A stretch of DNA of 64,000 bases from Arachis hypogaea (lineage: Eukaryota; Streptophyta; Magnoliopsida; Fabales; Fabaceae), in contig NC_092054.1 in assembly GCF_003086295.3 (NCBI RefSeq), positions 58,195,546-58,259,545 on the forward strand, read 5' to 3'. Of the stretch, positions 1 through 64,000 are shown in pieces. The notes beneath the pieces were generated by a model. It did no database searches and was not told the origin of the DNA. It saw only the letters and a list, made by a program, of their open reading frames with translations. Position 1 is the first letter of the stretch. Each line of letters begins with the position of its first letter. Both the position numbers and the translations under genes were made by a program.

Positions 1-1878
1 CTCCAGCTTCTTGAAGACCTCAAGGAACTTGGGGAATTATTGATCCTTGAGTTCTTTTTGTAGTCTTTGAGGATATGGCAGAGGAGGTGTGTAAGCCTTC
101 ACTTCCTTCCTCTATTCTTGTGATGATTCCTCCATGACTTGTTTCCCTTTTCTTGAAGCTTGGAGCTGCTTATCATTCTCTTTAAGCTTCTCTTGGTCCT
201 GCTTGTTTGCTGTCACCTCTTCCTTGTTGCTGGCCTCATCTTTCTCAGCCGGCTTCTCCATAGGCTTCTTGTTGGCTTCTTTGTCATTCACCAAGGTTCT
301 TCCACTCCTTAATTGAATAGCTGTGCATTCTTCTTTGGGATTCAGAATGGTATCGCTTGGGCTTGTTGGTTTCTCAATCACTGCTTGCTTGGACAGTTGC
401 CTAATCTGCCTTTCTAAGTTTCTCATTGAGGCTTCATGATTCTTGCTGGTCATCTCCTGATGTTTCATCATCTTCTCCATCAGTATCTCTAAGTTTGAGA
501 TCCTTTGAGCATCTTGTGGTATTTTTGGCTGATTGTGGGATATTGAAGGTGGATGATAGTTGTTTTGGTTAGTGGCTGGATTATTGGGTGGATAATAGCT
601 AGAATTGGGGTAGTTGTTTTGGGGTTTTCTATATGGATTGTGGTTAGTATTTTGCTGGTTGCTGTGGTTTACATTTTTTGAGTTGTTTTGGTTTGAATTT
701 TTCTGCCAAGGTTGCTGGCTGTGGTTGTCTCCCTACCTTAGATTTGGATGGTTCTTCCAAGAGGGGTTGTATATGTCTCTATGAAATTAATTCCGGCTGG
801 ATCCTTGGTTGTGCATGTATTTCATTTGTTCCTGCTGCTAATCTTCACAATTTTCCTTATTTTGTCCCCACCCAACTAGTGGTTGATTGGTGACATTTAC
901 TGATGCCACTTGCAGACTATCAATCCTCTTAGCCATCTGCTCAAATTGTTGCTGGATTTACTGATGCATCACCTTGTTTTGAGCTAGAATAGTGTCCACA
1001 CCTTCCAACTCCAGTACACCTTTTCTCTGGGCTGGTTGGCGTTTTCTTTGATAAGCAAAGAAGTATTGATTGTTTGCCACCATATCTATGAGGTTTTGGG
1101 CTTACTCTGCTGTCTTCATTAGTTGCAATGAACCTCCTGCTGAATGATCTAATGCTTCCTGAGCTTTCATAGTCAACCCTTCATAGAAATTCTGAAGTAT
1201 GTCCCATTCATTGAACATTTCAGGGGGGCATTTTTTAATCAAGTCCTTGTATCTCTCCCAAGCCTCATAGAGGGATTCTACATCCATCTGTGTGAAGGTT
1301 TGTACCTCTATCTTCAATCTAATAATTCTTTGATGTGGGTAGAACTTGGCTAAGAATTTACTCACTAGATCCTCCCAGCTAGTGATGCTTTCTTATGGAA
1401 AGGCTTCAAGCCATTGAGCAGCCTTGTCCCTCAATGAAAATGGAAACAGCAAGAGTTTATATATGTTAAGATGCACTCCATTGGATTTCACTGTGTCACA
1501 GATCCTCAGGAAGATAGATAAATGCTGATTTGGGTCTTCTAGTGGGCTTCCTCCATAGGAGCAGCTGTTTTGTACCAAAGTGATGAGTTGGGGCTTCAAT
1601 TCAAAGTTCTTTGCATTGACATTTGGGATAAGGATGCTACTCCCACAATGCCTTGGATTAGCAAATTAGTAAGAAGCCAAGACTCTCCTCTGGGGTTGAC
1701 CATTGTTATTGGCTACTCCCACTGGTGGGTTAGGTGGATTATCTTCCATGTCTTGGTATTCTTCTTCAGAAGTTTCTTCACCAATGACTCCCTTTCCTCT
1801 GGCTTCCCTTCTCAGCCTTCGAAGAGTTCTATCGTCACGATCACCAGAGGTGGAGACCTCTCTCCTTGCTTCTGTCAT
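1..1878 (-). pseudogene. Degenerate gag polyprotein of element F
   Basis: A start ATG at 1878-1876 opens MTEARREV, followed by the acidic stretch and the FANPRHCGSSIL block seen in the gag of element D. The Retrotrans_gag core follows in pieces (FELKPQLITLVQ near 1590, KFLAKFYPHQRIIRL near 1350, YEAWERYKDLIKKCPPEMF near 1250), then a Gln/Asn-rich stretch and the LERQIRQLSKQ coiled segment near 420. It ends at the window edge shortly before the protease would begin. In-frame stops occur near 1666, 1393, 1102 and 112 with further frame breaks, so it cannot encode a full gag. Family assignment is by alignment by eye to the intact copy at 41704. Confidence 0.9.
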
Positions 1879-2048
1879 ACAACCTAAACAACAAAAAACA
1901 CACAGAGCACTCTGTAGCTTGAGTACAGTGAGAGTTAGTAGAGACAAAGTCTCAAATAGTTAGTGTGCTTATCAAAAAAAATAAAGAAAATCAAAGAAAA
2001 AGTGCTTAATCTAGACCACCACCTTACTTAATCATTGTCAATCTAGAT

Positions 2049-2069
2049 CAATCCACGGCAACGGCGCCA
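2049..2069 (-). other. Primer binding site of element F (tRNA-Asp type)
   Basis: On the minus strand TGGCGCCGTTGCCGTGGATTG lies six bases inside the LTR. It matches the complement of the 3' end of plant tRNA-Asp (TGGCGCCGTTGCCGGGGATCG, from memory) with three mismatches. It would prime minus-strand cDNA synthesis. Confidence 0.85.
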
Positions 2070-2075
2070 AAAACT

Positions 2076-4578
2076 TGATGGGTGGAAATCAGATTCCACA
2101 CCTAAACTCACCGGCAAGTGTACCGGGTCGCATAAAGTAGTAATTACTCACATGAGTGAGGTCGATCCCACAGAGATTGATGGATTGAGCAATTTTAGTT
2201 AGGTGATGAATTTAGTTAAGAAAATAGTTGATGATTTGAGTGAATTGTGATTAACAGAAGCTAAACTGCAAGTAAATAAAAGGGAGAGGGGAAATTGACA
2301 GAAAAATAAAGTGCAGAAGAGTAAATTGACTGAATCTAAGGGTGCAGAAAGATTAAATTGCATGAAACTTAGAGTGCAAGAAAGTAAATGAACTGAAACT
2401 TAAATTGCAAGAAAAGTAAATAGCTAAAACTTAAAGTGCAAGAAATGTAAATTTGCTGAATCTAAATTGCTGAGAAATGTAAATTGTTTGAAGAGTAAAA
2501 GGATTTGGGTGCTGGGATTTGAAACTGAACAAGAAATTGTAAACTAAAGTAAATCAGAAGCTCTGATATGAAGAATCCAGATCTGGATCTCAGTAGCAAA
2601 GACAGAAATGGAAAATTGCTTCGAGAAATACAACAGCAAGAAAACTTGATTTAATTTTGAAATTCTTAAAGAGAAATTGAAGATCGAAGAAGAGTAAAGA
2701 GATTAGAAAGTAGATCTAGATCTCAAGTGCTCTATTGATCAAACAGAAAAGTAATTACAGAAGAAAAATTAAATGAAAATAGCAAATGAAATTAGATCCA
2801 ATTCCTTAATTCTCAGAATTATGCAGAAGAAGAACAAAGATGAATTTCAGATCAAGAATTGAAACAGAATTTCTTCAATCTTAATCCAAAATTCAAAAAA
2901 CAGAAAGTAGAATTTGCCGAAGCAAGAACAATAAGAAAGAAAACTCAGATCTCAATCCCAATTCCCAAAATCAAAATGAAAGCTCAAGTCAAAACTAAAA
3001 TTGAACTAAACTGTAAAATATAAAAGTGAGGAAAAAAAAGGTCCTTCTACAAATCAAATTAACTCCTATTTATACACTTTCTAATTTTTGGTTTTTAGGA
3101 CTTGGAGTGGGCTTTTCAAATTGGTGAAGAAGTTGATCCAAAATTGGCTTTTGATTGAAAGTGGACCAAGGGTCCTAGCTCTAGTGGAGCGCTCAGTGAA
3201 GTTAAATAACGTAGCGCTCCCTTGCTTGTGTTAAGCCCTTCGAACCAGGCTTCATACATAGCGCTCAGTTTGGCAAGGCAACGTAGCGCTACTTTGTGCG
3301 CATGCCTTAATGAGCTTGGACCTCTCTTCGAACCTTGCTAGCTTCATTTTCTAGCAATTTCCTCAAGCCAAAGTAGCGCTCAGGGAGATGAACCAATGTA
3401 GCGCTCCCTTGTGCTTAAGTTGGTCTCCCTCTTCGAGCCTTGGCCGTTTCATTTTGGGAGTTCCCTTGTAATTTAGCGCTCATTCTATGCCTTGTGTACA
3501 TGGTTTCGATTCCTGGCTGCCCCATTCATGAGTGTTGCGCCTTATTTTTATCTTGATGGGAGCCCAAAAACATTGATTGATTCAACGTAGCGCTCTCTTC
3601 ATTTAAGTGCTGGGCTTTGATGTTGGGCGCTCAGTTTGAACACACAATGTAGCGCTATAATTTTGTCTCTTGGTGGGAGCTTTAGTGCTCCCAACTAGCG
3701 TTCAAAGAGTGAATGCTCCGCTCAAATAGAGAGCGCTATGCTTGGTTCCGTGAGTGCAACGCTTTTATATCCTAAGACACGCTTTGATAAGGCACGCTTT
3801 CATGGCCTTAGTGAGCTTGGACCTCTCTTCGAACCTTGCTAGCTTCATTTTCTAGCAATTTCCTCAAGCCAAAGTAGCGCTCAGGGAGATGAACCAACGT
3901 AGCGCTCCCTTGTGCTTAAGTTGGTCTCCCTCTTCGAGCCCTGGCCGTTTCATTTTGGGAGTTCCCTTGTAATGTAGCGCTCATTCTATGCCTTGTGTAC
4001 ATGGTTTGGATTCCTGGCTGCCCCATTCATGAGTGTTGCACCTTATTTTTATCTTGGTGGGAGCCCGAAAATGTTGATTGATTCAACGTAGTGCTCTCTT
4101 CATTTAAGTTCTGGGCTTTGATGTTGGGCGCTCAGTTTGAACACACAATGTAGCGCTATGATTTTGTCTCTTGGTGGGAGCTTTAGTGCTCCCAACTAGC
4201 GTTCAAAGAGTGAACGCTCCGTTCAAATAGAGAGCGCTATGCTTGGTTCCGTGAGTGCAATGCTTTTATATCCTAAGACACGCTTTGATAAGGCATGCTT
4301 TCATGGTTCTTTCTTCTCTTCACCATTTCTTCACCTACAAGTAATCAAACTAACCAAACAAAGCATCACCAAATTCACAAGATCTCTGCATCATTAAAAA
4401 ACCAACTAATTCTAGCTTAAACCTCATGATTTTGTGGCAAATAATTGATGGTTGATTGAATTGACATAACCATGCAAATCCACTCTAAATCACTTACTTA
4501 TAATGCAAGAAAGTGCATAAAACCTAATGAAACAAGTGAAAAATGCTTGAAAAGCTAGCATAAGATGACTTGTCATCA
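2076..4578 (-). repeat. 5' LTR of element F (2.5 kb)
   Basis: Bounded by TG..CA ends on the minus strand: TGATGACAAGTCATCTTA at 4578 and CATCA at 2076. It is about 600 bp longer than the LTR of related element D. Part of the excess is an internal tandem duplication (3308-4308). The U3 part contains 15 exact copies of the palindrome AGCGCT between about 3188 and 4236. The inner part contains the A-rich stretch 2220-3060. Confidence 0.9.
3308..4308. repeat. About 501-bp tandem duplication within the F LTR
   Basis: The segment starting TGAGCTTGGACCTCTCTTCG at 3311 recurs at 3812 (offset 501) and the two copies stay collinear to CACGCTTTGATAAGGCAYGC near 3800 and 4300. They differ at only a few positions by eye, so the duplication is recent compared with the gag decay. 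Confidence 0.9.
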
Positions 4579-5208
4579 GCCGCACACCCCTCAGGAGGCG
4601 ACGACCCTTCACACCCGACTTGACTGAGCATCGAGGATGATGCTATGATATAAGTGTGGGGAGGTCGCCATCTCTGGCGGATCTTATTTTGGTGAACTAT
4701 TTTAGACTTTTTATCCTATTTCTGCCTTATTTTGTATTTTTGTTTTATTTTATTTTATCTTATTTTCCTTTCAGTACTTGCACATTCTCTTTTACTGTAC
4801 TTTTATTTATTTTTACTCTGTTACATTTTGCACTTTGGGCTGTATATATCTTAGATATTTAGCTTAAATTGCACTCTTAGATTATTAGTTGTGATATAGA
4901 AAAAAGTGGATTATCAAGTTTAGTTTATCCTTTTAGCATATGAGAATTTGGTTTAATTGAAAATAGAGAGTAAACTAGAAATTTTAAGTTTTTCATAATC
5001 ACAACAATCCACTTAGCATATATATATAGTAATAAATGTTGGTCAATTAACGACATTTTCAAGGAATATATTTACTTTTATAAAAGCCATTTAAAGATTC
5101 ACATTGATTTGAGTTGAAACTCTTTATTCTTACTTGCATGATATACATAACTGATATATGGTTTGTGAGCCAAAGAACACACAACCTGTGAGATTTGAGC
5201 TTAATTAC

Positions 5209-5229
5209 ATGGTTACATTATTTAGCCAT
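5209..5229 (+). other. Conserved stem-loop in the 3' module of element E
   Basis: Stem ATGGTTA / TAGCCAT (one G-U pair), loop CATTATT. It sits after the conserved text GAGATTTGAGCTTAAT. Equivalent stems with different bases occur in A (33281-33304) and B (54618-54640). Confidence 0.6.
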
Positions 5230-6370
5230 AATATTTTATTCTTGTGTGTTTTCTTCTCTATAATTGCAATCTTTACTTTTGTTCCATTCTATATGTCCAA
5301 TGTTTAGTATGTTTACATGCTTGCATATGATTGAGGCCATTATTTTATTAACTCACTTATCCTAAATAGCATACCCTTTCAATCACCTTTGTTAGCCACC
5401 TTGAGCTTTTTAATCCCCATTTATTCTACACTTTACAACATCACTAGCCTTAAGCAAAAAAACAAATTAATTATCCCGAATTGAATCTTTGGTTAGCTTA
5501 AGATAGAGATTATGTATCAATTAAGTGTGGGGAACCGTGGAAACTTGGGTAGATAGGAAAGTATTGAATTGACAAATTATTTAGAATTTGGGTGCATGCT
5601 CATGTGAAACCAAAATAATTAAATTACCATGTGCATTGATATGTTATGTTTATTTATAAAAAAATTCCTATAATTAAATAAATAAATAAGGGGATAAAAT
5701 TACCCCAGTATTAAGAGATCAATGCATATGTAATAAAATTAAAAATAATTTGGTACATGAGTGTGTGATGAGAAAGTGAGAATTATGGGTAGCTAGGCAT
5801 AATTTTAGAAGTACATAGAATATGTGTATGTTAGGTAAAAATTTAGGCTAATCAAGGATTCAATTTATAAGCTCACTTGGCCACACATATATCCTCACCT
5901 TTGCCTTAACCCCATTACAACCTTGAAAAGACCTCATGATGTTTGCATTTGTGCATTAAATATTTGTTGATTAGTTGGATGAAGAACAAAGTCTTAGAAA
6001 GCATGACTAGAGAAGAGTTGAGTGATAAACCCCAAACACTGAGTGATTAGAGTGCATATACAAATCCAGTGAGGGTTCAATAGCCCGTCTCCATATGTCC
6101 ATGTTTGATCACTATTTGTCTTGCAATTTTGTGAACTCTTTTGATTAACTTAACTCAATTGTGAATATGTTTTAATATGATTTAACCCTTGGTTGTGCAT
6201 ATATGATTCCTTGAAAAGTTTGACTCAATTTAACCATATGTAAGCTCTATATATATATAGGTGGATAGTAATTAGAATTGCATGATTCATTTAGATAGCT
6301 TGTATTTAGATAGATTGCATTGCATAGATTCCACCATTTTGCCTTCACTCTTTTTCAGTTTCTCTTGAAT

Positions 6371-6407
6371 TTAGCATGAGGACATGCTAATGTTTAAGTA
6401 TGGGGAG
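6371..6407 (+). other. PPT-proximal stem-loop and polypurine tract of element E
   Basis: Stem TTAGCATG (6371-6378), loop AGGA, stem CATGCTAA (6383-6390). It is followed by TTAAGTATGGGGA (6394-6406), the likely plus-strand primer (PPT), and the LTR at 6410. Confidence 0.7.
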
Positions 6408-6409
6408 AT

Positions 6410-7801
6410 TGATAAACCACTATTTTGCAGTTTATCTTGTGCTCATTTGAGTGGTTTTTTATTAATCCCTTTGCTCACTTATTCATATAATTTGCATGGT
6501 TTTACAATTCTTTCTTAATTCTGTGATATAGTTGAAAACATGTCTCCTAGGCCTTAAAACTGCGAATTTTAATTATCCTTTATTACCATTCGATGCCGTG
6601 ATCTGTGTGTTAAGTATTTTCAGGCTTTATAGGGAAGGAATGGCTTAGAGGACAAAAAGGAAACATGCAAAAATGGACGGAATGCGAGAAAATGAAGTTC
6701 TGAGAAACTGACAGTGACGCGCACGCATGGACGACGCGGTCGCGTGCCTAGCGCAGAACACGAGCGACGCGTATGCGTGAATGACGCGTATGCGTGACAA
6801 GGAAAATCACCAAATGACGTGCACGCGTGACAGATGCCACATGCAGAAAGTTACGAAAAGTGCTGGGGGCGATTTCTGGGCTCCTTTTCGGCCCAATTCC
6901 AAGCCTGGGAACATAGAATAGAGGCTGCAGAATGGGGGAATCATAGACTATTCATTCATTATTCACAATTGGAGGTTTAGATGTAGTTTCCAGAGAGGGA
7001 AGCTCTCTCCTCTCTCTAGGTTTTAGGATTTTAGATTTCTCTTAGTTTTAGGATTACTTCTTCTCAATTCCAGGTTCAATGTTTCTTTAATTTAATTTCT
7101 CTTCTACTTTTATTTGTTTTAGCTTTCTAGTTTATTTATTTTCCTTGTTGATTACTTTATGTTGACAATTTGATTTATGAACTCCATGTTGGATTGAATT
7201 TCTTATTCAATGCAATTTGAGGTATTTCATATTTATGATTTTAATTTAGCTTTATACATTCTTGGCTTGAATTGATTAATTGCAGACACTTGAGTTATCA
7301 AACTACTTTGTTGATTGTTAATTGAAAATTGCTGGATGATTTGGATACCTCTAAAGCTAGTCTTTCCATAGGAGTTGACTAGGACTTGAGAAATCAGATT
7401 GATTAGTCCACTTGACTTTCCTTTATTTAGTAAGGGTTAACTAAGTGGGAGCATTGGATAATTCTCATCACAATTAATAAGGATAACTAGGATAGGACGT
7501 CCAGTTTTCATATCTTGCCAAGAGTTTTTTTCTTAGTTATTAATTTAATTTCTTGCCATTTACATTCCTTGTTCAACCTTTCAAAACCCCAAAAAGATAC
7601 AATCTCATAACCAATAATAAATACACCTCCCTGCAATTACTTGAGAGACGACTCGAGGTTTAAATACTTCGGTTATTATTTATTGGGTTTACTTAGTGAC
7701 AAACATGTTTTTGTACAAAAGGATTCTTTGTTGGTTTAGAAACTATACTAGCAACGAGAACTTATTTGTGAAATTCTTTACTGATAGAAATCCGATCGTC
7801 A
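6410..7801 (+). repeat. 3' LTR of element E
   Basis: Begins TGATAAACCACTATTTT and ends AATCCGATCGTCA. It is colinear with the LTRs of element A (begin TGATAAAYCACTATTTTATG, end AATCTAATCGTCA). A CpG-rich ACGCG-type repeat patch lies at about 6715-6830 and a CT-rich tract follows near 6990-7030. Confidence 0.85.
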
Positions 7802-7806
7802 AGGAG

Positions 7807-9117
7807 CATGAAAAATAGAGCTTTGGAGCATTGGCATCGACGTGCACGCGTGGGAGCTTGGATCTGGGATAGGCGCGCAAAAGTGGACGCAATGGCTAGG
7901 CAGAATTCTCATCGACGCATACGCGTGCTTGACGCGTATGCGTGGATCGCAAAAACCCAGACGACGCGTACGCGTGACCCACGTGTACGCGTGACGCTCG
8001 GCACGTGACTTTATTATTGAAATCGTGGCTGGCAATTTCTGAGGAGCTCCAGACCCAGTTTGAGATGAATTCTGGAGGGAAAAGACCCAAGGGATCAAGG
8101 ATTGAAGGGAGGATTCACACATTACACATTTTTAGCTAGTTTTTGGAGTTTATGTTTCTAGAGAGAGAAACTCCAACTTCTCTCTAGGTTTTGGCTTTCT
8201 CAATTTCAATTTCACTTGGATCCTTTGGTTAGATCTGAATTTAATTCAATTTTACATTGTTCTAATTTGTAGATCTCATTCTTCTACTCTTATTTTAGTG
8301 TTCTTGTTACTCTAGCATTGTAGATCTTGGATTTGGATCTTGTTACTTTGATTTCTATTAATACATTGAGGAATTTCATGTTCATTGTTGTTAATTGCTT
8401 GATTGTTGTTATTTGTTTGTAGTAGATAGCTTCAATTCAAATTCTCTTCTTAATTTCATGATGTCTTTCATTATTGCTCACCAAGTGCTTGAGAAAATGA
8501 CAACTATAGCTATGGAGTAGATCTTCACTCTTGGCTTGGGTTTGGGTTATTGGAGACACTTGAATTGTCAATACCTTTTGTTGATTGAGAATTGGAAATT
8601 GCTAATTGATTTGAATGACACTAACTCTAGTCTTTCCTTGGGATTTGACTAGGACTTGTGGACTCAAATTGATTATCTCCACTTGACTTTCCTTCATAGT
8701 TAGAGATTGACTAAGTGAAGCAATAACCAATTTTTGTCACAATTGTTGGAGGCAATGAGGATAGGAATTCCAATTCCCACCCCTAGCCAAGGATTTTATA
8801 TTGATTGATTGTCATTCACCCTTGCTTGATTTGAATTCTTGTGTCCCTTAGTCTCATTGTTACTTGTTCATTATTTTAATTCAAGTCTATTTACATTTCT
8901 CGAATTCAATCTGAAAACACCAAGAGAACTCCTAACAAATGATGTGCATCTTAAGGCAACTCCTAGGGAGAACGGCTCGAGACTAATACTCTTGGTTATT
9001 GATTTGAATTGTGGACACACATTTTCTATGTTTGATGTGTTATAGCTTGTTGGTTTAGACTATACTCACGACGGAATTTATTGGTAAAATTCTATACTGA
9101 CAAAATATCGCGCATCA
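7807..9117 (+). repeat. Truncated LTR, target of element E
   Basis: A third LTR type, seen only as its right part: a CpG-rich ACGCGTRCGCGTG patch (7840-8000), GAGAGAGAAACTCC (about 8160-8175), a GTTGGTTTAGACTATACT block near 9048 and the end TATCGCGCATCA at 9117. The same order of landmarks is seen in the LTRs of A and B. The left part lies beyond E and F. It interrupts the Transposase_24-like gene directly after an exon start (GAGAA on the minus strand), so it is an insertion in the CACTA element. It may be a solo LTR or part of a full element. Confidence 0.7.
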
Positions 9118-10178
9118 TTCTCCTGTTGGTCCATCGAAGACAAAGGGCGATTAGAAATAAATTTAAAAAGACTCAATGCTAAGTAAATTGTATTGTGGTG
9201 TACCAATGATATATTAGAGTACCTTTGTCTCAGCTTTGGCGTGATACTCAAGGAACCACCTCCAATGCTCTCGATCAATTCCCGACGGATGCTGCTCAAT
9301 ATTTTGTTCCATCGTGAATGTTAGCTCATAAAAATCACCATACAACCTCAGCCTTCCTTCCTTCCAAGACTTCCCCATACTTTTCAAAATATTTTTCTTG
9401 ATAGTTCCTTCACTATCTTCATTAAAGTGGAAAATTTGCTATACAAATAATACAATTTGTCAATAATTAGAAAGATAAGTAGAGTTGATTCAACATGGAT
9501 ATATACTTTTACCTTGACACATTCGTTATAAACCATGTCTTTAGTGGTAATCTTATGCCAACTTTCCTTACAGAAGATAGAAAATTTTCCATAGTCAGAT
9601 CCTAACAGACCAAGCACGCCACTCAACAGTTCAGCTTCGTCTCCAATTGCTTGCTTTGAGTTGTTGAACCTGAGCACGACCTATCTCCCGTTAGGCCATT
9701 CCAGAGCCTCCCTCACGCTTATTCTTGCCGGCTTGATTGTGCTGTCAGAATCTATAAGCCAAATATAATACCTTATATGTGTATCCGTTGTGGACAGAAT
9801 GCGAGAAAATTAATATATAACATATATTCTAAATCATGTTGACCAAAGAAAAAATATTAAATACGTTACCGATGATCTTAACTTCCCAAAACTCTGTAGT
9901 TTTACGACCTTTGCGACTCTGAGATATAGGATTAACAAAAGGGTCATCAGCTTCTTGATCAAGAGAATCTACATCATGTGCATCAGCTGCCAAGTTTACG
10001 TGGCCTGGCTCCGAGTCCTGACTATTATTTGTGCTCCTTTGGGGAGCATGCCTTGGTACACTGCGCGGCGGAAGGAAAGGGAGTGAAGTTGGAGGTACAC
10101 TATCACCACTGTTCGGGAGAATTTGCATCGCGGTGGGAAGCCGAAGCCGGAGGCGGAGCTGTTTGAGATTGCTGACAT
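9118..10178 (-). pseudogene. Transposase_24-like (PTTA/En/Spm) protein, 5' exons
   Basis: Three exons can be followed on the minus strand. The first (about 10178-9870) encodes a Pro/Ser-rich leader, then DSLDQEADDPFVNP. The second (about 9750-9510) carries EALEWPNGR, a stop, then VVLRFNNSKQAIGDEAELL and LGLLGSDYGKF. The third (about 9420-9232) carries the DREHWRWFLEYHAKAETK signature, then a GTACTC donor. This matches what I know of Pfam Transposase_24 (PF03004), the second protein of many plant CACTA elements. The next exon starts GAGAA after AACAG and is cut at once by the LTR at 9117. The stop in exon 2 marks it as broken. N-terminal exon limits are uncertain. Confidence 0.65.
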
Positions 10179-10199
10179 CCTGGTCCTAATTTTTGTTTT

Positions 10200-12127
10200 T
10201 TTGTGTAACGACCTTTCCTAGCTATCTTAAAGGATATATCCGTTAAAAGTCTGCAAGATATCCGTTAAAATCAATGAAAGTAAATCTTTACTTAATATTA
10301 ATATAAGGAGCATTTATTATTATTGGGTTCAACCATTCAAGGAATGGATCCTAACACAGGAATTAGTTAACAAGATAATGAAGTGGGCTTGAAAGAATGC
10401 CCTTCGTAAACACAAGAATAAACAGTTGAAAAATAACAAAGCACCTAATATATTTATCCATAATATGGTTACGGTAACACACATTCAAATAATCCACACA
10501 AACAGGCTCCTATAAAAAAATTACCTATTAATTAAATACTCACCTTCAAGGTAAGCTTTATAAGGTGTTAGTTAATGATTATTTAGAACATTACTAAGTA
10601 ATCAAGAAGAACTCTTGGTTCATGAAATTAATAAACAACCATAAGTGAAGATGACAGCTGAAGCAAGATTAACCATCAAAATCAGGGAATTCAGTCATTT
10701 ATACAACACAAATCCCAAATCTCAAAGTGAAATTGATTCAACAACATTGCAAAGTGATTAGATAATGTTTGGTTTCAGCAGTGCACTAAATAAAATTACT
10801 TTGATTATTCTGCTCAGGTATTCAAGCTTTTCTTGCACAATGTTGTGTATATGGACCTAGCCAGCAAGATATATACTCACATTAATAATTGAGGAATTAA
10901 TGCTGTTGAACTAATTTTGATTAGCGTCCAATCTTAAAAGACAATATCAAAACTAGTACAATAATTTAGATAGGGTGAACTGGATATACATCTAGGTTTA
11001 AATTCATTATATACTACAAGTAGTAGTGATTTAGATTAAAAGCTGGACATTAAAATTATATATAACATCCAGTCACAGCAGTCCAATTACTATCTAAATC
11101 CTGCTCCTGGATTTTACCACAGCCCTGGGAGCTGCACAATAAAGAAAAATCACTTAGCCCAATTTTATACCACATTAATTGGTGTATTAACCATATTTAC
11201 TGGTGTATATTGACTAGTTTGATGATTATTGAGTAATTCTTAGAGAACCAAATCACAGCACGAACTACTAATAGTTTCACACTTCATTGATCATAGGAAA
11301 AATTTCTTTTCAAACATAAACTAGCAATACACTCAAATTAACCATCTTAGCAAATACCACCTATTGGGCTATAATCACTAACGTAGCTTCAAATAATGGA
11401 GTGGGATTTCATCAAAAAATGAGACATGAGTAATTAGGAAAACCATAAAATTCGTTATCATGATAGGACTTGGATCAAATTTCTCATCTCATTAAATATT
11501 ATCAAATTTGATCAAAAGATAGAGCAGCATCATACAATTATCGAAACATGCACAACCTTCATATGCAATAAAAACACCTACCAAGGACACAATATAACAT
11601 CACAAATTGAAAGAAACTCTTGTGATTACCGCAGCAGAGAGGACGATATAACAGCTGGACCGAACGGACGAGCTAACAGCAGAGAGGACGACCTAACAAC
11701 GTGGGCAGAGACAATGAGGTGCCAGAGCATGAGAGGTGAGAGCTCCTCTTAGGGGGTGGTGGCTTCGTTCACTGTATTCAGGGCTAAAGGCTGTGAGGCA
11801 GGGCTAGGGTGTATAAGAATTGAGAAGAAGGGGGTGGGACACAGATGATGGGGTATTATATATGAGGAGTTCTCAAATTTCGCGAGTGTTTGAAATTGTT
11901 GATATTAAACCAAATCCCTAATTTCGAATGTTAGAGGGAATTAATAATATTAATTCTAATAATAATAATGTGAACAACAAAAGTAATAGTAAGTTTAATA
12001 ATATTTACTCCAATGAGTATATATTGCCAAAAAAACAGGACGATAATTGGGAGGAATATAGTTTGAGAAATCTAAAAAACCAAAAAATTAAAGAACCTAA
12101 ATTTAGTGTTGATATTTTAAATTTTAA

Positions 12128-12222
<95 letters not shown>

Positions 12223-12231
12223 GGTATGTGG

Positions 12232-12298
<67 letters not shown>

Positions 12299-13067
12299 TT
12301 TGACCTTTTATCAACAACTTTTTTCATTCTTGTTTTTCAGTTAACTTTAAATTTAACATTTAAATTTAGCCCTCTCTAGCTTTTGATTCCTTTAAAATTA
12401 GCAATCTATGTTTTGATTTTAAAATTAGTAATCTACTGGTATTTTTAACCGTAACTACATTAGGGGAATAATAATCTTTTAAAATTGTATCGGTTTTGTA
12501 TGGATAATATAGATTATAGTACAAAAGATTTATAGAATCAACTACTTTTATAAAAAAAATCGTAGGGGACAAAAGTCCCCGTCGGCTAAGAAGACCAGGG
12601 TCTCCGTAGAAAAAATATCAAGTAATAAGATTTATAGTTATTTTTCTCATGTGAAAGAGTTTGATTTATTACTAATAATTATTTTTAATATTAGTTTGTT
12701 ACAAATATGAAATGATTTAACTTGTAAACTTTTGGTTAGGTGTTGAGTCTGTAGTAAAAATAAAAATAATTATTTTTTCTGCTTGCTATTTAAAAATAAT
12801 ATTTTTTCTATCTCTATATATAAAAATATAATTAGATATAGTATGAAAAAAATTATATTGATAGTTATAAAATTGAGTCAAATTTGTCAAATTACTTGCA
12901 TAAAATATAAATTACCAATTATATATAGAGTGGAAAGAGTAGAGAGAAATAGAAAAAGAAAAGGAGATAGATGATAGAAATTAAGAAGGGAGTTTATTAA
13001 TTGTGGAGGGAAATATTTATGGAGAGAGGTAGACGAGAGAATTTAGGAAGAGAGTTTATTTATAATA
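10200..13067. other. CACTA interior without recognisable genes
   Basis: AT-rich sequence between the Transposase_24-like gene and the long-TIR element. I see no family match and no credible ORF; short ORFs at the TAA repeat are low complexity. A short direct repeat AGCAGAGAGGACGA occurs at about 11633 and 11678. It may contain the promoter or first intron of the gene at 9118-10178, or unrelated decayed insertions. Confidence 0.4.
12127..12297. repeat. (TAA)n microsatellite in two blocks
   Basis: Nearly pure AAT/TAA trinucleotides, about 95 bp and about 62 bp, separated by TACGGTATGTGGGT (about 12220-12233). It gives spurious poly-Ile and poly-Leu ORFs on both strands. Confidence 0.98.
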
Positions 13068-15853
13068 GAAAAAAATTACCATTTGTACCCATGAATTTTG
13101 CGAACGCTGATAAAAGTACCCATCAAACAAGAAAACTAACGTTGTACCCATGAAAGATGGAATCCGTGTGACAACAGTACCCAAACTGTGATTTTTCGTT
13201 GACTTTTTAATAAAATTCCCAAATTATCCCTTCTATCTTCTTCCCCAAATTCTAAATTTCACAACCCTCATCCTTCATCTTCCTCTACTGCTGCCAGCCA
13301 CCAAAATATTAAAAAGATTAAAAACTGTGGATTATTAATTATCTAAGGTTATTGTTCAAATATTATGGATTTGTAGATCTGGTGTAGAAAAAGAAAAAGA
13401 AGTTTGAAATTAACAAAAAAAAATCATACATTTTGGTTTCTTGGTGTCACTGTGGGAACAAGAGACGCAGAACCAAGAGCCTTTGGGAATGGAAGGAAGG
13501 ATAGGTCGGAGATAGAAGATGTGATAGCCTCAGTCGCATTTGTTGCAGAGGAGAAGCTTCGTTGGGAATTCACCAGAGGAGCAGTACTTGCTGATAATGT
13601 CGTCGTCGAAGGTGGGCTTGGGAGTGTGGGTCCTTCCTCACCCTGCATTCCCCTGGCCATGTCTTCGAACAACAATATTCAGGTTGAAGAGGTTGAAGAG
13701 TTTGACAAGGGTATTCTTTCTTAGTGTTGTTGTTGCATCCGAAGAAGAAAGAAACAACAAGGTGATGAGCGGATAATTTATACGCTTTTTGACATTGTTT
13801 TTAGTATGATTTTAGTAGGATCTAGTTACTTTTAGGGATGTTTTTAATAGATTTTGTGTTAAATTCACATTTCTGGACTTTACTATGAGTTTGCGTGTTT
13901 TTCTGTGATTTCAGGTATTTTCTGGCTGAAATTGAGGGACTTGAGCAAAAATCAGATTCAGAGGTTGAAAAAGGACTGCTGATGTTGTTGGATTCTGACC
14001 TCCCTGCACTCAAAGTGGATTTTCTGGAGCTACAGAACTCGAAATGGCGCGCTTCCAATTGCGTTGGAAAGTAGACATCCAGGGCTTTCCAGCAATATAT
14101 AATAGTCCATACTTTGGCCAAGAATAGACGACGTAAACTGGCGTTCAACGCCAGCTTTCTACCCAAATCTGGCGTCCAGCGCCAGAAAAGGATCCAAAAC
14201 CAGAGTTGAACGCCCAAACTGGCACAAAAACTGGCGTTCAACTCCACAAATGGCCTCTGCACGTGCAACACTTAAGCTCAGCCCAAACACACACCAAGTG
14301 AGCCCCGAAAGTGGATTTATGCATCAATTACTTACTCATGTAAACCCTAGTAGCTAGTTTATTATAAATAGGACCTTTTACTATTGTATTAGGCATCTTT
14401 GGACGCCTGGTTCTTAGATCAGAGGGGCTAGCCTCTCGGCCATGCCTGGACCTTTCACTTATGTATTTTTAACGGTAGAGTTTCTACACTCCATAGATTA
14501 AGGTGTGGAGCTCTGCTGTCCCTCAAAGATTAATGCAAAGTACTACTGTTTTTTATTCAATTCTTCTTATTTCTCTTCTAAGATATCCATTCGCACCCAA
14601 GAACGTGATGAAGGTGATGATTATGTGTGACGCTCATCATCCTTCTCCCTTATGAACGCGTGCCTGACAAACACTTCTGTTCTACATGAAATAAGCTAGA
14701 ATGAGTATCTCTTAGATCTCCTAACCAGAATCTTCGTGGCGTAAGCTAGAATGATGGCGGCATTCAAGAGAATCCGGAAGGTCTAAACCTTGTCTGTGGT
14801 ATTCCGAGTAGGATTCAATGATTGAATGACTGTGACGAGCTCCTAACTCGCGATTGCAGGGCGTTAGTGACAGACGCAAAAGGATAGTAAATCCTATTCC
14901 AGCATGATCGAGAACCGACAGATGAATAGCCGTGCCGTGACAGGGTGCGTGAGCATATTATTCACTGAGAGGATAAGATGAAGCCATTGACAAGGGTGAT
15001 GCCTCCAGACGATTAGCCGTGCCGTGACAGGGCATTGGATCATTTTCCCGAGAGATGACCGAAAGTAGCCATTGACAGTGGTGATGTATCACATAAAGCT
15101 AGCCATGGAAAGGAGTAAGACTGATTGGATGAAGATAGCAGGAAAGCAGAGGTTCAGAGGAACGAAAAGCATCTCCATTCGCTTATCTGAAATTCCTACC
15201 AATGATTTACATAAGTATCTCTATCCCTATTTTATTATATAATATTCGAAAACACCATTATCACTTTATATCTGCCTGACTGAGATTTACAAGGTGACCA
15301 TAGCTTGCTTCATACCAACAATCTCCGTGGGATTCGACCCTTACTCACGTAAGGTATTACTTGGACGACCCAGTGCACTTGCTGGTTAGTTGTATCGAAG
15401 TTGTGACAATTATGTATTGAGATCAGCGCACCAAGTTGCTCACGTTGCCAGGGATTGTTTGAGCCTGGACATCACAATTTCGTGCACCACAAGGGTAATG
15501 ATGTTAAAGTTGATTTGGATTTAGATTTGGAGAACAAATTAGGATTTGAATAAAGAGAGATGAAGGTTGAGGATAAAGGTTGGAGGAAGACATCAAGTGC
15601 TTGGGTCTTGAGGTAATGGTGACTGGAGGTGGCAGAGGAAGACGAAGGATGAGGGTTGTGAAATTTGGAATTTGGGGAAGAAGATAGAAGGGATAATTTG
15701 GGAATTTTATTAAAAAGTCAACGAAAAATCACGGTTTGGGTACTATTGTCACACGGAACCCATCTTTCACGGGTACAACATTAGTTTTCTTGTTTGATGG
15801 ATACTTTTGTCAGCATTCACAAAATTTATGGGTACAAATGATAGTTTTTTCCT
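13068..15853. mobile_element. DNA transposon with about 250-bp terminal inverted repeats
   Basis: The left arm (about 13068-13315) and the reverse complement of the right arm (about 15853-15610) align end to end at roughly 90% identity by eye, including TTTGTACCCAT, AACAAGAAAACTAA, TTTTTCGTTGACTTTTTAAT and CTTCTATCTTCTTCCCCAAA. Without the solo LTR nested in it the element would be about 1.05 kb, with no transposase, so it is non-autonomous. Long TIRs suggest a Mutator-like family, but I could not find a convincing TSD: flanks TTTATAATA and AAATTTAATA resemble each other only imperfectly. Confidence 0.75.
13763..15489 (+). repeat. Solo LTR of the element C family
   Basis: Begins TGATGAGCGGATAATTTA and ends TTTCGTGCACCA, like the LTRs of element C. 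It is flanked by a perfect 5-bp TSD CAAGG (13758-13762 and 15490-15494). No internal retroelement sequence is present, so it is the product of LTR-LTR recombination after insertion into the long-TIR element. The inner palindromes CTGGCGTTCAACGCCAG (near 14138) and CTGGCGTCCAGCGCCAG (near 14170) are typical of the family. Confidence 0.95.
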
Positions 15854-16426
15854 CAAATTTAATAAGAGTGTGTGAGACATTTTGTCATTAAATTAGATAA
15901 TAATATATAATATAATATAATATATAGATATATTTTAATTTTAGTTTTAATATTTCAATTTTAATTTTAATAGGATTAAAGAATGTCATGTTGCACATCT
16001 TGCTTGTCATTTATAGTTAGTCAATGATAATGATATATAAAAGAGATAAAAAGTTGAAATAATGAGAGGGATAGATAAAGAGAGAGGGAGAAGGGGAGAA
16101 CTCTTTTGCATCTAATGCTCATAATTATAATAATAAGTATATGTGAAAGATCTGTAAAATAGTAGACCCAATGGCCTTGAATGTGGCACAAAATATAATG
16201 ATAAACCCAATCCATAGAATTATTCACATTAATAAAAGTAACCAATGTACCAATCAACTCTAAATATCAGATTCCCTATATACTCCAATATGATAAGGTG
16301 TCCAACAAGAACATTCTTGATTAACAATCTGAATAGTGATAAAGTCATGACAAAATCAGCAAACAAGTGACGATCAATCCTAGTCAACCTGACAAGAATT
16401 TCTTCAACTATTGTAAAGCACTGTCC
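15854..16426. other. AT-rich CACTA interior, no gene seen
   Basis: Contains AT-rich runs (TATAATATAATATAATATA near 15905) and a GAGAGGGAGAAGGGGAG purine stretch near 16080. I recognise nothing coding. Confidence 0.4.
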
Positions 16427-16660
16427 TCAAGGACTCAAATATCGTTGTGCCCACATAGTCAAGTGCCACGCATTCTTCTTCCCAGGAGACATTCCACTAT
16501 AGGGATATTCATTCTCTTTTGGCATTTTATTGAGGTCGTAGGACAGCATAGAAGCGTTTTGTCTAGCAGAATCTGCCTCATCAGAGCCATCAGAAGATAC
16601 AACGTCCTCTTTCTCCATTGAATCTGGAACCACTTCCCCCAGTTCTTTAGATGCCTCCTA
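16427..16660 (-). CDS. Unidentified exon-like ORF downstream of the OHCU-like exons
   Basis: Reading from about 16660 on the minus strand, after a possible acceptor ATCTAG, the frame gives EASKELGEVVPDSMEKEDVV, a Ser/Asp/Glu-rich stretch, then LSYDLNKMPKENE and a stop near 16427. I do not recognise the family. It lies directly after the last OHCU-like exon, but joining the two with the visible donor GAAC|GTAAG leads to an early stop, so the relation is unclear. It could be a terminal exon of a CACTA gene, part of a second captured gene, or 3' UTR. Confidence 0.3.
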
Positions 16661-16779
16661 GATCTGCGATCGAGATTACCCTAATAGGTACATCATAGCC
16701 AAATAATCCCAGAATATGAATCTCAAAGTGTGTGAACATAATCTTATTATACTAATAGCCAATAAGTTGTCTTTCTTAC

Positions 16780-18172
16780 GTTCCCATAGTCGTTCAAGTT
16801 CATGTTTTATGAGTTTGAATTTCTCCCGTGCTGCAATATCCAGTTCAACGACAAGAGTATTTTCATAGCGTGCCTGCACAACACACCAAAAACAATGTCC
16901 AATTACTATTTGTATAAAAAATAATTTTGTTGGCAATAGAAGGCAGATTAAAATGCCTGGAGACTTACTGAGTTATTACTGAATGAGGTTCTGTGTATAC
17001 AAGAGACATCGTGTTAGTCAGCTAAGGAGGTATAACTCAAACAAAAGCTCTCCACTCTATCTGACTACCAAACTAATAGTTAAGCTCTCCTTAACAGGTG
17101 ATAAGTATAATGCTAGCTCATTAGTATAATACTAGCTTAATAATGCTAGCCTCGGTCTCACCGTGTCAGGGAACTAGTTTCTAATAATCGTATATACTAT
17201 AAAAGTTCATGCACTTAAAATTCTATAGTTCAATTGATTTTTAGAAATTTCATACTATTTGATGCGTACATCAAAACCCCATAATATACGTCCCTAACAG
17301 GCTGCAAGAACACAATCTGATGGAGAGAATCCGAGGTCTGCCAGTGAAAGAAGAAAATGGGAACAAGTGTAGAAATGGGGATGAACTGGAGCATGTACAA
17401 TTAAAAAATAACTATCCACCAATAACTACTCATATACAGTTCTAATCAATAATAGCTTAATCCATCAATAACCCTTAACTATCCACATATACTGGATACA
17501 ACTAATACTTCCAAGCAAATGAAATAAGCCTGAAAAGCACTTATGTCTGGATGTGGTACTCGTGCTGGTGAGAATTAAATGAAGTTACAACTTACACCTT
17601 ACGGATGCAGCATTGCAGTTTACCCACACTGTCCATATTAACTTGGCCTAGTGAGCTATCTTGTTACGTTCAATTAACTTAAAATAAAGATAAAAAATGA
17701 TATAAGTGAACAACAACAAAAGCCAAAGGAAGTGTTTTTATATTAGTTAGTTATTCTATATGTATCTTTTCATATAATTTCTAACAAGACTTAAGTCTAA
17801 ATTACATGGCGATTAGTTTATAAACACATGAATATTTACCTTCACCTCATCAAATATTTTCTGTGAGCACCACGTATCCGTACCTGTTAGAAACTGAAAC
17901 CCAAATTTGGCAGCATACCTACGGTCCCATTGACGCAATTCCTAAAATATTAACATAACCACCTGAATTGGACGAATATGAAAAAGAATTTGGAATCAAA
18001 TTGGACAGAAGCAATCAAAACCTTCATCATTGAGCCGGCGCATGACCAATGGCTTGAATGAGGTGTCTATGTCCAGAGAAGGTATCCAGCCATGATTGTA
18101 TACTGGACTTTTTGAACCACAACTGCCTTACAAACAATGTTGCGTTGTCCAACGAATAGAAGGGAGATGCCT
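16780..18172 (-). pseudogene. OHCU decarboxylase (TTL/uraD)-like exons within the CACTA
   Basis: Exons on the minus strand resemble the OHCU decarboxylase domain of plant TTL (ureide/urate degradation). The end of exon 1 (18172 to about 18050) encodes SLDNATLFVRQLWFKK, SIQSWLDTFSGH (family pattern WF..V...WL.AFSAHPQIG, with the catalytic His kept) and then two stops. Exon 2 (17941-17840, flanked by TTTTAG and GTAAAT) gives ELRQWDRRYAAKFGFQFL. Exon 3 (16873-16780, flanked by TGCAG and GTAAG) gives ARYENTLVVELDIAAREKFK. The K|xRYEN exon junction agrees with the plant gene as I remember it. The segment expected to hold the catalytic Glu, between exons 1 and 2, is missing. Exon 1 continues at 35979-36044 across element A. 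Probably a captured, non-functional host gene fragment. Confidence 0.65.
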
Positions 18173-19673
18173 TGATAAATCACTATTTTATGATTTATCT
18201 TATGCTCAATTGAGTGGTTTATTTCAATTCTTTACTCACTTATTCAAACAATTTGCATGGTTCTACATTTTCCTTCCTGATTTTGTGCTATGATTGAAAA
18301 CATATTTCTTTGGCCTTATATTTGCTAATATTAATCCTCTCTTATTACCATTCGATGTTGTGATATGTGCGTTAAGTGATTTTAGAGATTATAGGGCAGG
18401 AATGGCTTAGAGGATGGAAAGGAAGCATGCAAAAGTAGAAGGAATATAAGAAGTTGAAGAAATTGCTAAGCTGTCCAGCCTGACCTCTTTGCACTCAAAT
18501 GCTCATAACTTGAGCTACAGAGGTCCAAATGAAGCGGTTCTAGTTGCGTTGGAAAGATAACGTCTGGGGCTTCAAAATGATATATAATTCCCTATAGTAT
18601 CCGTACAGAAAAATGACATGTATGCGTGAATCACGCAGACGTGTCGTTTTGCAGAAAAACCAGCATGGCAGATTTCGTCCCCAGCAATTTTTGGGCTATT
18701 TTTGACCCAGTTCTCGGCCCAGAAAATACATATTAGAGGCTATAAAATGGGAGAATCCATCTATTCATTGAGGGAACATTCATATTCACAATTTTTAGGT
18801 TTTAGATGTAGTTTTAAAGAGAGAGAGGCTCTCTCCTCTCTCTTAGGATTTAGGAATTAGGATTTAGGTTTTTAGGATTAGGATTCCTCTCAGTTTATGG
18901 TTATTTCTCAAATTCCACGTTCAATGTTCCTTTAATTTATGTTCTCTTATACTTTTATTTATACTATTACTTTAGTTTGTTTATTTTCCCAAATTGGTTT
19001 ATAGATTCCTATATTTAATTTGATTCAATACAATTCGAGGTATTTCAGATTTAAGATTTCTTTATTTTATTTATGTTACTGCTGCTTCCAATCTGAAGGC
19101 ATTTTTATTCGAGTAGATTTTTTTTCTTTTGGCTTTGGTTGGGTAATTGGTGACACTTGAGTTGTCAAACTCAGCGGTTGATTGAGAATTGGAAACTGCT
19201 GATTGATTTGGATCCTTCTAAAGCTAGTCTTTTCACAGGAGTTGACTAGGACTTGAGGAATCAAATTGATTAGTCCACTTGACTTTCTTTTATTTAGTAA
19301 GGGTTAACTAAGTGGGAGCAATAAACAATTCTCATCACACCTGATAAGGATAACTAGGATGGGATTTTCAGTTCTCATACCTTACCAAGAGTTTTTCTAG
19401 TAATTAATTTACTTTATTGCTAATTTATTCTCTTTGTTCCCTATTTCAAAAACCCAAAATTCTACCTTTTCCATAACCAATAATAAATCATACTTCCTTG
19501 CAATTCCTTGAGAGATGACCCGAGGTTTAAATACTTCGGTTATAAATTTAATTTGGTTTTGTTACTTGTCACAACCAAATTTTTGCACGAAAGGATTGTT
19601 TGTTGGTTTAGAAACTATACTTACAATGCGATTATTTTTATAAAATTCTTTACTAGCAAGAATCTAATCGTCA
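18173..19673 (+). repeat. 5' LTR of element A
   Basis: Begins TGATAAATCACTATTTTATG and ends AATCTAATCGTCA. It matches 34478-35973 with scattered substitutions. It contains GAGAGAGAGGCTCTCTCC near 18818, which is itself an inverted repeat, and a small CpG patch at 18615-18650. Confidence 0.97.
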
Positions 19674-19676
19674 AAA

Positions 19677-19694
19677 TGGCGTCGTTGCCGTGGA
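19677..19694 (+). other. Primer binding site of element A (mutated tRNA-Asp type)
   Basis: TGGCGTCGTTGCCGTGGA starts four bases after the LTR. Compared with the sites of B, C and D it has GGCGTC instead of GGCGCC, a C-to-T change at a CpG. Confidence 0.8.
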
Positions 19695-19929
19695 ATTGCA
19701 AATGTGTGCCTTATTATTGGTTATTGTAAATATTTGCTTTTTCGTTTCTTTGTTAGTATTTTTAGTTTTAGGAGTTTATTTTCATTAATTTTTATTAATT
19801 TTTATTTTCTTTAGCTACTACGAATTCTCACCCCTCTAGTTTTAAGTTTGGTTCTAATGTTGTTGAAAGGAATGGAAGCTATAACAGGAACATACATCAA
19901 GATCGAAACAATCAAAGATGGAAGGAGCC

Positions 19930-21558
19930 TGATGAGCGGATAATTTATACGCTTTTTGGCATTGTTTTTAGTATGTTTTTAGTATGTTTTAGTTAGTTTT
20001 TATCATGTTTTTATTAGTTTTTATTTAAAAATCACATTTCTGGACTTTACTATGAGTTTGTGTCTTTTTCTATGATTTCAGGTATTTTTTGGCTGAAATT
20101 GAGGGACCTGAGCAAAAATCTGATTCAGAGGCTGAAAAAGGACTGCAGATGCTGTTGGATTCTGACCTCCCTGCACTCAAAGTGGATTTTCTGGAGCTAC
20201 AGAAGCCCAATTGGTGCGCTCTTAATTGCGTTGGAAAGTAGACATCCTGGACTTTCCAGCAATATATAATAGTCCATACTTTGCCCAAAATTTGATGGCC
20301 CAAACCGGCGTTCCAAGTAAACCTAAGAATTCTGGCGTCAAAACGCCAGAACTGGCACAAAAGCTGGAGTTAAACACCCAAACTGGCACAAAAGCTGGCG
20401 TTTAACTCCAAGAAAAGTCTCTACATGTGAAAGCTTCAATGCTCAGCCCAAGCACACACCAAGTGGGCCCGGAAGAAGATTTCTGCATTAATTACTTAAT
20501 TTTGTAAACCCTAGGCCACTAGTTCTCTATAAATAGGACCTTTTACTATTGTATTTTCATCATGGTTCTTCCGGTTCCCTCTCTGGGGCCGAAGCCAATG
20601 ACCACCATTATCACTTTTGTATTTTCAACGGTGGAGTTTCTACACACCATAGATTAAGGTGTGGAGCTCTGCTGTTCTTCATGAATTAATGCAAAGTACT
20701 ACTGTTTTTCTATTCAATTCACGCCTACTTCTTCTCTAAGATATTCATTTGCACTCAAGAACATGATGAATGTGATGATTATGTGACACTCATCACCATT
20801 CTCACCTATGAACACGTGCCTGATAACCACTTCCGTTCTACATGCAAACAAGCTTGAATGTGTATATCTTGGGTTTCTAATCTAAGATTAGAACCTTCGT
20901 GGTATAGGCTAGAATTATTGGCGGCCATTCCTGAGATCCGGAACGTCTAAACCTTGTCTGTAGTATTCTGAGTAGGATCTGGGAAGGGATGACTGTGACG
21001 AGCTTCAAACTCGCGAGTGTTGGGCGTGTGACAGACGCAAAAGGATCAATGGATCCTATTCCAACATGATTGAAAACCGACAGATGATTAGCCGTGCGGT
21101 GACAGCGTGTGTAGAACATTTTCACTGAGAGGATGGGAAGTAGCCATTGACAACGGTGATGCCCAACATAAAGCTTGCCATGGAAGGGAGTATGAATGAT
21201 TGGATGAAGGCAATAGGAAAGCAGAAGTTTAGGGGGAACAAAGCATCTCCATATGGTTATCTGAAATTCTCACCAATGAATTACATAAGTACCTCTATCT
21301 TATTTTATGTTTTATTCATATTTTAATTATCAATCCTCCATAACCATTTGAATCCGCCTGACTGAGATTTACAAGATGACCATAGCTTGCTTCAAGCCGA
21401 TAGTCTCAGTGGGATCGACCCTTGCTTGCGTAAGGTTTATTACTTAGACGACCAAGTGCACTTGCTGGTTAGTTATGCGAAGTTGTGATAAAAGGTTGAG
21501 ATTACAATTGTGTGTACCAAGCTGTTGGCGCTATTGATGATCACAATTTCGTGCACCA
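19930..21558 (+). repeat. 5' LTR of element C
   Basis: Begins TGATGAGCGGATAATTTA, ends TTTCGTGCACCA. It contains a TATAAATAGGACCTTTTACT promoter-like block near 20530, which also occurs in the 3' LTR and in the solo LTR at 13763 (TATAAATAGGACC near 14365). Confidence 0.97.
20529..20545 (+). promoter_or_regulatory. Probable LTR promoter TATA box (element C)
   Basis: CTATAAATAGGACC occurs at the same place in three LTR copies (here, about 28974 and about 14364), a canonical plant TATA box. Transcription would start about 30 bp downstream, marking the U3/R border. Confidence 0.65.
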
Positions 21559-21564
21559 AGTTTT

Positions 21565-21582
21565 TGGCGCCGTTACCAGGGA
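21565..21582 (+). other. Primer binding site of element C
   Basis: TGGCGCCGTTACCAGGGA, preceded by AGTTTT after the LTR. It matches the tRNA-Asp-type site of D except for one base. Confidence 0.85.
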
Positions 21583-22227
21583 TTGCTCGAGTTTGGACAA
21601 CTCACGGTTCATATTGTTGCTTAGATTAGGTAATTTTATTTTATTTTATTCTTCAGGACTTTTAAGAATGAATTCTAGAGTTTCAGATGATAATTTTATC
21701 ATCACAAGAGCTAGTTGATTCCTATCAATTTAGTTGTTGTATGTCTGCTGAAGCTTGGATAGCCATGTCTAATCTTTTTATACTGAAGCTTTAGACTAAC
21801 ATTGCATGATTCCTGGAAATTCTTATTAAGAGTTTTGAATTCCTTTATTTTCTTTTCCATATAATTTTCGAAAAATCACAAAAAAATTTTATAAAACCAA
21901 AAAAATCAAAAATATTTTATGTTTTTATTCTTCTTGCATTTTTTGAATATATGCATTATGTTCTTCATTGATCTTCAAGTTGTTCTTGATGATTTCAGTG
22001 CTCTGATCTTTAATTTCTCTTGTTTTGTGTGTTTTGTTGTTTCTTACATGCATTTTCAAATTGTTATAGTCCTTAGTATACAAAATTCTAAGTTTGGTGT
22101 CTTGCATGCATTGTTTATTTGATCTTAGTTGCATTTTTTATTGTTTCTCATCATTAAAAATCCAAAAATATTTTCAAAATACAAAGAATTGAAGATTCAG
22201 AACATTCAGCAGAAGAATTAAACAGAA

Positions 22228-22372
22228 AAAGCTGGGCGTTCAAAACGCCCAGTGAAGAAGGAAAACTGGCGTTTACCCTGGCTGGGCATTTAACGGCCAA
22301 AAAGGTAGCATTTTGGGTGTTAAACGCCAGAATGGATGCTATTCTGGGCGTTTAACGCCAGGATGACACTAG
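22228..22372. repeat. Palindrome cluster in the leader of element C
   Basis: Several imperfect palindromes of the type TGGGCGTTTAACGCCAG or CTGGGCGTTCAAAACGCCCAG follow one another, separated by 15-25 bp. The same type recurs in the LTRs and at 25590-25770. Confidence 0.85.
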
Positions 22373-23077
22373 AGGGAAGATTTTGTTTTTAATCCAAATT
22401 TTTTTCAAATCTTTATAATTTTTCAAAATCAAATCTTTTTTCAAATCATATATTTTCAATCATATCTCTTCAAAATCAATTTCTTTCCATTTTTTTATTT
22501 TTTTACTATTTTCGAAAATCCTTGCTACAATTAGTAATTTAATTCAAAATTTTCAAGTTGTTACTTGCCTATTAAGGAAGGATCAAATTTTAAATTCTAA
22601 AATCATATCTTCTAATTTCTTGTTAGTCAAGTAATCAACTTTAATTTTAAAACCTTCTTTTTAAAAAATTGATTTTCAATCATATCTTCTCAATCATATC
22701 TTTTCAATCACATCTTTTTCAAAAATTAATATTCAATCATATCTTTTTGATTTCTAATTTCAAAATCTTTTTCAAAATCACTTAATTTCTTTCCCAATCT
22801 TAATTTTCGAAAATCTCAATCAAATTTTCAAATTTCTTTTTATTATTTTAAAAATCTTTTACTTTAATTTCGAAAATTCTTCTCCTCTTCTTATATCCTT
22901 CTATTTAAGGGACTAACACTCCTCCTCAAGGTGCAATTCGAACTCTATCTTTCTTGATAAGTTCGAATTCTCTTCTATCTACCTTTTCTTTCTATTCTTC
23001 TTTTCCTCTGACACCTCAAGGAATCTCTATACTGTAACATAGAGGATTACATACTTTCTTGTTCTCTTCTCTTTCAT

Positions 23078-25392
23078 ATGAGCAGGAGCTAGGACAAAGG
23101 CATCCTTGTTAAAGCTGATCCTGAACCCGAAAGGACCTTGAAGAGAAAGCTAAGAGAAGCTAAAGCACAACTCTCTCTAGAGGGCCTAACAGAGCTCTTC
23201 AAGGAGGAAGAAGCCATGGCAGTCGAAAACAACAACAATGGCAACAATGTAAGGAAGGTGCTTGGTGACTTTATTGCATCTACTCCCGACTTCTATGGGA
23301 GAAGCATCTCAATCCCTGCCATTGGAGCAAACAACTTTGAGATTAAGCCTCAATTAGTTTCTCTAATGCAACAGAATTTCAAGTTTCATGGACTTCCATT
23401 GGAAGATCCTCATCAGTTCTTAGCTGAATTCTTGCAAATCTGTGACACTATCAAGACCAATGGGGTTGACCCTGAAGTCTACAGACTTATGCTCTTCCCT
23501 TTTGCTATAAGAGACAGAGCTAGGACATGGTTGGATTCACAACCCAAAGAAAGCCTGAACTCTTGGGAAAAGCTAGTAAATGCCTTCTTGGCAAAGTTCT
23601 TTCCACCTCAAAAATTAAGCAAGCTTAGAGTGGAAGTCCAAACCTTCAGACAGAAGGAAGGAGAATCCCTCTATGAAGCTTGGGAAAGATACAAGCAATT
23701 GATCAGAAGGTGTCCTTCTGACATGCTTTCTGAATGGAGCATCATAGGTATCTTCTATGATGGTCTGTCTGAACTGTCCAAAATGTCATTGGACAGCTCT
23801 GCTAGAGGATCTCTTCATCTGAAGAAGACGCCTGCAGAAGCTCAGGAACTCATTGAAATGGGTGCAAATAACCAATTCATGTACACCTCTGAAAGGAATC
23901 CTGTGAATAATGGGACAAATTAGAAGAAAGGAGTTCTTGAGATTGATACTCTGAATGCCATACTGGCTCAGAACAAAATATTGACTCAACAAGTCAATAT
24001 GATTTCTCAGAGTCTGTCTGGAATGCAAGCAGCAACAGGCAGTACCAAAGAAGCTTCATTTGAAGAAGAAGCTTATGATCCTGAGAACCCAGCAATGGAA
24101 GAGGTGAATTACATGGGAGATCCCTATGGAAACACTTACAATCCTTCATGGAGAAATCATCCAAATCTCTCATGGAAGGACCAACAGAGGCCTCAACAAG
24201 GCTTCAATAACAATAATTATGGAAGAAACAGGTTTAGCAATAGCAAGCCTTTTCCATCATATTCTCAGCAATAGACAGAGAATTCTAAGCAGAGCCACTC
24301 TGATTTAGCAACTGTAGTCTCTGATCTAATTAAAACCACTCAAGTTTCATGACTGAAACAAGGTCCTCCATTAGAAATTTGGAGGCACAAGTAGGTCAGC
24401 TGAGTAAGAAAGTTACTGAACTCCTTCCTAGTACTCTTCCAAGCAATACAGAAGAGAATCCAAAAGGAGAGTGCAAGGCCATCAACATGACCCACACGAC
24501 CGAACTTGGAGAGGAGGAAGAGGCAGTTATCTCCACTGAGGAAGACCTCACTGGATGTCCACTGGCCTCCAAGGAGTTCCCTCATGAGGAACCATGGGAA
24601 TCTGAGGCTCACACTGAGACCATAGAGATTCCATTGAATTTACTTCTGCCATTCATGAGCTCTGATGAGTATTCTTCCTCTGAAGAGGATGAAGATATTA
24701 CTGAAGAGCAAGTTGCTAAGTACCTTGGAGCAATCATGAAGCTAAACGCCAAGTTATTTGGTAATGAGACTTGGGAGAATGAACCTCCATTGCTCACTAA
24801 AGAACTGGATGACTTGACTAGGCAGAGATTACCTCAAAAGAGACAAGATCCTGGGAAGTTCTCAATACTTTGTACCATAGGCACCATGACCTTTGAGAAG
24901 GCTCTGTGTGACCTAGGGTCAAGCATAAACCTCATGCCTCTCTCTGTAATGGAGAAGCTAGGGATCATTGAGGTACAAGCTGCAAGAATCTCACTAGAGA
25001 TGGCAGACAATTCAAGGAAACAAGTTTATGGACTTGTAGAGGATGTCTTGGTAAAGGTTGAAGACCACTACTTCCCTGTTGATTTCATAATCCTAGACAC
25101 TGGGAAGTGTATAGATGAATCCATCATCCTTGGTAGACCCTTCCTAGCCACAACAAAAGCTGTGATTGATGTAGACAGAGGAGAATTAGTCCTTCAAGTG
25201 AATGAAGACTCCCTTGTGTTTAAGGCTCAAGGATCTCCCTCTGTAACCATGGAGAGGAAGCATGAAAAGCTTCTCTCAATACAGAGTCAAACAAAATCCC
25301 CACATTCAAACTCTAAGTTTGGTGTTGGGAGGCCACAACCAAACTCTAAGTTTGGTGTTGGGAGGCCATCATCATGCTCTGAGTATCTGTGA
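23078..25392 (+). pseudogene. Gag-protease polyprotein of element C (broken)
   Basis: An ATG at 23078 opens MSRS followed at once by TAG; the frame then continues with the ADPEPERTLKRKLREAK block and the Retrotrans_gag core (FEIKPQLVSLMQ, GLPLEDPHQFLAEF, FLAKFFPPQKL, YEAWERYKQLIRRCPSDML). Further stops lie at 23921 and 24272, and a 1-nt frameshift near 24345 moves to the frame of 24349-25392. That last part holds a coiled stretch (RNLEAQVGQLSKKV), a basic/acidic linker and an aspartic protease domain with active site ALCDLGSSINLMPLS and flap-like SIILGRPFLAT. The frame ends at 25392 with no RT. Confidence 0.9.
25311..25370 (+). repeat. Duplicated CTAAGTTTGGTGTT motif at the protease end
   Basis: AAACTCTAAGTTTGGTGTTG followed by GGAGGCCA occurs at 25308 and 25341, a 33-bp tandem duplication in frame at the protein C-terminus. 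The 14-mer recurs elsewhere in C and D. Confidence 0.85.
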
Positions 25393-25440
25393 GGCTCCAT
25401 GAGAGCCCACTGTCAAGCTACTAATATTAAAGAAGCGCTT

Positions 25441-25458
25441 GTTGGGAGGCAACCCAAT
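25441..25458 (+). other. Post-gag/pol stem-loop of element C
   Basis: Stem TTGGG (25442-25446), loop AGGCAA, stem CCCAA (25453-25457), extended by a G-U pair, 48 nt after the stop codon and preceded by AGCGCTT. Homologous stems occur in D, A and B. Confidence 0.65.
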
Positions 25459-25589
25459 TTTATTTATTCTCCATTGTTATTTTATGTTTTCTATAGGTTG
25501 ATGATCATGTGAAGTCACAAAAATAATTGAAAAAGCAAAAAGAGAACGAAAAACAGTATTAAAATCAAAACACCCTAGAGGAGAAACTT

Positions 25590-25770
25590 ACTGGCGTTTA
25601 AACGCCAGTAAGGGTAGTAGAATGGGCGTTAAACGCCCAGTCTGGCACCATTCTGGGCGTTTAACGCCAGAAATGGGCACCAGACTGGCGTTTAACGCCA
25701 GGAATGGGCAAGAAGCTGGCGTTAAACGCCAGAAATGGGCAGCAGCCTGGCGTTTAACGCTAGGATTGGC
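25590..25770. repeat. Array of six CTGGCGTTTAACGCCAG-type palindromes
   Basis: It starts with a perfect 20-bp palindrome ACTGGCGTTTAAACGCCAGT (25590-25609), followed by five further palindromes of 16-19 bp spaced by 12-17 bp, each separated by variants of AATGGGCA. It is between the protease and ORF2. Confidence 0.95.
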
Positions 25771-26265
25771 AGAAAGGGGCATTTTTGCATGCCACTTGGT
25801 GCAGGGATGAGATATCCTTGACACCTTAGGATCTATGGACCCCACAGGATCCCCACCTACCCCACCTCTCTCTCTCTTCTTCACCCATTCACCAATCACC
25901 TCAATACCTCTTCTCCAAAAAAACCCCTCACCTATCAAATCCCACCATTCTCTTCACCACTCACATCCATCCTTCATAAAACCCCACCTACCTCACCATT
26001 CAAATTCAAACCACTTTTCCACCCAAACCCACCCATAATGGCCGAACCATACCCCCCTCTCCACTCCTATATAAACCCATCTTCACTCCTTCATTTTTAC
26101 ACAACATACACACTATTTCTCCACCTTGGCCGAAACACTAAGCCCCCTCCATCTCCTCTATTTCTTCTTCTTCTACTCTCTTCTTTCTTCTTTTGCTCGA
26201 AGATGAGCAAACCTTCTAAGTTTGGTGTGGTAAAAGCGTTGCTTTTTGTTTTTCCATAACCATTT

Positions 26266-27411
26266 ATGGCACCTAAGGCCGGAGAAACCTCTAGAAAGAG
26301 GAAAGGGAAGGCAAAAGCTTCCACCTCCGAGTCATGGGAGATGGAGAGATTCATCTCAAGGGTGCACCAAGACCACTTCTATGAAGTTGTGGCCAAGAAG
26401 AAGGTGATCCCCGAGGTCCCTTTCAAACTCAAAAAGGGTGAATATCCAGAGATCCGACATGAGATTCGAAGAAGAGGTTGGGAAGTTCTCACCAACCCCA
26501 TTCAACAAGTCAGAATCTTAATTGTTCAAGAGTTCTATGCCAATGCATGGATCACCAAGAACCATGATCAAAGTGTGAACCCAGACCCAAAGAATTGGCT
26601 TACAATGGTTCGGGGGAAATGCTTAGGTTTTAGTCCGGAGAATGTAAGGTTGGCATTCAACTTGCCCATGATGCAAGGAGATGCACACCCCTACACTAGA
26701 AGGGTCAACTTTGATCAAAGGTTGGACCAAGTCCTCATAGACATTTGTGAAGAGGGCACTCAATGGAAGAGAGATTCAAGAGGGAAGACGGTTCAACTTA
26801 GAAGGCATGACCTCAAGCCCGTGGCTAGGGGATGGTTGGAGTTTATCCAACGCTCAATCATTTCCACTAGCAACCGGTCTGAAGTTACTATAGACCGAGC
26901 CATCATGATTCATAGCATCATGACTAGAGAGGAAGTAGAAGTTCATGAGGTTATCTCCCAAGAACTCTACAAGGTGGCGGACAAGCCCTCTACCTTGGCA
27001 AGGTTAGCCTTCCCTCACCTCATTTGTCACATCTGCAATTCAGCTGGAATTGACATAGAGGAAGACATCCTCATTGATGAGGATAAGCCCATCACTAAGA
27101 AAAGGATGGAGCAAATAAGAGAACCTCACCATGAGCATGAGGAAATTCCTCATCATGAAATCCCTGAGATGCCTCAAGGGATGCATTTTCCTCCACAAAA
27201 CTATTGGGAGCAAATCAACACCTCCCTAGGAGAATTAACTTCCAACATGGGACAACTAAGGGTGGAGCTCCAAGAGCATTCTATCCTCCTCCATGAAATT
27301 AGAGAAGACCAAAGAACCATGAGAGAGGAGCAACAAAGGCAAGGAAGAGACATTGAGGAGCTCAAGCACTCCATTAGATCTTCAAGAGGAAGAACAAGCC
27401 GCCATCACTAA
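26266..27411 (+). CDS. ORF2 of element C: putative plant transposon protein (Transposase_32-like), intact
   Basis: An open frame of 381 codons starting MAPKAGETSRKRKGKAKAST. The N-terminus is basic and could act in nuclear localisation. The body (about residues 60-250) contains VQEFYANAWITKN, WLTMVRGKCLGFSPENVRLAF and a long helical part ending SRTLARLAFPHL-like sequence, typical of the plant domain called putative plant transposon protein, found beside Ty3/gypsy elements. The function of that family is unknown to me. Residues about 300-370 form a coiled coil rich in Glu/Arg/Gln. It lies in the place where env-like genes sit in Athila elements, but I see no signal peptide or membrane segment. 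Unlike the gag-protease upstream it has no stop or frameshift. B has a broken relative at 52842. Confidence 0.8.
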   Translation: MAPKAGETSRKRKGKAKASTSESWEMERFISRVHQDHFYEVVAKKKVIPEVPFKLKKGEYPEIRHEIRRRGWEVLTNPIQQVRILIVQEFYANAWITKNHDQSVNPDPKNWLTMVRGKCLGFSPENVRLAFNLPMMQGDAHPYTRRVNFDQRLDQVLIDICEEGTQWKRDSRGKTVQLRRHDLKPVARGWLEFIQRSIISTSNRSEVTIDRAIMIHSIMTREEVEVHEVISQELYKVADKPSTLARLAFPHLICHICNSAGIDIEEDILIDEDKPITKKRMEQIREPHHEHEEIPHHEIPEMPQGMHFPPQNYWEQINTSLGELTSNMGQLRVELQEHSILLHEIREDQRTMREEQQRQGRDIEELKHSIRSSRGRTSRHH

Positions 27412-28336
27412 GGTGGACCCGTTCTTTAATCTCCTTGTTCTTTATTTTCTGTTTTTCGAATTTTTATGCTTTTTGTTTATTACATTATCACTAGTGTCTA
27501 AGTGTCTATGCCTCAAAGATATGAAAATGAATCCATCACCTTTCTTAAATGGAAAATGTTTTTAATTGAAAAAGAAAAAGAAGTGCCTGAATTTCGAATT
27601 TTATAATAGATTAATTATTTTGATGTGGTGGCAATACTTTTGTCTTTCTGAATGAATGCTTGAACAGTGCATATTTTTGAATTTGATTGTTCATGAATGT
27701 TAAAATTGTTGGCTCTTGAAAGAATGATGGAAATGGAGAAATGTTATTTGATAATCTGAAAAATCACAAAATTGATTCTTGAAGCAAGAAAAAGCAGTGA
27801 AAAGCTTGCGAAAAAAAAAAGAGAAAAAGAAAAAGCAAGCAGAAAATCCTGGCCTAAGCGGCTAAACCAAGCTGTCCCTAACCATGTGCTTGTGGCGTGA
27901 AGGTGTCAAGTGAAAACTTGAGACTGAGTGGTTAAAGTCATGGTCCAAAGCAAAAAGAGTGTGCTTAAGAGCCCTGGACACCTCTCACTGGAGACTTTAG
28001 CAAAGCTGAGTCACAATCTGAAAAGGTTCACCTAGTCATGTGTCTGTGGCATTTATGTATCCGGTGGTAATACTGGAAAACAAAATGCTTAGGGTCACGG
28101 CCAAGACTCATAAAGTAGCTGTGTTCAAGAATCAACATACTTAACTAGGAGAATCAATAACACTATCTGGATTCTGAGTTCCTATAGATGCCAATCATTC
28201 TAAACTTCAAAGTGAGATGCCAAAACTATTCAGAAGCAAAAAGCTAAAAGCCCCGCTCATCTAATTAATACTAATCTTCATAGATGTTTTTGGAATTCAT
28301 TGTACATTCTATTCTTTTTATCCTATATGATTTTCA

Positions 28337-28374
28337 GTTGCTTGGGGACAAGCAACAATTTAAGTTTGGTGTTG
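28337..28374 (+). other. PPT-proximal stem-loop and polypurine tract of element C
   Basis: Stem GTTGCTTG (28337-28344), loop GGGA, stem CAAGCAAC (28349-28356), then TTTAAGTTTGGTGTTG directly before the LTR at 28375. Confidence 0.75.
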
Positions 28375-30004
28375 TGATGAGCGGATAATTTATACGCTTT
28401 TTGGCATTGTTTTTAGTATGTTTTTAGTATGTTTTAGTTAGTTTTTATTATGTTTTTATTAGTTTTTATTTAAAAATTACATTTCTGGACTTTACTATGA
28501 GTTTGTGTCTTTTTCTGTGATTTCAGGTATTTTCTGGCTAAAATTGAGGGACTTGAGCAAAAATTTGATTCAGAGGCTGAAAAATGACTGCAGATGTTGT
28601 TGGATTCTGAGCTCCCTACACTCGAAGTGGATTTTTTGGGGCTACAGAAGCCCAATTGGCACACTCTTAATTGCGTTGGAAAGTAGACATCCTGGGCTTT
28701 CCAGCAATATATAATAGTCCATACTTTGCCCAAGATTTGATGGCTCAAACTGGCGTTCCAAGTCAGGTTAAGAATTCTGGTGTCAAAACGCCAGAACTGG
28801 CACAAAAGCTGGAGTTAATTGCCCAAACTGGCACAAAAGCTAGCGTTTAACTCCAAGAAAAGTTTCTACATGTGAAAGCTTCAATGCTCAGCCCAAGCAC
28901 ACACCAAGTGGGCCCGGAAGAAGATTTCTGCATTAATTACTTATTTCTGTAAACCCTAGGCCACTAGTTCTCTATAAATAGGACCTTTTACTATTGTATT
29001 TTCATCTTGGTTCTTCCGGTTCCCTCTCTGGGGCTGAAGCCAATGAACACCATTATCACTTTTGTATTTTAAACGGTGGAGTTTCTACACACCATAGATT
29101 AAGGTGTGGAGCTCTGCTGTTCTTCAAGAATTAATGCAAAGTACTACTATTTTTCTATTCAATTCACACCTACTTCTTCTCTAAGATATTCATTCGCACT
29201 CAAGAACATGATGAATGTGATGATTATGTGACAGTCATCACCATTCTCACCTATGAACGCGTGCCTGACAACCACTTCCGTTCTACATGCAAACAAGCTT
29301 GAATGTGTATCTCTTGGGTTTCTAATCTAAGATTAGAACCTTCGTGGTATAGGCTAGAATTATTGGCAGCCATTCCTGAGATCCGGAACGTCTAAACCTT
29401 GTTTGTAGTATTCTGAGTAGGATCTGGGAAGGGATGACTGTGACGAGCTTCAAACTTGCGAGTGTTGGGCGTGTGACAGACGCCAAAAGGATCAATGGAT
29501 CCTATTCCAACATGATCGAGAACCGATAGATGATTAGCCGTGCGGTGACAGCGTGCGTAGAACATTTTCACTGAGAGGATGGGAAGTAGCCATTGACAAC
29601 GGTGATGCCCAACATAAAGCTTGCCATGGAAGGAAGTATGAATGATTGGATGAAAGCAATAGGAAAGCAGAAGTTTAGGGGGAACAAAGCATCTCCATAC
29701 GCTTATCTGAAATTCTCACCAATGAATTACATAAGTACCTCTATCTTATTTTATGTTTTATTCATATTTTAATTATCAATCCTCCATAACCATTTGAATC
29801 CGCCTGACTGAGATTTACAAGATGACCATAGCTTGCTTCAAGCCAACAGTCTCCGTGGGATCGACCTTTACTCGCGTAAGGTTTATTACTTGGACGACCC
29901 AGTGCACTTGCTGGTTAGTTGTGCGAAGTTGTGATAAAAAGTTGAGATTACAATTGTGCGTACCAAGCTATTGGTGCCATTGATGATCACAATTTCGTGA
30001 ACCA
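28375..30004 (+). repeat. 3' LTR of element C
   Basis: Begins TGATGAGCGGATAATTTA and ends TTTCGTGAACCA. It is colinear with 19930-21558 with scattered substitutions, so the insertion is older than that of D. Confidence 0.97.
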
Positions 30005-31563
30005 GAGCCACGAGGATATGATCAACCCTTTCAGCAACAACACCTTCCAAGATACCGTGGACAACGACCATCCTACAATGCATGCCAAGACAATAGTTAT
30101 GGTGGACCTTTTCGTGACAACCAACCTCCACCAGTTTACTACGGTCAAGAACCATTCCGAGGTGCATACCAAGATGATAGATATGATGGACCCCCTTGTA
30201 GTTACTAGCAAGCTCCATCATATGCCAATGAACCACCTCCTCAACATAGCTTTGAACCACCATACTCACAAGCCACCTACAACCATTCACCTCCATATGA
30301 TCCTAACCTTTATCCATCCCAATTCCAACCCAATTACTCCCAAGAACCACCACCTCCATATGCACCATGTCCATATCCATCAACCCAAGAATCACAGGAT
30401 AGCCTCAAGGAAACAGTGGATCAATTTCATGCAACCTTTCATCAACTGGAGCAAGCAATAAATCGATTACCTTCCCGATGTTCGGGCATTCAAGGAACTC
30501 CCATGGCTTCATGTGGAGAATCTGATGAAGAACATAGCATGAAGGAGACACTAGAAACTCTGGTGGATAGTAAGGAGCATGACTTTGTACTGGAACAAGT
30601 GGAGGAAGCCATAATTATCAAAGAAGAAGAAGTGGTTGAAGACTTAGGAGATGCGAAACGTCCATGGGAAAGCCCAGTCATAGAGCCCCATTCTAAGAAG
30701 TTTAAATTTGATGTTGAGGAGGGTGTACAACCTCCAAGGCATATCATGGTTGAAAACTTTGAAGGGGATGATCAAGAGATGGATTCAATCATTGATGAAT
30801 TCTTATCTACATTTGAATACTCTCCCATTGGACTTGACATGGAGATTAAAGAAGAAGCACAACCTCCCATGCCCTTGGTGAACAATGAAGAAGAGATCGA
30901 ATTGGAAGAAAGCTACCAAGAGGAAAATGTTGATATTAAAGAAGCTTGCAAAGAAGTGGAAGTTGTCAAAGAAGAACTCAAGGGAATGGAGCTGGAAATC
31001 ACCTTGCCAAAGCTATTGGAGACCTCTCCCCACACTTCAACACCATCCATTCCTTCATTCAAGTGGGTAAATCTTTCATCTCTAAGCTTAATAAGCCCAC
31101 TTGAATATGCTTTACTTGAGACGGATGGGCAACTTAGAGCTCTTTGTGGCTATAAGAGTAAGAGGGAGATGGTTAGTGGTTGGCAACACAATCCTAGGTT
31201 CATTGTGGTAGGAAGCTCACGGCTGAAGTATCATGGTTGGAAGAATACTAAATTGTATGGGTCTAGGAAGCTGTTTGGATGCCTCAGTGAGAATTTAAAT
31301 TGCTTACCACCCGGTTGGAACAAAGATGGTCAACAAAAAGACGGTGCAAAAGCAAGGTTTGGGACCCCGGAATTCATTCTCGCAATCAACACTCTTGGGG
31401 CCTTGTCACTTGCTTTAACTTGCTTGAATACAACTAGTTTGGGATACTGGAGGCCATTGGAATTACAAACATTGGTGGGGATTCTTTGATGAGTTCAAAC
31501 ACAAGCCTCCAAGACACGAAGCTCCCCAAACGTCCAACTTAAGGACTTTAACTAAAAGTGCTA

Positions 31564-31581
31564 GGTGGGAGACAACCCACC
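31564..31581 (+). other. Post-gag stem-loop of element A
   Basis: Stem GGTGGG, loop AGACAA, stem CCCACC, 75 nt after the ORF stop and preceded by AAAAGTGCTA. Confidence 0.65.
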
Positions 31582-31724
31582 ATGGTATGATCGTTCAGTT
31601 TCAGTCTTAGTTTTATTTTACTTTATTCAATTTTTATTTTTTTTGTTAATGACTCTTCTCATAATCTCTGCATATAGCTACATATAGCCTGCATTTGCAT
31701 TTGCATACTGCATAAAAAAAATGC

Positions 31725-32250
31725 ACACGACGTGCAAGCGTCGCTGACGCGTCCGCGTCATAGGTGCATTCGGAAGAAAAGAGAATTGAACAGAAAGTCA
31801 CACGAGAGCATGGCTGGAGGCATGCCTTAGGCACAAGCATGCCCACGCGAACGCGTCCCTGACGCATCCACGTCATTTGAAAAATAGCCTCTTACGCGAT
31901 CGCGTCACCCACGCGCACGCATGGCCCTACAAAATCGACGTAAAGAGATGTATGGCCGAGAGTTATGATGGAGTTGGGCTGGAATGGTGCTGGAAGCACC
32001 AGCTTTACCACGTGTCCGCGTCATTCTTCAAAAAGAGGCCATTCACGCGTGCGCGTCACCCACGCGCACGCGTCACCCACAATTTTTGGCAATATGCGTA
32101 CGAAACAGAAAGTTGTGCGTGTGCGAGGCTGCACTCGCGCCAATAGCACAAATCAGGTCACGCATCCGCGTCCATGACGCGTCCGCGTCACCTGAGAATA
32201 GCGCCAACCACGCGAACGCTTGCTCCACGCGTCTGCGTCGCATGCGCCGC
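31725..32250. repeat. CpG-rich array of ACGCGT-type palindromic units in element A
   Basis: Repeated units such as TGACGCGTCCGCGTCA, CACGCGCACGCGTCACCC and CACGCGAACGC lie in otherwise AT-rich DNA. Related patches occur in the LTRs of E, A, B and the fragment at 7807, and in the interior of B (50640-51110). Confidence 0.85.
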
Positions 32251-32866
32251 ACAGCCTATCCAAATCAGCGCCAGATATCTTATTTTTTCTTCTCCAATCC
32301 TACTTATCTTTCTATTATCATTCTTTCTTCTTTCTTCTATCTTTTCTTATTCTTTCTTCCTCCTTTCTTACTTTCTTTTTCTTCGGTTATTTCCCTTCTC
32401 ATTATTATTCTCTTTTATTCTATTTTTTCTATTGCATTTGCATACTTTCATTCATTGCATTTTAATTTTTTGCATATTTTATTTTCTTTTCTAAATTTAT
32501 TATTTTTCCGTTGGTGTTAAATTTCTTATTTAACTGTTGCATCTTCTCTTGAATTATCCTGGTTCTTCATGACTTGTTTTATTCTGATTGGGTATTATTA
32601 TTCATAAGTCAATGCTACTCTTCTATAATAATTGTATTCCTTTTGCATTGACACGAACTTATATTTTCTTGCATTACCCACACTCTCTTCCCCATTGTTG
32701 CAAATTTTTACACTCTTGAATTGCCACATGCTTCTACTATTTTCTCACTTGCATGTTGTAGCTACCATGTAATTGAGACCCTTATTATTTGGCACTAACA
32801 CCCATATTTTATTTGTTTTCTATCTTTGTTTCTGGGTTACTTTTCTTCTTTTCCTCTTCTTTCAGG

Positions 32867-32938
32867 ATGGCCACCGGAAAAGGAAAGGAAAAGAAACTTC
32901 TATATGGGGCGACAGACAAGTCCATCTGCACATCTTAG
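32867..32938 (+). pseudogene. 24-codon remnant of ORF2 in element A
   Basis: MATGKGKEKKLLYG.. starts after a polypyrimidine tract and CAG (TCTTCTTTCAG|GATGG) and stops at 32938. The place and first residues (M..GKGKEK) match the ORF2 start of B at 52842 (MTHKGKEK). The rest of ORF2 is deleted and the sequence passes directly into the conserved 3' module. Confidence 0.5.
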
Positions 32939-33280
32939 CATGCACCGAGGACAGTGCAATCTTTAAGTGTGGGGAGGTCGATACCGACTTCCAGGGGTTA
33001 GTTACCTTCTTTTCAACACCAATGTTTTATTTTCTTTGTTTGTTCATTGTTGCATTTGCATGTTTGATTGTATATTTGTTTTTGATTTCATATTTGTTTG
33101 ATTTTGTGCATATTTTACCACCACTTGGTTAAAGTAATATTTACTTTTTCAAGAAACTTTTTAGAGTATTTCACTAATTTAAATTAGAACTTTTTATTAA
33201 ACTTGTTTGAAGGAATATTATACTGGAACATGGTTTAGAGCTCGAACACACAAAACCTGTGAGATTTTTGAGCTTATTTG

Positions 33281-33304
33281 ATTGGTTGCATTCTATCAAC
33301 CAAT
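33281..33304 (+). other. Conserved stem-loop in the 3' module of element A
   Basis: Stem ATTGGTTG, loop CATTCTAT, stem CAACCAAT; perfect 8 bp. Counterparts are at 5209 (E) and 54618 (B). Confidence 0.65.
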
Positions 33305-34438
33305 ATTTTATTTTTGATGTGTGTTTTTCTCTCTAAAATTATGATATTTGTCTTGCTTAATTCTATATTTCCATTGTTTGATGTATGCATGCACTTATAT
33401 GATTGAGGCCTTTGTTTAACTGAGCTTACATACCCATATGACCTTACCTTTCATTATCCCTTGCAAACCAATTTTGAGGCTATTATACCCCTTTGTTCTT
33501 TACTTTAGCACATCATTAACTCTAAGCAGAAAACAATAATGTCCTTAATTTGAATTATTGGTTAGTTTAGACTAGTGAGAGTGCTTATGATTTAAGTGTG
33601 GAAAAAGTCGGTTTGGAAACGTTTGGTTTTGGAAATTGAGTATGTTAGAATTTTCTAAAAATGTGAAAGAAATGTTTAGGACATGTTCATGCATTCAATA
33701 ATTTAATCATATGCATTGAGAAAAAAATAAAAAAATAAAAAAAATATAGATATAGATAAAAATAAAAAAAAAGGAAAAAGAAAAAGAGAAGGAGAAAAAG
33801 AAAAGAAAAAGAGCAAATAATAAAAGGGGACAAAATACCCCAAAGTAAATGGTGAAAGCAATACATATGTACTGTACTCGAATCAGGATGCATGAATATG
33901 TGGAAAACATGGTTAATGGATAGTTAGATTTGTATTGTGATTACATGGATTATCTTAAGTTAGGTGGGAAAAGTTTAAGTTAATTAAGGATTCAGATTTT
34001 AGTCTACTTGGCCAAATACAATCCTACATTGACCCTAACCCTATTACAACCCTTAAAAGACCTCTTGATATGTGTATTTGCGCATCAAACTTGTGTTGAT
34101 TGGTAGAAGAAGAGCAAGCCTTAGAAAGCAAGATTAGTAGTGAATTGAGAGAGTCGAACCTTAAACACTTGAGTGATTAGAGTGTATACACTTACGGTGA
34201 GGGTTTGATGCTCGATTCTTTGTTCCCGGCTTTCATGAGCTATCTTCTTCTTGCAAGTCTATTTATACTTCATTTTTATGATTTGAATTAGTGAAATCAA
34301 GTTTATGTTTGTCTTGAAGAGCTTATTTACTTTTAACCAAGTAGGTAGAAACATCTTAGCATGTAGTTGCATTCATATAGATAAGTTGCATTTCATACAT
34401 TCTACCATTCCTCTTCACTCTTATAGCTTCTCTTAAGC

Positions 34439-34474
34439 TTAGCATGAGGACATGCTAATGTTTAAGTGTGGGAA
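34439..34474 (+). other. PPT-proximal stem-loop and polypurine tract of element A
   Basis: Stem TTAGCATG (34439-34446), loop AGGA, stem CATGCTAA (34451-34458), then TTAAGTGTGGGAAGA and the LTR at 34478. Confidence 0.75.
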
Positions 34475-34477
34475 GAT

Positions 34478-35973
34478 TGATAAACCACTATTTTATGATT
34501 TATCTTATACTCAATTGAGTGGTTTATATCAATTCTTTACTCACTTATTCATACAATTTGCATGGTTCTACATTTTCCTTCCTGATTTTGTGCTATGATT
34601 GAAAACATGCTTCTTTGGCCTTATATTTGCTAATATTAATCCTCTCTTATTACCATTCGATGCCGTGATATGTGCGTCAAGTGATTTCAGAGATTACATG
34701 GCAGGAATGGCTTAGAGGATGGAAAGGAAGCATGCAAAAGTGGAAGGAATACAAGAAGTTGAAGAAATTGCTAAGCTGTCCAGCCTGGCCTCTTCGCACT
34801 GAAATGGTCATAACTTGAGCTACAGATGTCCAAATGAGGCGGTTTTAGTTGCGTTGGAAAGCTAACGTCTAGGGCTTCGAAATGATATATAATTCGTCAT
34901 AGTAGCCGTACAGCAATATGATGCGCACGTGTGAATCACGCGGACACGTTGTTCTGCAGAAAAACCAGCGTGGAAGATTTCGTCCTCAGCGATTTCTGGG
35001 CTGTTTCTGACCCAGATCTTGGCCCAGAAAACACAGATTAGATGCTATAAAGTGGGAGAATCCATCCATTCATTGAGGGAACATTCATATTCACAATTTT
35101 TAGGTTTTAGATGTAGTTTTAGAGAGAGAGGCTCTCTCCTCTCTCTTAGGATTTAGGAATTAGGATTTAGGTTTTTAGGATTAGGATTCCTCTCAGTTTA
35201 TGGTTATTTCTTAAATTCCAGGTTCAATGTTCCTTTAATTTATGTTCTCTTCTACTTTTATTTATTCTATTACTTTAGTTTGTTTATTTTCCCAAATTGG
35301 TTTATAGATTCCTATGTTTAATTTGATTCAATACAATTCGAGGTATTTCAGATTTAAGATTTCTTTATTTTATTTGTTACTGCTGCTTCCAATCTGAAGG
35401 CATTTTTATTCGAGTAGATTTTTTCCCTTTTGGCTTTGGTTGAGTAATTGTGACACTTGAGTTGTCAAACTCAGCAGTTGATTGAGAATTGGAAACTGCT
35501 GATTGATTTGGATCCCTCTAAAGCTAGTCTTTCCATAGGAGTTGACTAGGACTTGAGGAATCAAATTGATTAGTCCACTTGACTTTCTTTTATTTAGTAA
35601 GGGTTAACTAAGTGGGAGCAATAAACAATTCTCATCACACCTGATAAGGATAACTAGGATGGGATTTCCAGTTCTCATACCTTGCCAAGAGTTTTTCTAG
35701 TAATTAATTTACTTTATTGCTAATTTATTCTCCTTGTTCCCTATTTCAAAAACCCAAAATTCTACCTTTTCCATAACCAATAATAAATCATACTTCCCTG
35801 CAATTCCTTGAGAGACGACCCAAGGTTTAAATACTTCGGTTATAAATTTTATTAGGTTTTGTTACTTGTGACAACCAAATTTTTGCACGAAAGGATTCTT
35901 TGCTGGTTTAGAAACTATACTTACAATGCAATTATTTTTATAAAATTCTTTACTAGCAATAATCTAATCGTCA
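34478..35973 (+). repeat. 3' LTR of element A
   Basis: Begins TGATAAACCACTATTTTATG, ends AATCTAATCGTCA, followed by the TSD TGCCT. Confidence 0.97.
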
Positions 35974-35978
35974 TGCCT

Positions 35979-36044
35979 CTATCATTTTTCCTACGAAACA
36001 ACGGCTTCTGTGAATGAGATAGAAGTCTTGGCACTCCAATTTCC
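35979..36044 (-). pseudogene. Start of OHCU-like exon 1 (continues at 18172)
   Basis: Minus-strand exon after the acceptor CTACCAG. It reads KLECQDFYLIHRSRCFVGKM and then, across the TGCCT insertion site of A, IEASPFYSLDNA at 18172. TTL proteins have a comparable start (..CCGS..FA..M...SPF.SL). The frame is continuous when element A is removed together with one TSD copy, which supports both the exon and the insertion site. Confidence 0.6.
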
Positions 36045-36330
36045 CTGGTAGGCCACAGATATAGAAAGAGTGTACAAGGACAATAAAAAATGTGATTGTA
36101 AAAAGACTTGAAGGAGAAGTTACAGCATTGTGAAGAACCAATTAAATAAAAGAGCTTCATATGAGAGGATAAGTTTTAAAAAATATAAAGTAACTCTATC
36201 AATGTAATCTATTATCTAATGATATGACTAAACTATAATCCACTATCTATCATAGATGAATCATGATAGTAGGATATATGCAGAATCTCCCATGAATATG
36301 AGCTACATGCAAATGATGGAGGCGTCTATC

Positions 36331-37361
36331 TTAGGAATCGGTGGCCTTATCACAATCTTCAACGCCGTCATTAGTTGATTCCTCTAAATTGCCCTCTCTT
36401 GTCAACCGCAGGTCTTCGACATCAAATTCAGGCAAGCTTGTCATACAAGGCTGGGGATGAAGGTCGACCTCACAATGTTCATAATCCTCGCCCATGTCAA
36501 ACAAATCTCTTAGCTTCACATCGACTAATACACTCCATCCGGTTTCCACCTCATCCTACACGTAGAACACAAGACGCGCCTCAGATGCCAGGATGTACGG
36601 CTCATCGTCTTCTCGATCACCAGTGTGAATCGGAGTGGCAAAATTGACACAGGTGTGGCCCAAAACGTCTTGTTGGATGCCTCTTCCCGACGTGGTGTCT
36701 GCCGAAAGACACTTGAACAATACTACTGTGAATTGACCGCTGTAATTTAGCTCGATGATATCTACTAATCTCCCGTAATATGAGACACCACCAACAGCAA
36801 CATTGGCATCCCGTTTACTTGCATAACTTCTAGTATCTGAAGTGACATAAACACTGCTATTCTGTGTTTTCATCCCTTCCTCCCTCGACATGGTTCTAAA
36901 TTTAAATCCATTGATGTTGTAAGCCTGATTGCGTCTGGCCTGAGCAAGGGGACCGCAGGCAAGCCACTGCAACTCATTCGAATGATTGGTGCTTCCAAAT
37001 GGGACCTGGCATGGAACCATTAGAGGCAAGAAAGCATCAAAGGGTAGTAGGATCCTGAGATATTAAGGATTACCTCATGCCTGAACCAGTTGGGAAGTTC
37101 TCTGTGCACAACACCATCTATGTGAGACTGGGACCTTATTTTATTTCGCAGTTTTCTCTTCATGATGGCTCTGTACTCATTGTGCATCCAAAAAGTTTGT
37201 TCAAGTTCAATACTATCAATACCAAATTGGCTCACTGTATAATTATAGAACTCAGCCTCTATACTTACTCCAAGAATTTCTCTACAGCAATACAATTGAC
37301 CAGTACATGACGATGTGCTTGAAGCTTTTCGGTTGCTGTTAGAGTAAAAAATGAAGCTGCC
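36331..37361 (-). pseudogene. CACTA TNP2-type transposase, 3' part (DUF4218 end and DUF4216)
   Basis: From 37361 down: TLTATEKLQAHRHVLVNC (end of DUF4218), a probable intron start near 37260, HRELPNWFRHEV near 37085, then the DUF4216 region with GVSYYGRLVDIIELNYSGQF and VVLFKCLSADTTSG (36556-37029), and a C-terminal exon METGWSVLVDVKLRDLFDMG ending at 36331. These are the usual last domains of plant CACTA transposase proteins. Stops or frame shifts separate the pieces. The first codons continue from 57370 across element B. Confidence 0.8.
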
Positions 37362-38866
37362 TGATGAATCCACATTTCATGATATTTATTTGCTCTATTT
37401 GGGTGGATTTCATCAACTTTTCCTACACTTATTCCTTTAAATAGCATGCTTTTGTGTTTTCTCCCTTAATTGAGCTTAATTGTGAAAACATGCTATTTTG
37501 TACTTAATTTAATCAATTTTATTCCAGTTTCATTCCATAAGGTGCCTTGATGTGTTTGATGAGTAATTTCAGGTTTACAAGGCTAATATGGATGGAAGAG
37601 GTGATGGAAAAGCATGCAAAAAGGGAGAAAGCATGAAGAAATGAAATTTTGGAAGATTCAGCTTCTGTGCGTGCGCACAGTGATGCGTGCGTACGCACAC
37701 GCACACAAGTTTGGCAATGCGTATGCGTGACCCACGCGTACGCGTCGGTGCCAGCATGTGACTCACTTAATGGAAATTGCTAGGGGTGATTTCTGGGCCT
37801 CCAGAGCCCAGTTTTGGGACTCTCTGAAGCTGATTCTTCCTATATCAAGCAAGGCCTCATTCCATGTGAAGGGGGGCAATTAGGGTTAGCTTTTATTATG
37901 TTTTAGTGTAGTTCTCTAGAGAAAGAAGCTCCCCCTCTCTCTAGAATTAGGGCTCTTTAGTTTAATTTCTTGCAATTTCTACTTTTAATTCTTGTTTTCA
38001 TTTACTTTTCCTTGTCATTTATTGTTATTGCATCTTTGTTCTTCATTTCTCTTGCTATTTCCTTTATTTTGTCATTTTATGTTATGCACACTCTATGTTA
38101 ATTTTACTTTCATTTAATGAAATTTATGTTTCATGTCATTTATTGCTTTATTGTGTTGTTACCTTTACTTTCCTTGCTTGGTAGTTGTAGCATGTATTAT
38201 TTCTTGTCATTTTACCATGCTTTCTTTACATGCCCACCAAGTGTTTGACAAAATGCTTGGTTGGGTTTTTACTTAGTTTCTCACACTCTTGGTTGAAAAA
38301 TTGGGTGGTTGGGTGAACTTGAGTGGTGGATGTCCATTCCACATTGTGTGAGAGTTGTTAATTAATTTGGTTTCCACTAACACTAGTCTTTCACTAAGTT
38401 AATTAGTGAGTTGATTAGGACTCGTAGATTGAAATTAATTATGCCTAGTTGACTTATCCTCGATGTAGGGTTGACTAATTGGAATTAATCCATACACAAT
38501 TATCATGTTTGTGGTCTACAACTAGGATAGAGATCCTTAATTACCCACTTCATGCCAAGAGTCCTTTTTAGCCTTCAATTGCCATTTTCATTGCCTTTAC
38601 TTGCCTCCATTCAATTTCTTGCATGTTAAGTTACCTTCTTGCACTTTAATTTCTTCCCAATTGCCATCATCCAACTCCCATTCCCTTATAGCCAATAACA
38701 TGACACTCAGTTGCAACTCCTAGGGAAGAACTACCCGAGTTTGAATTACTCTTGATCTCGGTTACTTTAAATTGAATTGATATTTGATTATGAGAATTCA
38801 TTGTTGGTTTGGACTATGGTACTAACGAATTGATTGATTCCAACCATGCAAGAATTCTCATTGTCA
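37362..38866 (+). repeat. 5' LTR of element B
   Basis: Begins TGATGAATCCACATTTCATG, ends AATTCTCATTGTCA. CpG-rich patch GCGTGCGCAC..ACGCGTACGCGTCGG at 37670-37745. GAGAAAGAAGCTCCCCCTCTC near 37920 is the counterpart of the GA/CT inverted repeat of A. Confidence 0.9.
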
Positions 38867-38870
38867 AATT

Positions 38871-38888
38871 TGGCGCCGTTGTCGGGGA
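38871..38888 (+). other. Primer binding site of element B
   Basis: TGGCGCCGTTGTCGGGGA, four bases after the LTR; one mismatch to the complement of the plant tRNA-Asp 3' end. Confidence 0.9.
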
Positions 38889-39118
38889 CTTGCAATGGTG
38901 TTATTGTTGGCTATTGTATATATTGTGAATAGTGTGAATAGCTTAATTTTGGTTGGTCGTACATATGTTGCTTGCTTTTGGTTGATGTAAATATGTTAAT
39001 ATGTAAATATGTGAATATGTGAATAGCTTGTTTTGATTGATCGCTTGTTTTTGCTAGTTTTAGGAGTTCATTTTATTTGTTCTTATTACCTTTGATTTTC
39101 ACTTTCTTTTTATCCTAT

Positions 39119-39168
39119 GAATTCTCACCCATTGCATTGTGAGTTTTGTTGCTATTGTGTATAGGAAT
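39119..39168 (+). pseudogene. Gag-region start remnant of element B
   Basis: ATGAATTCTCACCC opens MNSHPLHCEF and stops after 16 codons. It aligns with the ACG-started ORF of A at 19820. Only about 130 bp later comes GTCCAACTTAAGGACATTAA, which in A follows the ORF stop, so most of the ORF is deleted. Confidence 0.55.
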
Positions 39169-39322
39169 TAGGAATTTCAATTGCTTGTTTCCTAGAAGGA
39201 ATGGAAGGAATTCACAATAAGATTAGGTGCACAAACTTGGAGATCTCAATTACCTTGAAGGATACAAGCTTGGGTGAGAGCTCTCCATAAGTCCAACTTA
39301 AGGACATTAAACCAAAGTGCTA

Positions 39323-39340
39323 GGTGGGAGACACCCCACC
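39323..39340 (+). other. Post-gag stem-loop of element B
   Basis: Stem GGTGGG, loop AGACAC, stem CCCACC, preceded by AAAGTGCTA and followed by ATGGTA as in A. Confidence 0.65.
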
Positions 39341-40029
39341 ATGGTAACATTGTTCTTATCCTTTCCTTGTTTATAGTTTTGGTTGATTGCATGTTTGCTT
39401 GTCTTGGTTAGCTTAGAAGTAGTTTAATTTTGAGCTTTGATAGTTTAATTTTGGTTTGGATCATGAAATTATACGTTCTTGCATGTTTTGATGATTGACC
39501 TAAGGCTTGTTGCCATAGATTTTAAAGAAAATTTTTTGAAAAACAGGGCATCTGTGCGTACGCACACAAGTATGCGTGCGCACACAACTGTGAGTTTCGC
39601 GACCTGTGTGAGCGCACAAGCCTGTGCACTCGCACACTTGATGACAAGTCATCTTAGCCTATTTTAACTAGTCTTTTTCTTTTGTTTTCATTAGAATTAT
39701 GCACTTTCTTGAACCATAAGCAAGCTAATTGAGTAGATTTTCATGTTTCCCTTTGATTGAATCAACCATGTATAAATTCATGCCATTTCATGAGGTTTTA
39801 TGCTAAAATTGTTGCATATTATGATAGAATGAATATCTCATGATTATGAGCATAGCTTTGATGAGTTGGTTGATTGATTATAGGTGAAGAAAGCTTGGAG
39901 AAAGGTTGAAGTAAGAAGGAATAGCTAGGAGTAAAGAGAAGACAATGGAATAAGTGAAATTGAACCAGGAAGCAAAAAGCTGGACCTAAAGTTAGCATCA
40001 AACTTTTGCACAAACTTTTGGTTGAAAAG

Positions 40030-40440
40030 TTAGCCCCAACGTTAGCCCCCTAACTTGGAGGCTAACGTTGGAACTTGAAAATCATTCCCTGGGTACCAAA
40101 AGTTTGCGCCAACGTTAGCCCCCTAACTTTGAGGTAACGTTGGCACATGAAATTTACCCCTGGGCACCAAAAGTTTGCGCCAACGTTAGCCCCCTAACTT
40201 TGAGGCTAACGTTGGCATGAAGAAATCCTCCCTGGGCATCAAAAGTTTGCGCCAACGTTAGCCCCCTAACTTTGAGGCTAACGTTGGCACATGAAAATCA
40301 CAAGGAGGAGCAAAAGTTTGCGCCAACGTTAGCCCCCTAACTTGGTGGCTAACGTTGGCGCCACAAGTACACAAGGCAAGGCCAACGTTAGGGTCAAAGT
40401 TAGACCCCTAACGTTGGCACCAACGTTCATATCAGCAAAT
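40030..40440. repeat. Array of five hairpin units in the D LTR
   Basis: Five units of about 72 bp, each with GCCAACGTTAGCC, CCCTAACTTTGA and GGCTAACGTTGGC, which fold as a 12-13-bp stem with a 12-nt loop, separated by AAAGTTTGCGCC-type spacers. The same array is at 49096-49500 in the 3' LTR. One unit in the 5' copy has lost a C (GAGGTAACG). Confidence 0.95.
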
Positions 40441-40653
40441 TTTGTGGGCTGCTATGAAAAGTTGGAGCAAAAGTTAGACCCTTAACTTTTGCTCCAACTT
40501 TTGGTCCAACTTTTGCAAAACTCCAACCCGGTTCAATTGGTTCACTTTGGTTCTTCTCCAAACTTCAAGAGTAATCAACCAAGGCCTCTTTCAACCCAAT
40601 TCCACCAAGAGCAAAGGCCCAACTCAAGGCTTGAAGATCATTTGAAGAAAGTG

Positions 40654-40668
40654 TATAAATAGGATAGA
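40654..40668 (+). promoter_or_regulatory. Probable LTR promoter TATA box (element D)
   Basis: TATAAATAGGATAG, present in both LTRs (here and near 49720), similar to the TATA block of element C. Confidence 0.6.
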
Positions 40669-41539
40669 ATTTAAGTTTTCGGAGAGCTTTCCTTTTGGAA
40701 TTTTCATAATAGTTTTCGGAGAGCTTTTGGATTGAGTGAACTTTAATTTCTTTGTCTTGGGGAAGGAGAATTCACTTCTCTTCCTCTCAGTTTTATTGCT
40801 TTCAATTTCAATTACAATTGTCTTGGATCTTGGGTTGGAGAATTGAAGAAATTCTGTTTCAATCTCATCCTTGGATCTCTCTGCTTTATTTACTGCAATT
40901 TAATTTCCATTTCTGTTACTTTCTTCTCATCTACTTTCCTTACAATTTACAATTCCCTTGCAATTGTTCTTGTTGGATCTAGGAAGGCATTGAGATCTAG
41001 ACTTGGTTTTCTAGTCTCTGGGTCCTGAGATCTGATTTCCCATTTCAATTCTCTGTTTATTGTTTTATATGTTCATTTACTCTTCTGTTTCGGATCCGAT
41101 TCAATCCCAATTCCCTTTTCCTCTTCTGTTTAATGCAATTCAACTTTTCCTTGTTTAAATTCTGCAAATCCAATCCCCAATTTCCTTTACAATTCCAGCC
41201 GTTTACATTTCTTGCACTTTAAGATTCCGCTATTTACATTTCTTGCATTCTAAGTTTTTGCTATTTAATTTCTTGTTCTTTAAGATTCAGCACTTTAATT
41301 CCCTGTTCTCTTTACTTCCATGCAATTTAATTTCTGCACATCACAAAACACTCAACCAAATATTGATTCGCTTGACTAAATTAACCACTAAGCTAAAATT
41401 GCTCAATCCTTCAATCCCTGTGGGATCGACCTCACTCCCATGAGTTTTTATTACTTGATGCGACCCGGTGCACTTGCCGGTTAGATTTGGGTGTTTTGGG
41501 AGAGATTCGTTTCTCCACCAAAATATCTCATCAAGTTTT

Positions 41540-41557
41540 TGGCGCCGTTGCCAGGGA
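41540..41557 (+). other. Primer binding site of element D (tRNA-Asp)
   Basis: TGGCGCCGTTGCCAGGGA, six bases after the LTR; one mismatch to the complement of the plant tRNA-Asp 3' end. Confidence 0.92.
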
Positions 41558-41703
41558 TTGATTAGATTGACAATGATTAAGTGAAGTGGTGATCTAGATC
41601 AAGCACTTTTTCTTTAATTTTGATTAACCCACTAACTGTTTGATTTTTTGCTTAAACTAACTAACACTTCAATCTCGCAGTAAATTGAAGTGTCACTGAT
41701 TTT

Positions 41704-44700
41704 GTGCATTTCTCATGCTCTGCTTGTATGTCAGGTACAAGAAGAGCCATACCCAATTTTCATGAACAAGACGAAAGAACTCTCAGGAGGTTAAGAAGAG
41801 CTGAAAGAGGGAAAAATATTGTTGGAGAAGAGGAATCAGACGAAGAATTCCAAGAGATGGAGGAACATTTAACCAATCCACCAGGTGGAGAAGACAACAA
41901 CAATGGCAACCCACCCCAGAGGAGAGTTTTGGCTTGCTATACCTTTGCAAATCCTAGACATTGTGGGAGCAGCATCTTGGCTCCAAATGTCAATGCTAAC
42001 AATTTTGAACTCAAGCCACAACTCATCACTTTGGTTCAGAACAATTGCTCTTTTGGTGGAGGACCACTTGAGGACCCACACCAACATTTATCCACTTTCT
42101 TGAGGATATGCAACACTGTCAAAACTAATGGAGTGCCCCCTGACAGTTACAAGCTGATGCTATTCCCATTTTCTCTCAGGGACAAGGCCACTCAATGGTT
42201 GGAATCTTTTCCAAGGGACAGCATCAACAACTGGGATGATTTGGTAACCAAGTTCCTTGCAAAATTTTATCCACCTCAGAGGATTATAAGGTTAAAGGCT
42301 GAGGTACAAACATTTACACAAATGGAGGCCGAACCCATCTATGAGGCATGGGAGAGGTACAAGGCTCTGATCAGGAAATGTCCCCCTGCCATGTTTAATG
42401 AGTGGGAGAAGCTTCAAAACTTCTACGAAGGCTTGACACTGAAATCCCAGGAAGCTTTGGATCATTCAGCTGGAGGTTCCTTGCAACTCATGAAAACTGC
42501 AGAAGAAGCTCAAGAACTCATTGATATGGTGTCCAACAACCAATATTTCTTTGCTCATCAAAGAGGCCGCCAACCATCACAAAGGAGAGGAGTAATGGAG
42601 CTAGAAGGAGTGGATTCAATCCTAGCTCAAAACAAGATGATGCAGCAGCAAATTCAACAACAATTTGAGCAAATGGCCAAGAGGATTGATAGTCTCCAAG
42701 TTGCAGCAGTTAACACTGGCCAACCATCAACCACATGGGGACAGAGTGAAGAAACTCAAGAAGAACAACAACAAGAGCAAGTACAGTATAAGCACAACCA
42801 AGGACTAAATGAAGTGTATGGTGATACATACAATCCATCCTGGAAGAACCACCCAAACCTCAGATGGGGAGATAACCATACCCAAAACCAACAACCATGG
42901 CAGAGGAACTCAAACCAACACAACCCAAGAAGCAACCAAAACCACAACCAGCAGCAGACTAGCCAAAACCCTTACAGAAAACCTCAAAATAACTACCCCA
43001 ACCTCAACCAGTACCAATCTAATAACCAACCCACCAACCAAAATGCCTACCATCCACCACCCACATCTCATAACCCACCTCAAGTATCACCTGAAGCCCA
43101 AAGAATCACTCACTTGGAGGCCATGATAGACAAAATGTTGAAACACCAAGAAATGGTAACCAAGAATCAGGAAGCTTCCCTGAAGAGCCTAGAGAGACAG
43201 ATGGGGCAACTCTCCAAGCAAGTATCTGTTGAGAGACCTTCAAACTCACTGCCCAGTGACACAATCCCAAATCCCAAGGAGGAATGCAAGGCAATACAAT
43301 TAAGGAGTGGGAGAACATTGATAAGCAACAATGACACTACAAGGAAGCAAGCAGAGAACATCAAAGAACCAACGGAGGATGAGAAGCAACCAAAGGCAGA
43401 TGAGGCCAAAGAGCAAGTTGTGATGCCAAACAAAAGCACTGAGAAACTTAAAGAAAAGGACAACCAGCCACATAGCTCAAAGGAAGTAGCTCAGGGACAG
43501 CAGCAAATAGGAAAGAGCATCACACCTCCACTGCCATATCCCCAGAGGTTCAACAAAGAGGTTAAGGACCAGCATTTTCACAAATTCCTTGAGATTTTTA
43601 AGAAGCTGGAAATCAATATTCCCTTGGCTGAAGCACTTGAGCAAATGCCTCTATATTCCAAGTTTCTGAAGGATCTTATCAACAAGAAAAGAAGTTGGCT
43701 TGAAAGGGAAACCGTATTACTCACCGAGGAATGCAGTGTTGTGATTCAACGGGGTATTCCACCGAAACTTAAGGATCCGGGAAGCTTTGTAGTCTCATGC
43801 ACTATTGGCAAGATAATTCTCAACAAGGCTCTCTGTGACCTGGGTGCCAGCATCAATTTAATGCCTCTCTCAATGATGAGAAAACTTGCCATAGAAGAGC
43901 TTAAACCCACCAGGATGTCACTAGTCATGGCTGACAGATCAATAAAGACACCCAATGGAATTGTGGAGAATCTGTTGGTGAAGGTTGGGGAGTTTATTTT
44001 CCCAGCAGATTTTGTAATTTTGGACACTGAAGAAGAAGGAAACGACTCAATCATTCTGGGAAGGCCATTTCTACACACAGCAAGGGCCATCATTGATGTA
44101 GAAAAAGGAGAAATGACCTTCAGGGTCCATAATGAACAAATGGTCATAAACGTGTTCAGATCAATGCAAAACGCTCCTGAGCAAGAGGATTACGTAAGAG
44201 TGGATATGATAGACAGTTTGGTGGAAGAAACATTGGAAGAAAATTTTCAAGAGAAAGAAGGAAATCAAGGGGCAACAGAGGAACAAGTGGCTGAGACCTC
44301 TACTGAGCAAGATGAAAGACAAGATAAGAAGGAAGATGTACGAAAACAAGAACTGAAACCTCTACCCACCCATCTCAAATATGCATTCCTTGGCACATCG
44401 GAGAGCTTCCCAGTAATCATTAATTCATCCCTGACAAAGAAGGAAGAAGGAGAACTTCTTGACGTACTCAAAGCTCACAAAGATGCTTTAGGATGGACTA
44501 TTGATGACCTGAAAGGAATCAGCCCTGCAGTATGTATGCATAAGATCCTCTTGGAAGATAATTCCAAACCAGTGGTTCAACTGCAAAGAAGGCTAAATCT
44601 CACAATGAAGGAAGTTGTCCAGAAGGAAGTAATAAAGTTGTGGAATGCAGGGATAATTTTCCCAATATCTGACAGCCCATGGGTAAGCCCGGTTCAAGTT

Positions 44701-47241
44701 GTACCAAAAAAGGGAGGAATGACGGTCATCACTAATGAGAAGAATGAGTTGATCCCTACTAGAACAGTGACCGGGTGGAGGATGTGCATAGACTATAGAA
44801 AATTGAATGATGCCACCAGGAGGGATCATTTCCCTCTCCCATTCATTGATCAGATGCTGGAAAGGTTAGCCGGCCATGCCTATTACTGCTTTTTGGACGG
44901 ATATTCTGGGTATAATCAAATCGTGGTGGATCCCAAGGACCAAGAGAAAACTGCCTTTACATGTCCATTTGGAGTTTTTGCATATCGGAGGATGCCCTTT
45001 GGGCTCTGCAACGCCCCTGCCACATTTTAAAGGTGTATGCTCTCCATTTTCTCTGATATGGTCGAAAAATTTTTAGAAGTCTTCATGGATGACTTCTCTG
45101 TTTTTGGTGATAATTTCAATGCTTGCCTAAACCATTTAACCCTTGTCTTGAAACGGTGCCAAGAAACTAATTTGGTTTTAAACTGGGAGAAATGCCATTT
45201 CATGGTACCCGAAGGGATTGTTCTTGGCCATAAAGTTTCAAAAAAGGGGATAGAGGTTGATAAGGCAAAGGTTGAGATCATAGAAAAACTCCCTCCACCA
45301 ATTAATGTGAAATCTGTTAGAAGTTTCTTGGGGCATGCCGGATTTTACAGAAGGTTTATCAAGGACTTTTCAAAAATAGCCAAACCTTTGAGTAATCTGT
45401 TAATGCTTGATAACCCTTTTATTTTTGATGAAAACTGCCAGCATGCCTTTGAAACTTTAAAAAATAGACTCACAACAGCACCAATCATCACACCTCCAGA
45501 TTGGGAATTACCTTTTGAACTCATGTGTGATGCAAGTGACCTTGCAATTGGTGCTGTACTTGGGCAAAAGAAGGGAAATTTGCATCATGTTATATATTAT
45601 GCAAGTAAAGTGTTGAATGAGGCCCAAAGAAATTACACCACAACAGAAAAAGAATTGCTAGCTGTAGTCTATGCATTTGATAAGTTTAGATCATATCTAA
45701 TAGGATCCAAAGTTGTGGTTTACACTGATCATGCTGCACTTAAGTATTTAATGTCAAAGCAGGATACTAAACCAAGACTCATCAGGTGGATACTGCTCCT
45801 ACAAGAATTTGACATAGAGATAAGAGATAGGAAGGGCACTGAAAATCAGGTCGCTGATCATCTGTCAAGGTTGCCACATGAAACAAGTCAAAAAGCATCT
45901 CAGCCCATAAATAAAAGCTTCCCAGATGAGTACCTTCTGCAGATCCAGCAAGCACCTTGGTTTGCTGACATAGCAAATTACAAAGTGGGAAGGAAGATAC
46001 CGCAAGAGTTCTCTAAGCAACAAGTGAAGAAGTTGATCAACGAAGCAAGGAAATTTTCATGGGATGAACCCTTCTTGTTCAAGAGATGCTCTGATGGAGT
46101 AATCAGAAGATGTGTTCCCGAAAGTGAAATCAGGGACATCTTATGGCATTGTCATGGTTCAGCTTATGGTGGACACTTTGGCCCAGAAAAAATAGCCGCA
46201 AAAATACCGCAGAGTGGCTTCTATTGGCCAACTATCTTCAAGGATGACAGAGAATATGTACACCAATGTAATGAATGCCAGAATGCAGGAGGATTAACAA
46301 AAAGGAATGAGATGCCTCAAAACTTTATCTTAGAATTAGAATTGTTCGATCTATGGGGAATTGATTTCATGGGGCCTTTTCCTCCTTCTTATTCTTTTAG
46401 ATACATCTTGGTAGCAGTGGAGTATGTCTCAAAGTGGGTGGAAGCCATAGCCACAACCACCTGTGATGCGCAGATTGTCCTCCAATTCCTAAAAAAACAC
46501 ATTTTCACTAGGTATGGAGTGCCAAAGGGTCTTATTAGTGATGGTGGTAGTCACTTTTGCAACAAACAAATGGAGAAACTCCTCCACAAGTATGGAGTAA
46601 TTCACAAAGTAGCCACACCTTACCATCCTCAGACTAACGGCCAAGCTGAACTTGCAAATAGAGAACTAAAGAAGATCCTAGAGAAAACAGTGGGAATCAC
46701 AAGAAAAGATTGGGCTAGAAAGCTAGAGGATGCATTGTGGGCGTATAGGACAGCTTTTAAAACTCCTATTGGCAAGTCACCCTTTCAGCTATTGTATGGC
46801 AAATCCTGTCACCTCCCTGTAGAGCTTGAACACAGAGCTTTTTGGGCCACTAAACTCCTCAACCTTGATCCCCAAGCTGCAGGAGAAAAAAGGTTGTTAC
46901 AACTAAATGAGTTGGATAAATTTAGACTAGAGGCTTATGAAAGTGCGAAGATATACAAGGAGAGAGCTAAGAAGTGGCATGACAAGAAGATCACAAAAAA
47001 GGAATTCAAGCCAGGACAGCAAGTGCTCCTGTATAATTCGAGGCTTAAAATCTTCCCTGGCAAACTGAAGTCTAAGTGGACTGGCCCATACTTGGTGACA
47101 AAGATTTTTCCCTATGGGAATATTGAACTGCTAGATGAGGCAACAAAGAATCGATTCACAGTAAATGGTCACAGAGCAAAGTTGTACTTGGGAGGACAAT
47201 GGGGTAAGGAAAAAGAGGTTCAACACCTACAGCCCTCTTAA
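41704..47241 (+). pseudogene. Gag-pol polyprotein of element D, complete but for one stop in the RT
   Basis: One reading frame of 1845 codons with a single stop TAA at 45028-45030, after ..LCNAPATF, where related RTs have Gln (a CAA-to-TAA change). The true start may be ATG 41728 (MSGTRRAIPN). Gag: about residues 100-290 (FELKPQLITLVQ, FLAKFYPPQRIIRL, YEAWERYKALIRKC), then a Gln/Asn-rich linker without a visible CCHC knuckle. Protease: ALCDLGASINLMPLS near residue 710. RT: YRKLNDATRRDHFPLPFIDQ, FLDGYSGYNQI, then FMDDFSVFG after the stop. RNase[34 protein letters not shown]. Integrase: zinc-binding [20 protein letters not shown] and the catalytic Glu in QAELANRE; C-terminal [11 protein letters not shown]. 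No chromodomain. Readthrough or mobilisation by a sister copy would be needed. Confidence 0.95.
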
Positions 47242-47285
47242 AAAGAATTGAAAGATGTCAAGCTAGTGACAATAAAAGAGCGCTA

Positions 47286-47303
47286 GTTGGGAGGCAACCC
47301 AAC
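47286..47303 (+). other. Post-pol stem-loop of element D
   Basis: Stem GTTGGG (47286-47291), loop AGGCAA, stem CCCAAC (47298-47303), 44 nt after the polyprotein stop and preceded by AGAGCGCTA. Confidence 0.7.
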
Positions 47304-48703
47304 CTGAGGTAGTTTTCTTTTCATAACTTTTTCAATAAAAGTGTTGGATAACTGCTATGTATTGCAAGAAGCTAAGTTTGGTGTTGCACACCAAAAACAA
47401 TCGAAGGGAGAATGCAAGATGCCTAAGTTTGGTGTTCCACCAAAACTACATTCTAACTTCCTGCACATTGCTAGTTCCAAGCAATCAAACAGATTATTCA
47501 AACAACTTAACTGTTTTTGTTTAGTCTCATTTTCATAACCTTTAGCAAGGACACACAAGTTTGCCCAGAGTTAACCTGTTGAATCAGAAGAAGTAGCAGG
47601 AAATCAAGTCTGGGAGTTAACTACCAATTGAAGATACTATGCATCAAGACTCAAAAATGGGCACAGCAGAAAGAAGAACAAAAGAAATGCAAACCAATAG
47701 GTTGTATCTATACTTAACTTTTGCTGTTGAGAAATACTTTTGATTGATATCTTGTTAAAGTGTTCATTTAGTTCAAACAGATTCAAATTTCTTTTAAAAT
47801 AAGTAGGCTAGTTTATGTGTGTGCTTGTGTGTTTACTTTCACTTGACAAGAAGCATGTTTTGTCCCCTGCATCTTTAAGTTCAATAAAAGAAAAAGTTTG
47901 AATGTGAAGCAAGATAGTCTCTGTTAGATAGAAGTAGAATAAAAGTAAGTGGTGGTATGTGTGTGATTGTATAATAGCTCACTTTTAGTGAATAAAGAGC
48001 CAGGATATCTCCTTCTAAGTAAAGAGTGGCCTACTGTCTATGAATCTCAATTAAATAAAAAAAAATTCCTTGGTTAGAAAGAAAAAAAAAAAGAAGGAAA
48101 GACAAAAAAAAAAGATAGCCAAAAAGTGGCAGAACAAAAGGAAACAAAAAGAAACAAAGCTGGACACCAATAGCTTGAACTTTAAAATATATGCCTGTGA
48201 TGTCTTTGTACTAGGATCTGCTTGGATTAGTAAGCTCTTAGGAGTGCCTCAACACTCGGTGACTTGGGTTAACTAATCCGGGATCATCAGCTGAAAGTCC
48301 ACTATCAAGAGCAACCTAACTACAAGGCATTTAGTAACCCAAAGAGGTGCTGGGCATCAATGTTTTAAGAAGGAATGTGAGCCAAGTGTCTATGGTGAAT
48401 AATGTGTCAAGTATAAAGAAAAGAAAATGAACTTGCTACACATGACACTCAAATAAAGCTTATGAACAAAGTAATAGCCAAGGATAAAGGAATAATGAGA
48501 GGTCATAGCAGTATGTCACTTGAAGCTTGAAGGAGATTTTCTAGGCCTAGGAGTCAATAAGAAGTGAGTATTTGCATATCCATACAAAATCCCATGAACT
48601 ATCAATAATACTCTGCTAGCATGAACATCCTCTTCCATCTCATTCTTTCTTCTCAATAAATCTTTTCTTGCTTGGGGACAAGCAAGCTTTAAGTTTGGTG
48701 CTG
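47304..48703 (+). other. Non-coding 3' region of element D
   Basis: About 1.4 kb without ORF. It contains CTAAGTTTGGTGTT at 47373 and 47424, an A-rich stretch near 48058-48150, and a hairpin with polypurine tract at 48667-48703 (stem CTTGCTTG, loop GGGA, stem CAAGCAAG, then TTTAAGTTTGGTGCTG). No sign of an env-like gene. Confidence 0.8.
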
Positions 48704-50599
48704 TGATGACAAGTCATCTTAGCCTATTTTAACTAGTCTTTTTCTTTTGTTTTCATTAGAATTATGCACTTTCTTGAACCATAAGCAAGCTAATTGAGTA
48801 GATTTTCATGTTTCCCTTTGATTGAATCAACCATGTATAAATTCATGCCATTTCATGAGGTTTTATGCTAAAATTGTTGCATATTATGATAGAATGAATA
48901 TCTCATGATTATGAGCATAGCTTTGATGAGTTGGTTGATTGATTATAGGTGAAGAAAGCTTGGAGAAAGGTTGAAGTAAGAAGGAATAGCTAGGAGTAAA
49001 GAGAAGACAATGGAATAAGTGAAATTGAACCAGGAAGCAAAAAGCTGGACCTAAAGTTAGCATCAAACTTTTGCACAAACTTTTGGTTGAAAAGTTAGCC
49101 CCAACGTTAGCCCCCTAACTTGGAGGCTAACGTTGGAACTTGAAAATCATTCCCTGGGTACCAAAAGTTTGCGCCAACGTTAGCCCCTTAACTTTGAGGC
49201 TAACGTTGGCACATGAAATTTACCCCTGGGCACCAAAAGTTTGCGCCAACGTTAGCCCCCTAACTTTGAGGCTAACGTTGGCATGAAGAAATCCTCCCTG
49301 GGCATCAAAAGTTTGCGCCAACGTTAGCCCCCTAACTTTGAGGCTAACGTTGGCACATGAAAATCACAAGGAGGAGCAAAAGTTTGCGCCAATGTTAGCC
49401 CCCTAACTTGGTGGCTAACGTTGGCGCCACAAGCACACAAGGCAAGGCCAACGTTAGGGTCAAAGTTAGACCCCTAACGTTGGCACCAACGTTCATATCA
49501 GCAAATTTTGTGGGCTGCTATGAAAAGTTGGAGCAAAAGTTAGACCCTTAACTTTTGCTCCAACTTTTGGTCCAACTTTTGCAAAACTCCAACCCGGTTC
49601 AATTGGTTCACTTTGGTTCTTCTCCAAACTTCAAGAGCAATCAACCAAGGCCTCTTTCAACCCAATTCCACCAAGAGCAAAGGCCCAACTCAAGGCTTGA
49701 AGATCATTTGAAGAAAGTGTATAAATAGGATAGAATTTAAGTTTTCGGAGAGCTTTCCTTTTGGAATTTTCATAATAGTTTTCGGAGAGCTTTTGGATTG
49801 AGTGAACTTTAATTTCTTTGTCTTGGGGAAGGAGAATTCACTTCTCTTCCTCTCAGTTTTATTGCTTTCAATTTCAATTACAATTGTCTTGGATCTTGGG
49901 TTGGAGAATTGAAGAAATTCTGTTTCAATCTCATCCTTGGATCTCTCTGCTTTATTTACTGCAATTTAATTTCCATTTCTGTTACTTTCTTCTCATCTAC
50001 TTTCCTTACAATTTACAATTCCCTTGCAATTGTTCTTGTTGGATCTAGGAAGGCATTGAGATCTAGACTTGGTTTTCTAGTCTCTGGGTCCTGAGATCTG
50101 ATTTCCCATTTTAATTCTCTGTTTATTGTTTTATATGTTCATTTACTCTTCTGTTTCGGATCCGATTCAATCCCAATTCCCTTTTCCTCTTCTGTTTAAT
50201 GCAATTCAACTTTTCCTTGTTTAAATTTTGCAAATCCAATCCCCAATTCCCTTTACAATTCCAGCCGTTTACATTTCTTGCACTTTAAGATTCTGCTATT
50301 TACATTTCTTGCATTCTAAGTTTCTGCTATTTAATTTCTTGTTCTTTAAGATTCAGCACTTTAATTCCCTGTTCTCTTTACTTCCATGCAATTTAATTTC
50401 TGCACATCACAAAACACTCAACCAAATATTGATTCGCTTGACTAAATTAACCACTAAGCTAAAATTGCTCAATCCTTCAATCCCTGTGGGATCGACCTCA
50501 CTCCCGTGAGTTTTTATTACTTGATGCGACCCGGTGCACTTGCCGGTTAGATTTGGGTGTTTTGGGAGAGATTCGTTTCTCCACCAAAATATCTCATCA
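48704..50599 (+). repeat. 3' LTR of element D
   Basis: Colinear with 39639-41533; begins TGATGACAAGTCATCTTAGC, ends AAATATCTCATCA, followed by the TSD ACACT. Confidence 0.98.
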
Positions 50600-50639
50600 A
50601 CACTCTTTGTATTGCCCTCTGCTCGCAGCACCAGCACAG

Positions 50640-51110
50640 CCTGTGTGCATGCACCCATCCCTCATTTTGCTTTCGTGCACGTGCACGGACCTGTGCGCAT
50701 GCGCACACATGATCCTTTCCATAAAAAAAAATTTTTTAGCCTTCTGTGCGTGGGCACAGCCCTGTGCCCACGCACAGCGTGCGCACACATGATCCTTTCC
50801 ATAAAAAAAAATTTTTTTAGCCTTCTGTGCGTGGGCACAGCCCTGTGCCCACGCACACCTCAAAACATGCCCTCTGGTGGTGGCATTAGCATGTATGGTA
50901 CGAACGCACAACAATTTTGAGTTTTCTCATCGACGCGTACGCGTCCCTCACGCGTACGTGTCACCTTGCTTTTTCCCTCACCCACGTGTACACGTCGATC
51001 ACGCGTACGCATCGATCTCCTCCTTTCGCCACACCACGCGCACACATCCCTGATGCATACGCATGACTCCTTGTGCGTGCACACATCCCTTTGTGCATAC
51101 GCATGCCCCT
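50640..51110. repeat. CpG-rich repeat array in the interior of element B
   Basis: Units such as GTGCGTGGGCACAGCCCTGTG and ACGCGTACGCGTC. It includes an 80-bp tandem duplication starting GCGCACACATGATCC at 50701 and 50781, containing ATAAAAAAAATTTTTT. The left part of the array (39555-39638) was separated by D. Confidence 0.85.
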
Positions 51111-52084
51111 ATTTTCATCCCCCATCCTTCTTTTCTTCTCTTCTCTCTACTTCTTCTCTTCTTTTTTCTTCTCCTCTTTTCTTTCCCTCATCCAACTATC
51201 ATCCTTCACTATCATTCACCACCCACATGCTCACCGTTGGTTAGTTATTTACTTTGTTAGTTAGTTAGTTATTCGCTTAGTTAGTTAGTTTAATTTTCAA
51301 TTTTTGTGCTAAGTGTTGGATGATTGAGTTAATCTATTGATTTTGTTGAGAAATTGCTGCTGAATCATTGATATTGTATTGTTATTAATTGTTGGATGTT
51401 TCATTGAGGTCATACATTGTTACTTGGTATTGACTTTGAATGTGAATTTTGTGCACACCAAGTACTCATAACATTTCCTTTGAGAATGCTTGTTAGATTT
51501 CTAAATTGCATGTTCGATCACCATGTAATTTGATTTCATTATCTAAGTTAGGTAATATGTTCTTTCTTGATACATTTTTTTAGGTCATGCTTGTTATGAT
51601 TGATTTTTCTTTACGTCACCTATTTGATGCATCAATATTGAGAATTGTGAAATTGGATCATAAGCTTTCCTAATGACACTTTTTGAGCTTTCTTTAAGCT
51701 TTGTGGACTATACTTGTCATGTTTTCCATTTCATGTAAATTAGGTGTTGCTTCATCATCCAATTCACAAGTCCTTGATTCTCGCTTGAATACTTTCATGC
51801 TTCTTTCTTGCTTGTTTGTTTATATTGGCATACAAGTCTCTTTTAAAGTATTTCAAGTACACTAGGATAAGTGAAGTACATGTTATTTTGTATACTTGTG
51901 ACCTAGTTATCCATGCTAGTGTGTGTGTGTTCTAAATCGTGCACAACTTAGAATTCACACACTTGTTTTCTTCATGTCACAAGCCTATTCGCTCACCTCA
52001 ATCTAGTGCTTATCACCTCATTTCAACACTCCTTGCTTCCTTATTTTTGCATTCACTCATCTTACTATCTTATTGTCTATTTTC

Positions 52085-52260
52085 CATGGATGAGTCACCA
52101 TACGTAACAAGGAAGGCGGGAGGACAAGCATGCAGCAACCGATTGAGCCACTGGCTGAAGGTGGCGATCCGAAGTCACTTCGCCCCCTAGCTCACCTTTG
52201 AGTGCACGGAGGACCATGCAAACTTTTAAGTGTGGGGAGGTCATCGCTGATCGAAGTCAC
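52085..52260 (+). pseudogene. First ORF2-type remnant and TTAAGTGTGGGGA motif in element B
   Basis: A short frame MDESPYVTRKAGGQACSNRL opens at 52087 and is followed by GCACGGAGGACCATGCAAAC and TTAAGTGTGGGGAGGTC (52226), as in A at 32940-32977. A second ORF2 with its own tail follows at 52842, so B holds two such modules in tandem. Confidence 0.45.
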
Positions 52261-52841
52261 TTTAATTTTGAAACCTATTTGGTGCCATTTGCAGCAATAC
52301 ATACATTGCTTTTTGAGTGAATTGATTAAATGCTTATTCATGTGTTCTTAACATCAATGACTATATACATAGCAACTTGTTCCTTCATGTTTTTGAGCAA
52401 TGCAATCTGTTTCTCAACCAAGTATTGCTTTGGATAGGAAGTTATGCATATGTGATCATTTCTTATCTTTTCAACATGAATAAGTGCATAATTTTACTGT
52501 TGCTTTGACTATTGCCTTTTGTGCCAAGTTTTGCAAACTCTTCCAATTTCTGAGGCACAATTGCAACAATCAATCTCTTTCAACTCAATTCACTTGCATT
52601 GTACACCTAAATCATATATATGCTTCAATTGTTGTTCATTCTCTTTTATGTTTCTTAGATCACTTGATTTTGGGAGAATACACTTCTTTTTGGGCAATTG
52701 ACTATTTTATACATGTTTTCCCTTAATTAAGTGTCAGTTTATCTTAGTGGCTCTTAGTTGAATTATTTGATTATATCCTTCTTCTTTCTGTGATTTTTAT
52801 CTCTCTCTCCTAAGTTGTACTCTGTTTTTGTCTTTTTTAGG

Positions 52842-53754
52842 ATGACCCACAAAGGAAAGGAGAAATCCAATCCTTTGACTCGTCCTCCTCTTGTGCCTCT
52901 GAGTAACCAACCGGACACATTCATTAATGCTGAAGCCCAAGAACAATATAAGAAACTGGAAAAGCAAGCCTTTCACTATGAGAGAAAGCTAAACTTGCCC
53001 GAGTAATATGCGGATCAGATTCTTAACAAATTAAACTTTTACCATTGAAAATTAGTAGAATTCAACCCGGTGGAAGTGAGTGACCACCAAGTCAAGGAAT
53101 TCTACGCAAATTACCTAAAGAGGGATGCCCCAATTGTTTTTCTAAGAGGTGTCACACTGGACACCTCTGATACTGCTTTAGAGGCCCTCTTGGATATTCT
53201 GCATATTCCTCTGGCTCGTGACGCTTACACTCAAATAATGAAGGACGTGACAACGGGCAAGCTTTCTTTGGATGTGGTTCTGGAAAAGATTGGCCTGCCT
53301 GAGGCCATATGGGAGTATAGCAATGGGGACAATGCACCTCTGTTGAGCATTGCGTGCACTGACCTCAATCCTGAGGCAAGGATCTGATAGCAGATCATTG
53401 CCAACTACATTCTACCGAGCACGCATGCCACGCACATTAGAGTCCATGTGGCGGTTTTGCTGTGGGCTATTTTGGAGGGGAAGAGGATCTCTGTTCTTCC
53501 CCTTATCAGAGAGTCGATGTGGAAGGTGAACCAACAGCATAAATACAACATTCCCTTCCATTATTGATCATCAAATTAGTCGCTTTATCTGAAGTGGAGA
53601 TACGCCCAACAGACCGGACGTCTGTCTACATCAGTAAACAGCCATTTCTATCATACGGCGACTATGACGGACCACCACAGAAGAAGAGAAAGATGACTGA
53701 GCCATCATCAGCAGTAGAGCCCTCAGCACCTCCTGCAAAGAACACCAGAGCTTG
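52842..53754 (+). pseudogene. Decayed ORF2 (putative plant transposon protein, Transposase_32-like) of element B
   Basis: ATG 52842 (MTHKGKEKSNPL) follows a polypyrimidine tract and TTTTTTAGG. The frame has stops near 53004, 53046 and 53387, but reads through as VEFNPVEVSDHQVKEFYANYL, VFLRGVTLDTSD, IPLARDAYTQIMKD and LPSTHATHIRVHVAVLLWAI, the usual block order of the domain (EFYAN, RG, then the helical region with P..H). Frameshifts near 53560 precede a Glu/Ala/Pro-rich tail to about 54050. It is homologous at domain level to the intact ORF2 of C. Confidence 0.7.
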
Positions 53755-54059
53755 AGACAGAGGAGCCTACATCTGAGGAGTCAGCAGCTGAAGCTGGCCA
53801 GGCATTTGAGGCCCCTGAGCAGAGATCGGCGGAGCCCACGGTTGAGGAGGCTATAGTTCAGCGAGCTGAGCAGCCTAGAGTTAAGGAGCTGGCAGGTGGA
53901 GCCGAGCCAACAATAGAGATGGCAGTATAGCTAGCTGACCAGGCAGTTGAGGAGCTGGTAGTTGAGACCACCCCAGTGACATCCCGAGCCATCATCGTTT
54001 ATCACAGTCACCACCACCCACCACCATCTGACGATGGAGCTTCTCTCAGTTGATCCCCC

Positions 54060-54253
54060 CGTTGATTATTTTGAGCACTAAGGACGATGCATGATTTAAG
54101 TGTGGCGGAGGATCTACGATATTTTGGGTGTAAACATTCTCTCCCGAACACTCTTATTTAGTTTATTTTGAGTCTTTGTTATGCATTTTGTAGATATTTA
54201 CAGCACTTTACTTTTTGCTACTGTTTAGTATTGTTGGTAGACATATATATATG

Positions 54254-54309
<56 letters not shown>

Positions 54310-55806
54310 ATTGTGATTGGATGATTTGAATAGCATATGCCTAGTTTATTTTGATCCTAATTGTTCATGTTACTTTTTGCTTGTTGAAAATTAGGGAAGA
54401 ACTAGGAAATTTTGAAAAAATTTTCCATCCACCACTACATACATACATATAGGAAATAAGTTTTGGTGAAAAACAACAAAATTTTCAAGAATCTTGTTCA
54501 AGGGCATTCTATTGAATTGATTTGGAAAAATTGTTTTTCAAACTTGCTTGAATGATTTCTTTATGGAACATAGAAGAGTAAAGAACAAACTACCTTGTGA
54601 GTTTTTGAGCTTTAATGAGTGGTTACACATTTTAACCACTAATTTTGTTCATTGTACGATATATCTTTTCTATGATTGTAATCTTGGTTTTGCTTGATTC
54701 TTTATTTCTAATGATTGATGTTTTGAATTGCATTGAGTATGATTGAGGCCATCCTTGATAAAAGCTTACTTTACCCATATTGCCTACCCTTTGCATCTAC
54801 CATTGTTAACCCCTTTGAGCTTTATTTACCCCATTGTTCTTGATATTAGCACATCACAACCTTAAGTGGAAAACCATAATTTACCTTAGATTGCATCCTT
54901 GATTAGCTTAGGTTGAAGAAGTGTGTTTCGTTTAAGTGTGGAAGAATTTTGGGAAACATTGGTAGTGAATGAAAATGCTTAATTTGGGTATTTCATTAAA
55001 AATTTTGGAAAATGGGAACAATCATGTATGAACTACTAAAACCATATACATTTCCATTCCAATATATATATATATATATCATCATGAAAAAGGGGATGAA
55101 AGTGACCCCTCAGTGAAGGAAAATGAATAAGAAATACATATGTGATATGAATGACAAATCATACATGAGTGTTTATGAAAAAGAGATGATGGAAGGTTAG
55201 GTGTGCATTTTATTTTGATTTGGTTGATATAGGTTGAGTTGGATACTTAAACTAATCAAGGATTCAGTCATTTTAGTCCACTTAACCATATCTATCCCAC
55301 CTTGACCCTAACCCTATTACAACCACGTGAAGTCCTCATGATAATTGCATTCATGCATCATTTGTTGTTGATTGTTAGATGAGAAGCAAATCCTTGAAAA
55401 CATGATTAGAGGATATTTGAGTGAATTGACCCTAGACACCGAGTGATTAGAGTGTATACAAACACCTAGTGAGGGTTCAATTACTCAACTCTATGTTTCC
55501 ATGTCTCTTATCATGTATTCTTGCAAGTTGCTTCATTTTGATGTCTTGAATCAATTCTTTAGATTTTGTTGCATTGGATTATTTCCTTGCTTGGCCCTAA
55601 TTATCTATAGTTGCTTGGGAATTTGATTGTTTATTTTCACCAACTTCATAGGAAACTATAGATAGGTAGATATATATAGATAGTATATTATATACATACC
55701 TACAAGCATATAGGTAGTTGCATTTAATAAGTTGATTATCCCTTTTTGATCATTCTCCCTGTTGGTTTAGCATGAGGACATGCTATTGTTTAAGCATAGG
55801 GAAAAT
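54060..55806 (+). other. Conserved non-coding 3' module of element B
   Basis: Same ordered blocks as A and E: TTAAGTGTGGCGGA (54096), hairpin with stem AGTGGTTA, loop CACATTT and stem TAACCACT (54618-54640), TTAAGTGTGGAAGA (54932), GAGTGATTAGAGTG (near 55441), hairpin TAGCATG-AGGA-CATGCTA (55768-55785) and polypurine tract TTAAGCATAGGGA (55790) before the LTR. Confidence 0.75.
54244..54307. repeat. (AT)n microsatellite
   Basis: TATATATATGTATATACATA followed by about 45 bp of pure AT. Confidence 0.97.
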
Positions 55807-57364
55807 TGATGAGTCCATATTTGATGGTATATTTTGACTCAATTTGGATGGATTCTAGCACATGAACTCACACTTAAGCACCAAAATAGCATACTTTTAT
55901 GTTTTGTCCCCAATTTGATCCTAAATGTGAAAACATGCAATTTTGTACTTGAAATGAGTAATTTAATTCCACTTTTATTCCATTTGATACCATGATAGGT
56001 TTGTTGAGTGATTTCAAGCCTTTGAGGCAAGAATGGATGGCCAAAAGTGGAAGAAAGCATGTGCAAGGGAGAAAACATGAAGAAAAAAGGAAAAGCACAC
56101 ACAGCAAAGTGTGCGTGCGCACGAGCACCTGTGCGTACGCATAGGTCGATATTCAGCCAAATGCAGCCACCTGTGCGTGTGCGTCTGTACAGGTCCCTGC
56201 ACGTGATTTCATTAATGAAACATTTGCTGCGCGAATTTTGAAGGCTTTTGGTCCATTTTGGAAGGCTTGAATGCTGAATGGAAGTGCTATATGAAAGGAA
56301 TTCAACACATATGCAAGAAGAGAGCTCACTTACATAGTTTTAGAGAGTAATTAGGAGTAGGAGTAGGAGTAGTGTAGCATTGCTCTCTTAGGGTTCCATT
56401 TCAATTTTCATTGTAGCATTTTATAGCAAGCTTTGATTTTGGATTTTGCTTCTTTAATTGTAAGTACTCTCAATTTCATCTTTAATTATAACACTTTTAC
56501 TTCCATTTCTTTTAGTTCAAGTTACTTGTTCATACTTGCAATTTTGTGTTTCTTGAAGTTTTGATCAATGAATTTTATGTTTCTTTCTTCCTTTATGTTT
56601 GATTGCTTGTCTATATATGGTTTTGTTGATAGTTAGTTATAGTTTTCTAATTTTTCTTGCAAATTCCCATGTTTTACTTTTATGCACACAAGGTGTTTGT
56701 GAAAATTCCAACCTTAGAATATGAGTAGATCTTCCCATCTTGGCTTGTGGTTTGAGTTCCTAGGATACTAAAGTCATAATGTCCGACATTAGTAGTAATT
56801 CTTGGGGAGTTAGTTGACTCTTGTTTCCATTAAAGCTAGCCTTTTACCAACTAGTTTGGTAAGTTAGTTAGGACTTATGGATTAAGGTCAATTATGCTTG
56901 CTTGACTTACTCTTCACTGGTTGGGGTTGACTAAGTAAGATTAACTCATGATAATTACCATAGTTGTGGTTATGGCGATGATAGGATTCTTTGGATCCTC
57001 ATTCCCAAGTCAAGGCTCTTTTATGCATTTATAGCATTTTCACTAGTCTTGACCTCATTTACCTTTTACTTGCATTAATTCACTATTTTGCTCATTTCTT
57101 AGTTCTTTTATTTCTTAAGTTCTTTTAATCTTTCATTCTTTCTTCAAACCCCCTTTTTGCCCCCACAACCAAAAGAGTAACATTTCATTTGCATTTCCAG
57201 GGAGAACGACCCGAGGCTGGAGTACTCTTGATCTCAGTTTATATGTTTTGTATTGAATTTATTATTTGATCTTGAGAATTCGTTGTTGGTTTGGACTATT
57301 CTTCCAACAAATTGATTCTTGTTTTTGATTGATTCTGAACCATACGAAAAAATCCTCTTTGTCA
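55807..57364 (+). repeat. 3' LTR of element B
   Basis: Begins TGATGAGTCCATATTTGATG, ends AATCCTCTTTGTCA, followed by the TSD CTGCC. It shares landmarks with the 5' LTR (TGTGAAAACATGC, GTTGGTTTGGACTA) but differs over most of its length. Confidence 0.85.
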
Positions 57365-57369
57365 CTGCC

Positions 57370-59805
57370 CCGACCCCCTTTCCAACCTCTAGGAACATGC
57401 TGGCAATCTTGCTCGGCGGAGCATCGGTCGGCCGGTCGTTAATGCGCGTCGGTCAGTTGATCCTAGTCTCGACATTATCTAGGTATCTTGAACAGAACGT
57501 GAGAATCTCCTCGGATAAGTAGCCCTCTACAATCGATCCTTCAGGTTGTGCCCTGTTATGCACGTACTACTTGAGACGACATAGGTACCTTCGAGACCAT
57601 AACATATAAATTACTAGATGACAGCTAACCTAATAAAACAGGTCAAGAAAGTTGAAGTAGATCTTTACCTCTCAATTGGGTACATCCACCGGTAATGCAC
57701 TGGGCCACCGAGACGTACCTCCTCGACCAAATGCACCGTTTAGATGAACCATGACTGTGAAGAAGGAAGGTGGAAATATCATCTCCATGTGGCACAGAGT
57801 ATGGACCACATGATCCTGAAGGAGAGGAAGTTGTTGAGGGTCTATGGATTTACTGCATATTAGTCGGAAAAAGGCTGATAACTCAGCCAAGACGGCCGAC
57901 ACTGGGGTGGGTAATACGTGTTTTGACGCAAATGGAAGTAGATGTTCCATTAGAATATGGCAGTCATGACTCTTCAAGCTGAATAACTTGCGCTGTTTTA
58001 AATCAACACAGCGAGAGATGTTGCTAGAGTACCCGTCTGGAAAGACCACATTCTTAATTGTCCTAAGAAAGACATCCTTCTGTGGATTCGACATGGTAAA
58101 GACTGCAGCCGGATACTTTCCACCTTCAAGTGGCCATATATCATGCCTGATTCCCATCAACTGGAGATCTTTTCGAGCATTTAGGTGGTCTTTGGATTTA
58201 CCGCTCTCGTTCAACATGGTGAAAACAATGTTGTCGCATACATTTTTCTCTATGTGCATCACGTCAAGGTTGTAACGTAATTCGTTGTTCTGCCAGTATG
58301 GAAGATCAAAGAATACACTCCTCTTTCTCCAGGGAGACTCGTCTTACACTACGGTCTGCTGTCTGCGCCTTCTTTTACCACCTACCACTTGCACCTTGCC
58401 CTGTGAGATGAGCACACCCTCGAATTGTCTCAGGACATCCCTGCCAGTTAATTTGGTAGCTGGGGATCTATCCTCTACCTTGCCATCAAATCTACTCCGG
58501 TCCTGTCTATATCTGTGATCACGATTCAAGAAGCGACGATGACCCATATAACACCATTTCTGACTGAAGGTGAGTCGCCTAGTCTCGGCGTCTAAATTGG
58601 ACGTGGGGCAAGCTCTTCCGCCGTACATATTCCAGCCAGATAAATTGCCCAAGCCAGGAAAATTGCTGATAGTCCACATCAATGCAGCTTGCATCTTGAA
58701 TGTTTTCTTCTCACTGGCATCGTACGTATCAACACCGGCCCACAACTGCTTCAGCTCATCGATCAGAGGCTGTAGGTAGACATCTATGTCATTGCCAGGC
58801 ATTTTAGGACCAGGAATAATCATAGAGAGAATAAAGTTGATTTGTTTCATGCAAATCCATGGGGATAATTTGTACAGAATAAGAATCACTGGCCATATTA
58901 AGTACTTTGAACTGAGGTTTCCATAAGTATTAAAGCCATCACTGGCCAAGGCTAAGCGAACATTGTGCGGATTGCCAGAAAAGTTAGTATATCTCATGTC
59001 AAATGCTTTCCAACCCTCACCATCCCTGGGATGCCTCAAGGAACCGTCAGATTTGGTTCCTCTCCTGTGTCACAACATGTCCACGGCTGTCTTGCTGGAC
59101 ATGAATAATCTCTGCAACCGTAGAATTAGAGGAAAATAACAAAGAACTTTCGCTGCCTTGAGGTTTTCCATTCTTCTTGACAACGGCATTGATCCTTACT
59201 AAAGGATTCTTCCTGATCTTTTGCTTCCACCTGGATGCTCCACACCGTTTGCATCTAGACAGGTCTTGGTCGGAACCCTAGTATAGCATGCAATCATTTG
59301 GACAGGCATCTATCTTCTTGTACTCAATACAGAGCTTCCTTATGATCCTCTTGGCATCATGCAAGGTCTTCGGAATCCTTGCATGCTCAAAGGCATCCCC
59401 CAATAGCTCTAGAATCAATTCGAAAGTCTTGTCGCTCACTCCACATATGCACTTTATATGGTACAACCTTACTAAGAAAGACAGCTTCGAGAATCTTGAG
59501 CATCCCGGATATAATTCCTGCTCGCCGTCCTCAAGCACGTCGTGAAAGGCACGAGCCTCACAGCTAGGTTCATTAGATAAGTACAGCAACCCCTCCGCAA
59601 TGTCTCTGACATGCCCATTCATCGAGTCTTCATCGTCACTCTGCAGTCCCGGCAAGTTGAATGTGTCGTGGACCATGTCATGCATTTGATCTTCTAAACT
59701 TACAGTAGGTTCTAGTTCCTCCCTACCGTTGGATCTCTCGTCTATGATCCTCTCACCGTGATGTAACCAAAAGGTATAGTTAGGGGGAAAGGGTTTCATC
59801 AGAAG
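57370..59805 (-). pseudogene. CACTA TNP2-type transposase core
   Basis: Minus-strand pieces in order: PFPPNYTFWLHHGE and GCSRFSKLSFLVRLYHIKC to ACPNDCMLY (59805-59281); a TAG at 59278 where Trp is usual; CKRCGASRWK; a 1-nt frameshift near 59155; RLQRLFMSSKTA; a TGA at 59070 where Trp is usual; SLRHPRDGEGWKAFDMRY, LIWPVILILYKLSPWICMKQ and LWAGVDTYDASEKKTFKMQA (TNP2 domain); a TAA at 58344; VMHIEKNVCDN, LPFASKHVLP, YRWMYPIER then a GTAAAG donor (57671); next exon EGYLSEEILTFCSRYL and GKGVGAA to 57370 (DUF4218). It cuts and pastes CACTA elements in the intact family; here at least four stops and two frameshifts abolish it. Confidence 0.9.
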
Positions 59806-60971
59806 GGTAGCGTTTTTTTTCAGAGACAGGACATAGAGACATGCACAGCACATCTTTAAAAAGTGTTTGGAAGCAGAGATATGGACACTGAACACATTGT
59901 CTCTGAGACAGTTTTTATAATTTTGTGTCCATTCTTTTACGAAGGACAATGATGGACACGGGATTTGGAGGAGGGACACGGACCTTTTTTTATGATTTTT
60001 TTTTCTTTTTGTCCACAGATATTTTTTATTATTTCACTGTTTACCCCTTCTTATTTTTCCTAATTTGCGTTGTTCTCAGAAACGTATCTTCTTCTCCATG
60101 TTCTTTCTCTATTTCTATGTTCTCCTTTTTTTTCTCATGTACTCTTTTCTTTTTATATAATTTTTTATTGGGTTGGATAATTTATTCCTTCTTATCGTTC
60201 TTATTTCAATATCATTTTAACATTGTATTATATTATTTGATTTGTATAAAAATAATAACAAAAATAATTAGTCTTGAAATTTTTAAAAGATAAATATGAT
60301 CAAAAAGGTAAAATTGATCTTTTAGAATACTAAAAAATAATCTATAAGTTGTAATTGATTTTATATAATTAAAAAAATCAATTTTTTAAAAAGAAAAATC
60401 AATTTTTAGATTAAAAAATTGGTTTTCTAAATAAAAATAGATTTTTATGTGCAAAAGTTAATTTTTTTTCATGTAAAAATGGATTCTTTTTTATAACTGA
60501 TTTTTTATTTAAAATTAATTTAACTTATTAACCTAAACAAAATCTTATTTTATTAATCAAACTCAGATTTATTTTTTTGTTAATATTAACCATATGTATT
60601 CCTACATATTAATAATAAATTTAAAAATAAAATAATTATATTTATAAATTTTATTTTAATATAAATATTATTATATAATTTTTTATTAAAATTTTTTACC
60701 CCTTTAAACATTTTTTTCAAGTTTTAGTCTCATTTTCTATTAAATTAATTTATACTTGATGCAGAAAATTTGGAATCACATGGCTATTTTAGTCATTTCA
60801 TATAATATTTTAGTTTTATCCATGTATATCCAAACATAAAAATGGACATTACATTAGTGTCTTGTACATCGTATCCAAACACAATACACAAACAATAATT
60901 TTTAATGTCTCCGTCCTATTGTCTCTGTCTCAGTGTCATGTTCTGTTCTGTCTTTGAAAACAAACGCTACC
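59806..60971. mobile_element. MITE-like element with GGTAGCG termini and 3-bp TSD
   Basis: Left end GGTAGCGTTTTTTTTCAGAG and reverse complement of the right end GGTAGCGTTTGTTTTCAAAG form imperfect terminal inverted repeats of about 50 bp. The 3-bp TSD AAG (59803-59805 and 60972-60974) fits the PIF/Harbinger (Tourist) group. 1166 bp, AT-rich, no transposase. Removing it with one TSD copy joins EDTYDNL to LMKPFPPNY in the CACTA transposase without a frame change. Confidence 0.9.
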
Positions 60972-61147
60972 AAGATTATCGTAGGTGTCCTCTCTAGTTT
61001 GGAAAACCTGGAACCCACACAAAGGGCATGGACAATGTATCATCCCATCGGATGATGCATTGGCAAATGCGAAGTCAAGGAATTTATTCAGACCATCCCT
61101 GTATTCTACACTACCTCGTGGCTTTGTAATCCATCTCTTATCAATGT
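60972..61147 (-). pseudogene. CACTA transposase N-terminal exon (Transpos_assoc domain)
   Basis: After the acceptor TTTATTTAG the exon reads DKRWITKPRGSVEYRDGLNK, FLDFAFAN and MIHCPCPLCGFQV, the transposase-associated domain (PF13963) with its Cys-rich CPC..C pattern, which opens most plant TNP2 proteins. No stop within the exon. The upstream exon with the start codon was not identified. Confidence 0.85.
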
Positions 61148-63552
61148 CTAAATAAATGGAATAGCACAAACAAATAAATAAATAGTAAAAAATACATAGA
61201 GGACTAAACTCGACAATATATTACAAGCAAAACCATGTAGGGAGTGACGGAATAACTCAAAACGAAAACAAAATTAAAATTACTTGCATCCCAGATAACA
61301 TGTAGCACACGAAAGGTATTGGGGAGGAGGCTTACTCATTGCAAAATTCTGTGCTTTCTTAAAAGAATACTGGTCGAAAGAATTGCTGGTTCCAAGTCCA
61401 AAAAATGAAAAGATAAATAAAAGCTTCCTTAAAAATTGAAAAAGAAAACAGGAATAACTGTTAACATAAAAAAATAAAAAAATAAGTCAAGAAATATAAC
61501 TAAACAATCATAATGTACAGAGAATAGAATCTTCAAAATATCTTAAAAAATGGAAAACATAACAGGAATGAAAGTTAGATTTAAAAGACAATTAAAAAAA
61601 AAAATATATATATATATAAGCAATTATAACAGATAGAGGATAGAATCTTGAAATTGTAGATATATTATTTTAGATACGCTTCTAAGAAAGTCATATTATA
61701 GTTTCCCTGTCTTATCTTCTACCATGTAAATACAAATAATTAGTTTACTGAAAAAAATAAATTATTAACCCCTCAACTCAAGATCAATATTTTCTTTACT
61801 TGGTTAAAAAGAAAGGACAAACAAGAAAATTTGGACTTAATAAACTGAATTCTGAGAAATAAAATTAAAAAAGGCATGGATATGAATGCATGAAACCAGA
61901 ACCTGTTACAAATGGACATAGTACATCCGAATTATTGGGGTACCCTTATTTGGATTTGAGCCATGGAAGGAAGATGCTATAACATTAATAATTATAGTAA
62001 TAATAATAAAGCATATAATTGAGTTCTTTCAATATTTTGGCTTCATTTGCAACGAAACAGGAAACTGTATTAACCAAGGAAGAAGAAGAAAGATGATACT
62101 TTCGTCAAGCGAAAGAAATTGAAGTCAATTAAATAAATGTAAACCTAATGTAAACACGCAGAGTCTATAATAGCTCCATTGTCTTCCATACTTGTAAAAA
62201 CATCAAACTCCTATCTTTTGTAAACCAATTTCTCTAACAATAATTAATATATAAACCTGCCAAGCTAACTAGCTGCTCAAACTAGTTAAGTACTATTTTC
62301 AAATTTTCCATAAATAATAATACAAAAGCAACTTCTATATTCTGTAGCATTTTGTTGAGCATAATAGTTACCAATCAGACAAATAAAAAATGGGATAAAG
62401 ACCCATGTGTCTATATGTTTGTTAGATCTTAGAAACTCCTATTGATTTCAACATTTCATTCATCAATCAGAGTTTATCAAAGTTAGAATGTCACCCAATA
62501 TAATATATTATCAATTATCCAACAATATCCAAAACTCCTAGAATATTGCTTATAACACTTTGGTAATACTGATAATAGGCAAAAGTTGTAGTGTTGAGAA
62601 GTTGCCAATGCTGAGTATTGCTTATAACACATTAAAAATATTATAGTTTGCATCAGCCTCAATTCCTTCTTATTATTTTCCTTTTCCTAACTAGGAGAAT
62701 GATCAATTATCTTACTCACATAGGCAAAAGATGAATAGAACAATATTAAAAAATCAAAATTATCATACTCATAACAAATAACAAAGTTGAAAGAAAAATA
62801 ACCCTGATCAGAGTGTCTTCTAGAAGCTTCTCTGCTACAAGTAATTATGCAATTCTTATCAACAGCGAAAATAGAAATACATTTGGGCAATTTCTTTGCG
62901 TAGTACTTAGCAACGGACACCGAACGACGTTGCTTCCTGCACCAAAACCTTCTTCGTTGAAGAGCCTCTATACACTTTCGGTTTCAAATCAATCTGCAAT
63001 AAAACAGCGCGATTTTAGTTCCCAAAACTCTCTCTAGAGTGTAATTGTATAGTGGCTTCAAACATAAATACTAATAGTCTCTTGGTAGTTCTTTTGTGGT
63101 ATCTTGAGAATTGGCTCTTAAGTTTTTTAAAATGGGCATAATTCTAGCATTTCAGTGTGGAGAATAGGGAAGAATTCTGTGGAACCCCTGTACTACCTGG
63201 AATGATTATGTTACAATATATTTTTGTGCTGGTAGTTTACTCAAATCTAATAAATTTTTAAAAAATAGATTAACAAGTGAATTTAGGGTATTATTAGTCA
63301 TTAATATTATCATTAGTATCATTTAGTGGTATTCTCAGTAGTAACACAGACTGGTTAAGCTTTGGTTACAAAAAAAACCCCCGGTTTGTTTAAGAAACAA
63401 GAATTTGGAATCTTTTGTGTGCCGAGCTAATTTTTTTTTCTTTTTATTTTATAGTATGTCTTCCATCTTCTTGTTTTTATCCTATCCATCCTCTAATAAT
63501 TGTCATTTGGAGGCATAACTTGGATTTTTATTTTATTTTTAATTTTTTTCAG
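61148..63552. other. AT-rich region between the CACTA transposase and the MYB-CC exons
   Basis: No convincing gene. It should contain the CACTA end: minus-strand CACTACAACTTTTGCC at 62593-62578 is a candidate, but the motif GTGTTATAAGCAATA (minus strand) occurs on both sides (near 62550 and 62625), which weakens it. A GC-richer patch at 62815-63040 has short ORFs on both strands that I do not recognise. Confidence 0.4.
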
Positions 63553-64000
63553 AAGTATAGACTTGGACAACAAGCTAAAAAACAAAGTGAAGAACATCAC
63601 AAAGAGAACAATAGTGAATTCATTATAAGTTTTACTTATTTATTTATTTATTTTCAATTAAGTATATTCCTAATTGGACCATCTTCAACCATAGAGATTG
63701 ACAATATTACCATTTTATTTACCTTATACAAACATTGAAGGTTTTTATAATCTTTATTTTGTTTTCTTCCTTTTAGGATATTCATATGTGAATTTCAGCA
63801 ATAGCTCTTCAGAGTTTAGCACTAGTTTCAGAGGTGATAATGAAAGGGGGTATGTTAATGTTTTAAGAATTAAGGTCACTTCTTTAATTATATACATGAC
63901 CATGGTTTCCATTATCTAGTTATTGTTAAATATTTTATTCACCATAATTAACATCTTAATTTTTGAACAAAATAGAGAAATCCTAATAGCAGAGGCATTG
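63553..64000 (+). CDS. MYB-CC (PHR1-like) transcription factor, internal exons (partial)
   Basis: Three exons with GT-AG borders. Exon 63553-63613 (after TTTTTTTCAG) encodes KYRLGQQAKKQSEEHHKENN, the end of the MYB DNA-binding helix region (family SHLQKYRLGQQ..KKQ). Exon 63777-63849 encodes YSYVNFSNSSSEFST then FRGDNER. Exon 63976-64000 begins EILIAEAL, matching the start of the MYB-CC coiled coil (family EIPIAEALR.Q). Phases agree across both introns. The family regulates phosphate-starvation and related responses; this looks like a PHL member. The exon with the MYB repeat (..LYHLKSHLQ) is not visible upstream within the window. Confidence 0.8.

Follow-up and report, generated by a model that had tools for sequence, protein, structure and literature searches.

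A covarying RGGA hairpin at polypurine-like tracts of Ty3/gypsy elements in peanut, a putative component of a plus-strand priming module

Why should five LTR elements in one stretch of the peanut genome each carry, shortly before the 3' LTR, a hairpin with the same kind of loop and different stem letters? In the window, a stretch of 64,000 nucleotides of Arachis hypogaea, the five stem-loops of the initial annotation were printed and compared, and all matched in coordinates and letters (Table 1). They are the only perfect stems of at least 7 bp closed by an RGGA loop, five on the plus strand and none on the minus strand, whereas 30 dinucleotide shuffles gave a mean of 0.03 on the plus strand, the one counted there. 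Likewise, a pattern of the stem core followed by TTTAAG matched five times in the window and never in 100 shuffles. The LTR starts of elements C, A and D are fixed by 5-bp target-site duplications, and those of E and B are based on LTR similarity; the stem ends 18 (C), 17 (D), 19 (A), 19 (E) and 21 nt (B) before the LTR, which bears out the claimed range of 17-21 nt. TTTAAG follows the loop at a distance of 10 nt in C, A, E and B as well as in L016 and L018, and of 9 nt in D. The label polypurine tract (PPT) does not strictly apply, since the tract is not purine throughout (it reads TTTAAGTKTGGK.. in most cases).

Table 1. Hairpin modules, PPT-like tracts and coding regions in the window (all on the plus strand; bits refer to the covariance model).
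Feature	Position	Strand	Sequence or content	Score or boundary
Element C, 3' module	28337..28356	+	GTTGCTTG / GGGA / CAAGCAAC	41.5 bits
Element C, PPT-like tract	28359..28374	+	TTTAAGTTTGGTGTTG	adjoins LTR TGATGAG at 28375; target-site duplication GAGCC
Element D, 3' module	48667..48686	+	CTTGCTTG / GGGA / CAAGCAAG	38.2 bits
Element D, PPT-like tract	48688..48703	+		5' of LTR at 48704; target-site duplication ACACT
Element A, 3' module	34439..34458	+	TTAGCATG / AGGA / CATGCTAA	49.5 bits
Element A, PPT-like tract	34461..34477	+	TTTAAGTGTGGGAAGAT	5' of LTR at 34478; target-site duplication TGCCT
Element E, 3' module	6371..6390	+	TTAGCATG / AGGA / CATGCTAA	49.3 bits
Element B, 3' module	55768..55785	+	TAGCATG / AGGA / CATGCTA	42.9 bits
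Element A, internal module	32939..32973	+	TGCACCG / AGGA / CAGTGCA (one mismatch), then TTTAAGTGTGGGGAGG	44.1 bits
Element C, internal module	26191..26226	+	TTTGCTCG / AAGA / TGAGCAAA, then TTCTAAGTTTGGTGTGG	20.4 bits, E 0.007
Internal module	52201..52236	+	TGCACGG / AGGA / CCATGCA (one mismatch), then TTTTAAGTGTGGGGAGG	34.7 bits
Internal module	54072..54106	+	AGGA loop intact, stem decayed, TTTAAGTGTGGCGGAGG	21.8 bits, E 0.004
Internal module	4625..4660	+	AGCATCG / AGGA / TGATGCT, then ATATAAGTGTGGGGAGG	25.3 bits, E 0.0006
Element D, coding region	41704..47241	+	gag plus the first part of RT (41704-45030); remainder of RT, RNase H, integrase (45037-47241)	
Element C, open frame 3' of internal module	26266..27411	+	Transposase_32 (PF20167)	

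The base pairs reported to change on both sides between families are indeed compensated. Among 16 stem types 94.6% of the cells are paired and six of the seven pairs are changed on both sides. As the copies have a common ancestry, counts here and below do not represent independent events. The covariation score of 0.881 compares with 0.212 after shuffling (sd 0.049; reached in 0 of 500) and with at most 0.203 when slid, while the counts of changing pairs and of pair types did not rise above the shuffles. Inside the A-type family both sides are changed in 2 of 343 cells, one of them pairing (0.16 expected if independent), and the covariation thus lies mostly between families; double changes occur between families and, in some cases, within them (C versus D, L114, and L190 versus L196). 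The stem is more conserved than its flank, clearly in A-type and slightly in C-type copies, and, far from being missing in most family members, it was retained in two samples, one of 30 and one of 50 copies, that had been picked without reference to it. The covariation, the conservation of stem over flank and the retention in these unbiased samples strongly support the proposal, made from the sequence, that the RGGA hairpin is a selected structure. The alternative of an old palindrome, duplicated together with the 3' end and now devoid of function, draws on the relatedness of the copies, on the visible decay of some (the site at 54072 of the window, L059 and L063) and on the small number of double changes inside the A-type family; nevertheless, the double changes between and within families and the weaker conservation of the flank speak against ancestry alone, which we regard as highly improbable.

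The hairpin was described as standing in front of every 3' LTR, which holds at all five and yet proved too narrow. A covariance model built from 12 hand-picked stems added five modules within the window. All five lie on the strand of the elements, at internal PPT-like motifs (TTTAAG followed by a run of G), and the hairpin is therefore not specific to 3' LTRs. Together, pattern and covariance model searches place such internal sites in A, B, C and E. The module of A lies 1.5 kb upstream of its own 3' LTR, and those at 54072 and 4625 lie 1.7 kb and 1.75 kb upstream of the LTRs of B and E, respectively. Two of the five are diverged or decayed and one has the loop AAGA, which reads AGGA in seven of the eight family copies of this C module that were followed up. 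A single element may bear two hairpins with unrelated stems, of the CATG and CACCG types in A and of the CTTG and CTCG types in C, which share the same kind of loop and PPT and a similar spacing (10-11 nt, also the distance from loop to TTTAAG in C-type internal copies). In the whole genome the internal-module pattern matched 6,325 sites compared with none in the reversed control, a count that bears on occurrence and not on spacing, since the spacing was built into the pattern. Because the internal copies precede TTTAAG and a run of G, the hairpin is tied to the PPT rather than to the LTR, and the suggestion that it marks the plus-strand priming site is both supported and sharpened.

The elements themselves differ in coding content. 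Element D, with LTRs 99.4% alike, encodes gag, RT, RNase H and integrase in two separate open frames, the Ty3/gypsy order also found in Athila/Calypso-type elements, and a protein search found relatives in many plants. In element C we found gag, Transposase_32 and a weak protease match under the cut-off, and tblastn detected no RT, RNase H or integrase; that C nevertheless keeps the hairpin is as expected of a cis signal. A, B and E gave no match to the gag-pol pieces of D. The primer binding site TGGCGCCGTTGCC, presumably of the tRNA-Asp type, lies directly 3' of the 5' LTR, exact in D and one base off in C; it has diverged behind the 5' LTR of A, and the 5' LTRs of E and B were not located. 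Homology of the stem to this site (GTTGC..GGGA) was dismissed on inspection, as only C and D look alike and the other stems do not. Transposase_32, a candidate env-like region, is found near the internal sites of C and, under Pfam's cut-off, of B (a weak match at 53049-53384, downstream of the module at 52201). In C the first ATG of this frame follows about 40 nt downstream of the internal module, which would suit an RNA structure for gene expression (splicing, ribosome entry or 3' processing), for instance for the env-like frame, as would the pyrimidine-rich tract seen by eye upstream of many modules. However, behind the 3' modules there is only the LTR and the frames around the internal module of A are without Pfam match, and we consider such a role quite unlikely.

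We see about an even chance that the hairpin, its spacing and the G-rich PPT form a composite cis-acting module for plus-strand priming. In this module a 7-8 bp hairpin closed by RGGA is followed, about 10 nt beyond the loop, by TTTAAG and the G-rich PPT. Its stem letters are largely free, with pairing, loop and spacing being kept, and it stands at the PPT of the 3' LTR as well as at internal copies resembling a central PPT, which are putative priming sites. The hairpin would then act in the formation of the plus-strand RNA primer, and two routes may be envisaged. In the first, RT making minus-strand DNA would copy U3, then the PPT, and then reach the hairpin, the base of which lies 17-21 nt past the PPT/U3 junction; a pause there might keep RNase H, trailing behind, close to the junction and so promote the cleavage that releases the 3' end of the primer. 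For the RT of Ty3, preliminary studies quoted in PMC5371799 place the two active sites about 13 bp apart, which fits 17-21 nt only if RT stops before reaching the stem or if this lineage differs. In the second, the loop would be recognised by RT or Gag, which would so be positioned beside the PPT. More tentatively, we propose that purines alone are insufficient and that in a large plant clade an RGGA hairpin at near-fixed distance, by pausing or binding RT, may license a PPT as a portable plus-strand origin, reused within an element so that plus strands would start from both the 3' LTR and internal sites.

The hairpin may operate as RNA or as single-stranded DNA. One pair of the C-type internal stem is C-G in 10,788 and U-A in 8,322 exact genome copies, and these paired forms outnumber the 996 wobble or mismatched intermediates, which comprise 533 U.G and 463 C.A. 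Between the two intermediates there is no clear preference for U.G, and RNA is thus not favoured over single-stranded DNA. The absence of a wobble signal would also fit a dyad in double-stranded DNA, recognised by a dimeric protein, or a cruciform. A dyad-binding protein would, however, be expected to conserve the arm letters, which vary widely, while the asymmetric RGGA loop is kept on the plus strand, and this option appears very unlikely.

G-rich tetraloops on short stems resemble the targets of retroviral nucleocapsid proteins. The hairpin could accordingly serve in packaging or retrosome entry, Gag reading the purine loop in the genomic RNA and the proximity of the PPT being merely historical. 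In the relative L016 the gag-pol frame contains a CCHC knuckle motif, the non-autonomous C copies retain the hairpin, and two modules per element would fit multivalent binding. On the other hand, packaging requires neither a near-fixed spacing to TTTAAG nor repetition together with an internal PPT motif, and no CCHC motif was found in the first frame of D (gag to RT, the one of its two frames scanned), although its LTRs are nearly identical, nor in the three forward frames of C 23138-26265; we hold a Gag-binding role to be rather unlikely. Dimerisation had also been suggested, but RGGA lacks self-complementarity, which makes loop-loop contact an unlikely means of it.

An outer hairpin, in which the pyrimidine tract would pair with the PPT and hide it, was suggested by single folds and rejected, because shuffled tract letters give about the same pairing energy. 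The mean z of this pairing was -0.28 (31), -0.19 (53) and -0.08 (43) in the three large sets, and -0.07 (5), -0.61 (2) and +1.66 (D) in small ones, the only differing set being one of 2 (-2.66). When the 70-nt regions were folded singly, z ranged from +0.02 to -3.75, not all remarkable, and the fold of L016 did not show the stem.

One of the closest known systems is an inverted repeat of Sireviruses (Ty1/copia), which spans the junction of PPT and 3' LTR and is likewise precisely placed at the terminal PPT; it has been proposed to assist RNase H in generating the correct primer (Bousios et al. 2010, PMC2829016). Its left arm borders the PPT and its right arm is inside the LTR, so that the loop contains the PPT, the arms average 28 bp, and upstream PPT copies are without the repeat. 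In contrast, the peanut hairpin belongs to Ty3/gypsy elements, has 7-8 bp, an RGGA loop and largely free stem letters, and accompanies the internal PPT copies; in all five 3' modules the PPT comes after both arms, the Sirevirus layout being absent. Athila4 and Calypso, env-containing Ty3/gypsy elements, have an extra internal PPT in the linker, comparable to the second tract described here, and the text consulted mentions no hairpin at it (cited in PMC2829016). The U-box or T-box directly upstream of the PPT in several retroviruses and Ty1 affects plus-strand priming (cited in PMC10085805) and resembles the pyrimidine-rich tracts preceding many peanut modules; it is a single-strand sequence touching the PPT, whereas in peanut a covarying hairpin lies between the two. 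In the genomic RNA of Ty3, of the same superfamily, the PPT is in a base-paired region of lower pairing probability, and the accessible part of that report mentions no fixed-distance RGGA hairpin (PMC11381356).

A literature search, mostly covering sources outside subscription journals, returned no description of such a hairpin, and the stem letters matched only papers with unrelated titles. According to a review, PPTs are without common consensus and the molecular details by which RNase H chooses one purine tract as plus-strand primer are largely unknown (PMC3185511). The covarying hairpin, near-fixed in its spacing and recurring with the PPT motif at internal sites, offers a directly testable cis-determinant that may help to mark where DNA copying begins. 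It is also usable as a structural tag by which the 3' ends of these elements, and sites of possible internal priming, can be found.

In this genome the copies of exact forms of the hairpin number from thousands to tens of thousands, and the module is present with other stems in contigs from outside it, which were taken for plant contaminants. Protein scans of viral contigs found no relatives, and the 15 + 5 pattern matches there, 15 of which were inspected and all 20 scored with the covariance model, are ascribed to chance, the best reaching 15.9 bits compared with 20-50 for the window modules. The canonical TTTAAGTTTGGGGG was a poor probe, with 37 matches versus 143 in the reversed control and hence no enrichment; of 30 of its loci read, five had an A/B-type stem or a decayed form and two another type. 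With the curated covariance models of Rfam no module gave a match at the gathering score, and two snoR71 matches lie elsewhere in the window.

The five hairpins with an RGGA loop that the initial annotation described in front of the 3' LTRs of elements A to E match the sequence exactly, and the proposed 17-21 nt between stem end and LTR hold in all five elements. These are the sole perfect RGGA-loop stems of at least 7 bp in the window (plus-strand expectation 0.03), and the window has five matches to a stem core with TTTAAG behind it, versus none in 100 shuffles; 10 nt separate the loop from TTTAAG, or 9 nt in D. Placement of the hairpin before 3' LTRs thus stands for all five 3' sites, but its confinement to them does not, since five additional modules, each a hairpin ahead of a PPT-motif copy inside an element, were found in the window with a script (RGGAC, 7-11 nt, TTTAAG) and a covariance model of 12 hand-picked stem types.

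Positions in the window of LTRs and internal modules
Feature	Position	Strand	LTR identity	Source
Element C LTRs	19930-21558 and 28375-30004		95.6%	self-BLAST
Element A LTRs	from 18172 and from 34478		94.3%	self-BLAST
Element D LTRs	39639-41534 and 48704-50600		99.4%	self-BLAST
Internal module, element A	32939	+		script / covariance model
Internal module	52201	+		script / covariance model
Internal module, element E	4625	+		weaker covariance-model score
Internal module, element B	54072	+		weaker covariance-model score
Internal module, element C	26191	+		weaker covariance-model score

The ten best covariance-model matches are the ten modules, the internal ones of E, B and C scoring 20-25 bits with E-values of 0.0006-0.007; the next match has 14.3 bits, the best match in phage contigs has 15.9 bits, and all 15 matches listed lie on the plus strand. 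Elements A and C each carry two hairpins with unrelated stems in the same arrangement. The internal hairpin of B and E is decayed or diverged, the internal loop of C is AAGA in the window and AGGA in followed-up copies, and in D the 3' module alone was seen in the window.

Comparison of the window with itself by BLAST revealed nested LTR retrotransposons, element C being inserted in element A, and located the 3' LTRs of E and B. Target-site duplications read from the sequence (GAGCC, TGCCT and ACACT) fix where the LTRs of C, A and D, respectively, begin. In element D, the coding sequence for gag, RT, RNase H and integrase is split over two frames, and the most identical proteins among the matches of the second frame come from Arachis (93% across 41% of the query and 81% across 57%); searches of A, B and E with pieces of D's gag and pol gave no match. 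Both D LTRs harbor tandem repeats of about 72 bp (40025-40489 and 49090-49555), and two perfect GCCC-loop hairpins with stems of 15 and 14 bp (50744-50777 and 50826-50857) lie directly 3' of its 3' LTR. Element C encodes gag, Transposase_32 and a protease match under the Pfam cut-off; its family is very abundant and has at least one non-autonomous member, the window copy, where RT, RNase H and integrase were absent by tblastn. A third C-like LTR at 13762-15409, about 80-82% similar to the others and without a preceding hairpin or PPT, is possibly a 5' or solo LTR.

In the 2.56-Gb genome (440 contigs) the exact 26-base C-type PPT/LTR-start junction (window 28359-28384), a pattern that excludes the stem, occurs 36,136 times and an A-type junction 1,460 times. 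Among the copies at the top of each search listing, a non-random sample from contigs 1 and 2, seven of seven Watson-Crick pairs form in 28 of 30 C-type copies (six in one, three in one) and in 39 of 50 A-type copies (six in 10, five in one), counting every copy at the best of spacings 8-12 and with no requirement on the loop, which is GGGA or AGGA in 29/30 and 48/50, respectively. The C-type copy with three pairs is L042, where LTR-end-like sequence abuts the 3' hairpin's right arm and the internal region is apparently deleted. In the first 30 copies of each type, mean majority frequency falls from 0.93 in the A-type stem region to 0.75 over the 20 nt beside it and 0.65 over 38 nt, and from 0.96 to 0.91 and 0.86 for the C-type.

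The internal kind (GRGGACB, 8 nt, TTTAAGTNNGGG) matches 6,325 genome sites versus none with a reversed control. In 43 such sites, three of them in the window and 40 fetched (the first 20 chosen by us for variety), seven standard pairs form in 26, six in 14 and fewer in three, with loop and spacing built into the search pattern and the script anchor one base late at the 52201 site. An internal module lies within the 1,500-nt flank of 11/30 A-type copies. For the C-type, 12 copies sampled with 201-nt windows gave one complete internal module, others being cut off or outside the 201 nt; it is present in seven of the eight copies then followed up, L195 having a C.A mismatch, and two of the remaining four (L181 and L189) have an exact stem copy nearby at a different distance from the LTR.

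Pairing is maintained between families. For 16 stem types, selected by us to span families from 69 distinct sequences and later copies, 94.6% of cells pair versus 58% when shuffled, with a covariation score of 0.881 versus 0.212 (at most 0.203 with partners slid); the corresponding values for 12 types are 94% versus 59% and 0.848 versus 0.204. The claim that at least three pairs are compensated between families is borne out, as both sides change at six of seven pairs, the loop-closing G-C never doing so. Nevertheless, the number of changed pairs (6 versus 5.2 in shuffles, 180/500 reaching 6) and of pair types (13 versus 11.5, 136/500 reaching 13) show no excess for the 16 types, and for the 12 types the observed values are reached by 107/500 and 46/500 shuffles, respectively; the strength of the covariation is in pairing and score, rather than in counts of changes or pair types. 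Pairs 2-6 from the loop each take two to four Watson-Crick types in 130 of 137 panel sites, the omitted ones being L042, D, the 54072 site and four others without GGA at the required position. Double changes within the A-type family affect 2/343 cells, one of them pairing. In the C-type internal stem, one pair reads C-G at 10,788 sites genome-wide, U-A at 8,322, U.G at 533 and C.A at 463, counts that are not independent events because copies descend from few ancestors; the four patterns comprise stem and flanking bases, with the PPT outside, their reversed controls gave no match, and genomic context was seen for the followed-up copies. Both the C-G and U-A forms are amplified, and the intermediates look like decay. 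With U.G barely commoner than C.A, these counts do not distinguish RNA from DNA.

Material from outside this genome consisted of contigs in bacterial assemblies, taken as plant contamination because of their pol. L016, its near-identical counterpart L017, and L018 encode pol relatives of 59-61% identity, and their CATTG-AGGA-CAATG stems, which in L016 have 6 bp, lie 10 nt ahead of TTTAAGTTGGGGGG; the model scores of L016 and L018 are not independent, since both are among the 12 stems of the model. L016 is 99.6% alike to L017, the assemblies belonging to different bacterial genera (Solirubrobacter sp. CPCC 204708 and Geminicoccus harenae CPCC 101083), and both are probably plant contamination.

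Pairing, loop, spacing and PPT motif are common to the modules; stem letters, LTR and a gene downstream are not. The simplest reading, which we hold to be evenly poised between right and wrong, is that the hairpin has a role in plus-strand priming. Reverse transcriptase would copy the PPT first and then, 17-21 nt beyond the junction, reach the base of the stem, where it might pause; however, preliminary studies put the active sites of the Ty3 enzyme about 13 bp apart (PMC5371799), a misfit with pausing unless an offset is allowed. Roles in packaging or expression, and a DNA dyad, are retained at lower weight than priming. A larger hairpin incorporating the PPT was tested and is unsupported.

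No description of the RGGA hairpin was found in the literature searched. An inverted repeat spans the PPT/LTR junction of Sireviruses and differs from the RGGA hairpin in layout, size and superfamily (PMC2829016). The upstream PPTs of Sireviruses are without an inverted repeat, and an extra PPT is recorded for Athila4 and Calypso (PMC2829016).

The window also contains a Transposase_21 (tnp2) frame at 58344-59039 (-), a DNA-transposon remnant, and two matches to Rfam snoR71 (RF00097) barely over threshold, at 1217-1320 (+) and 23621-23728 (-). Each is antisense to a gag region of a retrotransposon; either sequence from retroelements may be part of the Rfam family, or gag may be the origin of the snoRNA.
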